In this document: one piece after another, positions 1 through 64,000 of the stretch
How the letters are laid out: each line of letters begins with the position of its first letter
How positions within the stretch are numbered: the stretch's first letter is position 1
NCBI RefSeq assembly: GCF_011492945.1
Contig: NZ_CP045119.1
Location: 3,906,001 to 3,970,000 of the forward strand
Direction of reading: 5' to 3'
DNA length: 64,000 bases
Source of the DNA: Rubrobacter tropicus
Lineage (GTDB): Bacteria > Actinomycetota > Rubrobacteria > Rubrobacterales > Rubrobacteraceae
Program-made: the position numbers and the translations under genes
The notes under the pieces: generated by a model
Databases searched by the model: none
Told to the model about the DNA's origin: nothing
The model's input: the letters and a program-made list of their open reading frames with translations, nothing else

Positions 1-477
1 CGTTCCATCGGCATCCGTGAGGAAGATCCGGTCGCCGTCTTCCAGCTTGTCGAGGTCCCAGAACGTGAGCCAGCTCTCGGTGTTCGGGTAGCCGAGGCGG
101 TGTCCGGCGATGTAGACGTTGGCGTCCTCCTGCCACGGAAACCCCGTGCCTTCGAGGTGAATGGCGGCGTACTTCTTCAGGGACGCTTCGTCACCGCCGT
201 CGGTGCTCGGGATCTCATCGTCTTCGATCCTGGCCATCCCGGGGACGGTGAGCTTGAGGGTCTTGTCCTCGGGACCCGTTCCACCGTCTGCCGCGGCGCT
301 CCCCGAGGTCTCTCCCCCGGTCTCCAGCCTGGGGACGTTGAAGCCGCTCGGGTCATCGCTGTTCGTGGCAGTGTCGCCGGCTGCCAGTCCCAGAAAGAAA
401 TACCCTATGAGGGCCACGCCGGCCACGAGCATGGCCAGCCCCACAAACCCGGACACCAGGCCTCTCGCGTTCGACAC
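1..477 (-). CDS. Sortase, class E-like, C-terminus cut by window edge
   Basis: The visible N-terminal 159 residues hold one membrane segment (about residues 8-33), a low-complexity linker rich in Gly, Ser, Asp and Thr, and the start of a sortase beta-barrel ending in YIAGHRLGYPNT. That AGHR stretch carries the catalytic His of the family; the Cys and Arg lie beyond the window. The family cleaves a sorting motif on exported proteins and attaches them to peptidoglycan or pilin. The GTG start is preceded by a strong GGGGGAGGT site about six bases away. An LPDTG-bearing membrane protein is encoded near 43.4 kb, but no link between the two is shown. Confidence 0.8.
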   Translation of the reverse strand, partial: MSNARGLVSGFVGLAMLVAGVALIGYFFLGLAAGDTATNSDDPSGFNVPRLETGGETSGSAAADGGTGPEDKTLKLTVPGMARIEDDEIPSTDGGDEASLKKYAAIHLEGTGFPWQEDANVYIAGHRLGYPNTESWLTFWDLDKLEDGDRIFLTDADGT

Positions 478-512
478 AGGTTCACCTCCCCCTTATGGGA
501 CCGCGTGAGTCC

Positions 513-1301
513 TCAGCTCTGCCCGTACCACTGCTCGCGCCATCCTTCCATCTGCCCTATTTCGCGCCTCTGGGCTTCCACGATGTCGCGGGCGATCCCC
601 TTTATCTCAGAGTTGTCGCTCTCCTTGAGGGCGACCTTCGCCATCGCTATGGCGGAGCGGTGGTGCGGGATCATGGCGTCTATGAAGGCCTTGTCGAAGG
701 GCCTTTTGTTAGCGAGCTCTTGCGGGTCGGTCATGCCCATCATCTGCATGTCCATGTCGGACATCTCTTCTGAGGACTCGGCCGAACCGAACTCCCGCTT
801 TCGGATCTCGCCGAGCTCCTTTATCTCGGCCTCCTGGGCGCCGACGATGTCCTCGGCGAGGTTCCTTATCTCGTCGTGCTCGGCGTTGTCGAGGGCGACC
901 TCGGCCATGTCGACGGCGCCCCGGTGGTGAGGAACCATCGAATCGATGAAAGCCCGGTCGGAGTACTCGCCGTTCTCCATGACCATCTCCCGCGACATCG
1001 CCGCCATGCCTCCTGCGCCCATCTGGCCGTGATCCATGCCTTCCATGCCTTGCATGCCGGTCGTCTCCCCCGCGCCCATCATCGTGGTGCCGCCGGGCAT
1101 GCCGCCGGTGGACTCTCCACCGGACGCGACGGTCGTTTCCTGCTGGCCGCCACTGTTGTTGCCGTGGTTCATGCCCTGCATGCCCCCGCCATCGCCCTGC
1201 TGCTGGCCGTCGGAGCCTGAGCCCTGTCCCCCGCACGCGCCCAGCGTAAGCGCCGCCACGGTCAAGAGCACGGGCATGGCAAGCTTTCTGTGCCTCTCCA
1301 A
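513..1301 (-). CDS. Double-DUF305 lipoprotein
   Basis: A 262-residue exported protein. The N-terminus has a short hydrophobic stretch ending in LTLGAC, a lipobox, followed by a Gly/Met/Gln/His-rich linker. Two DUF305 four-helix domains follow, each with the paired-histidine signature (MVPHHRGAVDMAEVAL and MIPHHRSAIAMAKVAL). DUF305 proteins are often near metal-resistance genes and may bind metal through these His/Met residues; the role here is unproven. I chose the TTG start because AGGAGG sits five to six bases before it; an upstream ATG would add 20 residues with no better site. Confidence 0.85.
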   Translation of the reverse strand: MERHRKLAMPVLLTVAALTLGACGGQGSGSDGQQQGDGGGMQGMNHGNNSGGQQETTVASGGESTGGMPGGTTMMGAGETTGMQGMEGMDHGQMGAGGMAAMSREMVMENGEYSDRAFIDSMVPHHRGAVDMAEVALDNAEHDEIRNLAEDIVGAQEAEIKELGEIRKREFGSAESSEEMSDMDMQMMGMTDPQELANKRPFDKAFIDAMIPHHRSAIAMAKVALKESDNSEIKGIARDIVEAQRREIGQMEGWREQWYGQS

Positions 1302-1416
1302 GGTTTCCTCCTGCTTTCGAAGCCTTGCATTGATGCGTCGTCCTTGAGCGTGCGCCTTCAAGACGTAGCTCTAAAGGATTACGGCTCTACGCCCCCGATT
1401 CCCGGGGAGCGGTCGT

Positions 1417-1857
1417 TTAGAGCCGGAAGACCTGCAGGGAGGAAGTCGTTGGCGGTCGGCCGGGCAAGAAGGCGGCGGGCGGGGGCCTTCGGACGGCCCA
1501 GGAGGCCAGGGCGGAGGGCGGCACCGCGCCACGCGAGGCCGGCCAGAAGATCAACGCAAGAAAGACTACCAGCAACGCGGCCATGTAGAAACTCGGCGGG
1601 AGAGATGGCGCCGGGTGTCCTTCCTCATGCCCGGCCTGGCGCTCCCCGTCGGTCCCCGACTCGGGCGACGCGGAAGCGTGGTCCGCGTGCCCGTGAGATA
1701 TGGGCCCCGAAGCGGGCGCCAGCTGGTGGAAGCCCCCCATGGCACCGTGGCAAAGGAGCAGGGCCAGTATCAGTAGAGACGCGAGCAGCGTCGTCTGGGC
1801 CTTGCCCCCCGCCCACCGGCGGGCCGGGAAGAACGCGTTGTAGGCTGCGCTTACCAT
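1417..1857 (-). CDS. Small two-helix membrane protein, unknown
   Basis: 146 residues. Two hydrophobic segments (about 22-42 and 90-108) flank a His/Glu-rich loop with HGHADH and GHEEGH, which could bind a divalent metal. No family is recognised. It follows the DUF305 gene on the same strand with a spacing that allows a metal-related pairing, but this is only suggested by position. Confidence 0.5.
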   Translation of the reverse strand: MVSAAYNAFFPARRWAGGKAQTTLLASLLILALLLCHGAMGGFHQLAPASGPISHGHADHASASPESGTDGERQAGHEEGHPAPSLPPSFYMAALLVVFLALIFWPASRGAVPPSALASWAVRRPPPAAFLPGRPPTTSSLQVFRL

Positions 1858-1871
1858 AAAGCGTCCAGATT

Positions 1872-2990
1872 CTAACCCATGCGCGCCGAACCGTTGCGGG
1901 AACCCACCGGCCGCCCGGCCCAGAAGGTCGCCTCGCCGTCGCCAGCGCTGTAGGACCAGTTGGCGACGTCCAGGGCCGTCACGTGCAGGTCCGGGTCAGC
2001 GAACCTGACCAGCATCGTGTGCCGCCTGCCCTCCCGGAAAAAGAACCCCAGGCGCCGGAGGTCCTCCGGGCGGGGGGAGGTGGGCGACTCGGCGAAGCGG
2101 TACCTGACGATGTACGCCCCCGCCCGCGCGAAGAAGCGGACCGCCTCGCGCAGCAGGGAGCGGGCCGCATCCCGGCGCCTGGGGCGCGTCGTGAGGTCGA
2201 GCAGGTAACCGTCGCCGCCTTCCTCATTCACCCAGAGCACGGCGTAGCCGAGAAGATCCCCGCCCTCCACGGCGCCCAGGACGGTCACCGGGTTGGGGGG
2301 CGAGCCCGGACCGTAGCGCCATTTCAGGAATGCCGCGTCTTTCTCCACCGCACACGGAACCTCGGCGGACACCTCCTCGGAGAGCCCGTCGAAGAGCTTG
2401 CCGGAGCCGCCCCCGAAACCGAACAAAGGCTCGACGGCCGGCCCCCGCCCGAAGGCGGCCCCGAGGGCCCGATCCACGGCCCTGAGTCCCAAGGTCGGCA
2501 CTTTCATCGCGGGCCTGAGCGGGGCGGGGACCCTCGTGGGCCGGGAGAAGTCTAGCCCCTTGGCCGCGTAGTGCAGTCTCCCCGCCTTCTCGGCCCCCAT
2601 CCGCTCCTCGATCGCGATGGCCTCCGCGACCTGGTCCACGCACACGCAGTTCTCGGCCACGCCGAAGAAGCGGCGCATGAGCGAGAGGGCGTAGAAGCCG
2701 TACCCCGGCAGGATCTGGAAATCCGCGGGCGTGTGGGCGACGACGCGCGTGCCGAGTATCCGGTAGTGCTGGGGAACGGCCGCGAGGTGCCCGACAACCT
2801 CACCGTTCTCCGCGACCGCGACCCACCGGTGCATCTCCGCGGCAAGCGGGTGTCTCGCCAGCCAATCCCAGACGGCGGCGTGCCGTCGCGGTTCGTGGGC
2901 TTCCGGATACTCAGGGTAGACGAGCGTGCGTAGCCTGTCCGTACCCCGCAGGAGATCCGCGCCCCGGAGCGGCCTGACGGTGGCCCTCAC
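1872..2990 (-). CDS. GNAT-family acetyltransferase
   Basis: 372 residues from a GTG start. The N-terminal half looks like a GNAT fold (RWVAVAENGEVVGHLAAVP, then a glycine-bearing loop near LPGYGFYALSLMRRFF), and the C-terminal half repeats an acyltransferase-like layout (YAVLWVNEEGG, YLLDLTTRPRRRDAARSLL). Double-GNAT proteins of this length acetylate small molecules or sugars; no substrate can be named. The frame stays open to 3284, but the upstream part is Arg/Gly-rich composition without family features. The start is uncertain because no strong ribosome site is seen. Confidence 0.65.
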   Translation of the reverse strand: MRATVRPLRGADLLRGTDRLRTLVYPEYPEAHEPRRHAAVWDWLARHPLAAEMHRWVAVAENGEVVGHLAAVPQHYRILGTRVVAHTPADFQILPGYGFYALSLMRRFFGVAENCVCVDQVAEAIAIEERMGAEKAGRLHYAAKGLDFSRPTRVPAPLRPAMKVPTLGLRAVDRALGAAFGRGPAVEPLFGFGGGSGKLFDGLSEEVSAEVPCAVEKDAAFLKWRYGPGSPPNPVTVLGAVEGGDLLGYAVLWVNEEGGDGYLLDLTTRPRRRDAARSLLREAVRFFARAGAYIVRYRFAESPTSPRPEDLRRLGFFFREGRRHTMLVRFADPDLHVTALDVANWSYSAGDGEATFWAGRPVGSRNGSARMG

Positions 2991-3291
2991 GCCGCGCGCC
3001 CGTCTCGTCCCATGCCGCGCGCGACGTGCGCGCCCTGGCGCTGCCGCCACCCGGTCGCCGCGCTCTGTGCCCCTTTTCGGGACGATTCTGTCTTTCGACG
3101 AAGCATAGTCTGGTCCCCCTCTGTGCCGGCTTTCGTTCAGCGTCTCCGCGCCGGAGGCCGCCGACGGCCGCGTTCCGGCCGCCGCGTCTCCCCGAACGCG
3201 CCGCGAGGTCCGGGCCTCCGGCCCACCCACGCACGCAACGGTCGGGCCGCCAGGGCGCATCCACGCCCTGGTGGCCCCGATCACCGGAGAA
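2991..3291. other. Intergenic stretch, nothing supported
   Basis: Open frames here are high-GC shadows with Arg/Pro-rich composition. No hairpin, promoter or RNA is convincing. Confidence 0.4.
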
Positions 3292-3615
3292 TCAGTTGAG
3301 GAAGACCTGCAGAGTTCGCCGAAGAGGGACGGCCGGGGGCCGTGTCGCCACCCGGCGTGTGGGACACCCCACGGGCGGGGTTAGGGGGACGCGACCGATC
3401 GTGAGTGCCGGTCGGCGTGGCCGCCGGGCGACCGCGACGAAGAGGGCGGCCGCGGTGGCGGCGCAGAGCCCGAGCCCCGCGTCGTGGGCGCTTTCTGAAT
3501 CCAGGCCCGCGTGCTGGGGGAGAAAAACGACTCCGCCCAGGACTGCGAACGCCAGCCACAACACGACCAGGGGGGGCAGTAGTTTCGCCACCGATCTGCG
3601 CACCGCAAAAATCAC
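3292..3615 (-). CDS. Small membrane protein, unknown
   Basis: 107 residues from a GTG start (MIFAVRRSVAKLL). Two hydrophobic segments at about 12-31 and 42-62, then an Arg/Pro-rich tail. It starts 59 bases after the rhodanese lipoprotein gene ends on the same strand, so it is probably co-transcribed. No family is recognised. Confidence 0.5.
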   Translation of the reverse strand: MIFAVRRSVAKLLPPLVVLWLAFAVLGGVVFLPQHAGLDSESAHDAGLGLCAATAAALFVAVARRPRRPALTIGRVPLTPPVGCPTRRVATRPPAVPLRRTLQVFLN

Positions 3616-3674
3616 GGCCGGGATGGTACACCACCGGCCCGTCGCCGTCCAAGGGCGCCCCCGACCCGGCTTCC

Positions 3675-4202
3675 TCACGCCCCTTCGAGTCGGAAGCCGG
3701 CCGCCTCCCAGGCCTCCATGCCCCCCGCAAGGTCCCACACGTTCTCGTAGCCGAGCCCGACCAGCGTCTCCGCGGCGGAGGCGCTCATCGACCCGCTGCG
3801 GCAGTAGACCGCGATCCTGGCGCCCTTATCGGCGGGGAGGCGCTCGAGGTTCCCCTCTATCTCGTCGTACGGAATGGAGAGGTCCGTGCCGGTAATGTCG
3901 CCCGCGAAAGGCACGTGAGTGTTCACGAGCAGGAGGTCCCCGCCCCGCAACGCGTCCCTCAACTCCTCCGGCGAGAGGCGAGTATAGGATCCATCAGCGA
4001 CCGCCACCTTCTCCCCCGCCCCGCTTGCGGAACTCCCGGCGGTATTCCGGGCGACGCCGTCTCCGCCGCTCCCGCCTTCGGATCCGGCGGACGGGGTGTC
4101 GGGGGTCCCGCACCCGAAGACGAGGAGCGCGAAGGCGATAACGAAGGGCAAAATCACCCATTTTTTGATCCTCGTTGCTTGTCTTGCTCCCACGCCGGCC
4201 AC
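3675..4202 (-). CDS. Rhodanese-domain lipoprotein
   Basis: 175 residues. A signal segment ends in ALLVFGC, a lipobox-like site, followed by a Ser/Gly-rich linker and one rhodanese domain (about 70-170). The active-site loop is CRSGSM, with the catalytic Cys present, and the conserved DLAGGMEAWEAAGF tail is intact. Extracytoplasmic rhodaneses handle persulfide sulfur or redox shuttling. The GTG start overlaps the end region of the upstream membrane gene, whose CPVC motif also suggests thiol chemistry outside the membrane. Confidence 0.8.
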   Translation of the reverse strand: MAGVGARQATRIKKWVILPFVIAFALLVFGCGTPDTPSAGSEGGSGGDGVARNTAGSSASGAGEKVAVADGSYTRLSPEELRDALRGGDLLLVNTHVPFAGDITGTDLSIPYDEIEGNLERLPADKGARIAVYCRSGSMSASAAETLVGLGYENVWDLAGGMEAWEAAGFRLEGA

Positions 4203-4655
4203 CTAACTCGCCGCCCGGCAGGACCGCTCCGCCGCGAGCCGGACGCGGAGGGCGTAGCCGAGGAGCACCAATGAGAGGAAGCCCAGGAGAGGCTGGATGG
4301 GGGCGAAGTAGGAGAGGGCGCCTCCGGTCCCGAGCGCCAGCACCACGAGCTTGTTGCACACGGGGCATCCTATGGCGAACACGGAGAGCAGGCCGCCCCC
4401 GAAGAACTTCCCGCCCTGGGCACCATCCGGCTCTTCGGGTGCGGCGACGTAGGTGGCGGCGAGGAGGCCCACGAGCGCGGCCCCCGCCACCCAGAACGGG
4501 TAGTCCCACCATCGCACGGGCGTCATGCGCACGAAGAGCGGCGTGTCGAGCATCTCCGTGGGCAGGCCCGAGAGAAAGAGCCAACCAAGACCCGCGACGA
4601 GGGCAACCAGGTAGCGCCGTCTCCCCCAGCCGCCTATGCCCGCCAATGCCTCCAC
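4203..4655 (-). CDS. Membrane protein with CPVC motif
   Basis: 150 residues with four to five predicted membrane segments. The notable motif is FAIGCPVCNKLVVLALG, a CxxC pair at the edge of a helix as in membrane thiol-redox proteins, though it is not a clear VKOR or DsbB. It abuts the rhodanese lipoprotein gene, so the two may form a thiol/sulfur unit. An in-frame start at 4775 would overlap the divergent sulfatase gene; the GTG used here removes that overlap and sits six bases past a TATACT box. Confidence 0.6.
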   Translation of the reverse strand: MEALAGIGGWGRRRYLVALVAGLGWLFLSGLPTEMLDTPLFVRMTPVRWWDYPFWVAGAALVGLLAATYVAAPEEPDGAQGGKFFGGGLLSVFAIGCPVCNKLVVLALGTGGALSYFAPIQPLLGFLSLVLLGYALRVRLAAERSCRAAS

Positions 4656-4661
4656 GGGCCC

Positions 4662-4667
4662 AGTATA
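4662..4667 (-). promoter_or_regulatory. Possible -10 box TATACT, leaderless start
   Basis: TATACT on the minus strand ends six bases before the GTG of the CPVC membrane protein, the spacing expected if transcription begins at or next to the start codon. No good -35 box is visible. Confidence 0.35.
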
Positions 4668-4730
4668 GCCGATGTTGTGGCCTACCCCCCTACCCCACAT
4701 TTCGGGCTCTGCTAAACTCCCCGCCATCCT

Positions 4731-6692
4731 ATGCGACGCGACGATGACATCCACGCCGCGGTCGGGCCCCGGCATTCGCCGGAGCCCCCGCGCTTCCTGC
4801 TCGGTCGCGCGGACTGGGCTCGGGTGCTCGCCCTCCTAGTGCCCCTAATCGCCTACGTTCTGACGCTGAAGTCCGTTCGCGTGGCGCGGTTGCCCGACGA
4901 ACACGGGTTCTTCGCGGCGCTAGAGCTGATGAGGAGCGACCTCCTCTTCAACGCGGGGTACGCGCTGCTCTGGGTGGGGCTCTTCTCCGTCGCCCGGCGC
5001 GGCCCCGGGCGCGCCGTCGTGGCCTTCCTGTTCCACTCGACAGCGATCATCGTCGCCCTCGTGGCGACCGGCGCGCACCAGTTCTACGAGGTCACGGGCT
5101 CGACTTTGGGATTTGACGCCGTGCTGTACTTTGTGCTCGCCCCGAGGGAGGTGGGCGCCGTGGCAGCGAGCGAGGCCAGCCCCGCCCTGCTAGCCGTAGT
5201 CTCCGCGGCCCTCCTATATGCCGTGTTCGGCCCCGCCCTGCTCACGCGGACGCTCGGCCGGCTGCGCGGTTGGGATGCCGCACCCGCCGGGGCGGGCGGC
5301 GCACCGTGGCTCGGCTTCACGGGAGCGGTCCTCGTCTCTTTCGGCCTCGTCGCTCTCTCCGTGCTGCCAGCCGGGGGCCCCGCGGGCGCAAGCGAGTCCT
5401 TCGCCAAAGACCCGGTCGTGAACGCGGCGATGACGGGGCTAGAGGAGATCGAGGGCGATGGCCCAACGGTTGACGGCGAAGCCGTACGCGAACGTCTACC
5501 GCTCGAGACGAGCCTCTCCCAGACGGCGCGCACCGAGAAGCGCAACGTCGTGATCGTCCACCTCGAGTCCACGCGGGCCGGCTCGGTGACGCCCTACGGC
5601 GGTGATGAGGGGCTCACGCCTTACCTGAACGAGCTGGCCGGGAAGAGCCTCCTCGCGGAGCGCGCCTACGCCTCCGTGCCGCACACGACGAACGCGCTCG
5701 TGGCGACGATGTGCGGCATCGTGCCCCCCTCGGGCCGCCTGCAAACGAACTCCCTGGGGGACCGCATCCCTTCCCGGTGCCTGGCTGATCTCCTCGGGCA
5801 GCAGGGCTACCGCTCCGCCTACTTCACCTCCGCCGAGAGGACCTTCGAGAGGCGCCCGGAGGTGGTGGAGAACCTGGGCTACGAGGACTTCTACTCCGTG
5901 GAAGACATGGACACGGAGGGCTTCCAGCGGGCCAACTACTTCGGCTACGAGGACGACGTCATGCTCGAGCCCAGCAAGAGATGGCTCGAAGAGAACGCCG
6001 AGGATGGGCCCTTCGTGGCGGCCTACGAGACCATAACGCCCCATCACCAATACCTGGCCCCGAACCGGTACGGGAGGAAAGACTTCGTCGAGAAGGACGG
6101 CCTGGACCGCTACCTCAACTCGGTACGCTACGTGGACTTCTTCGTGAAGAACCTCATCGACCAGTACAAGGAGATGGGCCTCTACGAGGACACGGTCTTC
6201 GTGTTCTACGGCGACCACGGCGAGGCTTTCGGCGAGCACGGCCGCTACCAGCACGACAACGTGCCCTACGAGGAGGGCCTGCGCATACCCTTGATGATCC
6301 TCGACCCCGGCCGCTTCGAGAACGGCGAGCGCGTCGAATCCCCGGTGGGCCAGATCGACGTCCTGCCGACCGTCCTCGACTTGCTCGGCTACGAGGTCGA
6401 GGGTGGAGAGTATCCGGGCGTCTCGCTGCTGGACCCCGTCCCCGAAGATCGCACCCTCAAGGCCGCCTGCTGGTACGAGGACGAGTGCCTGGCGAGCATC
6501 AAGGGCGACAGGAAGTTCATCTACAACTACGGAGACCGTCCTGACGAAGCCTACGACCTCTCGGCGGACCCGGATGAGAAAAACAACCTCGCCGACGGGC
6601 GCGACGCCGGGTGGCTCAAGGAGCGGCGCGATGAGCTTCTGCGGTGGGCCGCGGAGGTGGAGGCCGCCTACGAGGCGTCCAGCGGCCCCTAG
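4731..6692 (+). CDS. LTA-synthase-like sulfatase-family membrane protein
   Basis: 653 residues. About five membrane helices occupy residues 30-215, followed by an extracytoplasmic alkaline-phosphatase/sulfatase domain (about 270-580). Visible signatures are NVVIVHLESTRAGSVTPYGG (metal site and likely Thr nucleophile), PHTTNALVATMCG, and VFYGDHGEAFGEHG (C-terminal metal ligands). The layout matches phosphoglycerol transferases and LtaS-type enzymes that move polar head groups onto glycopolymers; it may also be a phosphoethanolamine transferase or true sulfatase. It is divergent from the CPVC membrane gene, with only 75 bases between the two starts. Confidence 0.85.
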   Translation: MRRDDDIHAAVGPRHSPEPPRFLLGRADWARVLALLVPLIAYVLTLKSVRVARLPDEHGFFAALELMRSDLLFNAGYALLWVGLFSVARRGPGRAVVAFLFHSTAIIVALVATGAHQFYEVTGSTLGFDAVLYFVLAPREVGAVAASEASPALLAVVSAALLYAVFGPALLTRTLGRLRGWDAAPAGAGGAPWLGFTGAVLVSFGLVALSVLPAGGPAGASESFAKDPVVNAAMTGLEEIEGDGPTVDGEAVRERLPLETSLSQTARTEKRNVVIVHLESTRAGSVTPYGGDEGLTPYLNELAGKSLLAERAYASVPHTTNALVATMCGIVPPSGRLQTNSLGDRIPSRCLADLLGQQGYRSAYFTSAERTFERRPEVVENLGYEDFYSVEDMDTEGFQRANYFGYEDDVMLEPSKRWLEENAEDGPFVAAYETITPHHQYLAPNRYGRKDFVEKDGLDRYLNSVRYVDFFVKNLIDQYKEMGLYEDTVFVFYGDHGEAFGEHGRYQHDNVPYEEGLRIPLMILDPGRFENGERVESPVGQIDVLPTVLDLLGYEVEGGEYPGVSLLDPVPEDRTLKAACWYEDECLASIKGDRKFIYNYGDRPDEAYDLSADPDEKNNLADGRDAGWLKERRDELLRWAAEVEAAYEASSGP

Positions 6693-6707
6693 GTTACGCC
6701 CGTCACG

Positions 6708-7460
6708 CTAGAACCGTACGATCCCCAGCGCCCAGAGCGTCGCGATCAGGACGGGCTGGTGGACAAGATAGATGAAGAGGGTATGCCTTCCGATAAAAGC
6801 TAAAGGCGCCGCGAGCGGCGGTGGCGCGGCGGGGGACCCTTTCCGGGCCAGGTAGAAGGCGTTGCCGAAGAAGAGGCCGAGGAGCACTACTCCGAACCAG
6901 GGCAAAAGCGGCCTGTAGTCTGGCATGGGGAGACTCTCGGGCAGGACGCCCAGCGGGGAGAGCAGGACGCCGGTGGCACCCCCGACCACGAACCCCTCGC
7001 CCCGCACGTAGAGGCCGGCGGCGATCACGGCGAGGCCGACGATCAGGTTAGAGTAACGCAGCCCCAAGAACGGGTAGGCCAGAACGATGGAGAGCCCGAT
7101 GAGGTGGAGAATGCCAAAGAGTACGTACCCATAGTCCAGCGCCAGAAAGACGGCGGTGATCAGCATCCCGTCGGCGAAGATCCTCGCCCCGCGGCGCAGG
7201 TACTTGCCGAAAGGGCTGCGCCCGGACTCCCGCTCCCTCGCGTGGCTGATTGAGAGCGAGAGGCCCGCCAGGAAGACGAACGAGAACGCGCTCGCGTCGG
7301 CGAAGACGGCCCAGAAACCGCCCGTGGAATCCACCGGGTAGCCGCCGAAGTTGTCCAGATCGAACACGAGGTGGTACAGCGCGACCATCGCCATCGCCAC
7401 ACCCCGCGCGACGTCGACGTCCCAGTGCCTGGCGGCAGATTTTCCGCGCTCCGCCACCAT
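6708..7460 (-). CDS. DUF1624 (HGSNAT-like) membrane acetyltransferase
   Basis: 250 residues with seven or more membrane segments. The N-terminus has the family pattern DVDVARGVAMAMVALYHLVFDL, including the conserved R and H near the first helix. Relatives of the heparan-alpha-glucosaminide acetyltransferase catalytic domain move acetyl groups across the membrane onto sugars. It converges on the sulfatase gene with only 15 bases between stops. Activity on a cell-envelope sugar is an inference. Confidence 0.75.
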   Translation of the reverse strand: MVAERGKSAARHWDVDVARGVAMAMVALYHLVFDLDNFGGYPVDSTGGFWAVFADASAFSFVFLAGLSLSISHARERESGRSPFGKYLRRGARIFADGMLITAVFLALDYGYVLFGILHLIGLSIVLAYPFLGLRYSNLIVGLAVIAAGLYVRGEGFVVGGATGVLLSPLGVLPESLPMPDYRPLLPWFGVVLLGLFFGNAFYLARKGSPAAPPPLAAPLAFIGRHTLFIYLVHQPVLIATLWALGIVRF

Positions 7461-7497
7461 TAGCAGTCCGGCGCGGGTCCCGACCTGGGAGCGGTGC

Positions 7498-9255
7498 TCA
7501 CGGGTCGACGGGGGCCACGGGCACGGTGTCGGCCGGGATGGGCTTGCCCTTCTTGTCCTTCAGGGCCTCGTAGGTGTCCCTGTGCAGGACCCCGTCGTAG
7601 AGGACCTTGCCACCCTCCCTGTAGGTCTGGTAGGTGACCCATCGGGCCGAGTCGGCATTCCTATAGACGGGCTCCGACCACGTCTGCACATCGACGTCGT
7701 CGGGGACGCCCCACACCTCGGCGTAGATGTAGCCGTCGTCGGCCACGTACTCCCTGAGAAGCACGTACCCCTTGGAGGTGTTCTCGAACTCCATGTCCAG
7801 CTCGCCGTTGCCCTGCTCGTCGCCGAACCACACGGTCGCGTCGAGGCCCGGCCTTATGTACGGGAGCTGCGCGTAGTGGGGGGAGCGCTCCGTGACGTCG
7901 AGTCCCGCCTCGTTGACGGCGTTGTATAGGGTGGAGGTGACCTGGCAGAGCCCGCCGCCGTCGGCGAGGGCCTCCTGGCCGTCCACGATGACCTTGGTGG
8001 CGTTGTAGTCGAGGCCAGAGACGGTGTCGTTCATCGAGAAGGTCTCGCCCGGCGCCAGGAGCGTGCCGGTTATCGCTCCCGAAGACATGGCGAGGTTGTC
8101 CACCCTGGCGCCCGAGTCCTGGACTATCGAGTAGTTGGTGCGGTACGAGCCGAGCTTCTGCGTCGGCCTCATCTTCCGGGCCTCGGCGGTGGTGAACTCC
8201 GGCTCGGACACGACCGTCGTGACCGCGTAGCGGCGCTCGCCGTCGGAGAGGCCATCCTCCAGGGCGCCGAAGAGCTTCTCCTCCTCGATCCGTCGACCCT
8301 CCCGCCCCGGCGTGACCGTCACGGCGGTGCCGTTCACCTCATAGTCGGCCTCGACGGGCCGCTCCTCGAGCGCAGCGTAGACGGCGCTTAGATTCTCCTT
8401 GAGGGCATCCCGGTCCACGGTAACCCGGAGGGCGCCGTCCGCGGGCGCGAAGTCCAGGGAACGTCCGATCTCGGCGGGCGAGAGCTCCCAGCGCCGCCCG
8501 CCCGACGTCAGGAGGACCTCTTCCGACATCGCGCGGCGTGCCTGCGCGGCGGCCGCCTCGGCCTCCGACGTTGAAACCTCCGGCTCCAGCACCTCTCCTG
8601 CCAAGCGGGCCTCGTCACGGAGGTTCCCGATGGCTTGTCCGACGTTCTCCGCCGTGGCCCCGACATCGGGACTATAGCCTTCCCTGGCCGCGACGACCTC
8701 CACCTCAGAATTCCGAACCTCCACAGAGGCGGGCCGGGGTTCGCGGGCCAGCCTCGCCGACGCGTCCTCCACCGCCGCGCGGACGGAGCCCGGGTCGTAC
8801 GCCACCGCGGGCTCGACTGCCGTACCGAAGAACGCCCTGCCCCGGTCGCCGAGGCGCTCGAAGAAGCCGCCCGTTCGTCCCACGGCGTACGCCCTATCCG
8901 CCGTCTGGGCGACGTCGAGCCTCGCGCCCATCTGCCCGGCCTCGAGGACGATCTCCCCCGGCCCGACGAGCCGAATCCCCGCCGACCCGACGGCGCGCGT
9001 CCCGAGGAGCTTCTCGGCCTCCCCGGGCGTCATGCCGCCCAGATCCACGCTTCCGGCGAACACGCCTGGGTAGATCTCACCCCCGCTCGACCAGGTGTCC
9101 GCCGCCACCAGCACGGCGAAGATGGCGCACAGCACGATCGTGGGCCCCGCCACCGCCCGCGCCACCGCGGCTCTGCGACGGCATGGGACCGCCCCGCCCC
9201 TCCGGCCGGATCGCCCCTTCTTGTCCGCCCGAACTGTCCGATGCTTCAGCCCCAA
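7498..9255 (-). CDS. VanW-family exported protein
   Basis: 585 residues. A basic N-terminus precedes one membrane segment (about 33-52). Next come two putative peptidoglycan-binding-4 (YoaR-like) segments and a C-terminal VanW domain (about 360-500) with SMNDTVSG, GGGLCQVTSTLYNAV and YIRPGLDATVWFG. Family members sit outside the membrane on peptidoglycan, with unknown chemistry. TTG is the start, preceded by GGAGGTGGGAT. The last 80 residues after VanW look ordered (WSEPVYRNADSARWVTYQTY) and have no assignment. Confidence 0.85.
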   Translation of the reverse strand: MGLKHRTVRADKKGRSGRRGGAVPCRRRAAVARAVAGPTIVLCAIFAVLVAADTWSSGGEIYPGVFAGSVDLGGMTPGEAEKLLGTRAVGSAGIRLVGPGEIVLEAGQMGARLDVAQTADRAYAVGRTGGFFERLGDRGRAFFGTAVEPAVAYDPGSVRAAVEDASARLAREPRPASVEVRNSEVEVVAAREGYSPDVGATAENVGQAIGNLRDEARLAGEVLEPEVSTSEAEAAAAQARRAMSEEVLLTSGGRRWELSPAEIGRSLDFAPADGALRVTVDRDALKENLSAVYAALEERPVEADYEVNGTAVTVTPGREGRRIEEEKLFGALEDGLSDGERRYAVTTVVSEPEFTTAEARKMRPTQKLGSYRTNYSIVQDSGARVDNLAMSSGAITGTLLAPGETFSMNDTVSGLDYNATKVIVDGQEALADGGGLCQVTSTLYNAVNEAGLDVTERSPHYAQLPYIRPGLDATVWFGDEQGNGELDMEFENTSKGYVLLREYVADDGYIYAEVWGVPDDVDVQTWSEPVYRNADSARWVTYQTYREGGKVLYDGVLHRDTYEALKDKKGKPIPADTVPVAPVDP

Positions 9256-9602
9256 ATCCCACCTCCGGTACGTCGTCCACGGCGGCCGCTTGCCGGAGCG
9301 CCTCCGCCCCGCCGACCGCGCGGTTACAGGACGGATTGTACAACCCGTCTCCGAGGTCCGAGCGTTCTCGCGCTACACTGCGACAATATTTTGTTAAGAT
9401 TAGTTAAGAAATTGTTGCGGGAGGCAAACCGTCAAGTACCTGCAAACAGAGCTTTTTTCTGACAGCGAGAGTCATATATTTAGCGGCAAAGGGTTGCATA
9501 GGGTTGGGGGGCTACCCTAAAGTGCCGGACTTGGAGGGGGGTCCACCGGGTCCCCGAACGCGAATACGTGATCACTTACCTCGGAAAGGGGGGTGTGTAC
9601 GC
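9256..9602. promoter_or_regulatory. AT-rich promoter region and long leader before NlpC/P60 gene
   Basis: The part from about 9380 to 9480 is much more AT-rich than its surroundings and must hold the promoters for the divergent VanW and NlpC/P60 genes. GTTAAGA occurs twice (9393-9399 and 9403-9409), ten bases apart, as expected for a dimeric response regulator. A G-rich leader of 100-200 bases follows. It does not show the conserved core of the c-di-AMP riboswitch that precedes such genes in other actinobacteria. Confidence 0.4.
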
Positions 9603-11348
9603 ATGTGCCCAAGGGCAAGCTTGGTGTTTCTCTCTGGCCTTGTCGCCGTCATGGTACTTTCGTTCGGCCTCTCGGCCAGCGCGGCGCAGGAGGGCAGCGT
9701 GGAGGCCAAGAAGGCGGAGGTGGCAGACGCGCGGGACCGCCTGATGGACATCCGCACCGAGGAGGAAGCGGCCTCTTCGGTCTACAGCAACGCGCTCTCG
9801 CGCATGAACCAGTTGAACGGCCAGATCGCCCAGGCCACGGAGGACCTCGACGCCGCCAGGAAGCGGCTCGCCGAAGCCCAGGCCGAGCTCGAGGAGCGCG
9901 CCTCCCAGGTGTACAAGAGCGGCAACGTGGCGTTCATGGACGTACTCGTCGGCGTCGACGACTTCTCGGAGTTCGCGACCCGTCTCGATCTATGGGTGAG
10001 GCTTCTAGGCGAGGAGCGGGCCAAGGTAGAGGCCGTGGAGAAGGCCAAGGACGAGTTGGCCGCGCGCAAGAGGGACCTCGAAAAGCAGCGCACGCAGCGG
10101 GTTGAAGCCGTCGAGAAGGCGATCGAGCAGAAGGAGCGGGCGGAAGAGGCGGAGAAGGAGGCCGAGGAGTACCTCGCCTCTCTGAACTCTGACTTGAGGG
10201 CGGCGATCCAGGCAGAGCAGAACCGTCAAGTCGAGGCCTCTCTAGCCGCTGCCAAAGAGTTCAAGGCCGGGGAAGCAGAGCCCGTCCCCGCGCCCGACGA
10301 GCCGGCCCCCATCCCCGAGGTCGAGGTCGCGGAGATCAAGCAGGTCCCCGTGGAGCAGCCGGACCTGCAGGACGAGCAGGCCGCAGCCGACCGCGCCGCC
10401 GCCGCCGAGGCAGCCGCGGCCGAGGCCGAGCGCCTCGCCGAGAAGCGGGCCGCGGAGAGGCAGGCCGCCAGGGAGGCCGCAGAGCAGGCCGCCGCCGAGC
10501 AGGCCGCGGCTGAGAGGGCCGCCGCCAGGGAGGCCCGCCAGAACACCAAAGCCGCGGCCGAGCGTGAGGCCGAGCTCGCCGCCCAGCGGGCCGCAGAGAG
10601 GCAGGCGGCCAGTGAGGCGGTCGAGCGTGAGGCCGAGATCGCAGCCCAGCGCGCGGCAGCCGAGCGCGCCGCAGCCCAGCAGGCCGCCGACGAGCGCGAG
10701 GCCGCCAGGCTCGCCGCCCAGCGGCGCGCGGAGCGCCAGGCGGAGAGGCAGGCGGCCGCTGAAGCAGCCGCCGAGGCCTCCGCTTCCGCCGCGGCCGCCG
10801 AAGAGGAGCAGGCAGCCCAGGAGGCCGCCGAGCAGGCCGAGGCCAGCGCATCGGCGAGCGCCGCCGCGCAGGAGGAGACCACCGCTGGCAACAGGCCATC
10901 GCAGGAGACCACGACCGGCAGCGCCTCGGCGAGCGCGTCCGCTTCCGCCGCGCCCGTAGGTGGCGGCGGCGCCAGCGGCTCGGGCAGCGACGTGCTTGCG
11001 GTGGCGCAGGAGCACATGGGAACTCCCTACGTGCTTTCGCCCCCTGGGCCGTGCGCGGCTTTCGAGGCGGAGGACTGCTCGTGCTTCACGATGCTGGTCT
11101 ATGCCGAGCTCGGTATCGCCCTGCCCGACGATCCCAACGCGCTCCTGGGCTACGGCACCCCGGTCTCCGGGGCTCCCATGGCGGGCGACCTCCTCTTCTG
11201 GAGCGAAGATGGCAGTGGATACGTGACGCACGTCGGCATCGCGATGGGGGACGGCACCACCATCCACGCCTCCACCTACACCGGCGAGGTCACCATAACC
11301 GACATGGGCTACATCAACGGGTACATGGGTGCCAGGAGGGTGCTCTGA
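9603..11348 (+). CDS. Secreted NlpC/P60 endopeptidase with long coiled coil
   Basis: 581 residues. A signal peptide ends near SASAAQ, then a RipA/PcsB-like coiled coil (about residues 30-225). A very Ala/Glu/Arg-rich heptad region follows (about 260-450) and a Ser/Ala linker. The C-terminal NlpC/P60 domain (about 465-581) has catalytic Cys in EDCSCF, His in VTHVGIAMG and a following IHAST. It would cut stem-peptide bonds in peptidoglycan, probably at division or growth sites. ATG at 9603 was chosen because GGAAAGGGGGG lies just upstream. The next gene encodes a second NlpC/P60 protein with the same EDCSC active-site form. Confidence 0.9.
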   Translation: MCPRASLVFLSGLVAVMVLSFGLSASAAQEGSVEAKKAEVADARDRLMDIRTEEEAASSVYSNALSRMNQLNGQIAQATEDLDAARKRLAEAQAELEERASQVYKSGNVAFMDVLVGVDDFSEFATRLDLWVRLLGEERAKVEAVEKAKDELAARKRDLEKQRTQRVEAVEKAIEQKERAEEAEKEAEEYLASLNSDLRAAIQAEQNRQVEASLAAAKEFKAGEAEPVPAPDEPAPIPEVEVAEIKQVPVEQPDLQDEQAAADRAAAAEAAAAEAERLAEKRAAERQAAREAAEQAAAEQAAAERAAAREARQNTKAAAEREAELAAQRAAERQAASEAVEREAEIAAQRAAAERAAAQQAADEREAARLAAQRRAERQAERQAAAEAAAEASASAAAAEEEQAAQEAAEQAEASASASAAAQEETTAGNRPSQETTTGSASASASASAAPVGGGGASGSGSDVLAVAQEHMGTPYVLSPPGPCAAFEAEDCSCFTMLVYAELGIALPDDPNALLGYGTPVSGAPMAGDLLFWSEDGSGYVTHVGIAMGDGTTIHASTYTGEVTITDMGYINGYMGARRVL

Positions 11349-11356
11349 ACCCGCAA

Positions 11357-11389
11357 CGCCGGGGCGTCGCCAAACGGCGTGCCCCGGTG
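11357..11389 (+). terminator. GC-rich hairpin terminator
   Basis: CGCCGGGGC pairs with GCCCCGGTG around an inner GCC/GGC stem, followed by a pyrimidine-rich run (TCTCTTTATCTCT). It lies nine bases after the stop of the first NlpC/P60 gene. Confidence 0.6.
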
Positions 11390-11511
11390 GTCTCTTTATC
11401 TCTCCAGAGCGAGAGCGCCGGTGGACGGGCGGGGCCTTCCAACTATCACGTACGAGTAGTCAACCCTCACGTCGTCCTTAGGGCGGCATCTATGCTCCGA
11501 AAGGGGACGTT

Positions 11512-12555
11512 ATGAATCGTTGCCGTTCTTCCCTTACGTCGGCCGCGGTCGTCTTCGCCGCCGTCCTCGCCGCCTCTGTTCTCCTGTTTGCGGTGCCAGA
11601 GGCTCGGTCGCAAGACACCTCATCCGGTTCCGCCCCCTACTTCCAGGTAGTGGACAACTCCGACGAGGAGCGCTTCCGGGCCAGCGGATGGGAGAGGCGG
11701 GGACAAAACGCGCAGGCCTACGGCGAGGACTTCGTCCGCGCGGGTTCCTCGGCCGGGGCCGCCGGCTTCAAGGTCAAGATACCCAAGACCCGCTACTACA
11801 CCGTCTACGCGCGCTGGCCCGGCGACGGGGGTAACCTCTCGGCTGCGCGGGTCCGCGTACCGACGGCCTCAGGCACGAAGTGGGAAGAGATAGACCAGCG
11901 GTCCGACGCGGGACTCTGGGTGAGCGTCGGGGTCTACAAGATGAAGAGGGGCGAACGCGTCGTTGAGGTCGAGGGCCAAGACGGCGCCGTCGCCGACGCC
12001 GTCATGGTGGCGGCCGATGCCATGGTTGCGCCCGAGGGAAGGACCGCGAGCTACGCGAACCCGGACGAACTCGCCGGTGAAGACCCGGAGGGGAAAGAGA
12101 GCACTGCCGCCCGTTCCGGGGAAACCGATGCTCAAACGCGCACCTACGCCAATCCCACCCGCGCCGACGTGGTTCGGCAGGCAAAGAGGCACCTCGGCAC
12201 GCCCTACCGCTACGGCGGCCTGAGCGCCTGCAGGGCCTTCAGGACGGAGGACTGCTCCTGCCTGACGCGGCTCGTCTACAAACAATTCGGCCGGACCCTG
12301 CCCGACCACCCTGGCCAGCAGTGGCAGGGCCGCTACGGCAAGAAGATCTACAGCAAGTCCGGGCTCCGTGCCGGAGACCTCGTCTTCTTCGACTACTCGA
12401 GGGACGGCCAGCTGAACGATCCCCACGACGCCGTAGCCGTCTATGCCGGGAACGGGTCGGTCATAATCGCCTCGAGCTACTGGGGCAAGGTGGCCAGAGT
12501 CGAGATGAGATACCTGAACGGCTTCTGGGGCGGTAAGAGGCTCGCGCTCCGGTAA
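11512..12555 (+). CDS. Secreted NlpC/P60 protein with golvesin-like domain
   Basis: 347 residues. A signal peptide (cleavage near ARSQD) is followed by a beta-rich domain (about 45-165) with YFQVVDNSDEERF and KTRYYTVYARWP, as in golvesin/xanthan-lyase carbohydrate-binding modules. The C-terminal NlpC/P60 domain (about 220-347) has Cys in TEDCSCLTR, His in NDPHDAVAVY and GDLVFFD before it. It likely binds and cleaves cell-wall material. It shares with the preceding hydrolase the unusual SC after the catalytic Cys, so the two domains are probably paralogues. Confidence 0.88.
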   Translation: MNRCRSSLTSAAVVFAAVLAASVLLFAVPEARSQDTSSGSAPYFQVVDNSDEERFRASGWERRGQNAQAYGEDFVRAGSSAGAAGFKVKIPKTRYYTVYARWPGDGGNLSAARVRVPTASGTKWEEIDQRSDAGLWVSVGVYKMKRGERVVEVEGQDGAVADAVMVAADAMVAPEGRTASYANPDELAGEDPEGKESTAARSGETDAQTRTYANPTRADVVRQAKRHLGTPYRYGGLSACRAFRTEDCSCLTRLVYKQFGRTLPDHPGQQWQGRYGKKIYSKSGLRAGDLVFFDYSRDGQLNDPHDAVAVYAGNGSVIIASSYWGKVARVEMRYLNGFWGGKRLALR

Positions 12556-12612
12556 ACGCGTCCAACAACCGCTGACTCGGAGGCGGCACTGCACGTTCGT
12601 GTCGCTCCCGAC

Positions 12613-12638
12613 CCCACGTGCATGAGAAGGGACGTGGG
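12613..12638. terminator. Hairpin between convergent genes
   Basis: CCCACGT and ACGTGGG form a perfect 7-bp stem with a 12-base loop between two convergent coding regions. There is no T-run, so termination is only suggested by position. Confidence 0.4.
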
Positions 12639-12681
12639 CAACCCTACGCTGTAGCCGGTCGCAGGCTATGCCCCCGCAGCA

Positions 12682-13840
12682 CTAATACAGACGCCCGGAG
12701 AAGGTAAACCGTGCGGCGAAGCGCCTGACCTTTTCGGCGCCGCGGTTGTACCGTCGCTCCGCCCTGCCCACGGCCTGCGGGTCGAGCGTCCCCCGGTCTA
12801 CGCGAACGATGGTGCGGTAGAGGTGTTTGACGTCCTCCAGGGCGTGGAGGAGATCGTCCCTGCGGGCCTTTGCCTCCGACGAGAGATCTTGGGGCACCCC
12901 CAACGCCTCCTTGAACTCGTCGATGTACTCCAGCGCCTCCGGCATCAGAGGTGCCGCGTCCGACAGCCCCGCCTCGATCTCGCGCATGACCCGCGCCATG
13001 TAAGCGTGGGCTGTGGCGCAGCCCATGCCGAAGCCGAGCTCCGTCAGCTTCTCCTCGTCCGACCGCTCCGGCAGGGCGGCGGAGCTGGTGACCGTGGAAA
13101 ACAGGAAGCGGAGGGTTCGCGGGACCGCGAGGTGCTCTGGCGTTGCGTCGAAGAAGGCGAGCTTGTCGGCGGGGACGCGCAAGGAGCAGTGCCACTCGCC
13201 GAGCCAGCGGACCTCGAGCTCCAATTCTTCCGCCTCCGGGTAGAAACCCCTGATAAAGAAGAAGGTCTTGACGTACTCGGCGAGCTCGGCCGGGGGCTGG
13301 TACGGTGGCACGCTGGCGCGGACGGCGAGTGTTCCTCCCTCCTCGGAGATCTCCGGCTCCAGCAACCCCGTCGCGGCGAGGACCATCTCGAGGTAGAGCC
13401 GCCTGAGGGAGTCCGGGGTCTCGACCCCAAACAGCTCGCCGGAGATCTCGCGAATGTTGTCCACCTGGAAGAGCTGGGCGCCGACAGAGAGGCTCAGGAC
13501 CGTCCGCATCAGGTCCTCGACGAGGCGGCCCAGTTCCTCGTCGGTGAGGATCTTCTCCTCCTTGGTGCGGGTGCGGAAGTTGGTCTGAACAAACCGGACG
13601 CCGTCCTCCAGAAAATGCACGTCGGAGTGCGCGTCCGAGTTACGCACTTTCGCCTCCACGCCCTCCAGGGCGGCCACGAACGCCGGCTCGTCGCCGGCGT
13701 CGGCCAGCCACTGGTGCTTCTCCCCGAAACCCGCCCAGTCGGAGACGTCCTCCCACTCCTTGGGGGATCCCTTCGCTGCGAACATGGCGAAGAGCAGCAG
13801 GTTGGTCACGCGCCTGAAGCAGCCTTCGGTGAGCCGCCCG
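12682..13840 (-). pseudogene. Unknown protein with HEPN-like RNSDAH motif, 5' end lost
   Basis: About 385 residues remain, ending at FTFSGRLY. Sequence typical of a real protein begins around YGRLTEGCFRRVTNLLLFAM and continues to the stop. VRNSDAHSD matches the R-x4-H pattern of HEPN RNases and related abortive-infection proteins, but no full domain is recognised. Upstream of about 13840 the same frame is only the antisense of a histidine kinase, so the original start is missing. ATG at FAAKGSPKEW (about 13784) or nearby GTG codons could still start a shortened product. Confidence 0.55.
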
Positions 13841-15114
13841 TAGACCTGCACGACGAAGTCCTCCAGGACCTCACCTACGCCCTCCAAGAGGTGCAACTTT
13901 CGGGGACGGCCGCCGCCACGCCAGGAGAAGAGGGCGCGACCGGGTTGCGGGAGGCCGAGGCGGCCCTGACCCGGTCCGTCCGTGGCCTGAGGAGCGCCGT
14001 CCACGACCTCAGCCTGGAGCCGGAGGCGGGAGGGCCGTTCCACCGCTCCGTGGAGGCCCTGGTCGAGCTCAACCGGCAGATGAACCCAGGCTGCCGGTTG
14101 GATCTGGAGGTGGACGAAAGCTTCCCGGACGAGCTGCCCACCAAGACCTCCAAAGAACTTCTGCGCGTGGTGCAGGAGGCCCTGGCAAACGCCCGCCGGC
14201 ACTCGGAGGCGGACAGGGTCCGGGTCGTCGCCAGAGTCGTCCAGAACGAGAGACTGAGGATAGAGATCTCCGACGACGGTAAGGGCTTCGACCCGGAGGA
14301 GGTTCCCGCGGGCGTGGGGACCAGAGGGATGCGTGAAAGGGTGCGCGCCCTGGGCGGTGACCTGGAGGTGGCGGGCGTGCCCGACGGCGGCGCGCGGGTA
14401 ACGGTGGAGGTGCCTAACGACGCGGTCGGTGACGGCGTCCCCGTCCCTCCCACGGAACGGGCCAGGGTGCTGCTCGTGGACGACCACGCCTCTTTCCGGC
14501 AGGGCGTCGCCTCGGCGCTGGAGGCGGAACCGGACCTCGTCGTCGTGGGCCAGGCGGGGTCCCTGGCGGAGGCGCGGGAGACGCTAGCGGGGGAACAGGC
14601 GGTCGCCGTGGCCGTCATCGACCTGGGGCTCCCCGATGGTCACGGCGCGGAGCTCATAGCCAGCCTACGCGCCGCCAACCCGCGGGCGCAGGCCCTCGTC
14701 CTGAGCGCCTCCCTCGACCGGGCCGAGATCGCCCGGGCCGTCGAACTCGGGGCGTCGGGGCTGCTCCACAAGGCGTCGAGCATGGCCGAGATAGTGGACG
14801 CCGTCAGGCGTCTCGGCGCCGGCGAGACGATCCTGCCGCTCGGGGAGGTCGTCGAGCTGTTGCGTTTCGCCGGAACCCATAAGGAGCAGGAGCAGGAGGC
14901 GCACCGGGCGCTCGATAGCCTCACGGACCGCGAGCGGGAGATACTCACCCTATTGGCCGAGGGCCTGGACGCCGCGGAGATCTCCTCCCAGCTCCACATC
15001 AGCGCCAAGACGGAGCGCAACCACGTGGCGCGCATCCTATCCAAGCTGGGCGCCCACTCCCGGCTGCAGGCCGTCATCTTCGCCGCCCGCCACGGCGCGG
15101 TCGAAATATCTTAG
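13841..15114 (+). pseudogene. Histidine kinase remnant fused to NarL-type response regulator
   Basis: The readable protein begins abruptly at the H-box LHDEVLQDLTYALQEVQLS of a HisKA_3 kinase, with no sensor and no ERRRIAR lead-in. A HATPase domain follows (VVQEALANARRHSEA, DDGKGFDPEEVPAG, GTRGMRERV). Then, without a stop, comes a receiver domain (VLLVDDHASFRQGV, phospho-Asp in VAVIDLGLPDG) and a LuxR helix-turn-helix (SLTDREREILTLLAEGL). The sensor half is missing at the junction with the opposite-strand gene. The in-frame kinase-regulator fusion may be original. A GTG near VLLVDDH could still express the regulator alone. Confidence 0.7.
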
Positions 15115-15187
15115 AGCGGTCAGCGATCAGCCCGCTGCGGCTTCGCCTCCGCTTCCATCGGCCGGCTTTTGCTGATAGCTGACCGCT
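15115..15187. repeat. 17-bp near-perfect inverted repeat
   Basis: AGCGGTCAGCGATCAGC and GCTGATAGCTGACCGCT match 16 of 17 bases as an inverted repeat around a 39-base centre. It begins one to two bases after the stop of the kinase-regulator ORF and ends 12 bases before the stop of a convergent small gene. It could act as a two-way terminator or be a small palindromic element. Confidence 0.55.
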
Positions 15188-15199
15188 GGGGTCGTGGTT

Positions 15200-15415
15200 T
15201 CACCGCCTGCGTCCGAACGCGAAGTAGGAGATGGGGCCCACGAAGTTGACGAACGAGATGGCGGTCCACGCCCATTTGTTGCCCCGGATCTCCTCCACCG
15301 GACGCCGGTAGATGTCCGCGAGGGCCATCAGGAGCAGCGAGATCTGGACCGATCCCACCGTCAGGACCACGGTTTTCTCTCTGTCGCTCAGTTCGCTCCA
15401 CCTGGTCTTCGCCAC
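15200..15415 (-). CDS. PLDc_N-domain small membrane protein
   Basis: 71 residues with two membrane helices around EIRGNKWAWTAISFVNFVGP, the typical signature of the phospholipase-D-nuclease N-terminal (PLDc_N) family. No enzymatic domain is attached. Function is unknown. Confidence 0.8.
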   Translation of the reverse strand: MAKTRWSELSDREKTVVLTVGSVQISLLLMALADIYRRPVEEIRGNKWAWTAISFVNFVGPISYFAFGRRR

Positions 15416-15476
15416 GGCCGTATCCCCTTCTGCCAGGTTACCTACCCACTCCTTGACCGCCGCATCGGGCGTCCCT

Positions 15477-15863
15477 CTATTCCGGCTCTTCGAACACCAG
15501 CCACGAGCCCTTGATGCCCTCGATACCCCGCCCGCCGCCGAAGTCGCCCTTTCCGGGCACCACCTTCACCAGGCGATCACCCTCGCCTGCGAAGTCTTCC
15601 AGCGTGCCGGTAAGGTCTTCCCTGTGCAGGACGAAGACTACCCGCTGCTGCTTGGTCATCTCTTCGATGGACGCCCGGTCGCCTTCGCCCTCGGCGACGG
15701 CCTCGGCGAGGAGCCGTTGCCGCTCGGCCGCCTCTTCCCACAACTCGGCCCTGCGGGCGTCCACCTCGGCCTGACGGGTCTTCTCCTGCGCGCGGTAGTC
15801 CTCCACGTGGTCCTCGATCTTCTTCAGGATCCTCTCGATGACGGGCCTCCGATTCTCGTCCAT
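15477..15863 (-). CDS. Acidic coiled-coil protein, unknown
   Basis: 128 residues, soluble, very rich in Glu/Arg. A helical first half (about 1-75, coiled-coil-like) is followed by QQRVVFVLHREDLTGTLEDF and a Gly-rich KGDFGGGRG stretch. No family is recognised. ATG is chosen because GAGGAGGTG lies seven bases upstream; the frame opens 17 codons earlier without a ribosome site. Confidence 0.6.
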   Translation of the reverse strand: MDENRRPVIERILKKIEDHVEDYRAQEKTRQAEVDARRAELWEEAAERQRLLAEAVAEGEGDRASIEEMTKQQRVVFVLHREDLTGTLEDFAGEGDRLVKVVPGKGDFGGGRGIEGIKGSWLVFEEPE

Positions 15864-15922
15864 CTCGCACCTCCTCGTCCTTTTTTTTGACAACGCCGCC
15901 TGCTGGGGCGGCACAACACCAC

Positions 15923-16390
15923 TTAACTACGAACCACGAGGGTGCGCGCCGCCATGTCCCCCAAGCGCTGGTTCTTGCCCGAGACCAGCACGGTCACGAA
16001 GGCCACCCCGTAGCCCAGGAGGCCATCTACCATGCGGAGCGCCGTCCTTATAACAGCGGCCCGCAGACTGGGTGCCCGACCCCCGGCCCCTTCCCGTAAG
16101 ACCTTTATGCCGAAGAGCATCTTCCCGACGGTCTGACCCACGTACCCTTCGAGAAGCACGTAGTAGAAGACCACGAGAAGGACGTAGACTACGGTCGGGA
16201 TGGCCGGCATCGAGGCGTCCCAGCCAAAGGCGTCCGTCTTGGTGATCGTCCCGAAGAGCGCGGCCATGACGGCGAACAGCAACCCCAGCAGCAGCCCGTC
16301 CACGATCGTTGCCAAGATCCTGCGCCCCGTGACGTGTACGTCTTCGCGCGTGCCGGCAACCGGCGGAACGGCAGAACCTTCGACGATCAT
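15923..16390 (-). CDS. RDD-family membrane protein
   Basis: 155 residues with three membrane segments. Family signatures are TGRRILATIVDGLLLGLLF at the N-terminus and GQTVGKMLFGIKVL in the middle; the C-terminus has RLGDMAARTLVV. RDD proteins are associated with ion or small-solute movement, with no general substrate. ATG follows GGAGGTGAGG. It is 59 bases from the acidic coiled-coil gene on the same strand. Confidence 0.85.
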   Translation of the reverse strand: MIVEGSAVPPVAGTREDVHVTGRRILATIVDGLLLGLLFAVMAALFGTITKTDAFGWDASMPAIPTVVYVLLVVFYYVLLEGYVGQTVGKMLFGIKVLREGAGGRAPSLRAAVIRTALRMVDGLLGYGVAFVTVLVSGKNQRLGDMAARTLVVRS

Positions 16391-17126
16391 ACTCGCCTCA
16401 CCTCCTACCAACGGGCGAGGCCACAGGCCCCGCGGTTCTTACAGCGTCCGAAGTATGCGGTTGGGCGAACGGCAAGAGCTTGCCGAAAACTGCCCGGTTG
16501 TCTGGGCCAAATTGACCAATTGCGGTGTCATCCGAGAGGGGCTACCCTTCGATAACCGGTGCGGTCCACACAACTAGTCTCTGGTGCCGATCAGCTTGTT
16601 TCTGACCGCTACTCATCCCGCTCGCTTCGTGGATCACGACTACCCCAGGCCACGGCCCCCTCCAACGGCGTGGCTACGTAGGCCGACAGCCCACCGCAGG
16701 GGTGGGAATCTCGACTTCCTGTTACCGTCCTTGCCGTATCGAAACGCCCACCGACCAGAAGCAGCGGGACCGGCTCGCCTTGCCCCGACCCACCACGCGT
16801 ATCCTCGGCCGGCCGGCATCTCAGCCCCGGCTAGATGCGCCCCGGTTCCGTTCGCCTGGACGATCGTCACCATCGCTTTGGGCCGATCTGACCACGCGGG
16901 GCACGTTGCCATTGCTTGCCCTTTCGGAAGCCGTCGGAGAAAGGTTCCAGACTCGACAGTCGTCTGGTCAGGGTCAATTCTGGTTATGGAGATAGTTGAT
17001 CCGCGTCAGGACGGAGGGCGTCCCTTACCCTAGAGTGAGTTGGACGGCCTCGCGTGAAGACGGGGGGCCGCAGGGACCCACGAGGCCACACGCGCGAAAC
17101 GGTTGTCGCGACCCGAAGGGAGCAAC
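16391..17126. other. 736-bp intergenic region, no supported gene
   Basis: Frames of 90-149 codons on both strands have Pro/Arg/His-rich composition and no family features, so I do not call them. Base composition is less GC-rich than the neighbours. CCAAATTGACCAATTG near 16508 is a weak dyad. Promoters for the flanking divergent genes must lie here, and degraded mobile DNA is possible but not shown. Confidence 0.4.
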
Positions 17127-17942
17127 GTGAAACGCCGACGCGAACACACGAAGAGTTGGCTGTTGCTGACCGCGCCCATCGCCGTTCTCGTGACGTTCGC
17201 GGCCGGGGGAGAACTGCTCTTCGACGTTTTTCGCGGCGACTCACCGTATTTCGTCGCCCAGGCGATAGGCCAGGACATCGTTACGCTGGTGGTCGCGCTC
17301 CCAGCGCTCATGATCGGGGCAGTCCTGGCAGCGCGCGGTTCTGACCGCGCCCGGCTGGTCTGGTTTGGTGTCCTGGTCTACTTGGTGTACACGTACGTGA
17401 TCTACGCTTTCCACGTGCGCTTCAACCCCCTCTTCCTCGTCTACGTGGCGCTGCTGGGGTTCTCGCTCTACGCCCTAATCGGAGGCCTCGCGACCACGGA
17501 CTTCGAAAGGATCAAAGCGCGCCACACCCGCGAGAGATCCGCGAAGACGGCCGGCACGTTTCTCCTGGTGGTGTCCATCCTCTTCTACATCGTGTGGCTG
17601 GGCGAAGTGATACCGGCCCTGTTCTCCGGCGATGTCCCCCGGAGCGTAGCGGACAACGGTACGCCGACCAGCGGCGTCCACGTGCTCGACATGGCCTGGA
17701 TACTCCCCGCCCTCGCGATGACAGGACTCTGGCTGCGGCGAAAGCGGGCCGTGGGTTACGCGCTGGCGGGAGCCCTTCTTACGTTCCTGGCGCTGCTCGC
17801 TCTGGCCATCGTGTTCATGGTAGTGTCCATGGCCCTGTACGGTCAGGCCGCCTCCGTGGTACCGGCGGCGATCTTCGGCCTCCTCGGAGCGGCGAGCCTG
17901 TGGATGCTCCTCCGGTACATGGGAGGCATGAAGGCGGGGTGA
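17127..17942 (+). CDS. Multi-pass membrane protein, unknown
   Basis: 271 residues with about seven membrane helices and no catalytic motif. The central cytosolic stretch DFERIKARHTRERS separates two helical halves. GTG is preceded by GAAGGGAGCAAC. It ends convergent with the lycopene-cyclase-like gene. No family is recognised. Confidence 0.7.
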   Translation: MKRRREHTKSWLLLTAPIAVLVTFAAGGELLFDVFRGDSPYFVAQAIGQDIVTLVVALPALMIGAVLAARGSDRARLVWFGVLVYLVYTYVIYAFHVRFNPLFLVYVALLGFSLYALIGGLATTDFERIKARHTRERSAKTAGTFLLVVSILFYIVWLGEVIPALFSGDVPRSVADNGTPTSGVHVLDMAWILPALAMTGLWLRRKRAVGYALAGALLTFLALLALAIVFMVVSMALYGQAASVVPAAIFGLLGAASLWMLLRYMGGMKAG

Positions 17943-18122
17943 AGGTCGCTGATCGTCCCACCGGAGAGGATCTCCTCCACAAAACCATCGCGTGCCGTCG
18001 TCACGCTCTCGTCCCCGATCTCCGTGCCGGCGCTGGTCGGCGCCCGGCCCACGCTCGGGTTCTTTCGCGCCATCTCGGACCCGGTGCCGGCGGCGCCCGC
18101 TTGAGGTCCTAATACCCGCGCG

Positions 18123-19229
18123 CTACTTTCGAACAGCGCTTTGTAGCACGATGGGGAGGGCGGACAGGAAGATCGAGGCCAGTTGCCGCGGCGGGAGTTG
18201 TTCGTCTATGAAACCCAGCGACCGGGCGAGCGGAACGGCACGCATGACGTTGCCAAGCAACGCCAACGGCAGACGAGGATCCTTTCCGACGAGTTGCAGG
18301 AACCCCGTGTCGAGCAGTGCCCACGGCCGGGAGTCCCGCCGGCTCGGCGCCAGCGGACGGTGTTCACGCCACAGGCGGGCCAACTCCTCGCTTTCTTTGA
18401 CGATGCGGACTATTCCGTAGCCGGCGCTGGGTTTCACGAGGCCGCGCTTCGTGCCAAGGAGCACGTGCCGGGGTCCGGCGGTCCGCAGAGGCGGGAAGCC
18501 CAAGGGTATGGATCCGCTCTCCTCGTGGGGCGCGACGAAACTTGCCCCCGGATAACGGTCCATGAGGTACCGCAGGAGTGGCGCCGCGTCCGTCTTTTCC
18601 GCGACCGGGCCGAACGTGGCGGACTCCAGCAGGGCCTCGTCGGGGCCAAGCGGCAGCAGGTACGCGAAGGACCGTTCGTCGAGCGGGTCGAACAGCGTCG
18701 CGGTCGCAGCATCGAACGCCGGTCGGTCCGAGGTGACGCGGATGCCGGTACCGTTGAGGACAGCCCCCGGCCGGTGCGGCGTAGGAAAAGCGGGGCCGAT
18801 ATCGCAGGCGCTGTCGAACACCCAGCAGGCGCGCAAGACGCCAGCGTCGGTGGAGACCTCGTACATTCCGTCGTCACGGCTTCCGATCGAACGTGCCGAG
18901 GTGCGGAGCCAGTCCACGGGTGCGGACTCCAGTCGTGCCGCCAGGTCGGCGAAGACGTCGCCAGAGCGTACCAGGCTCATCGTGTACGGGGCGATGGACT
19001 CCGGCGGCATGTCCCCCACCTTGGCCCGCTGCCACGCGCCGATGGCGAACCGGTCATAGGGGGTTCGCTCGTGGCTCCAGTAGCTCCAGTGGACGCTCGG
19101 TTGCGTCGGAAGCGGAGACGGATCGACAACCGCGACCCGCCCAGGCAGTTCCTTTCGCAACTCCTTCAGGAGCAATGAGGCGGCCAGGCCGCCGCCAACA
19201 AAAACCACATCGTACTCTCGAACGGACAT
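18123..19229 (-). CDS. Lycopene-cyclase-family flavoprotein
   Basis: 368 residues. The N-terminal dinucleotide fold is DVVFVGGGLAASLLLKELRK. HWSYWSHERTPYDRFAIGAW and the downstream PLGPDEALLESATF and KPSAGYGIVRI stretches match the CrtY/CrtL layout. Such enzymes cyclise the ends of lycopene at the membrane, consistent with pigmented actinobacteria, but no other carotenoid gene is in the window and a different substrate is possible. ATG at MSVREYD is taken as start; no strong ribosome site is visible. Confidence 0.75.
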   Translation of the reverse strand: MSVREYDVVFVGGGLAASLLLKELRKELPGRVAVVDPSPLPTQPSVHWSYWSHERTPYDRFAIGAWQRAKVGDMPPESIAPYTMSLVRSGDVFADLAARLESAPVDWLRTSARSIGSRDDGMYEVSTDAGVLRACWVFDSACDIGPAFPTPHRPGAVLNGTGIRVTSDRPAFDAATATLFDPLDERSFAYLLPLGPDEALLESATFGPVAEKTDAAPLLRYLMDRYPGASFVAPHEESGSIPLGFPPLRTAGPRHVLLGTKRGLVKPSAGYGIVRIVKESEELARLWREHRPLAPSRRDSRPWALLDTGFLQLVGKDPRLPLALLGNVMRAVPLARSLGFIDEQLPPRQLASIFLSALPIVLQSAVRK

Positions 19230-19539
19230 CGGCGACCATTCTACGCCGGATTCTCCTGCTTCGGCAGGAAGATCCGGCGGCGAGTCCTTGGGCAGACTCG
19301 ACGATGTTCTCCCACTTCTGACCATCACTCCGCGTGGCCATCGACCTCCGCGCGACAACTACCGCCCGACGTGTCGAGGTGAGGGATCGGCGGTGCCTTC
19401 GAGCCAGGACGCCGCCCGCGAGCGATGCACAGCCGGGTGTTTGGTCAACGTTGACCACGAGAACGGTCAAAGCGGGTCATCCGTGGGTCCGCCGGCCTCG
19501 GTAGGGTGAGGGCACGTCGAACGGACAGAGGAGCAGCTC
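19230..19539. promoter_or_regulatory. Divergent intergenic region with 16-bp palindrome
   Basis: TGGTCAACGTTGACCA (19442-19457) is a perfect palindrome 83 bases before the alcohol dehydrogenase start. Its core, GGTCAA-N2-TTGACC, recurs upstream of narK at 38035. It is a plausible operator for the dehydrogenase. The rest holds no supported gene. Confidence 0.45.
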
Positions 19540-20660
19540 GTGAAAGCAGCCGTCGTGCGCGACTTCGGTCGGCCCCTGAGCGTGGAGGATGTGCCCAAGC
19601 CCGAGCCCGGCCGAGCGAGATCCTGGTAAAGATCGAGGCTTCGGAGCTCTGCCATACCGACATCCACGCCGCTCACGGTGACTGGCCCGTGAAGCCGAAG
19701 CTCCCGCTCATACCCGGCCACGAGGGCGTGGGCATCGTGGAGAGCGTCGGAGAGGGTGTCACGGAGGTCGAGGAGGGCGAGCGGGTGTCGGTCCCCTGGC
19801 TCGGCTACGCCTGCGGGGCGTACGAGTACTGCGCCTCCGGCCGGGAGACTTTGTGCGAGCACCAGCTCAACACCGGCTACTTCCTCGACGGCGGCCACGC
19901 CGAGTACGCCAAAGCCAACGCCAAGTACGTCGGCCGGGTCCCGGAGGGCGTGAGCCCGCTGGAGGCCGCCCCCCTGACCTGCGCCGGGGTGACCACCTAC
20001 AAGGCGGTCAAGGTCTCTGGCGCCCGGTCGTCGGACCTGGTTGCGATTTTCGGCGTCGGTGGACTTGGTCATATGGCCTTGCAGTACGCGAAGATAGCGG
20101 GCGCGTCGGTGGTGGCGGTGGACCTCTCCGAGGAGAAGCTGAAGCTGGCGCGGAAGCTGGGGGCAGACCATGCCGTCAACGCCCGCGAGCAGGACCCGGT
20201 CGAGGAGATAAAGAGGCTCGGCGGAGCGGACGCGGCCATAGACACCGCGGTCTCGCCGAGGGCCTCCGAGCAGGCGTTCGGCTCCCTGAAACGCGGAGGC
20301 ACGCTCGTGTTGGTGGGGCTGCCCAAAGACGGCCACGTCAGGCTCCCCGTCTCCGGGACGCTGCTGAACGAGATAACGTTGAAGGGCTCCATCGTGGGCA
20401 CGCGAGTGGACCTCAGGGAGGTCTTCGAGCTGCACGCTGCGGGCCGGACCCGCGTGATCTACGAGACCCGGGATCTCGCCTCCGTCAACGACGCCATAGG
20501 GGAGGTCGAGAGGGGCGAGGTGGACGCCCGGCTGGTGTTCGACTTCGGCGTCGGTGAACCCGCGAAGCAGACCGCTGGCGTGTTCACCGAAGAACGGAAG
20601 CGCCCAACGGAGCAGCCCACCGGCGAGGCCGGGGAGCATGGGGGGCCGCTGCCGGGATAG
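19540..20660 (+). pseudogene. Zinc alcohol dehydrogenase with frameshift
   Basis: GTG with GAGGAG upstream begins MKAAVVRDFGRPLSVED and runs into TGG TAA after a missing base near 19611 (CCCGGCCGAGCG in place of an expected extra C). The +1 frame then carries the rest of an AdhP/AdhA-like medium-chain dehydrogenase: catalytic Zn residues in CHTDIH and GHEGVG, nucleotide fold VAIFGVGGLGHMALQ. The structural-zinc loop reads CGAYEYC, with Tyr where the family has Cys. About 30 residues past VDARLVFDF are an unusual tail. A single-base sequencing error could explain the shift but not the Tyr. Confidence 0.8.
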
Positions 20661-20691
20661 ATGGCTCTGGAGGATCGGAGGTGAGTGGTCG

Positions 20692-21132
20692 ATGGAGCTG
20701 TTGGTAACGGTGCTGGTGTTCTAGCTGCTGGTTCTCGTCCTCTTCCTGGCAAGGCCCAACGCGGGACGCATATTCGTCGGGCTCTTCTTCCTCGTAATGG
20801 CGCTCGGCATCAACCTCGTCCTGGTCTTCGTCGCCGGTGTCATCGCCATGCGCGACGACCGAAACGACGCCCAGCGCATAAAGGCGGGTAGGCTCTGGCA
20901 GAGGATGCACCTGTGGGCCACCGTAAAGGGACTGGCGATGCAGCCTTTGAATCAGATAAACGAGCGCGTCGACCGGGAGGCGCAGTTGGGTATGAAGCCC
21001 AGGTTCGGCAAGGAACTGGAAGAGCTACTGGGTGGTCCGGGCTGGCGGGGGGTCTTCACTTTCAGGCTGGGATACCCGACGAACGACGCGCCGGAAAGCC
21101 CACGGCGTTCGGTCGAAGAGATACTGGTTTAG
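20692..21132 (+). pseudogene. Chimeric remnant: membrane N-terminus joined to nitroreductase C-terminus
   Basis: ATG with GGAGGTG upstream starts MELLVTVLVF, then a TAG at 20722-20724, then the same frame continues LLVLVLFLARPNAGRIF and a hydrophobic helix. From about AQRIKAGRLWQRMHLWAT to the stop it matches the C-terminus of nitroreductase-family proteins (VFTFRLGYPTNDAPESPRR). The FMN-binding N-terminal two thirds of a nitroreductase are absent. The TAG could be TGG (Trp) in an intact membrane protein. Best read as a deletion fusion plus a nonsense change. Confidence 0.65.
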
Positions 21133-21264
21133 CCATGGGAATGGAGAAGCACTCACGGCGTTGCCGCGTTGGGGAGCATCGGGGTGGCGCTCGTGATCTT
21201 GGCGGGCTCGTCGAGATAACCGTCGGTGCGTCGATCTGTGAGGTGTCGGGCGATTAGACCTGAC

Positions 21265-21921
21265 TCATCCAGAGTGCTCTCTGCCACCGAGGTTGCCTTT
21301 GGGTCGTTCCGCTGGGGTGCGCAAGAGGGCGATGGCCAGCACCACGACCCATAGCATGTAGGCGTAGATGTTGACGCGCTCCCAGACCCCCATCCACGGC
21401 GTGGGCAGGTTCGCCGCAAGCTGCGGAGCGTCCAAACCCGTCAGGGTGCCACCCACGACGAGCATCAGGATTGTCGCGATCGAATAGAGGCGGAAGCGCT
21501 TTCCGAATGCCGCAGCCCCGAACCCCAGGGCGAGCAGCATGAAGAGAACGCCCGCAAACGTTAGAACTCCGTGCATCGTATCGGTGAGCGTTGCCTCGAC
21601 CCCACGCAGGTGCATCGGGAAGAAGAGCGTTACCATCAGGCCGAGGACCTCCTTTCCGACCATCCCGACCGCCGCGAAGCGCAGGGCGCGCTTTCGACCG
21701 GCCGATCCCCAGACGCCTAATCCGAACGTGATCACGAGGACGCTGTACGCGGCGAAGAGCGGAACGACTAGTGTTCTCGTCGGAGCGCCGATGGCGATCA
21801 GCTCGCTGACGGTTTGGGAGGTGGAGCTGTAGCTCTCCCATCGCATGGGCGAGAGCACGACGGTGGCGACGTAGAGCAGCGAAGAAACGATACCGCAAAC
21901 GAGCAAGACCTTTCGTACCAT
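21265..21921 (-). CDS. DUF998-family membrane protein
   Basis: 218 residues with six membrane helices. The pattern CGIVSSLLYVATVVLSPMRW plus YSSTSQTVSELIAIGAPTR is typical of DUF998. Function is unknown. It lies 55 bases downstream of the CPBP protease gene, on the same strand, and is probably co-transcribed. Confidence 0.8.
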   Translation of the reverse strand: MVRKVLLVCGIVSSLLYVATVVLSPMRWESYSSTSQTVSELIAIGAPTRTLVVPLFAAYSVLVITFGLGVWGSAGRKRALRFAAVGMVGKEVLGLMVTLFFPMHLRGVEATLTDTMHGVLTFAGVLFMLLALGFGAAAFGKRFRLYSIATILMLVVGGTLTGLDAPQLAANLPTPWMGVWERVNIYAYMLWVVVLAIALLRTPAERPKGNLGGREHSG

Positions 21922-21976
21922 TCTTAGCTCTCTCTTGGCTTCGGGTCTTCGGTGACAGTGTGCTTGGCTACCCCTT

Positions 21977-22852
21977 TCAAACCACCCGCCTCCGGAGCGG
22001 TTGCCGCGAGGAGAGCTGCCCGCCGTTGGCCACGGCGACCGTCGCAACGACGACCCACAGCGCGACGGCCAACACGAGGTACGAGGTCAGGAGGGGCACC
22101 CCCGTCGCCGGAGGCATGAGGATCATGGGCAAGCTGGCCGTGAGACTCGCGTGCATGAGCATCGCCACGGGCAGGCTCCCGGTACGGTCGTAGACCCACA
22201 CCATGAGCACCCTGTAGGCCGGCAGTACCCCCACGTAGAAGAGGAACTGGGGCATGAAGAGGAGCAGGGAGAACGCCCCGGTGGAACTGCCGCTTCCCCA
22301 GACGTTCACGAGGAAGTGCCACGCTCCCCACAGCACGCCCACGATGAGCCCAGTGGCAAGGACACCGTAACGCGGCCTCAGCCCGGGCACAGCGAACCCC
22401 GTCCAGCCCAGCTCCTCGAAGAGACCCGCCGCCAGCCCTCCCGCGACACCGACCAGCAGAAGGGTGGCCTTCTCGTCTGACGTGAGAATGCCGGGGAGGA
22501 ACATCGAGGAGGTCAGCGAGAGCGCAAGGAGTACCGCCGTTGCCAGGAGCGGGGCGGTCAGGAGCGCCACCGCGTACCAGCGAGCACCCACCCGCCACCC
22601 GAGCAACCGGGACAGAAGCTCGCGAAGACCCGCCCTTCCATGGACGAAGCCGGTCAACAGGATGCCTGCCACGCTGGGGCCGACGAGCATCGCCACGACC
22701 ACGAACGGGAGCAGTGTCTCGGTTTGCTCCGGGGTAGCCGGGATTCCGCCGGGACCGACCAGGATGAGAATGCCGCCCCATGAGGTGACGAACGCTAGGG
22801 CGAAGTAGGTCGCCACCGGGTGCTTCTCTATGAAAGCCTCGATGATCGTCAC
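21977..22852 (-). CDS. CPBP-family intramembrane metalloprotease
   Basis: 291 residues with about eight membrane helices. The catalytic signatures are present: EELGWTGFAVPGLRPRYG (paired Glu and Arg) and GAWHFLVNVWG (metal-binding His), then the HASLTAS third motif. CPBP (CAAX/Abi) proteases cut peptides within the membrane and often serve bacteriocin self-immunity or protein maturation. No peptide precursor is evident next to it. Confidence 0.85.
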   Translation of the reverse strand: MTIIEAFIEKHPVATYFALAFVTSWGGILILVGPGGIPATPEQTETLLPFVVVAMLVGPSVAGILLTGFVHGRAGLRELLSRLLGWRVGARWYAVALLTAPLLATAVLLALSLTSSMFLPGILTSDEKATLLLVGVAGGLAAGLFEELGWTGFAVPGLRPRYGVLATGLIVGVLWGAWHFLVNVWGSGSSTGAFSLLLFMPQFLFYVGVLPAYRVLMVWVYDRTGSLPVAMLMHASLTASLPMILMPPATGVPLLTSYLVLAVALWVVVATVAVANGGQLSSRQPLRRRVV

Positions 22853-22961
22853 GATGTCCTCCTTCCGGCCAGAGATACCTTCAGTATCAGTGTGCTACAA
22901 GGGGGATGCCCTGCCATGATTCACCTTGATGCTTCCATTGGTCAACCCTGATCAAGTCTTA

Positions 22962-23078
22962 TTACAAGGCCGGATAAAGATTCAGGGCCGCAAAGCGCGG
23001 CTCGAATGACTGTCGCCGAACCAGGATCGCCGCCATGAGTAGTGCCCAAAGCAGCATGACAACCAGCACGAACGGCAC
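22962..23078 (-). CDS. 38-residue single-helix membrane protein, tentative
   Basis: GTG opens MPFVLVVMLLWALLMAAILV, then RRQSFEPRF and a short tail. The hydrophobic segment followed by RR fits a small inner-membrane protein with its C-terminus in the cytosol. GGAGGGTGAGAGG precedes the start. It sits between the divergent CPBP protease and SDR genes. Evidence is composition and ribosome site only. Confidence 0.4.
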   Translation of the reverse strand: MPFVLVVMLLWALLMAAILVRRQSFEPRFAALNLYPAL

Positions 23079-23336
23079 GTCAGCCTCTCACCCTCCTGCA
23101 ATCCTGTCCCCGTCCACAACGCTACGGACCTACCATTCGCCGGTGCCGTCAAACAGCGCCCCGCCTGGCACGCTGGTGCTGCGACGGTAGCGACCGTGCC
23201 GCGACTCCTGCATGGGCAGGTTTGACCAGTGGAACGGTACGGATTGCTCAGGCGCGCGGCCTGCCCTCCCAAGTAGGGTGAGAGGCGCGTCAATCGGTGC
23301 AAGTGTTCGGTGACGGCAGGAAGAAAAGGAGCAGGC

Positions 23337-24113
23337 ATGGCTGGACGAATCGAAGGCAAGGTGGCGGTCGTAACCGGGGGCGGGGCGGGGATAGGCAGGG
23401 CCTCGTGCCTGCGGCTCGCCGAGGAGGGCGCGAGGGTCGTCGTCACCGACATAAGCGAGGAGCGCGGGCGGGAGACCGTCCGGGAGATAGAAGGCAAGGG
23501 CGGCGAGGCGCTGTTCCTCCGCCACGACGTGGCCCGGGAGGATCAGTGGAGGTCGGTCGTGGCGGAGGCGGGGGGGAGGTACGGCGGCGTGGACGTGCTG
23601 CTGAACAACGCCGGGCTTTACCTCATAATGCCCCTGGCCGACATCACAGTCGAGGACTGGAACAACCTGATGGCCGTCAACGTCACCGGCGTCTTCCTCG
23701 GCATGAAGCACTGCGCTCCGGTGATGGCCGAGCGCGGCGGGGGCTCTATCATCAACCTCTCGTCGGTGGCGGGACTGATGGGTGTCGCCGGGCACGCTCT
23801 TTACGGCGCTTCCAAGGGGGCGGTGAGGATCATGACCAAGGACGTGGCGATGGAGTACGCCCGCGCCCAGGTGAGGGTCAACTCCGTCCACCCCGGCTAC
23901 ATCCACACCGGCATGGCCGAGTACGGGGCCGAGACCGCGGGCACGACCATCGAGGAGCTCGGGCGGCAGATGTACCCTTTGGGCAGGATCGGGGAACCCG
24001 AGGACGTGGCGAACACGGTACTCTTCCTCGCCTCCGATGAGTCGAAGTACACCACCGGCGCAGAGTTCGTCGTAGACGGCGGGGGATCCGCGGGTGTGGT
24101 CGTTGGGGAGTAG
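23337..24113 (+). CDS. Classical SDR oxidoreductase
   Basis: 258 residues. The Rossmann motif VTGGGAGIGRAS, NNAG at about 88-91, catalytic Ser in INLSSVAG and YGASK (Tyr/Lys) are all present, with the usual HPGYIHTGM loop and C-terminal VDGGGSAGV. It would oxidise or reduce an alcohol/ketone with NAD(P). The substrate cannot be named; it resembles the 3-alpha-(20-beta)-hydroxysteroid-dehydrogenase-like annotation group. ATG with AAAAGGAGCAGGC upstream. Confidence 0.9.
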   Translation: MAGRIEGKVAVVTGGGAGIGRASCLRLAEEGARVVVTDISEERGRETVREIEGKGGEALFLRHDVAREDQWRSVVAEAGGRYGGVDVLLNNAGLYLIMPLADITVEDWNNLMAVNVTGVFLGMKHCAPVMAERGGGSIINLSSVAGLMGVAGHALYGASKGAVRIMTKDVAMEYARAQVRVNSVHPGYIHTGMAEYGAETAGTTIEELGRQMYPLGRIGEPEDVANTVLFLASDESKYTTGAEFVVDGGGSAGVVVGE

Positions 24114-24270
24114 CGGAGGCGCAAGGGGGGCCACCGGGTTCTCCCTCGCCGCCGTTGCATCTTTTACCGAGCTCCTGTCCTCCGTGGGTAGAATCGTCAC
24201 CGTGAATCGGTCGGCGAGTCCCACCGGCGGGGTGGTAGGTCCGCCCTCCACGCTTCGTAAGGAGGCAAGG

Positions 24271-25335
24271 ATGAAATTTCGGGGACGGCTCTTGTCGGGA
24301 ACGGTCGCCACCGCCGCTCTCCTCGTGGCTTCGGCGGGCCGGGCGCACGCCCACGAGAAGTGGTTCGTGGGGGAGGCGGACGGCGGGCTGCGCCTGGACC
24401 TCCTCTTTCGGCCGCTGCCCCTGACGCTCGTCGGGGCGGTGCTTCTCGCGACGCTTGTGGGCGGGCTCCTGTGGAAGACACGGGGGAGGGGCTTCTTGCC
24501 GGGACCCGAGGCGTTCGGAGCTACCGACGGGGGGCGGAGTGTGCTCTACGGGCTGGTGCCCCTGATCCTCGGCATCCACGTCGCTGTGCCCCTTCTGGTC
24601 AACGGCGTGCAGGGGACGCTCTTCTCGCCGGACAACGTCATGCCGGGCGTATGGGGGAACTTTCTCGGCCTCGCGGAGACCGGCATCGCCCTCGCCCTCT
24701 TCTACGGCGGCCTGACGCGGGTGGCGGCTGCGGCGCTCGGCCTGCTGTGGTTCTTCGGCATCTTCCTGGTGGGATTGGAGCCGATGCTGGAGAACGTACT
24801 TTACCTGGGCTTCGCAGCCTTCTTCCTGCTGGCCGGACGCGGCCCCCTCTCGGTGGACCGTCTTCTCTTCCCGCGTTTGGAGCCGCGGGCGGAGCTCTCG
24901 CGCTACGCCGTACCCGCCGTGCGGATAGGAGTCGGCCTGAGCCTCGCCATCGTCGCCTTCACCGAGAAGTTCGCGAACATCCCGCTCGGGCTGACCTTCC
25001 TTGAGGAGTACCCGCTCAACTTCACGGGCGCTTTGGGCGTGCCGCTTTCTGATGAGGTGTTCGTGCTGTGCGCCGGGGCCGTGGAGCTGCTGGTGGGACT
25101 GTGGATCGCGCTTGGGATCTTCGTGCGCGAGATCGTCGTCGTCGCATGGTTCCCGATAAACCTGACGCTCACACTCTTCGCCTGGGAGGAGCTGATCGGC
25201 CACCTGCCCATCTACGGCGTGATGGCGGTGCTGCTAATTTGGGCGACCGGGCCGAAGAACATCTCCCTATGGACGAAGGGCATGCGCGAGCGGCTGCTGC
25301 CGCTCGACCCGTCGACGGGGGACGACGAACGCTAG
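24271..25335 (+). CDS. DoxX-like multi-pass membrane protein
   Basis: 354 residues. A signal-like N-terminus ends at AHAHEKWF, followed by about eight helices. The C-terminal half (about 205-330) resembles DoxX (VGLSLAIVAFTEKFANIPLG, then AGAVELLVGLWIALGI). HEKWF just after the first helix has a potential metal-binding His. The start has a perfect AAGGAGG. Role unknown; DoxX relatives are linked to quinone or thiol redox. Confidence 0.7.
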   Translation: MKFRGRLLSGTVATAALLVASAGRAHAHEKWFVGEADGGLRLDLLFRPLPLTLVGAVLLATLVGGLLWKTRGRGFLPGPEAFGATDGGRSVLYGLVPLILGIHVAVPLLVNGVQGTLFSPDNVMPGVWGNFLGLAETGIALALFYGGLTRVAAAALGLLWFFGIFLVGLEPMLENVLYLGFAAFFLLAGRGPLSVDRLLFPRLEPRAELSRYAVPAVRIGVGLSLAIVAFTEKFANIPLGLTFLEEYPLNFTGALGVPLSDEVFVLCAGAVELLVGLWIALGIFVREIVVVAWFPINLTLTLFAWEELIGHLPIYGVMAVLLIWATGPKNISLWTKGMRERLLPLDPSTGDDER

Positions 25336-26086
25336 GCGACCGGGACCGGCTTCGCTCCTACTTGCGCCCGCCTGGTGGTATGGGCCGGAAGTGAGAACCG
25401 GCCGGGCTCGCCCTCTCGTTGTACCGAAGGAGGCTCGTCCGTGGGCGGGAAACCACCCCGTGTCCCAGAACGCTGCCTACCGTTTACCGGCCTGGTTCGA
25501 GGTCCACCGAGTAGAGGGTGGCACCCGAGGAGTCTTTGAGCCGGACGGTCATGACGCCGGTATCTCCGGCGATGGTGGCCGATCCGCCCGGTCCCGTGAA
25601 GACCCGTCCGCGTCGGCCACCCGTTCTGATATGCTCGCGGCCGTAGGCAAATGAGGTACTGCGTGCCGTCCTCCCACGCCCCCGGCGCGGCGTGAGATTA
25701 CAGTTGGGCAGGCGCGCTGTTCCGGCGCGGAAACATACTTCGATGAACACGCGCTTCGCGAAACGCTCACTTCTGATGAAGAGGCTGCCTACGTCGTGCG
25801 GGTTGACCGTGAGACGCAGCACGGTAATCGTTCAGGCTACCGGCGTGCACTCCGCGAGTGAGTGGCAGCGGCTCGGGACGCTGCCGACCCAGACTCCTCG
25901 CCCTCGCAGTAGAGAGTAGGAACGTAGGCGGGTACCATGCCCGTAACGAAGTTACACCATAGCTATTGCGTTGTTACGCGTGCGTCTGGGTTAGCAGAGG
26001 GGACCCGTTTACCTCTCCCCCAATAGGCCCGACGCACCAGTTTGGGGAAGTCGGCCCAGCTCATCTCTGTGTCGTACAAAGCGCTC
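25336..26086. other. 751-bp region without a supported gene
   Basis: Frames on both strands (up to 112 codons, minus strand) are Arg-rich and unconvincing, apart from the short TVRLKDSSGATLYSVDLEPG, which could be the end of a degraded gene. A long hairpin lies at 25980-26037. No tRNA is seen. Confidence 0.4.
25980..26037. repeat. 58-bp structured inverted repeat
   Basis: GTGCGTC-T-GGG pairs with CCCGACGCAC, enclosing an inner AGAGG/CCTCT stem. It lies 50 bases past the stop of the Rieske gene on the minus strand, so it may end that transcript, though no T-run follows. Confidence 0.4.
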
Positions 26087-26440
26087 CTATCTCCTGCGTC
26101 CTCTCCCGCCGCCGATCTTAACGCGTTTGGGGTTGAGGGCGACGTACACGTGGCCGTCCTCCACCTTCACATCGTGCTTCGGTACGGGTCTGAGAGCGGG
26201 CAGGCTCTTGGCTTCGCCGATCCTCACGTCGAATAGGGCGCCGTGGCGGGGGCATTTGATCCGGTCCCCCTCCAACCCACCCTCGCTAAGGTACGCGAAC
26301 TGGTGGGTGCAGATGTCCTCGAAGGCGTGGAACTCGCCCCCCACGTTGCACAGCGCCACGGGCCTCTCCTCCACGCGGTACTGCTTGACCTCGCCTGGGG
26401 AGACCTCGTCTACGCCCGCTATCTTGTGGAACTGAGCCAT
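26087..26440 (-). CDS. Rieske 2Fe-2S ferredoxin
   Basis: 117 residues. The cluster ligands are in CTHQFAYLSEG and CPRHGALFDVRIG, the C-x-H and C-x2-H motifs of Rieske proteins. It is a stand-alone small ferredoxin of the NirD/BphA3 type that passes electrons in the cytosol. No oxygenase or nitrite reductase large subunit lies beside it. A palindrome shared with the cupin, ferredoxin and Fe-S repair genes lies 84 bases upstream, so it is probably part of the same regulon. The Arg/Gly/Lys-rich tail after LNPKRVKI is a short extra. Confidence 0.88.
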   Translation of the reverse strand: MAQFHKIAGVDEVSPGEVKQYRVEERPVALCNVGGEFHAFEDICTHQFAYLSEGGLEGDRIKCPRHGALFDVRIGEAKSLPALRPVPKHDVKVEDGHVYVALNPKRVKIGGGRGRRR

Positions 26441-26523
26441 CGCCTCGTCGAGCCTCCCACTTCCTGTTCGAAACCCGGGCCGATCTCGGTCCGCGTCGTC
26501 CGGTCAGACTTCTGCTAGGATAA

Positions 26524-26542
26524 TATTACCAAATCAGTAATA
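26524..26542. promoter_or_regulatory. Palindromic operator TATTAC-N7-GTAATA (site 1)
   Basis: Perfect 6+6 inverted repeat (N7 = CAAATCA) in the AT-rich gap between the divergent Rieske and small membrane protein genes, overlapping likely -10 sequence (TAATATTAT on the minus strand). One of eight similar sites in the window. Confidence 0.7.
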
Positions 26543-26645
26543 GACAAGTACGCCCGTTCCGGCGGCAGGTCGGCCCCGTGCCGAGCTCGGAGTCGGTGGA
26601 GGATCGGGCACGGAACGCGGGCGAGATCTCCAAGGAAGGCCACCG

Positions 26646-26993
26646 GTGAACCAAATGCAGTTGGCATTCAACGTCGCGCTGATCGTTTCGGTCGCGATCT
26701 TCGTGGGGCTCTTGGGGGCCCTGATCTGGGCGATACGGCCCTACAAGAACTTCGAGCGGGGGGTCGCCACCCTGGTCTGGGCCTTCCCCGCGAGCGTCCT
26801 AGTGACGATGGTCCTGGTGTACCTGGATACACCCTACATCTTCCTCTCGCTCTTCGGCGGCCCCGGCCTCTCCGCCCTGATCGCGCCCCCCGCGCGTTCG
26901 AGGGCGTGGTGCGTCCTGGGAGGCGTTCTGCTGGCTCTCTCCGTCTTCATCACGCTGGTCACCACCGGCGTCCTGGAGGTGCCGGAGAGGTAG
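26646..26993 (+). CDS. Small three-helix membrane protein
   Basis: 115 residues with membrane segments at about 8-29, 42-62 and 86-108, and no motif of known function. GTG is preceded by AAGGAAGG. It shares an intergenic region and palindromic site with the divergent Rieske gene, so it may be co-regulated. Confidence 0.65.
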   Translation: MNQMQLAFNVALIVSVAIFVGLLGALIWAIRPYKNFERGVATLVWAFPASVLVTMVLVYLDTPYIFLSLFGGPGLSALIAPPARSRAWCVLGGVLLALSVFITLVTTGVLEVPER

Positions 26994-27032
26994 TCGTCGG
27001 AGACTCTGTCCCACGGCGAGGGCGAGGTCCGC

Positions 27033-27731
27033 TCAAACCGTGTGGTCCGAGAACCCCGCGGTCTCCCCGTCGGGCATGATCAGCGCGCGGCGGACGGCCT
27101 CGGCGCACCGCCCGGTAGCATCCGGACGGAGCGGGTCCGACAGCGCGACCTCACTCGCGCGGATTCTCTCCTCATGGAACTCGCGGCCGAGTTCGCGCAA
27201 GAGCACGCGCGCGGCGGCCTGGCCCATATCGCAAAGCGGGTCGGGAGCATCCGGGGCCGCGCTGAAGTAGACCACGCACCCTCCACCGCCCCCGCGCATG
27301 ATCGGAAGCGCGGCCGTGACCGCGTACAGAAAGCCCTTGACGTTCACGTCCACCGAACGCTCGAAGGCCTCCACGTCAAGGCTCGCCAGCGGCGGAGCGG
27401 AAGCCCGGGCCATGAACAGCAGTGCGTCCAGGCCGCCGAACCCCTCCACCGCGGCCTCCATCAGGTGGTCCAGGTGGTGGCGCTTGGCTAGGTGGGTTCC
27501 GACGACCAGAGCCCGCCCCCCGGAGTCGGTTATCTCCTTCTCCAGCGCTTCCAGCCTGTCCCGACTGCGCCCTCCCAGCACCAGGTTCGCGCCCTCGTGG
27601 CCCAGCATCCTTGCCGTGGCGGCCCCAAAGTGGCCCGTGGCCCCGAGGACAACGGCGGTCTTGCCGGCCAGATCCCCACCTCCGACCATCGCGGGGTGTT
27701 CCGTCGCTCGACGAGCATCGTCTACTGCCAC
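27033..27731 (-). CDS. SDR-fold protein lacking the catalytic Tyr/Lys
   Basis: 232 residues. The nucleotide-binding motif is intact (VVLGATGHFGAATARML) and the Ser position is present (VVYFSAAP), but where YxxxK is expected the sequence reads MGQAA. It is therefore probably a binding protein or uses other chemistry. The GTG start follows AAGGAGGACCCT and overlaps the end of the VKOR gene by ten bases, so translation is coupled to VKOR-DsbA. Confidence 0.75.
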   Translation of the reverse strand: MAVDDARRATEHPAMVGGGDLAGKTAVVLGATGHFGAATARMLGHEGANLVLGGRSRDRLEALEKEITDSGGRALVVGTHLAKRHHLDHLMEAAVEGFGGLDALLFMARASAPPLASLDVEAFERSVDVNVKGFLYAVTAALPIMRGGGGGCVVYFSAAPDAPDPLCDMGQAAARVLLRELGREFHEERIRASEVALSDPLRPDATGRCAEAVRRALIMPDGETAGFSDHTV

Positions 27732-28192
27732 AGGGTCCTCCTTCTCGTCTCTCGCCGGTGGTCTCCGGGACGCACCCGTCGGCCTCCGGCCCGCTTGAGC
27801 CGGAGGACAGTGAGGGGAAGGGCAGACGTCACGAGAACGGCGCTCGCCACGCACCACTGACAGATGGCCCGGATCACGAAGAGTTCCAGCCAGGTCAGAT
27901 AGGCGCTGAACAGGGTGCCGATCAGGGCGACGAACAGACCGAAGAGCACCGCCCGCTCGCCCCTCGTCGCGGCCGAGAGCAGCAGCCCGGCATAGGCGAG
28001 CAGGCCGAGGGCGGCGACGGGGACACCCAGTATCTCGGAGTAGCGGCTCGTCTGGACCGTCTCGCAACCGCTACCGTCGCCGACGCAGACGGGCACGGTC
28101 CCCCGCAGGTGACCCCACGTGAGGTAGGCGCTGATCAGGATGCCTGCCAACGCGAGCAGGGCGAGCAGGACCCGGAGGCCGCGCTCGCCCAC
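27722..28192 (-). CDS. VKOR-family disulfide-generating membrane protein
   Basis: 156 residues with four to five helices. Loop cysteines are in VCVGDGSGCETV and the active pair is CQWC (ICQWCVASAVL). Bacterial VKOR re-oxidises DsbA using quinone. The start GTG overlaps the stop of the upstream DsbA-like gene (TAGTG), so the two are translationally coupled and form an oxidative folding pair. Confidence 0.93.
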   Translation of the reverse strand: MGERGLRVLLALLALAGILISAYLTWGHLRGTVPVCVGDGSGCETVQTSRYSEILGVPVAALGLLAYAGLLLSAATRGERAVLFGLFVALIGTLFSAYLTWLELFVIRAICQWCVASAVLVTSALPLTVLRLKRAGGRRVRPGDHRRETRRRTLWQ

Positions 28193-28854
28193 TAGCCCTT
28201 CACCTCCTCGATGGCCTTCTCGATCTCCTCCATCGGCACCGCTCCTCTCAGCTTCCTCTCGCCCTCGGGGCCGGAGATCACCAGTGTCGGCGTGCTGTTT
28301 ACGCCGTCCTCGTTCGCCTTCGTCTGGACGGCGTTCAGTTCCTCCTCGACTAAGTCCTCGCCCCGCGCCTCGTCCCACTCGCTCACGTCGAGATCCTGCG
28401 TCTCCTCCGCCAGGTTCGTCAGGAACTCCTCGGTGGCGTAGCCGCTGTTCTCCGCGCCCTGGTTCTGAAAGAGAAGGAAAGCGTACTGCCAGTAGCGGTC
28501 CTGCTCCCCGGCGGCGATGGCCGCCCGGGCGGTGGATACCGAGTCGGGGCCGAGGAAGGCGAGCGTCTCGGAGACGAGCTTCGCCTCCCCGGGCTCCACG
28601 TGGCGCTCGACCACCTCCGGCAACGTCTCGCGCGCGAACTGGGCGCACGCGGGGCACTGGAAGTCCTCGTAGAGCCGGATGGTCACCGGCGCGTCCTCCT
28701 CGCCGAGCCTCGTCCCGTCCTGCGGGATGCCCGCGAAGACGTCCTGAGAGCCGCCTCCGCCCCCCAACTGGCTGAGGACCACCATAAGCCCGGCCACGAC
28801 GACCGCGACCACGACCATGCCGACCGCGAGCCGCGTAGTTCCTCTCTGCATCAT
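28192..28854 (-). CDS. DsbA-like thioredoxin-fold protein
   Basis: 220 residues. One N-terminal membrane anchor (about 10-32) is followed by a thioredoxin fold with insert. The active site is CPAC in EDFQCPACAQFARE, with the cis-Pro in NSTPTLVISG. It oxidises thiols of exported proteins and is re-oxidised by the adjoining VKOR. The start (first of two ATG codons) follows GGAGAGAGG. Confidence 0.92.
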   Translation of the reverse strand: MMQRGTTRLAVGMVVVAVVVAGLMVVLSQLGGGGGSQDVFAGIPQDGTRLGEEDAPVTIRLYEDFQCPACAQFARETLPEVVERHVEPGEAKLVSETLAFLGPDSVSTARAAIAAGEQDRYWQYAFLLFQNQGAENSGYATEEFLTNLAEETQDLDVSEWDEARGEDLVEEELNAVQTKANEDGVNSTPTLVISGPEGERKLRGAVPMEEIEKAIEEVKG

Positions 28855-28948
28855 CGATACCTCTCTCCGGAAACTCCTCTTCACGCCGGGGCAACCGTCG
28901 ATCCACGCAGACACCGACAAACAAGCCCCGGAAAACCTGCCGACCCGT

Positions 28949-29278
28949 CTAGGTCCGGGGCGGCTCGAGCTCCGGAGAGAGATAGACCTCGGCGGGCTTC
29001 CGATCGGAGGCGAAGCGGCGCCGAATGCGCCCGGCGAACGCCGGCGCGGCCGGGATCGCCCTGACCAACGCGACGACCATCCCGGCAGGCAGCTCGCTGG
29101 AAGCCGGGACGTGAGCCTGCGAGAAGTGCGGGCACCCGGGCTCGCCGCAGGAACCCGTGGCCTCCAGGTACGGGTAGAGAGCAGCGAACGCGAGTACGAG
29201 CGCCGCGAGCGCCCCCAGAAGCGCTCGACGCAGGCTCGCGCAGGACGCCCAGATCTTTCCTCTCGACTCGCTGCTCAA
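28949..29278 (-). CDS. Anchored protein with CGEPGCPHF motif
   Basis: 109 residues, one membrane segment (about 18-42), then TGSCGEPGCPHFSQ outside the membrane. The two Cys and His could bind metal or form a disulfide, fitting the DsbA-VKOR genes just downstream on the same strand. TTG start with an AGAGGG site 12 bases away. No family name is known to me. Confidence 0.55.
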   Translation of the reverse strand: MSSESRGKIWASCASLRRALLGALAALVLAFAALYPYLEATGSCGEPGCPHFSQAHVPASSELPAGMVVALVRAIPAAPAFAGRIRRRFASDRKPAEVYLSPELEPPRT

Positions 29279-29317
29279 CGCGGTGTCCGCCCTCTTGGTG
29301 CGTCCGCTCTCCGTACT

Positions 29318-29842
29318 CTACTCCGATGGGGTCCTCGTCGCGCCACCGGAGGTGCTCACCGGCCCCCTCTCCCACTCGCCCATCTTCCCGCCGAAGAAGC
29401 CTCCGAGGAGGTTGAGGACGAGGAGTGCGAGGCTCGCCAGCAAAGCGCCGCCGGCGAACCCGAGCGTTACGGAGGGGAACGGAATCCCCCCTTCGACCAG
29501 GAAGAGCCCGGCGGTGGCCAGGAGGATGGCCGAGACCACCGCCACGGCGACCACCACGAAGAGGAACCCGAGGATCGCCACCATCACGCCGTGCAACCCA
29601 CCGGAGGCGCGCGCTCTCCTGCCTGCCACGTAGCCGCCCGCGAAGTGGGCCAGGAAACCGGAGATCAGCGAGATCGTCACGACCCCGGTCGTGGGGTTCG
29701 CGGCGTCCAGCGCTTCTCCACCGAACAGCAGAATATGGGCCGCCTCGAAGAGGAGATTGAGCAAGATGCCCGTCACGATCGCGGCGGCCCACCCCACGAT
29801 CACGGCCCTCCAATCCATCTTCTCCGACACCCTGCGGAACAT
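29318..29842 (-). CDS. TIGR04086-like membrane protein
   Basis: 174 residues with four to five helices and glycine-rich helix faces (WAAAIVTGILLNLLF, GGYVAGRRARASGGLHGVMV). This resembles the TIGR04086/YrzE membrane family, function unknown. ATG follows GGGAGGTAAGCCC. It starts 18 bases after narI, so it is probably the last gene of the nar transcript. Confidence 0.65.
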   Translation of the reverse strand: MFRRVSEKMDWRAVIVGWAAAIVTGILLNLLFEAAHILLFGGEALDAANPTTGVVTISLISGFLAHFAGGYVAGRRARASGGLHGVMVAILGFLFVVVAVAVVSAILLATAGLFLVEGGIPFPSVTLGFAGGALLASLALLVLNLLGGFFGGKMGEWERGPVSTSGGATRTPSE

Positions 29843-29860
29843 GGGCTTACCTCCCGAAGC

Positions 29861-30640
29861 TCATTCGACGCGCCGGCTCTGCTCCACCCCGGGAGTCGTC
29901 TTCCCCGACTTCCGCGCCCTCTCGCGGGTCAGGGTCGCCTGGGGGTTGGAGCTGCGGTACTGGACGGGGCTGCGGCGCAGGTAGCCTAAAGGTACGCTCC
30001 AGGCATGCACCAGGCTGGAGAAGGGCCAAAGGGCGAAGAGTAAGAAGGCCGAGAGGGTGTGAAGCTGGAAAATCAGGGGCGCCTCGACCATCAGCTCGGG
30101 CTGCGGGGAGAAATAGAGGAGGCTGCGGAACCAGGGGCCGATGGTGTCCCGGTACTCGAACTCCTCCTGTAGCTCGTACTGGCTGACGTACACTCGGTAA
30201 CCGATGGTGGCGGCCATACCCAGCAGGATCACCACCAACAGCAAGGCATCCGTCACGAACTTGATCGTCTCCGTGTTGCTCCTGATGCGCCCGATAAACC
30301 AGCGGCGGAGATTCAGCAGCAGGATGTCGATCAGGGCGACGACCCCGACCACCGAACCGGCCCACAGCGAGAGCAGATGGTAGTCGTGGTCCGAGACCCC
30401 CATCGCTCTGTAGACCTCTATGGGTACGAGCAGGCCCATGACGTGACCGCCGAAGACGAAGAGCAGCCCCCAGTGGAGGAGTAAGACGCCCCACATCAGT
30501 ATCCGCCGCTCCAGGATCTGGCTGGACTTCGGCGTCCAGCCGTACTGGTCGTAGCGGTAACGGTAGACGTGCCCCAAGACGAAGGTCATCAGGGAGAGGT
30601 ACGGGAAGATTACCCACAGGAACTGCTCCCAGAGGTTCAA
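29861..30640 (-). CDS. narI: Respiratory nitrate reductase gamma subunit
   Basis: 259 residues, five membrane helices, cytochrome b subunit that takes electrons from menaquinol and passes them to NarH. Candidate haem ligands are the His residues in LHWGLLFVFGGHVMG and in FQLHTLSAFLLFALWPFSSLVHAW. The short basic tail after GYLRRSPVQYRSS is cytosolic. Its ATG overlaps the narJ stop by four bases (ATGA). Confidence 0.95.
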   Translation of the reverse strand: MNLWEQFLWVIFPYLSLMTFVLGHVYRYRYDQYGWTPKSSQILERRILMWGVLLLHWGLLFVFGGHVMGLLVPIEVYRAMGVSDHDYHLLSLWAGSVVGVVALIDILLLNLRRWFIGRIRSNTETIKFVTDALLLVVILLGMAATIGYRVYVSQYELQEEFEYRDTIGPWFRSLLYFSPQPELMVEAPLIFQLHTLSAFLLFALWPFSSLVHAWSVPLGYLRRSPVQYRSSNPQATLTRERARKSGKTTPGVEQSRRVE

Positions 30641-31287
30641 TGCTTCCTCCCGTGGAAGGTGACGTTGCTACCGGGGGAGCTACCGGCCAGGGTCCCACCC
30701 GCGGGCGAGTCGGCCGCGTAAGGTTCGAGACCGACGGTCTCCTGTGGCGGCCCCTGCACGATGAGCTTCCGCATCTCCATGACGGTCTCCTCGTCGAGCT
30801 CCGGCAGGAAGAAGCAGAGCGCCTCGAGGAGATGCGCGCAGGGGCTCCGGTCATGGTGCAGGGACCGACGGATCACCTCTATGGCCCCCCGGTGCCCGGC
30901 GAGCATCGTCAGCCCCTCCTCCGGGGCAACGGCGGCGAACTCCAGCACGAGCGGGAGGTAGTCGGGAAGCTCGGTCGTGTCGAGCGGGTAGCCGGCCCTC
31001 TCGTAGGCGGCCTTCATGTCCGCGAGGACCTGGCCGCACGCCCTCTGGTCGCCGTAGCGGTAGTAGCTCAGGTACAAACAACCCCGCCGGTTGAAATCGA
31101 AGGTGGCTGTGTACCTCTCCTGCAAACGCTGCGGGGACTCATTCTGCCAGTAAGCGAGGAACTCGATCATGGCGTTCCTGGCGGGGGAGTCCGGCAGCTC
31201 GCGCACGGCCCCGACCACCTCTTCGCGGGCTTCGAGTATGGCGGCGTCAGGGTAGCGCAGCAGGATGGAGAGCAGCTTGAAGATCAC
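30637..31287 (-). CDS. narJ: Nitrate reductase assembly chaperone
   Basis: 216 residues, all-helical NarJ/TorD family. YLSYYRYGDQRACGQVLADM and PDYLPLVLEFAA are the family's conserved stretches. It keeps NarGH in a competent state for molybdenum cofactor insertion and membrane docking. It overlaps both narH and narI by four bases, so the operon is tightly coupled. Confidence 0.93.
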   Translation of the reverse strand: MIFKLLSILLRYPDAAILEAREEVVGAVRELPDSPARNAMIEFLAYWQNESPQRLQERYTATFDFNRRGCLYLSYYRYGDQRACGQVLADMKAAYERAGYPLDTTELPDYLPLVLEFAAVAPEEGLTMLAGHRGAIEVIRRSLHHDRSPCAHLLEALCFFLPELDEETVMEMRKLIVQGPPQETVGLEPYAADSPAGGTLAGSSPGSNVTFHGRKH

Positions 31288-33002
31288 GCTCCAGCCCCCC
31301 TGGGCTTGAGGTGAAAGGACTGGAAGTCCTTTTTGCTCTTGATCGTGACACTGGTCGTTTGCGCTTGCCCGCCGACCTCCCTGGCCTTCTTCTCAAGCTC
31401 CACCTCCTTCTTGCTCTTGAACGTTACGTTGGGCGCCTGCACCCGCCCGCCGACCTTCTCGAGCTCCGCCTTCATCGCGTAGAAGGCTTCGTTGCGGCCT
31501 CCGCCGTTGGTACCGTGCCCGTCCGTGGCGGGCTCCGCGCAGCTTCCGGGGCCGCCGGCGAAGTCGAGGCCGCAGGAACCCTGCTGCTCGTCGAGCTCGT
31601 GGGCGAGTTCCTTGTGGGCCAGCGGGATGACGTAGCGGTCCTCGTACTTGGCGATGGCGAGCAGGCGGTACATGTCCTCGATCTCCCGCGGCGTCATGCC
31701 GACGGAGGCGGCGATGTCAGCCTCGGACGCGCCGGAGATGTTCTTCTCGCGCATGTAGCCGCGCATCGCGGCGAGCCGCTTGAGGACGTGCCGGACCACC
31801 TCCTCGTCGCCGGCGGAGAGCAGGTTAGCGAGGTACTGGATCGGTATCCTCAAATCGTCTATCGCCGGAAAGACGTCGTCGGGGTCGGCCTCAGAGCCCT
31901 CGCCCTCGACGAAGCCCATCACCGGCGAGAGCGGCGGCACGTACCAGACCATCGGGAGGGTACGGAACTCCGGGTGCAGCGGCAGCGCGATCCCCCACTC
32001 TATCGCCAGCGGGTAGATCGGGGACCGCTGCGCGGCCTCGATCCAGTCGTCCGGTATCCCGTCGAAGCGCGCCTGCTCGACCACCGCCGGATCCTTCGGA
32101 TCCAGGAACACCGACCGCTGCGCCTCCAGGAGGTCTTTGTCGTCGGGCACGGAGGCGGCCTCTTCTACCCGGTCGGCGTCGTAGAGGACGAGCCCGATGT
32201 AGCGCAGACGTCCGACGCAAGTCTCAGAGCAGATGGTCGGCTGGCCAGCCTCGATGCGCGGGTAGCAGAGTGTGCACTTCTCGGCCTTGCCAGAGTCCCA
32301 ATTGAAGTAGACCTTCTTGTAAGGGCAGCCGGAAACGCAGTAACGCCACCCCCGGCACTGCTCCTGGTCCACGAGCACGATGCCGTCCTCCTCGCGCTTG
32401 TACATCGCTCCGGAGGGGCACGACGCCACACAGGACGGGTTGAGGCAGTGCTCGCAGATGCGCGGCAGGTACGCCATGAAGACCTTCTCGTACTCGAAGC
32501 GAACCGATTCCTCCAGCTCGCCCCGGATGTTCGGGTCGAAGCGGGCGGTTTCGGGGGCGCCGGCGAGGTCGTCCTCCCAGTTGGGTCCCCACTCGAGCTC
32601 CATCGGCTCGCCGGAGAGCTGCGAGATGGGCTGCGCGACGGGCTGGTGCTCCGAGAGCTTCGCCTTGGTGAGGGTCTCGTAGTCGTAGGTCCACGGCTCG
32701 TAGAAGTCGTCTATGGAGGGGAGGTCGGGGTTGTAGAAGAGGTTGGCGAGTTTACGGAGCTTGCCGCCGGCCTTGAGCTCGAGCTTGCCGTTCTTGCCTA
32801 GAGTCCAGCCGCCCTTCCACTTCTCCTGGTCTTCCCACTGCTTCGGGTAGCCGACGCCTGGCTTGGTCTCGACGTCGTTCCACCACATGTACTCGGCGCC
32901 CTCGCGGTTGGTCCAGACGTTCTTGCACGTCACGCTGCACGTGTGGCAGCCGATACATTTGTCCAGGTTCATCACCATGGCGATCTGCGCTTTTATGCGC
33001 AC
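31284..33002 (-). CDS. narH: Respiratory nitrate reductase beta subunit
   Basis: 572 residues. Four Fe-S clusters are supported by CIGCHTCSVTCKNVW, CEHCLNPSCVASCPSG, CRGWRYCVSGCPYKK and CTLCYPRIEAGQPTICSETC; the Trp in CRGW is the usual 3Fe-4S marker. It passes electrons from NarI to NarG on the membrane's inner face. The protein is about 60 residues longer than E. coli NarH. The extra C-terminal tail holds two similar copies of a motif (VGGRVQAPNVTFKSKKE and VGGQAQTTSVTIKSKKD). Confidence 0.96.
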   Translation of the reverse strand: MRIKAQIAMVMNLDKCIGCHTCSVTCKNVWTNREGAEYMWWNDVETKPGVGYPKQWEDQEKWKGGWTLGKNGKLELKAGGKLRKLANLFYNPDLPSIDDFYEPWTYDYETLTKAKLSEHQPVAQPISQLSGEPMELEWGPNWEDDLAGAPETARFDPNIRGELEESVRFEYEKVFMAYLPRICEHCLNPSCVASCPSGAMYKREEDGIVLVDQEQCRGWRYCVSGCPYKKVYFNWDSGKAEKCTLCYPRIEAGQPTICSETCVGRLRYIGLVLYDADRVEEAASVPDDKDLLEAQRSVFLDPKDPAVVEQARFDGIPDDWIEAAQRSPIYPLAIEWGIALPLHPEFRTLPMVWYVPPLSPVMGFVEGEGSEADPDDVFPAIDDLRIPIQYLANLLSAGDEEVVRHVLKRLAAMRGYMREKNISGASEADIAASVGMTPREIEDMYRLLAIAKYEDRYVIPLAHKELAHELDEQQGSCGLDFAGGPGSCAEPATDGHGTNGGGRNEAFYAMKAELEKVGGRVQAPNVTFKSKKEVELEKKAREVGGQAQTTSVTIKSKKDFQSFHLKPRGAGA

Positions 33003-36000
33003 TAGTACTCGACCTCCTTCAGGCGCTTGCGGATCACGGTCAGCTCGTCGCGCTGCGACCCCGTGGGACCGTAGTAGTTGAAGCCGTAGGAGAGCTGGGC
33101 GTAGCCCCCGATCATGTGCGTCGGCTTGACGTAGATCTTGGTGAGCGAGTTCTCCGTGCCGCCGCGCGTTCCGGATAGCTCCGTCAGCGGCACGTTCAGG
33201 TGCCGGTCCTGGGAGTGGTACATGATCGAGGTCCCCTCCGGGATGCGATGGGAGACGACGGCCCTAGCCGAGACTACCCCGTTCCGATTGAAAGCCTCCA
33301 GCCAGTCGTTGTCCTTGACACCTATCTTCTCCGCGTCGCGGTCGCTGATCCAGATGACCGGTCCGCCCCTAAACAGGGTGAGCATCCTCAGGTTGTCCTG
33401 GAACTCGGAGTGGATGGACCACTTGGAGTGCGGCGTGAGGTACTTGAGGACGACCTCGGAGCGGCCCTCCTCGCCCGAGGTGAGGTCGCCGAGGTGCTTG
33501 GCGAGCCTGAGGGGCGGACGGTAGATCGGCAACCCTTCGCCGTACTCGAGCATCCACTCGTGGTCCACGTAGAACTGTTGCCGCCCAGTGAGCGTGCGCC
33601 ACGGGATCGACCGGTCTACGTTGATGGTGAACGGGGAGTAGCGGCGCGTGCGGCTCTCGGTGCCCGACCACTCGGGGGAGGCGATCACCTTGCGCGGCTG
33701 GGTCGTGATGTCGGCGAAGGTGATGAGCTCCTCGCCCCGCTCCTCGGAGAGGTCGGCCAACTTCACGCCGGTGCGCTTCTCCATCTGCTTGAAGCCCTCG
33801 ACCGAGAGCCGGCCGTTGGTCGTCCCGGAGAGAGCAAGTATCGCCTCGCAGACCTGATCCGCACGCGCGATGGACGGACGTCCGTCCCCGGCGCCGCCAC
33901 GAACGGTCCCGTTCTTCTTTCCGAGGTACTCGATCTCCGGCACGGGCTTCCACAGGTTGCCCTTGGCCCCGATGCCAACTTCCTCGATCGCAGGGCCCAG
34001 AGCTTTCATCTTCTCGGCGATGGCCCCGTAGTCGCGTTCGATCACAACCAGTTTCGGCATCGTCTTGCCGGGGATGGGCTCGCACTCGCCCTTCTTCCAG
34101 TCGAGCACCCTCCCCGAGGGCTGGGCCAGCTCGTCGGGGCTGTCGTGCATCAGGGGTACGGCGAGCAGGTCTTTCCTGACCCCCAGGTGCTTCTTCCCGA
34201 GTTTGGAGAACGCTTCGGCAACGTAGTTGAAGATGTCCCAGTCGCTCTTGGCCTCCCAGGGAGGCGTTATCGCGGGGTTGAATGGGTGGACGAACGGGTG
34301 CATGTCCGTGGAGGAGATATCGTGCTTCTCGTACCAGGTCGCGGTCGGCAGGACTATGTCCGAGTACAGTGACGACCCGTTCTTGCGGAAGTCTATCGTC
34401 GTTAGCAGGTCTAGCTTGCCCTCCGGCGCCTCCTCCCGCCAGACTACCTCTTCCGGACGCATCCCTTCGGGCATCTCTTCGCTGCGCACCGCCGCGTCGG
34501 GCACGCCGAGGAGGTGCTTGAGGAAGAACTCGTGGCCCTTGGCCGACGACCCCAGCAGGTTCGAGCGCCACAGGGTCAGCACGCGCGGGAAGTTCTCCGG
34601 CGCGTCCGGGTCCTCGGCGGCGAAGCGCAAGCGACCCGCCTTCAGCTCCCGGACGACGTACTCCTTCACGTCGATCCCCTCGCGCTCGGCCTCGGCCGTG
34701 ATCTCCAGCGGGTTGCGGTTGAAACCGGGGAAGGACGGCAGCCAACCAAGCCGGGCCGCCAGGGCGTTGCAGTCGGCGAAGTGCTTGCCGGCCAGCTTCC
34801 CCTTGCCAAGAGTGGTGACCAACTCGTCGGCCGCGAACGTCTCGTAGCGCCACTGGTTCGTGGCCAGGTACCAGAGAGGGGTGCCGGCCATGTGGCGGGT
34901 GGGCCTCGCCCAGTCGAAGGCGAAGGCTATCGTGGACCAGCCGGTTATGGGCCGCACCTTCTCCTGGCCGACGTAGTGCGCCCAGCCGCCGCCGTTCTTG
35001 CCCTGGCAGCCGCATAACAGGACCAACGTGAGCATGGCGCGGTAGATCTGGTCGGAGTGGTACCAGTGGTTCGTCCCGGCGCCCATGATGATCATGGACC
35101 GCCCCTCCGTCCGCTCGGCGTTGCGGGCGAACTCGCGCGCGATGCGTACGGTCCTTCCGGCGTCCACCCCGGTGACCTCTTCTTGCCAGGCCGGCGTGTA
35201 GGGTTCGGGATCGTCGTACCCCTCGGGCCACGCGCCCGGCAACCCCTCCCGTCCCACGCCAAACTGGGCGAGGAGCAAGTCGAAGACGGTCGTGACGAGG
35301 TGCCCGCCGACGCGCCTCACCGGCACCCCGCGCCTGAGCACGCCGCCGCTCTCCGTCTCACCCTCGTCGAAGCGCGGGAGGTCCAGCTCCACGAGCTCGT
35401 CGTGCCTTCCCAGCAAGCTAAGAGCGGGCTCTACCGCGCCGAGCTCCAGGTTCCACCGACCCTCGCCTTCGGCGCCGTACTTGAAGCCCATCGAGCCGTC
35501 CGGCACGACGGGCTCGCCCGTCTTCGCGTCGATAAGGGCGGTCTTCCACTCGGCGTTCTCGGAGGTCTCGCCGAGGTCGGCCGCGTGCAGAAAGCGGTCG
35601 GTGACGTAAGCGCCATCGCGCTCGCGCAGGGTGACGAGCATCGGCAGGTCCGTGTACTTCTTTGCGTAGTCCACGAAATATGGGACCTGGCGGTCGACGT
35701 AGAATTCCTTGAGGATGACGTGGCCCATCGCCATCGCCAGGGCGCCGTCGGTGCCGGGTTGGACCGGGAGCCAGTGGTCGGCGAACTTGGTGTGATCCGA
35801 GTAGTCCGGGCTCACGACCACCGTCTTCTGGCCGTTGTAGCGGGCCTCGGTCATGAAGTGGGCGTCGGGGGTGCGGGTGATGGGGACGTTCGAACCCCAC
35901 ATCATCAGGTACGAGGCGTTCCACCAGTCGGCCGACTCGGGCACGTCGGTCTGGTCGCCCCAGATCTGGGGCGAGCTGGGCGGCAGGTCCGCGTACCAGT

Positions 36001-36664
36001 CGTAGAAGCTCGGGATTATCCCCCCGATCAAGGACATGAAGCGCGAGCCGCCAGAGTAGGAGACCATGCTCATCGCCGGGATCGGCGAGAAGCCGATGAC
36101 ACGATCCGGTCCGTACTTCTTTATCGTGTACACGTGCGCGGCGGCCATGATCTCCGCGACCTCCGGCCACGAGACGCGTACGAGCCCACCCTTGCCCCTG
36201 ACGGACTTGTATGCCCTCGCCTTCTCCGGATCCTCGACTATGGAGGCCCATGCTTCCACGGGATCACCGGTCTGTGAGAGCGCCTCGCGGTACAGCTCCA
36301 TCAGGACACCCCGGACGTAGGGGTACTTTATGCGGATCGGGGAGTAGGTGTACCAGGAGAAGGACGCGCCCCTCGGGCACCCACGCGGCTCGTACTCGGG
36401 CATGTCGGGGCCATTGGACGGGTAGTCGGTCTGCTGGGACTCCCAGGTGATGATGCCGTCCTTGACGTAGACCTTCCACGAGCACGAGCCCGTGCAGTTC
36501 ACGCCGTGGGTGGAGCGCACGATCTTGTCGTGCTGCCACCGCTGGCGGTAGGCGTGCTCCCACTCCCTATCGCGGGCGTTGATCTCGCTGTGACCGTCGC
36601 CGTGCTTCTCCCCCCTGCGGAAGTACTGCAAATTCCTCAGCAGGGGGTTGGTGGTCTTCCCCAC
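33002..36664 (-). CDS. narG: Respiratory nitrate reductase alpha subunit
   Basis: 1220 residues from the GTG that overlaps the narK stop (TAGTG). The N-terminal Fe-S ligands follow the NarG pattern: His53, Cys57, Cys61, Cys96 (THGVNCTGSCSW ... PRGCPRG). The Mo-bis-MGD domains follow, with VVVSPDYSDHTKFADHW in the active-site region. No Tat signal is visible, so the enzyme should face the cytosol and need imported nitrate. The frame stays open to 36742, but that would overlap narK by 79 bases. Confidence 0.96.
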   Translation of the reverse strand: MGKTTNPLLRNLQYFRRGEKHGDGHSEINARDREWEHAYRQRWQHDKIVRSTHGVNCTGSCSWKVYVKDGIITWESQQTDYPSNGPDMPEYEPRGCPRGASFSWYTYSPIRIKYPYVRGVLMELYREALSQTGDPVEAWASIVEDPEKARAYKSVRGKGGLVRVSWPEVAEIMAAAHVYTIKKYGPDRVIGFSPIPAMSMVSYSGGSRFMSLIGGIIPSFYDWYADLPPSSPQIWGDQTDVPESADWWNASYLMMWGSNVPITRTPDAHFMTEARYNGQKTVVVSPDYSDHTKFADHWLPVQPGTDGALAMAMGHVILKEFYVDRQVPYFVDYAKKYTDLPMLVTLRERDGAYVTDRFLHAADLGETSENAEWKTALIDAKTGEPVVPDGSMGFKYGAEGEGRWNLELGAVEPALSLLGRHDELVELDLPRFDEGETESGGVLRRGVPVRRVGGHLVTTVFDLLLAQFGVGREGLPGAWPEGYDDPEPYTPAWQEEVTGVDAGRTVRIAREFARNAERTEGRSMIIMGAGTNHWYHSDQIYRAMLTLVLLCGCQGKNGGGWAHYVGQEKVRPITGWSTIAFAFDWARPTRHMAGTPLWYLATNQWRYETFAADELVTTLGKGKLAGKHFADCNALAARLGWLPSFPGFNRNPLEITAEAEREGIDVKEYVVRELKAGRLRFAAEDPDAPENFPRVLTLWRSNLLGSSAKGHEFFLKHLLGVPDAAVRSEEMPEGMRPEEVVWREEAPEGKLDLLTTIDFRKNGSSLYSDIVLPTATWYEKHDISSTDMHPFVHPFNPAITPPWEAKSDWDIFNYVAEAFSKLGKKHLGVRKDLLAVPLMHDSPDELAQPSGRVLDWKKGECEPIPGKTMPKLVVIERDYGAIAEKMKALGPAIEEVGIGAKGNLWKPVPEIEYLGKKNGTVRGGAGDGRPSIARADQVCEAILALSGTTNGRLSVEGFKQMEKRTGVKLADLSEERGEELITFADITTQPRKVIASPEWSGTESRTRRYSPFTINVDRSIPWRTLTGRQQFYVDHEWMLEYGEGLPIYRPPLRLAKHLGDLTSGEEGRSEVVLKYLTPHSKWSIHSEFQDNLRMLTLFRGGPVIWISDRDAEKIGVKDNDWLEAFNRNGVVSARAVVSHRIPEGTSIMYHSQDRHLNVPLTELSGTRGGTENSLTKIYVKPTHMIGGYAQLSYGFNYYGPTGSQRDELTVIRKRLKEVEY

Positions 36665-37899
36665 TACCTCACTCTCCCTTCCGTAGCCGCGCCTCCGCTG
36701 GCCGGCCTCCTCGTGACGTACAACAGATTGACCAGTAGACACCCGACGGCGAAGAGTGCCAGCAGAACAAAGCCTATGGCGTAGGAGCCGGTCGCGTCTC
36801 GCACCACGCCGAGGACCAGAGGCGGGAAGAATCCGCCCAGTCCGCCGGCCGCCCCGACGACGCCCGTGACCGCGCCGGTCTTGCCCGGGTAGTACTCGGC
36901 CACCAGCTTGAAGACGGCCCCGTTCCCGAGCCCGAAGAGTACCGCGCTAGTGAGGGCGCCTATCGTGAACAGGACTATGCCGGGCTCGAAGCTGAGGATG
37001 AAGGCCATAAGGGGGAGAATGGCAAAGCTGATCATGAGGGTACGCGGGCCTCCGATGCGGTCGGCGAGCCAGCCGCCCACCGGACGCGCCAGCACCGCCA
37101 GCACCACGAACCCGGCGGCCCGCAGCCCCGCGCCGGTCTGGGTGTACCCGAAGAGGTCGACCAGGAGCTTGGGCAGGTAGATGCCCATGGCCACGAACCC
37201 GCCGAAGGTAAGAAAGTAGAAGAGGCTCAACACCCAGGGCATCGCCTCTTGCCGAAACAACGCGACGCCCGCCGCAAGAGACGGCCTCGGTCCCGTGGAA
37301 GGCGCATCCCGGCCCACCACCCAGAAGATGACCGCCATGATGATCAGCGGGACGATGAACACCCAGAACGCCCACTGCCAGCCGTAAAAGGCTGCTATCG
37401 CCGGGGCGGTGTACGCGGCGATGGCGGTCCCGATAGTGCCGATACCGTAGATCCCCAAAGCCAGTCCCTGCATGTGCGGTGGGAACCACTTGGAGACGAA
37501 GGGAACCCCGACGGCGAATGAGCTACCGGCCAATCCCAGGAAAAAGCCCCAGAAGAGCAACCCTGCAAAAGAGCCGCCCAAGATGCCGACAAAGAGCACC
37601 GGCACGATCAGAATGAGCATCAGCACGGGGAAGACCATCCGCCCACCGAACCGGTCCGTAAGCAATCCCATCGGGATGCGAAACAGCGCCCCCAACAGCA
37701 TCGGCGTCGCGATGACGACGCTGATCTGGGTGCTCGACAGCCGGTACAGCTCCTGAAACTGCGGCGCCAACGGCGCTACGAGCCCCCACACCGAGAAGCA
37801 CAACGCGAAGGCCAGGGTGGAGAGGACCAGCGCCCGGTATGCTCCGGGCCGCACCTCGTCCGTCCCGCCTATGGTTTCCCGAAGGTTCGTCCCCGCCAT
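36664..37899 (-). CDS. narK: Nitrate/nitrite transporter
   Basis: 411 residues, 12-helix MFS transporter. Conserved NNP features are RIPMGLLTDRFGGRMVF, GLAGSSFAVGVPFVSKWFP (nitrate signature 1) and GNGAVFKLVAEYYPGKTGAVTGVVGAAGGLGGFF (signature 2 region, split here for reading). It imports nitrate or exchanges nitrite for the cytosolic NarGHI downstream. ATG with GGAGGTAGAC. A 14-bp palindrome lies 135 bases before the start. Confidence 0.94.
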   Translation of the reverse strand: MAGTNLRETIGGTDEVRPGAYRALVLSTLAFALCFSVWGLVAPLAPQFQELYRLSSTQISVVIATPMLLGALFRIPMGLLTDRFGGRMVFPVLMLILIVPVLFVGILGGSFAGLLFWGFFLGLAGSSFAVGVPFVSKWFPPHMQGLALGIYGIGTIGTAIAAYTAPAIAAFYGWQWAFWVFIVPLIIMAVIFWVVGRDAPSTGPRPSLAAGVALFRQEAMPWVLSLFYFLTFGGFVAMGIYLPKLLVDLFGYTQTGAGLRAAGFVVLAVLARPVGGWLADRIGGPRTLMISFAILPLMAFILSFEPGIVLFTIGALTSAVLFGLGNGAVFKLVAEYYPGKTGAVTGVVGAAGGLGGFFPPLVLGVVRDATGSYAIGFVLLALFAVGCLLVNLLYVTRRPASGGAATEGRVR

Positions 37900-38034
37900 G
37901 TCTACCTCCGCGCTCCGTCCGTGCTCACCGTCACCTCGCCCGATCCTGGCGGTTCGCTCCCAGGTCCCGCTCCCAAAATCCTTATGATCCCGAAAGGAGC
38001 CCGTCCCGACGACGTCAAAATGGACCGTTCGACA

Positions 38035-38048
38035 GGTCAAATTTGACC
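38035..38048. promoter_or_regulatory. 14-bp palindrome upstream of narK
   Basis: GGTCAAATTTGACC is perfectly palindromic and lies between the PAS-LuxR gene stop and the narK start, the natural place for a nar operator. Its GGTCAA-N2-TTGACC form also occurs at 19443-19456. Confidence 0.45.
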
Positions 38049-38064
38049 AAGCGATCCCCGAGCA

Positions 38065-38730
38065 TTACCCGGCCAGCAGGCCCGTCTTCCGGGCTTCGGC
38101 GAGTACCTCTATCTGCGAGTGCATCCCAAACGCTCGCAACAGGCCCCGGACGTGGCCGCGGACGGTGGCCTCCGCGATGCCCAGTTCTCGACCCACGGCT
38201 CTGGCGGACATGCCTTCGGAAAGCAGCCTCAGCACCTCCAACTGACGGGAGGTGAGCTCCGGCGTGTTCCCGGCCGTGTCGAAAGCATCCCCGTTGGACC
38301 CTCGGACCAGAGCCCGGGCCATCTCCAGCGCATCGTGCATCCGTTGGGAATCGCGCAGCAGGTTGATCAGGTACGGCCCCTCTTCGGCGTCCACGTTCAG
38401 CACCGTGACGCTCACCCATCGCTTCTTGCCCGTGGGAGAGCACAGGCGCACTTCGTGAGAAGGAACCGACTGCCCGGCCCGGGCCAACCTCATCGCGGAG
38501 CACCCACAGTGGCAGAAGGGCGTACCGTCCTCCCTCTCGCCCGCCACTGTCTCGTGGAGAGGTTTGCCCACCACCTCCGCGCCAGCGAGCCCTGTGAGAA
38601 ACTCGGTCCGGGGATCCCAGTAGACGACGCGATGGTCGGGCCCAACCACGAACACCGCGTCGTCCGTGCGGGCCCCGGCAAGAGCCTCGACCGCCGCGGG
38701 AAGTCCATTCCCACAGTTACCCGCCATCAT
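38065..38730 (-). CDS. PAS-LuxR transcription regulator with cysteine cluster
   Basis: 221 residues. A PAS domain (about 15-120) is followed by a LuxR helix-turn-helix (about 155-215, LTSRQLEVLRLLSEGMSARAV). Inside the PAS is FCHCGCSAM, and two more cysteines are at NCGNG and RLCSPTG, enough to bind an Fe-S cluster or metal. There is no receiver domain, so it would sense directly. It overlaps the CopD-like gene by four bases and precedes narK on the same strand, so control of nitrate respiration is likely but inferred. Confidence 0.8.
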   Translation of the reverse strand: MMAGNCGNGLPAAVEALAGARTDDAVFVVGPDHRVVYWDPRTEFLTGLAGAEVVGKPLHETVAGEREDGTPFCHCGCSAMRLARAGQSVPSHEVRLCSPTGKKRWVSVTVLNVDAEEGPYLINLLRDSQRMHDALEMARALVRGSNGDAFDTAGNTPELTSRQLEVLRLLSEGMSARAVGRELGIAEATVRGHVRGLLRAFGMHSQIEVLAEARKTGLLAG

Positions 38731-39203
38731 CCCTGACCGTTCACGGCGAGCACCACGAGGACCACGCTGACGAGAAGGTCCAGCATCGAGACCCGGAAAG
38801 ACGTCCTCTGTAGTAAACGTCTCTGTCCGGCCAGCGAGCGGACCTCCTCGGCGTCGGACGCCTCACGCTCGGCCTCCGCGAGCCTTCTCAGACGCCGCCC
38901 GAAATACGCCCCGTGCGCCGCGACGAGCCCGAAGAGCAACACGAGCAGGACGTACTCGGCGTAGAGCACGGTCCCGAAACCTCCGAGCGCGCCGTCCAGA
39001 ACGGCGAAGACGAGCAGCAGCGCCAGGTTGGCCGTCCCCACCCTGGCGTACTGACGCCCGATGGCCGACCTTACCCCCACCCGCTCGGCCTCGCCCCACT
39101 TCATCGCCTTCAGGGCCGGCGAGACGACGGTCGTCGTGAACACCACTCCGCCGAGCCAGACCCCGGCGAGTAGAACGTGAAGCGTGTGAACGATCGCGTC
39201 CAA
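38727..39203 (-). CDS. CopD-like membrane protein
   Basis: 158 residues, four helices. The first helix has HTLHVLLAGVWLGGVVF, the paired-His/Trp pattern of CopD and DUF2269/4149-like proteins. A basic/acidic coiled stretch (RRLRRLAEAEREASDAEEV) separates helices three and four. TTG is the start because GAGGAGG lies eight bases upstream. It leads the transcript toward the PAS-LuxR regulator and nar genes and has a conserved palindrome 44 bases upstream. Confidence 0.65.
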   Translation of the reverse strand: MDAIVHTLHVLLAGVWLGGVVFTTTVVSPALKAMKWGEAERVGVRSAIGRQYARVGTANLALLLVFAVLDGALGGFGTVLYAEYVLLVLLFGLVAAHGAYFGRRLRRLAEAEREASDAEEVRSLAGQRRLLQRTSFRVSMLDLLVSVVLVVLAVNGQG

Positions 39204-39246
39204 ATACCGACCTCCTCTACACAGCACCTTCTCCGAACACAGAAAA

Positions 39247-39265
39247 TATTACCATTATAGTAATA
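39247..39265. promoter_or_regulatory. Palindromic operator TATTAC-N7-GTAATA (site 2)
   Basis: Perfect 6+6 palindrome (N7 = CATTATA) 44 bases before the CopD-like TTG start, embedded in very AT-rich sequence that probably includes the promoter. Confidence 0.72.
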
Positions 39266-39418
39266 GTATATCCAGAGGCGGTTGTGGAGAGAGACACAAC
39301 CCGGTGAGAGATGCTGGGCCGACGCCGGACCTTCGGGTAGAAGAGATTTCGGGAGACGTTTGACGCGGATCACTAACCCAGGTCACATCCGCGGCCCAAA
39401 ACCCTTGATCGAGCAACG

Positions 39419-39436
39419 CTTACTATAGTAGTAATA
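39419..39436. promoter_or_regulatory. Palindromic operator, near-exact (site 3)
   Basis: CTTAC-N7-GTAATA, one mismatch in the left half, 34 bases before the ATG of the first cupin gene. A further GTAAT lies at 39437-39441. Confidence 0.6.
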
Positions 39437-39469
39437 GTAATCTGACAGGGATCTTCGTAGGAGGTAGTG

Positions 39470-39847
39470 ATGCGCATCATCGAGCCTGAGAGCGGGACCA
39501 CCCGCGCCGCTCCGGTAGAAGGTGGCCCCACGGTAGAGGTGCTGGTCGGTGGGGACGGTGCGGAGAGCGGCAATCTGGCCGCGGCGCGCGTGACGGTACC
39601 ACCTGGTGGGAGGATGCCGGAGCACGACCACGGGGAGTCCGAGGCGCTCATGATCGTACAGAGCGGACGGGTAGTGATCCGGGAGGGTGGGCGCGAGGAG
39701 ACGCTCGCGCCGGGGAAGATGGCCTCGATCGGGATCGGCGAGAGGGTAAGCCTCGAGAATCCCTCCTCTTCGGAGCCGGCCTCCCTTCTGGCCTTCTTCG
39801 CGCCGCCGGCATTCGCCAGGACTTTCGGGGCGTGGCCGTCGGCGTAG
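39470..39847 (+). CDS. Small cupin protein 1
   Basis: 125 residues, single conserved barrel. Motif 1 is PEHDHGESEALMIVQSGR (HxH and Glu metal ligands, then G); in motif 2 the usual His is replaced (SIGIGERVSLEN), so a three-ligand metal site is possible. Substrate unknown. ATG follows AGGAGGTAGTG. It stands alone between an upstream palindrome of the shared set and a terminator hairpin. Confidence 0.82.
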   Translation: MRIIEPESGTTRAAPVEGGPTVEVLVGGDGAESGNLAAARVTVPPGGRMPEHDHGESEALMIVQSGRVVIREGGREETLAPGKMASIGIGERVSLENPSSSEPASLLAFFAPPAFARTFGAWPSA

Positions 39848-39866
39848 CGGACTTCCCGAGCGCGAA

Positions 39867-39882
39867 ACCCCGAGCGCGGGGT
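39867..39882. terminator. Short hairpin between convergent cupin and Rrf2 genes
   Basis: ACCCC and GGGGT stem with a six-base loop, followed by TCTT. It could serve both convergent transcripts. Confidence 0.5.
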
Positions 39883-39902
39883 CTTGAACGCGGGAAGGGA
39901 CT

Positions 39903-40352
39903 CTATGCCCGGGCCTCCTCCTGACCCCCGGAGGGGCCGGCCCTCGATGCGGTCCGTGAGACGAACTCCGAGAGCGTCTGGGCCTCGAGATAGTCCAGGA
40001 TGGCCTCCTGCCCCTCCTCCCAGGCCCCGTGCATGGCGCAGGGTGCTCCCTCGCCGCAGGCCCTGTCCTGCATAATGCACTTGGTGACCTCGAAGGGACC
40101 CTCCATCGCCACCACGGCGTCCCTCAGCGTTATCTCCTCGGGCGAGCGGGCCAGTCGCGAGCCCCCGCCCCGCCCCTCCTGACTCGCCACCAGCCCGGCG
40201 CGCGAGAGCCCGGCCAAAACGCGGGCCAGCAGGCGGCGCGGAATCTTCGCCTCGGCGGAGATGGTGTCGGCGGTCGCCATCTCCCCGATCTGCGCCAGGT
40301 AGACCAGCGCTCTCAAACCGTAGCGCCCCTCGCTGCTAAGCTCCAGCCTCAA
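39903..40352 (-). CDS. Rrf2-family regulator (NsrR/IscR-like)
   Basis: 149 residues. Winged helix at the N-terminus (LSSEGRYGLRALVYLAQ, then KIPRRLLARVLAGLSRAGLV and the wing EGRGGGSRLAR). Three cysteines, C-x6-C-x5-C (KCIMQDRACGEGAPC), are placed where NsrR/IscR bind a 2Fe-2S or 4Fe-4S cluster; the first spacing is one residue longer than the usual C-x5-C. It would sense NO, O2 or Fe-S status. TTG follows AAAGGAGCG. A variant of the shared palindrome lies 47 bases upstream, which suggests autoregulation. Confidence 0.88.
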   Translation of the reverse strand: MRLELSSEGRYGLRALVYLAQIGEMATADTISAEAKIPRRLLARVLAGLSRAGLVASQEGRGGGSRLARSPEEITLRDAVVAMEGPFEVTKCIMQDRACGEGAPCAMHGAWEEGQEAILDYLEAQTLSEFVSRTASRAGPSGGQEEARA

Positions 40353-40398
40353 GGCCCACGCTCCTTTCGGACGGTCTTTCCAATCCGTTCGCTTAACT

Positions 40399-40415
40399 GT
40401 TACCATTTAAGTATA
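40399..40415. promoter_or_regulatory. Palindromic operator, imperfect (site 4)
   Basis: GTTAC-N7-GTATA (N7 = CATTTAA) upstream of the Rrf2 gene. Four of five bases pair in the TTAC/GTA core; weaker than the other copies, as is common for autoregulatory sites. Confidence 0.5.
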
Positions 40416-40448
40416 GATTATGCCATTCCGGAGGACACTCGGCATTCG

Positions 40449-41171
40449 TCATTGACGCCCGATCTCCGCCAGCCTCTCGGGATCCAGCAGGACGATGCGT
40501 CCTCCCTCCATCTCCAGGATTCCCTTCTTGCGCAAGCCGATCACCGCGGCGGTTACCGACTCGCGGGTAGAGGCGACCATCGTCGCCAGGTCGCCGCGGG
40601 TGAGCCGGAGCCCGATTGCGACCCCGACATCGGTCGTCTCTCCGAACTTCCGGCCCAGGATCGGCAGCAGCTTCGCCAGCCGGACTTCGGTCCTGCGGGG
40701 CAAGAGACACCCCAACAACTCCTCATACTCGACCAGCCTCGTTTCCAGGAGCGTCGCCATCTCAAGCGCCACCTCCGGCCGCCGGCGTATCGCACGCTCC
40801 ACCAATGCCCCGGGTACCTTGATCGCCTCACAGTCGGTTACGGCCCCCGCCGAGAACCGGCTCTTACGCCCGTCGGCGAACGCCGAGAAGCCGAAACACT
40901 CCCATGGCCCAAGCAACAGAAAGGTGGCGTCCTTGCTCCCTACGTAACCCGCGTAGCCGACGAAGAGTTTCGCGACACCTCCAGTGAGCACGTAGAGCGT
41001 CCTTCCCGCATCGTCCCCACGGTAGATCTCCTCCCCGCCATCGTAGGACCGACGCACGAGCGGCGTCCCCGTCTCGCGCAGCGCCGCCAGCAGCCTGCGA
41101 CACCCTCGCCCCTCCGGCGCGGCGTATTCTCCAAGCGCCACCGCAGCCCCCGAAAGCCTCATCATCGGCAC
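40449..41171 (-). CDS. Crp/Fnr-family regulator 1
   Basis: 240 residues: cyclic-nucleotide-binding-like beta-roll (about 35-140), dimer helix, C-terminal helix-turn-helix (LTRGDLATMVASTRESVTAAVIGLRKKG). Cysteines are at RGCRR, WECFG, TDCEA and LLGCLLP, not the FNR N-terminal set, so an Fe-S cluster cannot be asserted. The recognition helix STRESV is the type that reads TGTGA- or TTGAT-like half sites. Divergent from cupin 2, with a shared palindrome between. GTG with GGGAG seven bases upstream. Confidence 0.85.
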   Translation of the reverse strand: MPMMRLSGAAVALGEYAAPEGRGCRRLLAALRETGTPLVRRSYDGGEEIYRGDDAGRTLYVLTGGVAKLFVGYAGYVGSKDATFLLLGPWECFGFSAFADGRKSRFSAGAVTDCEAIKVPGALVERAIRRRPEVALEMATLLETRLVEYEELLGCLLPRRTEVRLAKLLPILGRKFGETTDVGVAIGLRLTRGDLATMVASTRESVTAAVIGLRKKGILEMEGGRIVLLDPERLAEIGRQ

Positions 41172-41209
41172 CGATCCGCTCCCGTCCCACTTTCTCCTTA
41201 TCCTTCTAC

Positions 41210-41228
41210 TATGACGATTTTTGTAATA
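41210..41228. promoter_or_regulatory. Palindromic operator, near-exact (site 5)
   Basis: TATGAC-N7-GTAATA (N7 = GATTTTT), one mismatch, in the divergent gap between Crp/Fnr 1 and cupin 2. It lies 39 bases from the Crp start and 63 from the cupin start. Confidence 0.62.
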
Positions 41229-41290
41229 TTATAACGGTCGATCGAGTAACTCACCGTCTGCGCCGGCAGACCGACGGAAGGAGAAGGCAG

Positions 41291-41662
41291 ATGTCGACCC
41301 GTCCCCACCCCGAGTCCGAGCGGCCACTGCATGGTCCGCTCCAGAGCTTCGATCTGGAACAGGAGGTCGCCCGTCTGCGGGCCGAGAAGGCCTGGCGGGA
41401 TGGCAAGCGAAACGCCATAACCCTGCGTAAAGGCGAGGGCATGAACGTGGTGCTTCTGGTCATGAAGGCCGGCGACAGGCTCGAGGAGCACGCCGCGCCC
41501 GGTCCCTTCAGCCTGAGCGTCCGGGAGGGGCGCGTACGCTTTGCGACGGGTGAGGAGACAGTCGAGGCCGGGCCCGGAGTTCTGCTTACATGCGACACCG
41601 GGGTACGGCACACGGTAGAGGCGCTCGACGACGCGGTGTGCCTGCTCACCGTCGCGGGATGA
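41291..41662 (+). CDS. Small cupin protein 2
   Basis: 123 residues. The cupin core is about 55-120: RLEEHAAPGPFSLSVREGR and GVRHTVEALDDAVCLLTV each keep one His. An N-terminal basic helix precedes it (LEQEVARLRAEKAWRDGKRN). This resembles stand-alone cupins near respiratory and stress genes; metal and substrate are unknown. The hemerythrin gene follows after 61 bases on the same strand. Confidence 0.82.
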   Translation: MSTRPHPESERPLHGPLQSFDLEQEVARLRAEKAWRDGKRNAITLRKGEGMNVVLLVMKAGDRLEEHAAPGPFSLSVREGRVRFATGEETVEAGPGVLLTCDTGVRHTVEALDDAVCLLTVAG

Positions 41663-41723
41663 CGTTCTGGGGCAGAAGCCTCCGCAGAGGTAGAGTGTTT
41701 CGATCCGTACATCGGGAGGGTTC

Positions 41724-42401
41724 ATGAACATCACTTCCGAGACGCTTCTGGAAGACCTCCTGGAACGCTACCCGGCGGCGAGGGTGGTGCTCTCCCGCTA
41801 GGGTCTCGACGCCTACGAGGAGGCCGATCCCCCGCGCAAATCGGTCGCGCGGTTCGCTGCGGGCAGGAGCATACCGGTCGAGCGGCTCCTCGAGGAGCTG
41901 AACCGTGTCGTGGACATCTCTCGGCAGGAGCCTCCCCCCTCGAGCTTCCTCTCTCTGCTGGAGACGCACGAGTGGCTGGACGAGCACTTTCTCCTGCACC
42001 AGGAGGCACTCCTCGCGCAGGATCTGCTCCTCGCGCTCCAGATCCTGGAGAAGGTCGAAGAGGGACAGAGGGAGCACATAAGGGTGGAAGAAGAGATATT
42101 ACTGCCCGTCTACGCCCGGGCAGGGCAAATCCCGGGCGGAAACCCCGAGTTCTACATAAACGAGCACCGGAAGATGCTCACGATCCTCGACGGCTTCAAG
42201 GAGACCCTGCCTCGCCTCATCGAGAAGAGCCCGGGCGAGCGGCGGCGAGAGATCATCGAGCTGTTCGACCAGGGCTATTGGTTCAAGCGACTCCTCGAGC
42301 ACCACGACAACAGGGAGGAGAACATCCTCTACCCGGTGCTCGATGGGGTGACGAGCGAGGAGGAGCGCGAGGAGCTCCTGGAGAAGTGCTTCCCCGAGTA
42401 A
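41724..42401 (+). pseudogene. RIC/hemerythrin-type protein with in-frame amber codon
   Basis: ATG with GGGAGG upstream begins MNITSETLLEDLLERYPAARVVLSR, then TAG at 41799-41801, then GLDAYEEADPPRKSVARFAA in the same frame. The N-terminal part resembles the DUF542/DUF1858 domain of ScdA/RIC, in which a Tyr or His precedes GLD. The C-terminal part is a hemerythrin-like four-helix domain with His/Glu ligands (HEWLDEHFLLHQE, HIRVEEEILLP, EHRKML, HHDNREENILYP). A start at MDISRQEPP (41910) could still make the di-iron domain alone. TAC-to-TAG, sequencing error or readthrough are possible. Confidence 0.75.
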
Positions 42402-42509
42402 GAGCGCCGACCGAGCTCCAGATAAGAACCCGGGAGGATGCAGGACCTCGGGTCTCCCCACCGCGCCTTGGGGACAGCGTCCGTCGCTCTGCTCCGTGCG
42501 AATCAGGAC

Positions 42510-42890
42510 CGAACCAGACCGGCCATCCCTCGAGCTCGTTGGCCATCTTCCAGAACAGGCACTCCATCCGGCAGCTTGTAATGAAGTTCTCTTCCATCCT
42601 TGCCCGCTCGCTCGGCCAAGCCGTCGGGGCACCTCGCGAACTCGCGGCAGATGTCCCCGACCACCGGGTCGGCGTGGAATTCGATCCACTCTTTGAACGG
42701 ATGAGACTCCTCGGGCTTGACGTCGTCTTTCAACCTGAGCCCGATCTCCCGGTACGTCAGCGGGCAGGGGTATAGGGCGCAGAGCAGCTCGCCCAGGGTG
42801 CCGCTGTGGGCCGAGTAGAGCGTGTGCCGGGTATAGTTGCGGGCGGTGGGAGCAAGCTCGTCGGCACGCTCCAACTCCTCCATCGGGTAT
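42510..42890 (-). pseudogene. Truncated, frameshifted tenA copy
   Basis: From YPMEELERADEL to DICREFARCPDG the sequence closely follows the intact TenA at 60702-61394 (NYTRHTLYSAHSG, LCALYPCPLTY, HPFKEWIEF). It lacks the N-terminal 100 residues. After ERAGKDG the reading shifts to another frame, which carries MEENFITSCRMECLFWKM and EGWPV, the TenA C-terminus. At the place of the functional copy's TAG stop the remnant has TGG. No TPP riboswitch is upstream. Confidence 0.85.
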
Positions 42891-42997
42891 AAGGTGCCCG
42901 AGTGATTCATCGTGGGGCACCGCAAGACGCCGACGGGCAGGCCGAAGGGCGCGAGTCCTTCGCGCCCCCGTAAGCCTTACAAGAGAAAGAACCTACC

Positions 42998-43142
42998 TGC
43001 GGGTACCTAGAGGGCGTTATAAACTTGGGCCAAAACCCCATAGGAATGCGGGTTTCAGGGTCGGGCTATGGTCCTTGCGATCCACGTTTTCCGCATTCCT
43101 AAGCTGTTCTTGATTGGGTTCATGACACCCTCTAGATACCCG
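42998..43142. mobile_element. 145-bp MITE-like inverted repeat
   Basis: Two arms of about 52 bases are imperfect inverted copies. The outer CGGGTA-C/T-CTAGAGGG and the inner TAGGAATGCGG are nearly identical; a variable middle lies between. The centre is about 40 bases. CTAG is found at the same place in both arms (43005-43008 and 43132-43135), reminiscent of IS5-type CTAG target preference. No ORF is inside. Confidence 0.65.
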
Positions 43143-43180
43143 AATGCGGCCCGATCATTGTCATGGTCACAATCGCGTGC

Positions 43181-43696
43181 TCAGTACCCGCGGCGCCTGA
43201 GTAGCACCCCGCCAGCCACGAGCAGGGCGCCGGCGAGAAGCCCCAAAAGCGCCGGGACGCCGGTGTCCGGCAAAATCAGTCGCTTGATGTAGTCTATGAC
43301 TTCCTGCATGACTTCCCGCAGCTCGGGGTAGTCGCGGGTTGCCGGGTAGATTACCAATTGGGTCCACAGCATCGCGATGCTGAGCGTCAGCCCGAACAGC
43401 ACGGCAGAGACAATGAGTCCGGCAACGGCGAGTCCGGGCCTGCGGTCCTTCCGGCTAAGACCGATGCAGGCGAGCAGGCCACCTCCCGCTGCCAGGACGG
43501 TCGGGACGACGCCCACGACCGGGAGCAAGAGCAGGAACGGGGCGGTCACGAACGCTCCGGTCGCGAGGCCGAGGGAGGCGATGCCGTAGCCGTTCCAAGA
43601 CCGGTCCGTAGGCCGAGGTATCGGTCCCGGGTCGGCGTCAGGCACCGGCGAGGGTGAGGTCGTTGGCGTGCCCTCAGGCTGAGATACGTTGGACAT
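43181..43696 (-). CDS. Membrane protein with C-terminal LPDTG sorting signal
   Basis: 171 residues. A Pro/Ser/Thr-rich N-terminus is followed by three hydrophobic segments (about 45-105, DUF4190-like), a short loop, then LPDTG, a hydrophobic helix and RRRGY. That last part has the form of a cell-wall sorting signal, which is unusual at the end of a multi-helix protein; it may be chance. ATG with GGAAGGAGCAACC. It follows the ABC permease gene on the same strand and probably belongs to that operon. Confidence 0.65.
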   Translation of the reverse strand: MSNVSQPEGTPTTSPSPVPDADPGPIPRPTDRSWNGYGIASLGLATGAFVTAPFLLLLPVVGVVPTVLAAGGGLLACIGLSRKDRRPGLAVAGLIVSAVLFGLTLSIAMLWTQLVIYPATRDYPELREVMQEVIDYIKRLILPDTGVPALLGLLAGALLVAGGVLLRRRGY

Positions 43697-43774
43697 GGTT
43701 GCTCCTTCCGATGATCGGATCGTCGACGCGCTGAGCGCGGGTTGCTGCGGCGATCGCTGGTCACACACGGGTGT

Positions 43775-44545
43775 TCACGCGCGGATGTCGAGGCGGTTCA
43801 GGATCGCTGATGTGCCAGCCACAATCGCGACCGTCAGCGCCGCGGACACGAGCACGAAGAACAGCACGCTGTCGGGTGTGATCGCGTATACGTCGAAGCT
43901 CGTCCCCTCGCCTGATACGAGGATAGTGCCGAGCTGCGTGGCCTGGGTAAGGACGGCGTAGGGCAGCACGGACGACACGGCCTTGATGCCGACCAGGAGC
44001 GCCATCGTCGAGACGCCAGTGACGACGAGTGCGATCGCGACGGGTGCGGCGAAGGAACGGAAGAAGGTGGAGAGGGCCGATTGCAGTGCAGCGACGGGTA
44101 TGCACGCCACAATGACGACGGCGCTGCTGAGCCAGTACTGCGCGGGCAGCATCCCGGGCAGCCCGAAGGCGAGCTTGCCGAGGGCGATCACGACCGTGAC
44201 GAATACGAGCTGCATCGCCGCGGCGAGCAGGGAGATGGCCGCGACCTTGCCGATGACGACCTGTACGGTGGAGACCGGACGGCTCATGAGGGCGTTCCAG
44301 TTGCCGTTCTTGTGCTCGACGCGCCAGACGAGGGAGGCGAGGATGGCGATGCCGACGGGCAAGATCGCCATGCCGTAGAACCCGATCGATCTGGGCCAGA
44401 GGGTGTGCCAGCCGTCGGCGAACTCGCCTTCTCCGGCGAAAGTGCTCATCGCACCGGCGAACACCATGATGACGGGCAGGAGCACGACGACGGCCCAGCT
44501 CATGGAACGCTTGAGCTTGAGGAACTCGGAGTAGATGGAACCCAT
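43775..44545 (-). CDS. ABC-2 permease, antimicrobial-peptide type
   Basis: 256 residues, six helices, ABC-2 permease with MGSIYSEFLKLKRSMSW at the N-terminus, as in MutG/SpaG-like and bacitracin/lantibiotic exporters. It follows the other permease by three bases, so the pair probably forms a heterodimer with the ATPase. Confidence 0.85.
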   Translation of the reverse strand: MGSIYSEFLKLKRSMSWAVVVLLPVIMVFAGAMSTFAGEGEFADGWHTLWPRSIGFYGMAILPVGIAILASLVWRVEHKNGNWNALMSRPVSTVQVVIGKVAAISLLAAAMQLVFVTVVIALGKLAFGLPGMLPAQYWLSSAVVIVACIPVAALQSALSTFFRSFAAPVAIALVVTGVSTMALLVGIKAVSSVLPYAVLTQATQLGTILVSGEGTSFDVYAITPDSVLFFVLVSAALTVAIVAGTSAILNRLDIRA

Positions 44546-44548
44546 GGG

Positions 44549-45298
44549 TCAGGCCTCCTGACGGTCGAATCGGCTGGTGACGAACAGGAACAGGACACTG
44601 CCGACGACGGCGAGAGCCAGGACGCTCGGATATGGCAGATCAAGGTAGACCAACTCCATCCCCACGTAATCCGCCGGCATGGCAAGCGCGTAATAACCCC
44701 AGGGCGTCAGATGGGAGAGCCAGTCAGGAAAAGCCTGTCCGAAGGTGCCGAAGAAGATGCCGACCACACCGATTCCGAGGCACACGAGCTGGTTCTCGAT
44801 CTTGGCGGACAGCAGAATGTGGAATGCGAGCACTACAAGGTTGATGACGACTGCGGAGGCGGTGTATCCCAACCAGTGTTCGAGGGGAAAGGGGGACGTG
44901 ATTCCCGCCAGAAGTCCGAAAGCGATCAGTATGAGGCTTTGAAGGATTGTGGCGGCGACGACAAGCGTGCCGAGGGCAAGGAACTTTGCCCGGCAGAGGC
45001 GCCCGGAGGTCACGCCCGAGGTGGCCGACAGTAGCCAGCCGTTGCCAAGATGTTCCATCTCAACCTGCCGGCTGGCCAATACCGCCAGGAGGACGGGTGC
45101 GATCAAGGCCACCGCGAAGCCGTCCAACAGGAGCTTCCACGCAAAGCCGTCCGGGTCGTCCAGGCGGGAGAACAGGCCCGAACCAGATGCCTGAAATGCT
45201 GTGAGACCGGCCACACCGAATAGCAATAGGCCCACGACCAGCCAGACGCGCAGACGCCTCATCTTGGCGAACTCGTTGATGATGACTTTCGCGTTCAC
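44549..45298 (-). CDS. ABC-2 permease, antimicrobial-peptide type
   Basis: 249 residues, six helices, beginning MNAKVIINEFAKMRRLRVWL. It matches the MutE/EpiE-like permease class. Its start overlaps the ATPase gene's stop by four bases. The trio ATPase-permease-permease is the common layout for lantibiotic self-protection or bacitracin resistance; no lantibiotic precursor or synthetase is in the window, so defence against foreign peptides is more likely. Confidence 0.85.
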   Translation of the reverse strand: MNAKVIINEFAKMRRLRVWLVVGLLLFGVAGLTAFQASGSGLFSRLDDPDGFAWKLLLDGFAVALIAPVLLAVLASRQVEMEHLGNGWLLSATSGVTSGRLCRAKFLALGTLVVAATILQSLILIAFGLLAGITSPFPLEHWLGYTASAVVINLVVLAFHILLSAKIENQLVCLGIGVVGIFFGTFGQAFPDWLSHLTPWGYYALAMPADYVGMELVYLDLPYPSVLALAVVGSVLFLFVTSRFDRQEA

Positions 45299-46209
45299 AG
45301 TCCGCCGCCTTCGGTGAGATCCATGAACACCTTCTCGAGCGACTGCTGATCACGTCGTACTTCGTAGATACCGATCCCGGCGCCGACGAGGGTCGAGACG
45401 ACTCGGGCGGTTGCCTCGTTTCCCAACCCTGGGAGTCGCACTGCCCGGTCATCGAGGCTGCTGTCGAGCTCGCGTTCGAGCAGTCCGTGCGCTCGTCGCG
45501 GGTCGGAGCAGTCGATGAGCAGGTCGGGGATGGATCGGGCAAAGAGCTCGTCACGTGTGCCCTGGAAGATCATCCGCCCGTTGCTGAGGATGCCCAGCAC
45601 GGTGGCGGTCTTGTCGATCTCGCCAAGCAGATGGCTGGAGACCATCACCGTGACCCCGTCGTCGGCCAGGCGCCAGAGAAGTTCGCGGATCTCCTCGATG
45701 CCGGCCGGGTCGAGCCCGTTCGTCGGCTCGTCGAGGATCAGCAGCCGGGGTTCGCGGGCCAGGGCCATCGCGATCCCCAGCCGCTGCTTCATCCCCATCG
45801 AGTAATTGCGGACCTGCTTATCGAGATGGTCCTGCAACCGCACCGTGCGCACCGCGCGGGCGACCTGCCCGTCATCGAGACCGAGCAGACGCTGCACCAG
45901 GCGCATGTTCTCCCGTCCGGTAAGGTGCCCGTAACCGGGTGGGGATTCGATGAGCGAGCCGATCTTCCCCAGCAGCTCCCGCCTCGTCGCGCGAGTCATC
46001 GGACGCCCCATGACCCGGACCTCGCCGCTCGTGGGCCGGACCAGGGACAGGAGCATCTTCATGGTGGTGGACTTACCCGACCCGTTCGGACCCAGGAAGC
46101 CGTACACGCATCCTTGAGGGATGCGCAGGTTCAGATTCTCCACGACGTTGCGTTTGCCGTACCGCTTGCTGAGTCCATCGGTGGCGACGATGTAGTTTGT
46201 GTCATCCAT
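45295..46209 (-). CDS. ABC transporter ATP-binding protein
   Basis: 304 residues. Walker A is GPNGSGKST, signature YSMGMKQRL, Walker B LLILDEPTNGLDP, with a switch His in MVSSHLLGE. The C-terminal region is the extra domain of the bacitracin/lantibiotic (BcrA-like) class. It powers the two adjoining permeases. Confidence 0.92.
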   Translation of the reverse strand: MDDTNYIVATDGLSKRYGKRNVVENLNLRIPQGCVYGFLGPNGSGKSTTMKMLLSLVRPTSGEVRVMGRPMTRATRRELLGKIGSLIESPPGYGHLTGRENMRLVQRLLGLDDGQVARAVRTVRLQDHLDKQVRNYSMGMKQRLGIAMALAREPRLLILDEPTNGLDPAGIEEIRELLWRLADDGVTVMVSSHLLGEIDKTATVLGILSNGRMIFQGTRDELFARSIPDLLIDCSDPRRAHGLLERELDSSLDDRAVRLPGLGNEATARVVSTLVGAGIGIYEVRRDQQSLEKVFMDLTEGGGL

Positions 46210-46300
46210 GGTCTCGATATTAGTAGCGTTAGCAGCGCAAATCGTCTTCCTTAATGCAGATCTTTCGCGTCTTACCTGAGATAGACGAATCGGCGCGTGT

Positions 46301-46342
46301 ACGCCTCAGGGACTACGCCTCAGGGACTACGCCTCAGGGACG
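46301..46342. repeat. Three tandem 14-bp repeats
   Basis: Unit ACGCCTCAGGGACT, three head-to-tail copies, last base changed in the third. They lie in the gap between the response regulator and the ABC ATPase gene. Confidence 0.85.
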
Positions 46343-46404
46343 ACCCGTCCGGGCGTGGAAGCCGCGAGACGCGCCCGGTATGTGCCGGAGCCGACCGTCG
46401 TCGC

Positions 46405-47079
46405 TCAGCGGTCGCCGGCCTCGACCAGGCCGGTCTCGTAGGCGAGGACGACGGCCTGGACCCGGTCGCGGAGGCCGAGCTTGGCCAGTATCCGGCCCAC
46501 GTGCGTCTTGACGGTGCCCTCCGATAAGACCAGCTCCCGGGCGATCTCCGCGTTCGACAATCCCCGGGCCACCAGCCGCAGCACCTCGTGCTCCCGCGGC
46601 GTCAGCTCCTCGAGCCGGTGCCCTTCCGGGACGGGGCGCCGTTCGCGCGCGACGGGCGGGTCGCTCGCGAAGCGGTCCAAAAGACGGCGCGTGGTGCTGG
46701 GCGCGACGACCGCATCGCCGAGGTGCACGTGGGTGATCGCCGAGACCAGGTCGTTTAGGGGCGCGTCTTTGACGAGAAAACCGCTCGCGCCGACCCGGAG
46801 CGCGTCGTAGGCGTATTCGTCGAGGTCGAAGGTCGTCAGGATCAGCACTCGCGGGCCGTCACCGGCGCAGATCCGCCGCGTCGCCTCCACCCCGCTCATC
46901 CGCGGCATCCGGACGTCCATGAGCACTACGTCCGCCCGCACCGTCTCCAGCAGCTCCAGCGCGGTGTCGCCATCGTCGGCCTCACCGACGACCTCGATCT
47001 CCGGGCGGGATTCGAGGATCATCCGGAAGCCCGCCCGGATCATCTCCTGGTCGTCGACCAGCACGACGCGAATAGTCAA
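46405..47079 (-). CDS. NarL/LuxR-type response regulator
   Basis: 224 residues. Receiver domain with acidic pocket VLVDDQEMIRAGF and phospho-Asp in VVLMDVRMPRMSG; C-terminal LuxR helix-turn-helix (LTPREHEVLRLVARGLSNAEIA). It overlaps the sensor kinase gene by four bases and likely drives the ABC operon that follows after 195 bases. Confidence 0.92.
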   Translation of the reverse strand: MTIRVVLVDDQEMIRAGFRMILESRPEIEVVGEADDGDTALELLETVRADVVLMDVRMPRMSGVEATRRICAGDGPRVLILTTFDLDEYAYDALRVGASGFLVKDAPLNDLVSAITHVHLGDAVVAPSTTRRLLDRFASDPPVARERRPVPEGHRLEELTPREHEVLRLVARGLSNAEIARELVLSEGTVKTHVGRILAKLGLRDRVQAVVLAYETGLVEAGDR

Positions 47080-48314
47080 TCTCCACCTCCGATCGGCAAC
47101 GTCGCCACCACCTCGAACCCTCCGCCCGGCCGGGGACCGGTCCGAAGCTTCCCGCCGTAGGCGGCGACCCGTTCGCGCATCCCCACGAGCCCATGACCGC
47201 CACCCGGCTCGCTGCCGGGACGGGCACCCGGGCCCTGCCCATCGTCGGTGACCCGCACCTCCAGCGAGTCGCCCCCGTAGCGCAACCGCACCGCAACCTT
47301 GCTGAGCAACGGACCGGCATGCTTCCTCGCGTTGGTCAACGCTTCCTGGATCACCCGATACACCACGAGATCCACGCCGGCAGACACCTCGACGGGTTCT
47401 CCCCGCAACGTCATCTCCACGGGGAGCCCGGAGGTCCTCGACTCCTCGATCAAGCGCCCCAGTTGCGCGATGCCCGGCGAGGGTGCGCGCGATCCCGGCT
47501 CTCCGTCCCGCAGGACGTCGAGCATCCGCCGCATCTCCGCCAGCGCGTCCCTGCCGGTATCGCGCACCGTCAGCATCGCCTGCTCCGCACGTTCCGGCTC
47601 ACTGTGCACCTTCAACGACGCACCTTCCGCCATGACCACAACCACGCTCAGGCTGTGAGAGACGATATCGTGGATCTCGCGGGCGATCCGGGCACGCTCC
47701 GCTGCGGCCACGATCCGCGCCTGACTCTCTTGCTCGCGCTCCAACTGGCGTGCGCGCTCCTTCAACCCGTCCACGTAGTCACGGCGGATGCGGACCGTCG
47801 TGCCCCACGTCCATGCCGTGACGACCACAAGAACCAGCAGGCCCAGATCGCTGGGCGACAAGTAGTACTCCTCCAGCCGCGGCCCCACCGCGAGCAGCAC
47901 CCAGAGCACCACCGCGGCGGCCGCGGGCGCCGAGATCGGCCACTGGAAACGCACGGCGACGTTGTAGAGAGCAAACGCCAACATGATGTCGGCCGGGATA
48001 AAGCCCACGCCCAGCACCAACTGCAACCAGGCCGTAAGGAGGATGATCCCGAACACAGGAAGCGGATGACGCTGGCGAAGAACATACGGCGCGCACAAGC
48101 CGACCGCAACGACGGTACCCGTGCCGGGCCACAACCCGTCGGGGACATACCTGACCTGGATCGGCAGGTTGTAGGCGAACACGGCCAGGGCCACGACCAC
48201 ATCGACGAGCCACGGGCGCTCCCGCAGCCAGGAACTCGAAGCCCCCTTCAACCCCGGTCCGACGTCCGTGACCCCCTCGTCGCGCTGTTCACCCGTTCGT
48301 GCCGTGCCCCTCAT
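47076..48314 (-). CDS. HisKA_3 sensor histidine kinase
   Basis: 412 residues with four to five membrane helices (about 35-165), a coiled coil, H-box RIAREIHDIVSHSLSVVVVM, and a HATPase domain (VIQEALTNARKHAG, DDGQGPGARPG, GLVGMRERV). The small extracytoplasmic loops suggest it senses the transporter or membrane state rather than binding a ligand, as in LiaS/DesK-like kinases. The N-terminal 25 residues are doubtful; a GTG at about MTDVGPGLKG is an alternative start. Confidence 0.9.
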   Translation of the reverse strand: MRGTARTGEQRDEGVTDVGPGLKGASSSWLRERPWLVDVVVALAVFAYNLPIQVRYVPDGLWPGTGTVVAVGLCAPYVLRQRHPLPVFGIILLTAWLQLVLGVGFIPADIMLAFALYNVAVRFQWPISAPAAAAVVLWVLLAVGPRLEEYYLSPSDLGLLVLVVVTAWTWGTTVRIRRDYVDGLKERARQLEREQESQARIVAAAERARIAREIHDIVSHSLSVVVVMAEGASLKVHSEPERAEQAMLTVRDTGRDALAEMRRMLDVLRDGEPGSRAPSPGIAQLGRLIEESRTSGLPVEMTLRGEPVEVSAGVDLVVYRVIQEALTNARKHAGPLLSKVAVRLRYGGDSLEVRVTDDGQGPGARPGSEPGGGHGLVGMRERVAAYGGKLRTGPRPGGGFEVVATLPIGGGD

Positions 48315-48667
48315 CCGTCACGAGTTTACCGTCGATGGACCGCGGCAACCGGAGAAGCGCTGCTCGCCATCGTCCCCCCTCGGCCCGCGGTCGCTTCCCC
48401 GCGGACCGAGAAGTACGCCACAACCGGGCTTACGCGGCCGGGCTATGTCCCGCTATGCGTCCCAGACATTACGGGTCGGTCTGCTCTGGGGTTCTCGTAC
48501 TGTTACCGGAACCGCGTTCTGGCCCTTAACTGGGGGCGAATAGCGCATTATCGAAAGTGGTGCCGTAGATTCACGGGATATAACGACGATTATCGGAACC
48601 AGATCCAAGGTCGTCGGAATTTACCCGTTCACTATCCGTACCCCGGCCTGCGCTCCCGCTTCTCATG
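48315..48667. other. Intergenic region of reduced GC, nothing supported
   Basis: The stretch around 48540-48620 is AT-richer and probably holds the promoter of the two-component operon. No ORF with coding character and no clear box was found. Confidence 0.4.
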
Positions 48668-49096
48668 TCAGGCCAGTCGTGCGTCCGGCCCCATCTCGAC
48701 GTTACCCTTGAGAGCGTTCGATACAGGACAGAGTTTCTCGGCCTCCTCTGCCATCTTCCGAAACTCCTCGGCGCCCAAACCCGGCACCGCGCCCCTGCCT
48801 TCCAGATCCGCGGTCGTGATCCCGACCTCCTCTCCGTCCAGGACACACGTTGCGCCCACCGCGGGCCGCTCGGGGTCGCTGCCCTTTTCGGACAAGGTGA
48901 GGGAGAGCGCCATCGCGTAGCAAGAGGCGTGAGCCGCCGCCACGAGCTCTTCGGGAGAGGTCTTGCCATCCGACCGCTCGACGCAGGAGGCCCAGGTCAC
49001 CGGCGAGCCCCGAAGAATCCCGTTGCTTCCGAGCGATAGCGGCCCTCCGCCATCCGCGAGACTACCTTCCCACTCAACTCGGACCCTGCGCTCCAC
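48668..49096 (-). CDS. OsmC/OhrA-type peroxide reductase
   Basis: 142 residues. The two catalytic cysteines are in AAHASCYAMALSL and KLCPVSNALKG; the conserved Arg/Glu frame (ERSDGKTSPEELVAAA) is present. It reduces organic hydroperoxides, probably using lipoylated or small thiols. A perfect 21-bp palindrome lies 57 bases upstream. Confidence 0.92.
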   Translation of the reverse strand: MERRVRVEWEGSLADGGGPLSLGSNGILRGSPVTWASCVERSDGKTSPEELVAAAHASCYAMALSLTLSEKGSDPERPAVGATCVLDGEEVGITTADLEGRGAVPGLGAEEFRKMAEEAEKLCPVSNALKGNVEMGPDARLA

Positions 49097-49152
49097 GTTG
49101 GAGATGCCTCATCCTCCCTTTCTGCCGTGCCTTCTTCCGGTGCACGATGTGG

Positions 49153-49173
49153 TCGGTAAACACTCTTTACCGA
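49153..49173. promoter_or_regulatory. 21-bp palindrome upstream of osmC-like gene
   Basis: TCGGTAAA-N5-TTTACCGA is a perfect 8+8 inverted repeat. It differs from the TATTAC family and may be the site of a separate peroxide-responsive repressor. Confidence 0.55.
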
Positions 49174-49212
49174 ACCTTCCTCTGGAGCGTAGCCTGACGA
49201 CGCTTCACATCT

Positions 49213-49305
49213 TCAGAAGGCCGTGACCAAGGGTCCGACGGACATGATGATGAAGAGGAGTATCATGATCGTGATTACTATCGCCACGAAGGTATTCCCG
49301 CTCAT
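49213..49305 (-). CDS. 30-residue single-helix membrane protein
   Basis: ATG opens MSGNTFVAIVITIMILL and ends in SVGPLVTAF before TGA. Nearly the whole peptide is one helix. AAAGGTG lies upstream. It stands between the OsmC and ferredoxin genes on the same strand. No family is known to me; the clean stop, ribosome site and composition support a real small protein. Confidence 0.55.
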   Translation of the reverse strand: MSGNTFVAIVITIMILLFIIMSVGPLVTAF

Positions 49306-49419
49306 CGGACCGCACCTTTCAAAACTCGGCTTTGCGCGCATCGCTCTCGTTTCTCTCAGTAGCAAGAAGAACTCAGGAGAACGGGAAGGTGGCGAGAATC
49401 TTCGCCACCTTCTTTCCCT

Positions 49420-49653
49420 CTACTCGAAGTAGTTGGCGGCCTTGGCGATGTAGCTCTCCTGGTCGTCCGGGACCTCGTCCTCGGGGTAGATCGCCTCGAC
49501 CGGACACTCCGGCTCGCAGGCGCCGCAGTCGATGCACTCCTCGGGGTTGATCATGAACTGATCGCCTGCGTCGTAGATGCAATCGACCGGGCACACCTCC
49601 ACGCACGACTGGTCCTTCGTGCCGATGCACGGCTCCGTGATTACGTAGGTCAC
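49420..49653 (-). CDS. 7Fe/8Fe-type ferredoxin
   Basis: 77 residues. First motif C-x7-C-x3-CP ([18 protein letters not shown]), second [19 protein letters not shown], as in FdxA-type 7Fe ferredoxins. Cytosolic electron carrier. A conserved palindrome lies 33 bases upstream, so it is probably expressed with the Fe-S repair and cupin genes. Confidence 0.93.
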
Positions 49654-49685
49654 GCTTTCTCCTCTCTCGGAACGCCTCCAGCAAC

Positions 49686-49704
49686 TATTACTAATTTTGT
49701 AATT
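49686..49704. promoter_or_regulatory. Palindromic operator TATTAC-N7-GTAAT (site 6)
   Basis: Perfect 5+5 core (N7 = TAATTTT), 33 bases before the ferredoxin start. Confidence 0.72.
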
Positions 49705-49803
49705 TTAACTGTACCCTACCCCACCGATGCCCGAAAGCCGATGTTGACCGACGTCACATACGCGCGTGATCCCGTACCTCGCGGCTCGTAGTCCTCGTGC
49801 CTG

Positions 49804-50106
49804 CTAACGGCCGAAGAAGAGCTTGGCGGCCGGGCTCATCATCTCCGGGCTCCACATGGGGTCGAAGGTGAGCTGTACGTTGACCGTCTCGACGCCCTCC
49901 ACGGTAAGGGCCTCGGCCTCGACCTGGGCCTGGAGCTGGTCCCCTACCGGGCACATCGGACTCGTCAGGCTGAACGTCACGTCCACGTGGCGCCCCTCGT
50001 CGCGGACTCCGACGCCGTAGATCAAACCGAGCTCCACGAGATCCATCCCGAGTTCGGGGTCCACTACGGTCCTTAGTTGGTCCCTCACCCGCTCCTCGGT
50101 AACCAC
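49804..50106 (-). CDS. DUF59/MIP18 Fe-S assembly factor
   Basis: 100 residues. DPELGMDLVELGLIYGV and the reactive Cys in LTSPMCPVGDQL mark the PaaD/SufT-like family that helps Fe-S cluster maturation. It fits the Fe-S-centred neighbours. GTG start. Confidence 0.9.
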   Translation of the reverse strand: MVTEERVRDQLRTVVDPELGMDLVELGLIYGVGVRDEGRHVDVTFSLTSPMCPVGDQLQAQVEAEALTVEGVETVNVQLTFDPMWSPEMMSPAAKLFFGR

Positions 50107-50155
50107 CGTCCCGCCCCCTTCTACAATCGGTTAAAGCGTTCCGCGCCACGAAGCC

Positions 50156-50491
50156 CTACCGCTCTGACGGGGTCGAAGGCTCCAGGTGAACGGTCCTAGT
50201 CCCGCCCGTGCGGTCCACCATAAGCCACAACTCCTCCCCTCCTCCGACTAGCCCGGCCAGCTTCTTGTGCAGCCCCGAACCTGCGAGGCCTTCAGAGAGC
50301 ACCAAGCGGTGGGATCTCGGGGTTTCCTCTCGCGGACCGCCATCCCCTACCATCAGGACGCTCCCGCAACCGGAGCAACGGGGGCCATGCTCGTCGGCAT
50401 ACAGGAAGGGCAGACTCGCCCCGGAGTACACGCCCCCGCATCCAGGGCATCGGGCTTCGAGCATCGTCGAGACTTCCGGGTCGGCTAGCAT
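50156..50491 (-). CDS. Zinc-ribbon protein, unknown
   Basis: 111 residues. Two CxxC pairs, RCPGCGG and RCSGCGS, form a zinc ribbon in the first half; the second half is a small alpha/beta region (KLAGLVGGGEELWLMVDRTGG). No family is recognised. It lies between the DUF59 and gltD genes. Confidence 0.65.
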   Translation of the reverse strand: MLADPEVSTMLEARCPGCGGVYSGASLPFLYADEHGPRCSGCGSVLMVGDGGPREETPRSHRLVLSEGLAGSGLHKKLAGLVGGGEELWLMVDRTGGTRTVHLEPSTPSER

Positions 50492-50545
50492 AAGTCCTCA
50501 CTTTCCTTGGGGACACTTGTCAGGTACGCAGGGCGAAGGCGGAGA

Positions 50546-51973
50546 CTAGGGCGGGAGCCTGCTCTCGCCCATCAGGTAGAGGTCGGCCTGGCGGGCGGCC
50601 TTGCGGCCCTCGGCTATGGCCCACACGATCAGAGACGCACCCCTCCTGGCGTCCCCGGCGACGAACACCCCAGGCACGCCGGTCCCGTAACGGTCGTCCG
50701 AGGCGATGGCCCCGCGCTCGCCAAACTCCAGCTTCAGGTCCTCGAGAAGCCGGTCGCGCACCGGTCCGGTGAAGCCGATGGCGAGCAAGACCAGGTCCGC
50801 GTCCACCTCGAACTCCGTACCGGGGCGGCGTCTGACCCGGCCATCGGAACTTCTCTCGACCTCCACCGCGTGCATCTTCTCCACGCGACCGCCCCCACCG
50901 GAAAAGCCCGTAACTGTCACGTTCCACCCTCGTTCGCCGCCCTCCTCGTGGACCGGGTAGGTGTGCAGAACGAAGGGCCAATCCGGCCACCGGAGCGGGT
51001 CGGGGGGCTCCGGCGGCCTCGGGCCGTGGGTGAGCACCTTGATGGAAGCGGCCCCCTCGCGGTTGGCGTTGCCCAGGCAGTCGGCGCTGGTGTCACCGCC
51101 GCCGAGGACGATCACCCGCTTGCCCCTGGCGCTGATCTCCTTCCCCTCCACCGGCAGGCCTGCTACGCGCCGGTTCTGCTGCACCAGGTAGTCCATCGCC
51201 GGGTGGATGCCGTCGAACTCGCGACCCGGCAGATCAATGTCGGCGCCCTGCAAGGCACCGACGGCCAGAACGATCGCGCCGAACTCACACCCGAGGTCGT
51301 CGGTCGTCGGGTTCTCGCCGACGTGGGCGTTCGCGCGGAACTCGACGCCCTCCTCTTCGAGCTGCGCGAGGCGCCGATCCACCACCCGCTTCTCCATCTT
51401 GTAGTCCGGGATGCCGTACCGGAGGAGACCGCCTATGCGATCGTCCTTCTCAAAGACGACCACCGTATGCCCGGCCCGGTTGAGCTGCTGGGCCGCAGCC
51501 AGGCCCGCAGGGCCGCTGCCCACGACCGCCACCCTCTTGCCGGTCCTCTTCTCCGGCGGCGGGGGCCTGGGGACCACCCAGCCCTCCTCGAAAGCCCTCT
51601 CTATGATCGAGCGCTCTATCTCCTTTATGGTCACCGGCCCGTCGTTTATGGAGAGGACGCACGCCGCCTCGCACGGCGCCGGGCAGAGTATCCCGGTGAA
51701 CTCGGGGAAGTTATTGGTCCTGTGGAGGCGGTCTATGGCCTGCTTCCAGTGGTCCTTGTAGACGAAGTGGTTCCAGTCCGGGATCAGGTTGTTCACTGGA
51801 CAGCCGGTGTTGCAGAACGGCACCCCGCAGTCCATGCAGCGCGAGGCCTGATCCCGCAGTTCCTTCTCCGGCATCGGCTCGTAGACCCACCGGTAATCCC
51901 GGACGCGCTCGGCGATGGGACGCTTGGGGATCTGCCCGCGCCTGTGCTTCAGGAAGCCTTTGGGGTCCCCCAC
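50546..51973 (-). CDS. gltD: Glutamate synthase small subunit-like oxidoreductase
   Basis: 475 residues. N-terminal Fe-S helical domain (ASRCMDCGVPFCNTGCPVNN and CPAPCEAAC), FAD fold VAVVGSGPAGLAAAQQLNRAG, NAD(P) fold VIVLGGGDTSADCLG, and GVFVAGDARRGASLIVWAI. It supplies electrons to GltB for glutamate formation. No gltB lies in the window, so it may instead serve another partner, perhaps one of the ferredoxins here. Confidence 0.92.
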   Translation of the reverse strand: MGDPKGFLKHRRGQIPKRPIAERVRDYRWVYEPMPEKELRDQASRCMDCGVPFCNTGCPVNNLIPDWNHFVYKDHWKQAIDRLHRTNNFPEFTGILCPAPCEAACVLSINDGPVTIKEIERSIIERAFEEGWVVPRPPPPEKRTGKRVAVVGSGPAGLAAAQQLNRAGHTVVVFEKDDRIGGLLRYGIPDYKMEKRVVDRRLAQLEEEGVEFRANAHVGENPTTDDLGCEFGAIVLAVGALQGADIDLPGREFDGIHPAMDYLVQQNRRVAGLPVEGKEISARGKRVIVLGGGDTSADCLGNANREGAASIKVLTHGPRPPEPPDPLRWPDWPFVLHTYPVHEEGGERGWNVTVTGFSGGGGRVEKMHAVEVERSSDGRVRRRPGTEFEVDADLVLLAIGFTGPVRDRLLEDLKLEFGERGAIASDDRYGTGVPGVFVAGDARRGASLIVWAIAEGRKAARQADLYLMGESRLPP

Positions 51974-51999
51974 CTAACCACTCCCCGTCCGTCTGACGC

Positions 52000-52350
52000 T
52001 CAACGTCGTACCCTCGTACCGCCGGGATGCTCCGCCGCCAGATGCGGGAACGCCGCACGCAGTTCCTCTTCGGAGAAGAGACCCATGTAGCTTTCCTCTC
52101 CCTCCTCCACCGGTGCCAGCCATAGCGTCTCTTCGCCCCCCTCCCACCGCTCCTCCATGCGCACCCGATACCCTCCGGGAAACCGGTGGGCGATGAAGCT
52201 CATCCCCTCCACGCCGGAGTGCGGGCTCGCGGAGAGGCGGACGTAGCCCGACGCCGCCTCTCCGCCTCTACTCGGGATCTCCGCAGCACCGAGAAACTCG
52301 CCCTTCCGGGACCAGATGCCTACCCTAATCTCTGCCCCGCTTGAACTCAT
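52000..52350 (-). CDS. Small soluble protein, unknown
   Basis: 116 residues, mostly beta by appearance (VGIWSRKGEFLGAAEIPSR, GYRVRMEERWEGGEETLWL), with an acidic C-terminal helix. No family is recognised. It sits between a RIC gene and gltD on the same strand and is probably co-transcribed. Confidence 0.55.
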   Translation of the reverse strand: MSSSGAEIRVGIWSRKGEFLGAAEIPSRGGEAASGYVRLSASPHSGVEGMSFIAHRFPGGYRVRMEERWEGGEETLWLAPVEEGEESYMGLFSEEELRAAFPHLAAEHPGGTRVRR

Positions 52351-52383
52351 TCGAGCGCTACCCCCGGCGCCTCCATCAGATCT

Positions 52384-53133
52384 TCACCGCCTCGGCAAGG
52401 CGGCCTCGGCGGCCATGGCCTTGGGGAAGAGAACGTTGTTCTCTTCGTGGACGTGCAGGTGCAGCCTCCTCTCGAGCCCGGCCAGGCCCTCGAGCATCGT
52501 CCGGTGGGCGTCACAAGCATCGGCAGGCGGCTCGAAACCCGCTGCCAGCTCGCGAAGCTTCGCCAGCGCTTGAGCGATCGCTTCGTGCTCGGCCGTCATC
52601 ACGCCTATGGGGTTCTGCACGGTGCGCCAGTAGAAGTCCGGTCGAACGCTGGCGGCATCCAGCTCCCGGCACATGGGGAAGAGCACCTCCTCTTCCTTTA
52701 TCCGGTGTTCCTCCAGGTCGAGCTTGAGGCTGCCGAAGACCCGGCGTAGCTCGACCAGCTCGGGACGGCGATCCCCGTGTACGCTTGCGACCCTGTTCAC
52801 CAACGACTCGAGCCGGGGCAGAGCATCCTCCAGGTAGCCGTAGTGGGATTGCAGGATGTGGTCCGCAAGCTCCGTCGCGGAAACCTTCGACCAGTCGATC
52901 TGGTCTTCCGGCTCGGCATTGCAGGTCTCGAGATCCCGCAGCACCGCCCGCGGATCGAGGCCCCTCCCAACGCACGCCTCGCCGAGCGTCTCGTGCGCCC
53001 GGCAGCAGTAACGGATCCCGAACCGCTCGAAGACACCTACCGCGCCGGGACGCTCGATCATCACCCGGCCGACGGTGGCGTCCTCCGAGATCAGGACCGC
53101 AGCCCTCCTTCTCCGAAATAACCTGTTCATCAT
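52384..53133 (-). CDS. ric: Di-iron Fe-S cluster repair protein 2
   Basis: 249 residues. N-terminal ScdA_N (DUF542) region with IRYCCRAHETLGEACVGRG, then a hemerythrin-like domain (HILQSHYGYLEDALPRLE, EEHRIKEEEVLFP, TAEHEAIAQAL, HVHEENNVLFPKA). It repairs Fe-S clusters after nitrosative or oxidative damage. In place of YCCGG it reads YCCRA. Paralogue of the next gene upstream, 44 bases away. Confidence 0.92.
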   Translation of the reverse strand: MMNRLFRRRRAAVLISEDATVGRVMIERPGAVGVFERFGIRYCCRAHETLGEACVGRGLDPRAVLRDLETCNAEPEDQIDWSKVSATELADHILQSHYGYLEDALPRLESLVNRVASVHGDRRPELVELRRVFGSLKLDLEEHRIKEEEVLFPMCRELDAASVRPDFYWRTVQNPIGVMTAEHEAIAQALAKLRELAAGFEPPADACDAHRTMLEGLAGLERRLHLHVHEENNVLFPKAMAAEAALPRR

Positions 53134-53177
53134 TGCCTAGCTCCAGCATATTCGCCCGGTAGGTTGCGCCTAAAACG

Positions 53178-53891
53178 TCAGGTCTTCGCTAGCGCGGCCT
53201 CGGCAGCTGCCGCCTTCGGGAAGAGGATGCTGTTCTCCTTGAAGATGTGGTAGTGGGTGTCGCGCTCTAACTCGGCCAGGCCGTCGAGCATCGCCCGGTA
53301 GGTGTTGCAGGCGTCCTTCGGAAGATCGTAGTCCCACGTCAGCTCCCGGATCCGGCCCAGTCCGCCGCCAGCCTCGACGTGCTCCCGCATCATCGCCGCG
53401 ATGGGATTCTTGACGGTCCCGAAGCGAAGGTCCGGCATGGTCTCCGCCCCCTCAAGCTCCCTGCACGCCGGGAAGAGCATCCGCTCCTCCTTCGCCGTGT
53501 GCTCCTCCAGCTCCACGCGCAGCCCCTCGAATACCTCACGCAATTCCAGCAGCTCCGGATGGGCGCCCCCGTGAACGTTCGCCACTTTATCGACCAGGAA
53601 GCTCAGGCGAGGCAACTCCTCCTTGAGATAGGCGTGGTGGGTCTCTACGATGTGGTCCACCAGCTCGCCCATGCCCATGCTCGTCAGCCCGGCCTCGTCC
53701 TCAGTCTGCCCGGCCTCCCGGCGCTCCAGCTCCGCGATCACCTCACCCGGGTCCAGCCCTGCACCGGCGCAGGCCTCGGCCAGCGGCGCCCCTCCTCCGC
53801 AGCAGTAGTCTATGCCCAGGGCCTCGAACACCCGCGAGCGGCTCGGCCGCTCGACGACGAGGTCACTGACGGTCGTCTCCACAGAAAGCAT
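53178..53891 (-). CDS. ric: Di-iron Fe-S cluster repair protein 1
   Basis: 237 residues. Full ScdA_N signature IDYCCGGGAPLAEACAGAG, then hemerythrin-like helices with His/Glu ligands (HIVETHHAYLKEELPRL, EEHTAKEERMLFP, MREHVEAGG, YHIFKENSILFPKA). Same role as its paralogue. ATG follows GAGAGGAGAG. A perfect palindrome of the shared set lies 42 bases upstream; it heads a likely transcript through the second RIC gene to gltD and DUF59. Confidence 0.94.
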   Translation of the reverse strand: MLSVETTVSDLVVERPSRSRVFEALGIDYCCGGGAPLAEACAGAGLDPGEVIAELERREAGQTEDEAGLTSMGMGELVDHIVETHHAYLKEELPRLSFLVDKVANVHGGAHPELLELREVFEGLRVELEEHTAKEERMLFPACRELEGAETMPDLRFGTVKNPIAAMMREHVEAGGGLGRIRELTWDYDLPKDACNTYRAMLDGLAELERDTHYHIFKENSILFPKAAAAEAALAKT

Positions 53892-53932
53892 CTACTCTCT
53901 CCTCTCGCTCAAGACCTCGACGGCCCAGTTAC

Positions 53933-53951
53933 TATTACTAAAATTGTAATT
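53933..53951. promoter_or_regulatory. Palindromic operator TATTAC-N7-GTAAT (site 7)
   Basis: Perfect 5+5 core (N7 = TAAAATT) upstream of the first RIC gene, in very AT-rich sequence. Confidence 0.72.
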
Positions 53952-53999
53952 GTATATTCGCACGTTCGGGCCACGTCCGCAAGGCGTTTTGTGAAGGGT

Positions 54000-54599
54000 T
54001 TATCCGACGCTACTATCGACGGCGGCTTCGGGCGACGGTGTTTCGTGGGTTTCGGCGGCGGGATTGACTGTTCCCGGGGCCGGCCGGATCTCCCGTAGCA
54101 TCTCCTCCGGGTGCGGGAGCTGGTCAGGCTCCGAGCGCCACGCGAGCTTTCCGTCGGTCTCCACGAGCACGACCGGGATCTCCGTCTCTCCTACGCCGTA
54201 GCGTGTGGAGACCATGCTCCGGTCGTCCCACAGAACGTAGAAGGGGAGTCCCATACTCTTCTGTAGCTCCCTCACCGGCCCCATCGAGGCAGCGCGCACC
54301 ACGATGGCCACCGTGGTCCCGGAGCGGGTCGAAGGGACACCGCCTTCCCGAATCTCCGGGTTGGGGTACGGGTAGTTGTATGCCCCGGCGCGCCGGAACC
54401 CTCCCTCGTGCTCTTTCAGGCGCTCCAGCAACTCGCGGCTCTCCTCGCCCACGTTCACGAACGCCAGGAGTACCGGGCCGTGCGCGGCGCGCATCTCCAG
54501 CCGGAACAGACCACCCTGCACCGAGGGGAGTTGGAAGTCCGGGGCCCTCTCTCCGGGGCGCAACGGGACGGTCTCCGGCCGCTTCTTCCTGAAGAACAT
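54000..54599 (-). CDS. Thioredoxin-fold redoxin without catalytic Cys
   Basis: 199 residues. AhpC/TSA-like fold (PGERAPDFQLPSVQGGLFRL, then LAFVNVGEES, MGLPFYVLWDDRSMV, YGVGETEIPVVLVETDG). Where peroxiredoxins have PxxxTxxC the sequence is FVNVGEES, and I see no Cys in the protein, so it cannot be a standard peroxidase. A scaffold or binding role is possible. It follows the 2Fe-2S ferredoxin gene by four bases. Confidence 0.7.
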   Translation of the reverse strand: MFFRKKRPETVPLRPGERAPDFQLPSVQGGLFRLEMRAAHGPVLLAFVNVGEESRELLERLKEHEGGFRRAGAYNYPYPNPEIREGGVPSTRSGTTVAIVVRAASMGPVRELQKSMGLPFYVLWDDRSMVSTRYGVGETEIPVVLVETDGKLAWRSEPDQLPHPEEMLREIRPAPGTVNPAAETHETPSPEAAVDSSVG

Positions 54600-54603
54600 C
54601 GCG

Positions 54604-54915
54604 CTACCCCCTGCCGTAGAGCTCGTCCTCACGGTGAGTCCGGATGGCGCAGTCGCTCAGGGCGTGGCCGATGCACAGCAACACGAAGCCTTCTTGGAGC
54701 TCGTCTTCCTCCAGGGCCTCGCCTTCTTCCTGGTCCATCTTCCCTTCGAGCAGCTTGCCAACGCAGGTCGTGCAGACTCCTGCCCGGCAGTCGTAGGGGA
54801 GATCCAACCCGGCCTCCTCGCCGGCTTCCAGGATGTAGTCGTCTCCGGTTACCTGGATGGTCGCCTCGCCATCGGGCATGATCAGGCGGACTCTGTGGTG
54901 GCCGTTCTCGCCCAT
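54604..54915 (-). CDS. 2Fe-2S plant-type ferredoxin
   Basis: 103 residues. Ligands C-x4-C-x2-C in YDCRAGVCTTCVGKL and the last Cys in FVLLCIGHAL. Acidic, cytosolic electron carrier. ATG with AGGAGGTAGAGG. It lies downstream of Crp/Fnr 2 on the same strand. Confidence 0.92.
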   Translation of the reverse strand: MGENGHHRVRLIMPDGEATIQVTGDDYILEAGEEAGLDLPYDCRAGVCTTCVGKLLEGKMDQEEGEALEEDELQEGFVLLCIGHALSDCAIRTHREDELYGRG

Positions 54916-54988
54916 GGCCTCTACCTCCTGTTCTGGCTTACGTCAGGTTCAGGGTAGGGCCGGAGCGATGGCCGGACCGAGACGTTCG

Positions 54989-55759
54989 TTACGGGCGGCC
55001 GTGAGGTTCGTCACGCCCCGAGCGACGGCGCAGGAGATCGGGCTCGAGGATGGTGAGACAGTCGCCTTCGAGGGAAATGATGCCGCGCTTGACGAGCGCC
55101 GACAGAGCGCGGCTCACGCTCTCCCGCGGGGCTCCCAGAGACTCGGCCATCTCGGTACGGGTCAGCGGCAGCTCGAGCGTTATGCGACCTCCGGGGCCGA
55201 CACGCCCCCACTCCTCGGCGATCCGCAGGAGCAAGGCGGCCGTGCTCTGCGGGACGGAGCGGTAGGAGAGCTCGCTCCAGAGCCTCTCCTGCAAATCGCG
55301 GGATGAGCCGCACAGTTCCCGGATCGCCGCAAGCATAGCTTCCGGCGAGATCCGTAGCCGCGCCATGAGTACGCGGCGGGGGAAGACGGCCAACTCCGAG
55401 TCCGGCAGGGTCATGGCCGAGGCCGGGAGCGGCCTCCCGTCGAGGGCGGGGACGACCGCGAAGGCGCGTCCGGGCTCTATAACCTCCAGTATCCGCTGGC
55501 GACCGCTCGGCAGATCCCGGTACACCTTGACCGCCCCGGAGACCACCCCGTAGAGCGCCGTCGGCTCGTCGCCTTCGTGGAAGATGGCCGTCCGGCGCGG
55601 GTAGCTCACGATCCGCGCGCTCCGGACCAACGCATCCCGCGCATCTTCCGGAAGCCCCTGCAATACCGGCGCCCACGCGACAAACTCCACGAGCCGCGCG
55701 TCGAGGTCCGGCTCACCTGGCGGCCTCAGACGCGTCCTCTCCGCCAGGACCTCAACCAT
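54989..55759 (-). CDS. Crp/Fnr-family regulator 2
   Basis: 256 residues. Cyclic-nucleotide-like roll (EGDEPTALYGVVSGAVKVYR ... GRAFAVVPAL) and helix-turn-helix LTRTEMAESLGAPRESVSRALSALVKRG. Only a few cysteines and no FNR cluster set, so it may sense haem-NO or a nucleotide. It follows the methyltransferase gene by 35 bases and is likely on the same transcript, below palindrome 8. Confidence 0.88.
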   Translation of the reverse strand: MVEVLAERTRLRPPGEPDLDARLVEFVAWAPVLQGLPEDARDALVRSARIVSYPRRTAIFHEGDEPTALYGVVSGAVKVYRDLPSGRQRILEVIEPGRAFAVVPALDGRPLPASAMTLPDSELAVFPRRVLMARLRISPEAMLAAIRELCGSSRDLQERLWSELSYRSVPQSTAALLLRIAEEWGRVGPGGRITLELPLTRTEMAESLGAPRESVSRALSALVKRGIISLEGDCLTILEPDLLRRRSGRDEPHGRP

Positions 55760-55794
55760 CGGGTCCCCCGCCGTTTGCAGCTCCCTGTTCCCGC

Positions 55795-56613
55795 TTAACC
55801 CCGACCATCGCGACCCCCGCCAGGTGGGGCCGGTAACGCCGAAAGACCCCGGCGCATCGCCAGCACCCTGCGCCGGGCCTCGCGGTCCCGCAGCACGTTC
55901 CACAGGAACCGCGCAGCGCCCCGCAGCCCCTCGTCCTCGAGGAGACGTCCCGGCTCCAGCAGGCGCATCGGCGCCGTCACCGTCTCCACGACCTCGAAGC
56001 CCTCCGATTCCAGAAGTGCGCGCCACTCCGAGAGGGTGAGCGGCCTAGCCCCAACCCGGATGGTCCCGGAGAGCGCCGCGCGGATCTCCTCCTTCGTCTG
56101 CTCCGCCAGATCGTCCGGGACCAGACACATCTCGTGTACCCCGTACCTCCCTCCGGGGACGAGCAGCCTGTGCGCCTCTCCCGCTATGCGGCGTTTCTGC
56201 TCCTCCCGCTGCATCGTGAGCATCGCCTCCCCGTAGACCACGCTCGCGTACCCGCCTTCCAGGCCCGTCTCCTCCGCGCTCCCGACGATGCACCGCTGAC
56301 GTGGACCCCGCAGGTAGCCCCACACCACCCCGGCAGCCGCCTCGTCGCGCTCCACCCCCGTATACGAGCAGGGACCGTGTTCCAGCACCAGCCGGGCGGT
56401 GCTCCCCAGCCCCGGTGCGAACTCCACCACGCGATCCACAGTCCCGATACCGAGCCCATCGAGCATCTCGCGTGTCAGCCCGATCCCTCCAGGACGCAGC
56501 ACCCTCTTCCCCAGGCGTGCCAGCAGCCAGTGCCCCGGCATACGGCCCGCCTGCAACCGCCCGCCCGGAAACCCATCCATCCTCTTCCCAACCTCACCCT
56601 CGATACGCTCCAC
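55795..56613 (-). CDS. Class I SAM methyltransferase
   Basis: 272 residues. Motif I is VVEFAPGLGSTARLVLEHGP; YTGVERDEAA and YGEAMLTMQ follow, giving a Methyltransf_11-type fold. Substrate unknown. An N-terminal extension (KRMDGFPGGRLQAGRMPGHW) may be membrane- or cofactor-contacting. GTG sits eight bases after a G-run. A perfect palindrome is 28 bases upstream, overlapping the probable promoter, so it is strongly tied to the shared regulon. Its presence among Fe-S and NO-stress genes is not explained by known methyltransferases. Confidence 0.8.
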   Translation of the reverse strand: MERIEGEVGKRMDGFPGGRLQAGRMPGHWLLARLGKRVLRPGGIGLTREMLDGLGIGTVDRVVEFAPGLGSTARLVLEHGPCSYTGVERDEAAAGVVWGYLRGPRQRCIVGSAEETGLEGGYASVVYGEAMLTMQREEQKRRIAGEAHRLLVPGGRYGVHEMCLVPDDLAEQTKEEIRAALSGTIRVGARPLTLSEWRALLESEGFEVVETVTAPMRLLEPGRLLEDEGLRGAARFLWNVLRDREARRRVLAMRRGLSALPAPPGGGRDGRG

Positions 56614-56640
56614 AGCCAACGCCCCCCAAATCTCTTTTAT

Positions 56641-56659
56641 TATTACTATTTTTGTAATA
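56641..56659. promoter_or_regulatory. Palindromic operator TATTAC-N7-GTAATA (site 8)
   Basis: Perfect 6+6 (N7 = TATTTTT) in the divergent gap between the methyltransferase operon and the cupin 3-hemerythrin operon, so one site may control both. Confidence 0.75.
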
Positions 56660-56747
56660 GTATAAATGGGCATCGAGTAGATGCAAGTTCGTAGAGGTTG
56701 GATGAAGATAGGGGGCACTCAACAACGTCTCGAAAGCGGGAGGGCGG

Positions 56748-57098
56748 ATGGAACTCAAGGAGATCTCGGCTGACGCGAGAGGGCGCAGGGGGACGGTGTG
56801 GACCCTGGAAGGAAGCGAGGACCTCAACGCCAACCTGGTGCGGTTTCCTTCCGGAGGCGGCGTCGGCGAGCATGCCAACGAAGAGGTGGACGTGGTGATG
56901 GTGGGCATAGCCGGTCACGGAAAGGTCACGGTGAACGAGAAGGAGCATCACCTCTCTGCCGGGATTTTGGTGTTCCTCCCGAAGGGCGCGCGCCGCTCGG
57001 TGAGGAGCGACTCGGACGGGTTCGCCTACCTGAGCGTCCACCGCCGCCGGGGGCCGGTGCGGATCGACGAACGGCCCGAAGAGAGGAGCAAGGCGTGA
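56748..57098 (+). CDS. Small cupin protein 3
   Basis: 116 residues, single barrel. GVGEHANEEVDVVMVGIAGHG has one His and Glu; HHLSAGILVFLPKGARRSV lacks the usual second-motif His. Overlaps the next hemerythrin gene by four bases (GTGA), so the two products are made together and may interact. Confidence 0.82.
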   Translation: MELKEISADARGRRGTVWTLEGSEDLNANLVRFPSGGGVGEHANEEVDVVMVGIAGHGKVTVNEKEHHLSAGILVFLPKGARRSVRSDSDGFAYLSVHRRRGPVRIDERPEERSKA

Positions 57099-57550
57099 AG
57101 CGTCACCCGAACCTGAGAGAGTTCTCGGATGACCATCACGGGGGTCTGGTGCAGGCGCTCCGCCTCCGCCGGGCGGCGTCCGGAACGGGTGAGGAGCCCA
57201 CGGAAGGCGCCCGGGCCTTCCTGGAGTTCTGGCGAGAAGATACCGCGCCCCACTTCCGCAAAGAGGAAGAGGTGCTCCTGCCGGTAGCAGCCATCCATGC
57301 GGGAGAGCTTCTGGACCGCGAGCCCGTGCTGGAGATGCTCGTGCAACACGCTCGCATCAGGGGCCTCGCCATGCGGCTCGGTGGCGAGGCCGAAAGGGGC
57401 AAGGTTCAGGGGGAGACGCTGCGGCGGTTGGGTGAGTTGCTCGAGGCCCACATAAGGCTCGAAGAGAGGGTGGTCTTCCCCCTGATCGAAGAGTCGCTCT
57501 CCGAACGCGCGCTGCGCGAGGTGGCCGACCGGCTCGCAGTCTTCGACTAG
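57095..57550 (+). CDS. Hemerythrin-domain protein
   Basis: 151 residues. Ligands in DDHHGGLVQALRLR, PHFRKEEEVLLPV, VQHARIRGLAM and EAHIRLEERVVFPLIEE fit a di-iron or O2/NO-binding four-helix bundle without the RIC N-terminal domain. GTG with AGAGGAGC upstream, coupled to cupin 3. Confidence 0.88.
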   Translation: MKRHPNLREFSDDHHGGLVQALRLRRAASGTGEEPTEGARAFLEFWREDTAPHFRKEEEVLLPVAAIHAGELLDREPVLEMLVQHARIRGLAMRLGGEAERGKVQGETLRRLGELLEAHIRLEERVVFPLIEESLSERALREVADRLAVFD

Positions 57551-57670
57551 CATCCTCACCTTCGGGCTTGCGACCACTACCCCATTCTTCCGCACGGTAC
57601 AGAGATAGCAACTGGCTCGTCCGCTAAGTTCGGTGCATACTGGGCGGCATTTCGAGTCGGGGAGGAAGAG

Positions 57671-58297
57671 ATGCGGATCAAGAGCCGTGGCAACGAACCC
57701 GTCGTGGACGCCTCCGCGTTCGTGGCTCCCACCGCCGTCCTCGTGGGGAACGTCCGCGTGGGAGCGGACTGCCGGATTATGTATGGGGCGGTACTGGACT
57801 CCGAGGGATCGAGGGTCGAGGTGGGTTCGACCACCATAATCAACGAGCACGCCGTGCTGAGGGCGACGGCGGTGGGCGACGCGGAGCACCCCGTGATGGT
57901 CGGCGACCACGTCCTCGTCGGACCGCACGCCTCCCTGCTGGGCTGCACGGTCGAGCCCTGCTCCTACGTGGCCACCGGCGCGACCGTCCTGCAAGGGGCG
58001 ACGGTGCGTTCGGGGGCCAACGTCGCGGTCGGGGCCGTGGTGCACGCGAACGCCGTGGTCCCGCGCGAGTTCTTCGTCCCGCCGAACACCGTGGCCGTGG
58101 GCGACCCTCTGGAGGTCTTCGCGCCGGGGGACGAGGGGCTGGCCGAGGCCATAAAGGCCGCCGGGTTCGCCGCGAGCGCCTTCGGCGTGCGGACGCCCTT
58201 CGAGGACCGCATCAACAGGTACAGGGCGTCCACGGAGGTCAGGGCGGAGGAGTTTGGTGCGCACCTGGAGGACACCGTGGTCGACGCCGAGCGCTGA
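57671..58297 (+). CDS. Gamma-carbonic-anhydrase-like left-handed beta helix
   Basis: 208 residues. Hexapeptide repeats from about 10 to 150 (VLVGNVRVGADCRIMYGAVL; NEHAVLRA; VGPHASLLGC; AVVHANAVVP) form a left-handed beta helix with two to three His of the gamma-CA/YrdA type. A helical C-terminal tail follows. Activity is not certain: many relatives are inactive or act on other substrates. ATG with GGAGGAAGAG. It is followed closely by the IS630 element. Confidence 0.82.
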   Translation: MRIKSRGNEPVVDASAFVAPTAVLVGNVRVGADCRIMYGAVLDSEGSRVEVGSTTIINEHAVLRATAVGDAEHPVMVGDHVLVGPHASLLGCTVEPCSYVATGATVLQGATVRSGANVAVGAVVHANAVVPREFFVPPNTVAVGDPLEVFAPGDEGLAEAIKAAGFAASAFGVRTPFEDRINRYRASTEVRAEEFGAHLEDTVVDAER

Positions 58298-58316
58298 ACG
58301 GCGCGCGTCGGGGGCT

Positions 58317-59464
58317 TCAGACACCGTCTACGGACGCCATCCTCGGCATCGCTCCGACGCCCTGACCTCGAGGAGCACGGTGCCTCCTGCGCCTGCCCCA
58401 CACGTACGGATGGCGGTGCCCGTTCCAGTAGTCCAGCGCCTTCGCTATCGCCTCTTCTATCTGCTCCCAAGTCTCGAAAAAGCGCCCCTTGATGGCTAAA
58501 GACTTGAGCGTCTTCCACCAAGGCTCTATGAGGTTCAGGTAGGCAGCGTACTTGGGCTGGAAGACGAACTCCCACCTCGGGCGGGCCACATCGAATAGCA
58601 GGACGTCGTATGCCTTGTGGGCCCTGAGGTTGTCCATGATAGCGTAGATCCTCCCGACGTCCTTTGGCACCCACTCCTCGACCTTCCCCAGGAAGTCCAG
58701 GAACGTCACGATCGAGCGACTCGTGTAGGTGGCGGTCAAAGCCTCTCCGGTGGCCGGCACGAACGCTCCGAAGACGTACCCCCCGAGCTTGCGGTCCCGG
58801 TCTCGCTGCAACTCCCACCTGGCCCTACCGGCGAGGCCTTCTTGCCGACCGCGAACCAGTTCCTTGCCGGGGTACGACCGGACGCTCAAGGGCCCCATCT
58901 CGTCTATGCAGATGACTACGCTGTTGGCAGGAGAGGATGTGTAGAGCCGTTCGATGGCCCTCTTTTTTCCGCGAACTCCGGGTCGACCCTCTCCCTGAAC
59001 CACCCCTCCTGCTTCCTCCACCTCAAGCCCTCGTGCGAGAGCACCTCCGCCACCCTCGTTCGCCCCATGCCGATCCCCTTCTGCTCGGAGAGGTAGACCA
59101 CCAGTCGGTCCAGGGTCCAAGAGGCGAAGGGCAAGCCGAAATCCTGTGGAGGGGTCAGCGCGGCCTGGATCACGGCACCGACGTCCTCAGGGCCGTAGAC
59201 GCGGGGCCTGCCCTCGCGCGGCCCCTCTTCCAGGCCAGCCACGCCGTAGCGGTTGAAGCGGCCTATCCACTTCAGGGCGGTCCTCTCGTTGCACCCGAGC
59301 CTGGCGGCGATCTCTGTGGCAGTGTAGCCCTGGTTGGAGAGCAGGACGATCTTCGCCAGCCGCGCCTTGCCGGCCGCGATCTTGCGGCTGGCGACCGCCC
59401 TCTTTAGGATCCGGTACTCGTCGGCGTTGAGCATCTTCACTCGCTTGAACGGTCGTATCAGCAC
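58317..59464 (-). mobile_element. IS630-family insertion sequence
   Basis: One transposase in two overlapping frames. Terminal inverted repeats and TA target duplications could not be found by eye in the flanks, so exact ends are unknown. It lies between the gamma-CA-like gene and a small unknown gene. Confidence 0.8.
58317..59464 (-). CDS. IS630 transposase, two frames joined at an A6 run
   Basis: ORF A (58916-59464) has the helix-turn-helix region (NQGYTATEIAARLGCNERT, GRFNRYGVAGLEEG). ORF B (from about 58970 to 58317, -1 frame) has the DDE catalytic residues: D in VICIDEMGP, D in AIMDNLRAHK and E in LNLIEPWWK. The frames meet at six A residues (58963-58968), where slippage could produce the fusion. 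All three acidic residues are intact, so the element could be active if slippage works. Confidence 0.85.
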
Positions 59465-59776
59465 CTCCCGAGGCTAAGGAGCGCCATTGTGCAACGAATT
59501 TAGCGGATGTGCCAGTTACTATCTGTACCTCGGTACACGCCAGGATGTCCGAAGGGCTGATGGAGGCCCACAGAAGCGGCAAGGTGCGGGTCGCCGCCGG
59601 GCGAGCATCGGACTTTTTCGGGCCGCGTCGGCGCAGACCGGGGGCCGCGCGTATGTCGCCGGAACGGCCTACCGATCCGGTCGCGCGTTTCGGGGGGTTG
59701 CGCCGCGCTCGGGACCGGCATTACGATGGGTTTTTCTCCGGTCATCGTCCGAGTGCAACGGGAGAGGAAGGATGGG

Positions 59777-60181
59777 TTGGAAGGGACGTCGCAAACCCTC
59801 GGAGCGCCGCGGGAGCGGCCTGCGCGTCGGCGGAGATTCTGGCTTCTGGCGAAGCACGAACGCGGGCGGTTGGAGGTGCTGGCCGCCGAGCTTTCCGGCG
59901 GCGAGAGGTCCCTGCCCGTCTTCAGCTTCGCCGAGGAAGCCGAGTTGTTCTTGGGGCTCGGCGCCTTCGGTAGCACCATCGGCGGCGACTGGCAGGTGCG
60001 GGAGACTGAGGTAGGGGAACTCGCCTCGATCCTGCTCGGGCCCTGCCGCGGCGTCGAGCGCGTGGCCCTGGACCCGCTGCCGGGGATCGGCGCCGAGCCG
60101 GTGAACCGCCTCGCGAGCCTCGGCCGCGAACGCTTCGTACGGTTCCTGCTGCGCGGGGCACCCGGCACCCACCCAGGGTGA
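59777..60181 (+). CDS. Small protein, unknown
   Basis: 134 residues from a TTG with GGAAGGATGGG upstream. The ordered part is RRFWLLAKHERGRLEVLAAE, VFSFAEEAELFLGLGAFG, GDWQVRETEVGELASILLG, with a terminal FVRFLLRG; composition resembles SseB-like or DUF3303-type small alpha/beta proteins, but no family is certain. Confidence 0.55.
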   Translation: MEGTSQTLGAPRERPARRRRFWLLAKHERGRLEVLAAELSGGERSLPVFSFAEEAELFLGLGAFGSTIGGDWQVRETEVGELASILLGPCRGVERVALDPLPGIGAEPVNRLASLGRERFVRFLLRGAPGTHPG

Positions 60182-60489
60182 TGGGCGGGAAAGGGAAAGC
60201 AGGAGACAGGTCCCATCAGCAACGCACGTGTCCACCCCCCTCAAGCGGCTGGACCCCTCGTGGGTCCGACGAAGGGCGAGCGGCGCATCGTCGCTCGGCA
60301 TTCGCGCGCCCGGCGTTCCACGCCCTTCTGGCCGTGGCGCTCGGTCGCGGGCCCCCGACGCGTCGGGGCAGAACTCTATCCACCTTGTCCTGGCCTCTTC
60401 GTAATGGAACTATTCGGTTGGCCCCCATTCTGGCAGGAGGCCGAGGGGGACGGAAGCTTGCGGCGAGTGGGATGCTAGTGTAGGGTGCC
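60182..60489. other. Intergenic region with two palindromes
   Basis: GGACCC-N5-GGGTCC (60251-60267) may end the upstream transcript. CCCCGACGCGTCGGGG (60353-60368) is a perfect 16-bp palindrome of unknown role. The promoter of the tenA transcript should lie in the last 100 bases. Confidence 0.45.
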
Positions 60490-60592
60490 TTTCGTGTAGC
60501 GAAACGGGGAGCTCCCGGCAGGGGGCTGAGAGGGTGCCGAGGCCGCGCCGACCCGAGGAACCTGATCCGGGTAATGCCGGCGGAGGGACGAG
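60490..60592 (+). ncRNA. TPP riboswitch
   Basis: The conserved core is present: GGGGAGC, then GGGCTGAGAGGGT (pyrimidine-sensing helix), then GACCCGAGGAACCTGATC and GGGTAATGCCGGCGG followed by AGGGA. Flanks TTCGT and ACGAG can close P1. It precedes tenA by 110 bases. Binding of thiamin pyrophosphate should lower TenA production. Confidence 0.95.
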
Positions 60593-60662
60593 CGGGTGAA
60601 ACCGAATCTTTCGAGGACGGCGTTCCGGTACCTTTACGGCCGGGCGCTTTCTCTTTGCCGCC

Positions 60663-60692
60663 CCTCCTCCGGCGTCTCGGGCCGAGAGGAGG
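60663..60692 (+). promoter_or_regulatory. Shine-Dalgarno-sequestering hairpin of tenA
   Basis: CCTCCTC is a perfect complement of GAGGAGG, the ribosome site nine bases before the tenA ATG. With the riboswitch upstream, this suggests control of translation start rather than termination. Confidence 0.6.
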
Positions 60693-60701
60693 CAACACAT
60701 C

Positions 60702-61394
60702 ATGTCTGCGACCGAGAGGTCCACGAGCTTCACCGAGGAGTTGCGTAGCAAGGCCGACCCCGTCTTCGAGGCCATCTTCCGTCACCCGTTCGTCAGGGGC
60801 ATCGCCGAAGGTAACTTGAGCGGAGAGCAGCTCGCCCACTACGTGAGGCAGGACTTCCAGTACCTCACCGTCTTCTGCCAGGTCTACGGCCTCGCCGTCT
60901 CCAAGTCCACGCGGCGGGAGGACATCGCGTTCTTCAACGAGCAGATCGGGTTTGTCCTCGATTCCGAGAACCATCCCCATCAAAACCTGGCTCGGGTCTC
61001 GGGCTACCCGATGGAGGAGTTGGAGGGGGCAAACGAACTCTTGCCTACCGCCCGCAACTACACCCGGCACACGCTCTACTCGGCCCACAGCGGCACTTTG
61101 GGCGAGCTGCTCTGCGCCCTGTACCCTTGCCCGTTGACGTACTGGGAGATCGGGCTGAGGCTCAAGGAGGAGGTCAAGCCCGACGACTCGCACCCGTTCA
61201 AGGAGTGGATCGAGTTCTACGCCGACCCGATCGTGGGAGACATCTGCCGCGAGTTCGCTCGCCGCATAGACCGCCTAGCATCCGATGCTGGTAAGGCGGA
61301 GCGGGCCAATATGGAGGAGCACTATCTGACCAGTTGCCGGATGGAGCACATATTCTGGAGCATGGCCTACGACCTCGAGGAGTGGCCGGTCTAG
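60702..61394 (+). CDS. tenA: TenA/thiaminase II family protein
   Basis: 230 residues. Conserved features are VRQDFQYLTVFCQVYG, ARNYTRHTLYSAHSGTLGE, LCALYPCPLTYWEIG and HPFKEWIEFYAD, with Cys in CALYPCP in the region of the active site. It salvages the pyrimidine part of thiamin. Expression is under the riboswitch directly upstream. A broken paralogue lies at 42.5 kb. Confidence 0.94.
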   Translation: MSATERSTSFTEELRSKADPVFEAIFRHPFVRGIAEGNLSGEQLAHYVRQDFQYLTVFCQVYGLAVSKSTRREDIAFFNEQIGFVLDSENHPHQNLARVSGYPMEELEGANELLPTARNYTRHTLYSAHSGTLGELLCALYPCPLTYWEIGLRLKEEVKPDDSHPFKEWIEFYADPIVGDICREFARRIDRLASDAGKAERANMEEHYLTSCRMEHIFWSMAYDLEEWPV

Positions 61395-61430
61395 GGCGAA
61401 GCGCGTAAAGGAACACACGATAGAAGTGGA

Positions 61431-62387
61431 CTAGGCCGCCTCGAGTTCGGGCGCTCCCTCAACCCGTGGGTCACCGTCCTCGACGGCCTCTATGATCGTC
61501 CTGACGGTCTTCTGGATGTTGGAGAGGGCCACCCTGACCACCTCCTTGCTCTCGGCCCAACGCGCCACGTAGGCGAAGGAATACCCCGAGGCGTCGATGC
61601 CGAAGTACGAGAGCATCGCGTACGCGACTCCTTCGGCCTCAGCCTCAAGCATAGGACGATCTTCCTCTGAAGCCGCCGCGTCGCAGTGCAGCAGGTGGTG
61701 GGCTAGCTCGTGGGCGAGCGTCTTCGCCCTCCCATCGGTCGGGAGCGTGCTCCTCAGGAGGATCCGCTTCTCCCGCAGGTGGTAGAGGCCGTTGGCGCCA
61801 GGGGAGAGAGCGTCGAGCTCCGCGTCGTCCTCCGAGACGGGCACGCCCTGCGACTTACAGAAGTCGAGCAATGATCGCCCGAGCGCACGTGCTACGTCGG
61901 AGTCACCACGGAGTGCCCTCGGCCTCGGCTTCTCCGGCATCGGCTCGGCTCCGGGGACCGGGTCGGTCTGGGAGACGTCGAAGATCTTGACGACCTTGAA
62001 GGAACAGAGCACGCGCGCCTCCTCCCCGCTCTCCTCGTCCTCGACGGTGCGGAAGATGGGCGCCAGTATCTTGAGTCCCTCCTCGCCGCGCCTCACCTGC
62101 CGACCGAGTTCTTGCCACCTCCTGTACCCTGCTACCCGGGTGGCGTTCGGCCTCTGGACCAGGACCAGCAGGGAGTTGTTCGCCGAGTACCGATGGAACC
62201 TCGCGGCGAAGGCGAGGTAGCGCTTGAACTCGTCCCCGTCCAGTATCCTCTCGACGCCGGCTTCGAGTAACTCCGTCGCCTCGCGCACCCTGCGGTCGCG
62301 CTTCTCGCCGCGCTCCATAGCCTTCCGTTCGTCGTTCGCCACGATGGTCCTTTCGTCTCGGTGGTTTCGCTCGTCGTGCCGCGTCAC
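61431..62387 (-). CDS. ArdC-like antirestriction/metallopeptidase protein
   Basis: 318 residues. N-terminal ArdC ssDNA-binding-type domain (FHRYSANNSLLVLVQRPNATRVAGYRRWQELGR) and C-terminal ImmA/IrrE-like zinc site LAHELAHHLLHCDA. Such proteins are carried on plasmids and integrative elements and protect incoming DNA. It belongs with the small genes and primase-like gene upstream on the same strand. Confidence 0.88.
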   Translation of the reverse strand: MTRHDERNHRDERTIVANDERKAMERGEKRDRRVREATELLEAGVERILDGDEFKRYLAFAARFHRYSANNSLLVLVQRPNATRVAGYRRWQELGRQVRRGEEGLKILAPIFRTVEDEESGEEARVLCSFKVVKIFDVSQTDPVPGAEPMPEKPRPRALRGDSDVARALGRSLLDFCKSQGVPVSEDDAELDALSPGANGLYHLREKRILLRSTLPTDGRAKTLAHELAHHLLHCDAAASEEDRPMLEAEAEGVAYAMLSYFGIDASGYSFAYVARWAESKEVVRVALSNIQKTVRTIIEAVEDGDPRVEGAPELEAA

Positions 62388-62617
62388 CGCGCGTCGTCGG
62401 TGCGCCGCCCTTCCGCGGCGGTCTCATCCGGCGGCCACGGTCCGCGGTGGCCCTTCAGCCGCGGGTACAGGTAGGAGAGGGCCCTTCCGGTCCCCTCGCA
62501 GTCGGGGCAAGGGGCGGTCCTCACCTCCGTCGGCGAACCGACGTGGACCACGCCGCCGAGGCAGCGGAGACACTCCCTCTCCACGTACTCGCGATCCGAT
62601 GCTGCCTTCCTGCTCAT
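62384..62617 (-). CDS. Small zinc-ribbon protein
   Basis: 77 residues. CLRCLGG and CPDCEGTGRA are CxxC pairs like the DnaJ central zinc fingers. It overlaps the ArdC-like gene by four bases and so is probably translated with it. Confidence 0.7.
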   Translation of the reverse strand: MSRKAASDREYVERECLRCLGGVVHVGSPTEVRTAPCPDCEGTGRALSYLYPRLKGHRGPWPPDETAAEGRRTDDAR

Positions 62618-62692
62618 GGCCGCGCTCGGTACCTCCTTCCGAGGCTTCCCGGGGACTCTCAGCGGTAGGCGGAGTCCCCGGGAAGTCGCTCC

Positions 62693-62971
62693 TCAGGCGA
62701 TCTCGCGTTCTCCCATGCGCAGCACCAGTTGTTCGTAGGGGTTCGCGAGGGCCAACTTCTCGACCGCGACATTCCGATCAGGTGCAGCGCGCTCGCCCGA
62801 AATCCGGTAGCCGCCGGGCAAGACCGTCGCGCGTTTCTCCAGGCCCGTCAGGTACCGCAACAGCAGGGCCTCGTTATCCCGCATCCTGTCCCGGATCCAA
62901 CGCAGTCTCTCGCGGTGGTAGTGGAGCTGCCTTGCCGCCAGCGCCGCCTGCCTCTCCGTCGGCGGGCCCAT
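62693..62971 (-). CDS. Small basic helical protein, unknown
   Basis: 92 residues, basic and helical (ARQLHYHRERLRWIRDRM), and overlapping the next gene upstream by one base (TGATG). No family is recognised; co-transcribed in the element module. Confidence 0.6.
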   Translation of the reverse strand: MGPPTERQAALAARQLHYHRERLRWIRDRMRDNEALLLRYLTGLEKRATVLPGGYRISGERAAPDRNVAVEKLALANPYEQLVLRMGEREIA

Positions 62972-63372
62972 CACGCCGCGGCCTTCCGCGCCAGCCGCAG
63001 ACGCTCGCGGACGAGCGCGAGCTCTTCGGCGGAGATCCGTCCCCACCTCCGATGTGACAGAAATCGGAAGTACCGCCGGCCGTAGCGGGCGAGGGTCGTC
63101 CTACCGCCCCAGGAGCCCCACTCGCGCCAGTCGGGCGCGTGCGTCTCCCGGTGCTCTTCTCTCGGGAGTTCCACGCGGGAGGACTCGATCCCCTCGACCA
63201 ACTCCTCGCGGGTCAGGTAATCGGTGTCTTCGATGCCGTAACGCATCGCCAGCTCATCGAACTCAAGAGCCAGCCCTATGCCCTCGCCGTCGAACTCGGT
63301 GTGCGCCGCCATCCTGTCGTAGGCCCGAAGCAGGTGCTGCGGCACCCTGTGGTGAACCTCCTTCGCGTCCAA
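62971..63372 (-). CDS. Small protein with EVHHRVP motif, unknown
   Basis: 133 residues from TTG with GGAAGGAGACGG upstream. EVHHRVPQHLLRAYD is reminiscent of an HNH/ββα-metal start, but the rest does not show a nuclease. The C-terminal part is basic (RYFRFLSHRRWGRIS). Likely part of the mobile module. Confidence 0.55.
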   Translation of the reverse strand: MDAKEVHHRVPQHLLRAYDRMAAHTEFDGEGIGLALEFDELAMRYGIEDTDYLTREELVEGIESSRVELPREEHRETHAPDWREWGSWGGRTTLARYGRRYFRFLSHRRWGRISAEELALVRERLRLARKAAA

Positions 63373-63529
63373 CCGTCTCCTTCCTCCTCCGCTCGGGCCG
63401 CTCTTCGGCTCCTTCGCTTTTTGGAGGAGCCGGAGAGTCGCGATACGGAAGGCGGGGAGGAATGGCGGGGACAAACTTCGCCGCGTCCAGGACGCGTGTG
63501 GAGCGGGGTGGGTCTGCCCCGGGGACGGC

Positions 63530-64000
63530 CTAGCCCGCGCTTCGCGCCAACGCGCGGGCCTTACCGACGGTGAGCGAGAGATACGCGTCGCCGTGGCGGC
63601 CCTTCTCCAGATACTTCTCCGAGATGCCGTGGGTAGAGTCGGTCATCACCGCCCAGACCTCCGCCTCCGTGTACCCGGCCGTGGACATGGCGAGGCACAC
63701 GGCGAAGTCGGCCTCCGAGCGGCTCGGGTAGGGTCTCCTTAAGCCGCGGTTGCCGCGTGAAACCAGATGTCGCATCCGGCCCGAGAGCCGGGAGACGTCG
63801 GGCGTCGGGTAGGGGCCGGTAGGACGACCACTCCGCGATACCGGTCGCGGCGGCTCCTCCGGCGGCAATGCCAACTCCAGCTCGCGTGGGTGGTAGCGGT
63901 CGTCGTTGAGCTCCAGCAGCCTCACGAAAGGTGCGGGTCCGTACTTGCGATTCCGGGTGCCGGGGGGCCTGAGGAGCTGCCCGAGGTCCCACCCCGACCG
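63530..64000 (-). CDS. Primase/replication-type protein, N-terminus beyond window
   Basis: 157 residues visible up to the window edge. GWDLGQLLRPPGTRNRKYG is the C-terminal signature of archaeo-eukaryotic-type primase/polymerase or RepB-like primase domains. SEADFAVCLAMSTAGYTEAEVWAVM and the rest resemble a PriCT-like helical tail. It suggests a self-replicating or integrative element that continues to the right. Confidence 0.65.
   Translation of the reverse strand, partial: RSGWDLGQLLRPPGTRNRKYGPAPFVRLLELNDDRYHPRELELALPPEEPPRPVSRSGRPTGPYPTPDVSRLSGRMRHLVSRGNRGLRRPYPSRSEADFAVCLAMSTAGYTEAEVWAVMTDSTHGISEKYLEKGRHGDAYLSLTVGKARALARSAG

Follow-up and report, generated by a model that had tools for sequence, protein, structure and literature searches.

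The rrf2 gene and its product

The stretch of DNA analysed here (64 000 nucleotides from Rubrobacter tropicus, referred to below as the window) carries an rrf2 gene on the reverse strand, probably at 39903–40352, with a Crp-type gene (40449–41171, reverse strand) directly upstream. A longer open reading frame (39903–40406, reverse strand, 167 amino acids) starts from an ATG at 40406, which lies within a palindrome upstream of rrf2. Most orthologues of the protein begin with MRLELSSEGRY or MKLELSSEGRY, and the matching position in the window is a TTG at 40352 with the Shine–Dalgarno sequence AAAGGAG ahead of it. Given the orthologue starts, the AAAGGAG and the location of the ATG inside the palindrome, the gene most likely spans 39903–40352 and its start is probably the TTG; the end at 40415 proposed in an earlier note on this DNA is therefore too long.

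The protein is a member of the Rrf2 superfamily. It matches Pfam family PF02082 over the whole domain with 120.5 bits (cut-off 30) and TIGR00738 with 99 bits (cut-off 73.3). The Rrf2 wing motif Lx3Gx6Gx2GGx2L (PMC9338935) is found in the open reading frame as L67..G71..G78..G81-G82..L85. The predicted model has pLDDT values of 91–96 over residues 31–100 and its top PDB matches are all Rrf2 proteins; no Rfam family was found at the locus. The three cysteines pointed out in the earlier note are present as part of a Cys-x6-Cys-x5-Cys-x2-His arrangement that is invariant in 14 of 14 aligned sequences. The note was also correct that the C-x6-C spacing is one residue longer than in NsrR, because the cysteines of ScNsrR (Cys93, Cys99 and Cys105) are spaced C-x5-C-x5-C (PMC9338935).

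The palindrome and its predicted targets

The palindrome is TATTAC-N7-GTAATA, and its core, ATTAC-N7-GTAAT, is conspicuous among spacers of 0–19. With at most one mismatch it occurs at six places in the 4.58 Mb genome, all of them inside the window and spread over about 30 kb of it, while the reversed control pattern occurs at none under the same tolerance. In 40 sites taken from other genomes and from a second nar locus, position −5 is A in 100% and position −4 is C in 95%, and the central bases vary. The copy before rrf2 (40392–40422) is a weak predicted operator, as the earlier note had it: it scores 12.7 bits with a matrix derived from the seven remaining window sites, and no unrelated position in the 64 kb exceeds 9.4 bits. 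Its centre (40407) lies 55 bp upstream of the TTG, a distance that resembles those seen for the other targets.

One predicted target is an operon on the reverse strand, DUF4149–PAS-LuxR–NarK–NarG–NarH–NarJ–NarI (29847–39227). Its predicted operator (39241–39271) is centred 29 bp before it, and a counterpart precedes DUF4149 in 12 genomes. Another predicted operator (39412–39442) is centred 40 bp before a cupin gene that starts at 39467 on the forward strand. The site at 41204–41234, scored by the matrix, falls in the divergent promoter of the Crp-type gene at 40449–41171, a likely target, and of a forward-strand cupin gene at 41291; a counterpart precedes homologues of this cupin in 11 genomes. 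Further along, a site at 49680–49710 is centred 42 bp before a ferredoxin gene (49420–49653, reverse strand) and has equivalents in genomes G026 and G028. A site at 53927–53957 is centred 51 bp before the RIC/ScdA gene (53178–53891, reverse strand), with counterparts before RIC in five genomes. Two more matrix sites lie before a forward-strand cupin gene at 56748 (56635–56665) and between genes for a Rieske protein (reverse strand) and a hypothetical protein (forward strand; 26518–26548).

The RIC gene is the first of two tandem genes for iron–sulfur repair di-iron proteins (52384–53891, reverse strand). The first is an equivalog match to TIGR03652 and sits behind one of the strongest operators; the two are 49% identical. 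Between the ferredoxin and RIC genes is a glutamate-synthase small-subunit-like oxidoreductase (50546–51973; TIGR01317, 632 bits). The regulon genes also include a DUF59 Fe–S assembly protein and ferredoxins, and three different small cupins (39467, 41291 and 56748).

For most DUF4149, cupin, RIC, ferredoxin and Crp genes the centre of the site lies 24–57 bp before the start codon. Several of the window operators end only 10–30 bp before the Shine–Dalgarno region, which leaves no room for a promoter downstream; we infer that they overlap the promoter and hence that binding would repress. The predicted operator position suits a repressor.

Distribution of the protein and the palindrome

Site and gene were compared across 40 Rubrobacteria genomes, several of which are incomplete MAGs. 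An rrf2 orthologue is present in 15 of the 40 (64–76% identity; G014 has only a fragment, which lies at the end of a contig); the remaining matches are paralogues of about 26–34% identity only. Sites with at most one mismatch occur in 13 of the 15 orthologue-bearing genomes and sites at matrix level in all 15, and the co-occurrence of orthologue and one-mismatch site over the 40 genomes has a Fisher p of 2.8e-5. The earlier note had proposed this co-occurrence as a check and had named motif-bearing genomes without the orthologue as the result that would count against its suggestion. The 25 orthologue-free genomes hold six one-mismatch sites versus 15 matches to the reversed pattern, which is below the control rate. 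One of these genomes (G036, partly contaminated) has a 23-bit site on a GC-poor contig (C41:8320), where the surrounding DNA is 54% GC and the 3 kb locus holds no target gene.

Outside the genome of the window, nine of the 21 one-mismatch sites are no more than about 500 bp away from rrf2 (binomial p ∼1e-26). Sites adjoin the gene in G005, G011, G012, G017, G025, G026, G027, G028, G031 and G039; in six genomes they are 55–161 bp upstream, mostly between rrf2 and a divergent cupin gene. A de novo palindrome search near rrf2 in the other genomes ranked ATTAC-N7-GTAAT first, with a count equalled in three of 100 random placements. The sites of the 15 orthologue-bearing genomes either adjoin rrf2 or precede narK/narGHJI, DUF4149, cupin, RIC and ferredoxin genes.

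Proximity to rrf2 is not needed for a site. In G015 and G016 (genus g9) the gene is 1.3–1.4 Mb from the nar/RIC cluster, which still carries sites, and no site is found at rrf2 itself. The nar genes and rrf2 are on separate contigs in G017, G026 and G028, and sites are again found at the nar cluster; the link between protein and site therefore acts in trans. NarG is encoded in 13 genomes, 12 of them with rrf2. The exception, G001, is the only genome with nar but without rrf2, and no site was found at its two nar operons (NarG 85% and 73% identical), with about 200 bp upstream covered for one of them. Similarly, no site above 12 bits was found at a cupin gene (78% identical) of G008, where rrf2 was not found (the genome is 75% complete). 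Conversely, rrf2 occurs without narG in G025, G031 and G035, and there sites remain upstream of cupin, DUF4149 or DsbA genes. The motif thus follows the protein and not its targets and, at the level of predicted sites, the two go together wherever the genes lie and whether or not nar is present.

Among 397 Actinomycetota genomes beyond the class no orthologue was found, only distant matches (G082 and G164; E ∼1e-31), and the loci examined in these two have no palindrome site. A search of contigs returned only records from Rubrobacter-type organisms (including Rubrobacter taiwanensis and Rubrobacter MAGs) or unclassified actinobacteria; the orthologue is present in R. taiwanensis.

Comparison with known Rrf2 and nar regulators

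The closest parallel in targets and operator geometry is NsrR, the NO sensor, which has the same fold, three cysteines, an odd-centred operator of about 23 bp and targets of the RIC/ytfE type. In the complex of NsrR with hmpA1 the operator is 23 bp long, no bases are contacted in its central 7 bp and its outer minor grooves are relatively AT-rich (PMC9338935); the Rubrobacteria palindrome likewise has an odd centre and 7 central bp that are little conserved. The two systems also differ. Besides the C-x6-C in place of C-x5-C, the ScNsrR ligand Asp8 is replaced by Arg (by alignment offset), and the NsrR operator consensus gATGyAT-N5-ATrCATc (PMC1274295) has only A−8/T−7 and the odd centre in common with TATTAC-N7-GTAATA. 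The Rubrobacter protein also putatively controls narGHJI and cupins, and scores 54.2 bits against the NsrR equivalog model NF008240 (cut-off 182).

The putative ligand set instead resembles that of IscR. The third cysteine and the following histidine align (C-x2-H-x2-W), as does the GRY of helix 1, and the segment P-C-A-M-H corresponds to K-A-L-T-H of PDB entry 4hf2, in which the Ala is an engineered Cys position. IscR has one residue fewer between its first two cysteines. Its minor-groove Arg before the wing Gly is replaced in the Rubrobacter protein (E-G-R versus R-G-P), and the near-perfect sites found in the genome-wide pattern search are all in the window, with no isc/suf target seen. The IscR models TIGR02010 and NF008110 give 71.1 of 207.6 and 49.5 of 275 bits. 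RirA, CymR, RsrR and the Xanthomonas-type Suf regulator share the superfamily and fold and differ in their targets; the RirA, CymR and Suf regulator models give 52.8 of 193, 52 of 195 and 63.9 of 110.7 bits, respectively, and RsrR is not among the equivalog models hit. With scores so far below the NsrR, IscR, RirA, CymR and Suf regulator cut-offs, the protein can be filed under none of them. It appears NsrR-like in geometry and targets and IscR-like in ligand set. A parallel in function is ArnR of the corynebacteria, described as a novel regulator, an Fe–S protein that controls nar genes (narKGHJI) in the Actinomycetota (PMC12343034).

Proposed mechanism and alternatives

The best reading of these comparisons is a new Rrf2 subfamily, a putative Fe–S repressor of a regulon for nitrate respiration and NO damage. 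A dimer would bind TATTAC-N7-GTAATA and repress in trans narK–narGHJI with DUF4149, the small cupins, the RIC operon, the ferredoxin and the Crp gene and, weakly, its own gene. An Fe–S cluster would be held by Cys110, Cys117, Cys123 and probably His126 (numbering of the longer open reading frame). The cluster-bound form would be the repressing state and damage to the cluster would release the protein from DNA, most likely through NO that forms from nitrite while nitrate is respired. In other bacteria RIC/ytfE genes belong to the targets of NsrR, and YtfE is able to make NO from nitrite (PMC9052748); NO from nitrate respiration is thus plausible and the likeliest signal. We put the probability of the proposal at about 0.85.

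That the Rrf2 protein was the best candidate for the regulator had been suggested, by elimination, in the earlier note; the 40-genome comparison supports this, and the protein is very probably the reader of the palindrome before the genes for nitrate respiration and nitrosative damage in Rubrobacter-type bacteria. It is most improbable that a Crp/Fnr protein encoded in the window (40449–41171 or 54989–56026) is the reader. The gene at 40449 does follow a strong site and immediately precede rrf2, and in G015 and G016 the site cluster includes a related gene. However, a Crp protein of more than 55% identity is linked to the motif in G031 only, one of about 50% identity is present in almost every one of the 40 genomes, whether the motif is there or not, and the second protein (54989–56026) has no homologue at any site cluster. 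Their helices, given in the earlier note as STRESV and PRESV, respectively, are both present in the sequence, and SxRESV keeps the Arg–Glu pair that reads TGTGA. Crp/Fnr sites such as wTGTGAn6TCACAw and TTGACn4GTCAA have even spacers (PMC1274295), in contrast to N7. A role for the PAS-LuxR protein (38065–38730) or the LuxR response regulator (46405–47079) is more improbable still. The PAS-LuxR gene is part of the nar operon, and in other bacteria nar genes are controlled by LuxR proteins of the NarL type. The PAS-LuxR orthologue, however, is absent from the motif-bearing genomes G026, G031 and G035, whereas G029 and G034 have it and lack a site cluster; the response regulator has only remote homologues at site clusters, and sites for such regulators are usually even (7-2-7), unlike the odd-centred palindrome. 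Thus the distribution of neither the Crp nor the PAS-LuxR proteins over the 40 genomes follows the motif. The source genome encodes two further full-length Rrf2 proteins (C1:1318313 and 1044473; only 32–33% identity to the query), which were rejected as well; homologues of about 30% identity are also found in motif-free genomes.

Linkage and co-occurrence alone cannot prove binding, and an unlinked regulator with the distribution of rrf2 might be the reader, the Rrf2 protein being only a co-regulated neighbour. Other genes do share that distribution: cupin B co-occurs with rrf2 almost perfectly across the class, and the regulon cupin follows the motif nearly as well as rrf2 does, although it has no DNA-binding domain. 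We consider an unlinked reader very unlikely, as rrf2 encodes the sole DNA-binding protein found beside the sites in most motif-bearing genomes and the palindrome has the geometry of an Rrf2 operator. A different matter is the signal, the only point in which an IscR-like sensor of Fe–S status or O2 would depart from the proposed NO-released repressor. Such a sensor is possible, if somewhat doubtful: the Cys3-His arrangement is IscR-like, Asp8 of NsrR aligns with an invariant Arg in the orthologues, and the DUF59 protein and ferredoxins belong to the regulon; the nar and RIC genes, on the other hand, point towards nitrogen oxides, and the near-perfect sites of the genome are all in the window, with no recognized suf/isc operon among the genes scanned.

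A fuller reading seems reasonably likely from the sequences compared: a Rubrobacteria-specific Rrf2 subfamily, with its C-x6-C-x5-C-x2-H site and its own operator code, would be an Fe–S sensor that switches nitrate respiration and nitrosative repair jointly by repressing nitrate reductase, RIC and the cupins. A literature search found no paper mentioning Rubrobacter together with Rrf2, and the analysis ties a conserved operator to its probable reader in a class without Rrf2 work in the literature searched. It suggests that in Rubrobacteria nitrate reductase itself, besides NO detoxification, is under an Fe–S Rrf2 protein, places the uncharacterized small cupins and the membrane protein DUF4149 in a possible physiological setting, and supplies a gene list with exact predicted operators for testing.

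Additional loci

The G000 genome has a second nar operon (C1:2156000–2175000; NarG 87% identical), accompanied by a separate rrf2 paralogue (65%) and a copy of cupin B, and a 43-bit site lies between this rrf2 paralogue and narK. A third copy of cupin B (C1:3823565–3823929) appears to be broken into two overlapping pieces, one with an internal stop, and has no operator nearby. Small proteins that start MKRHPxLRxFSDDHHxGLV and have a hemerythrin-like look (L072:5620–6066, L077:3100–3654 and L083:1360–1878) adjoin cupin C in several genomes and may be members of the regulon.
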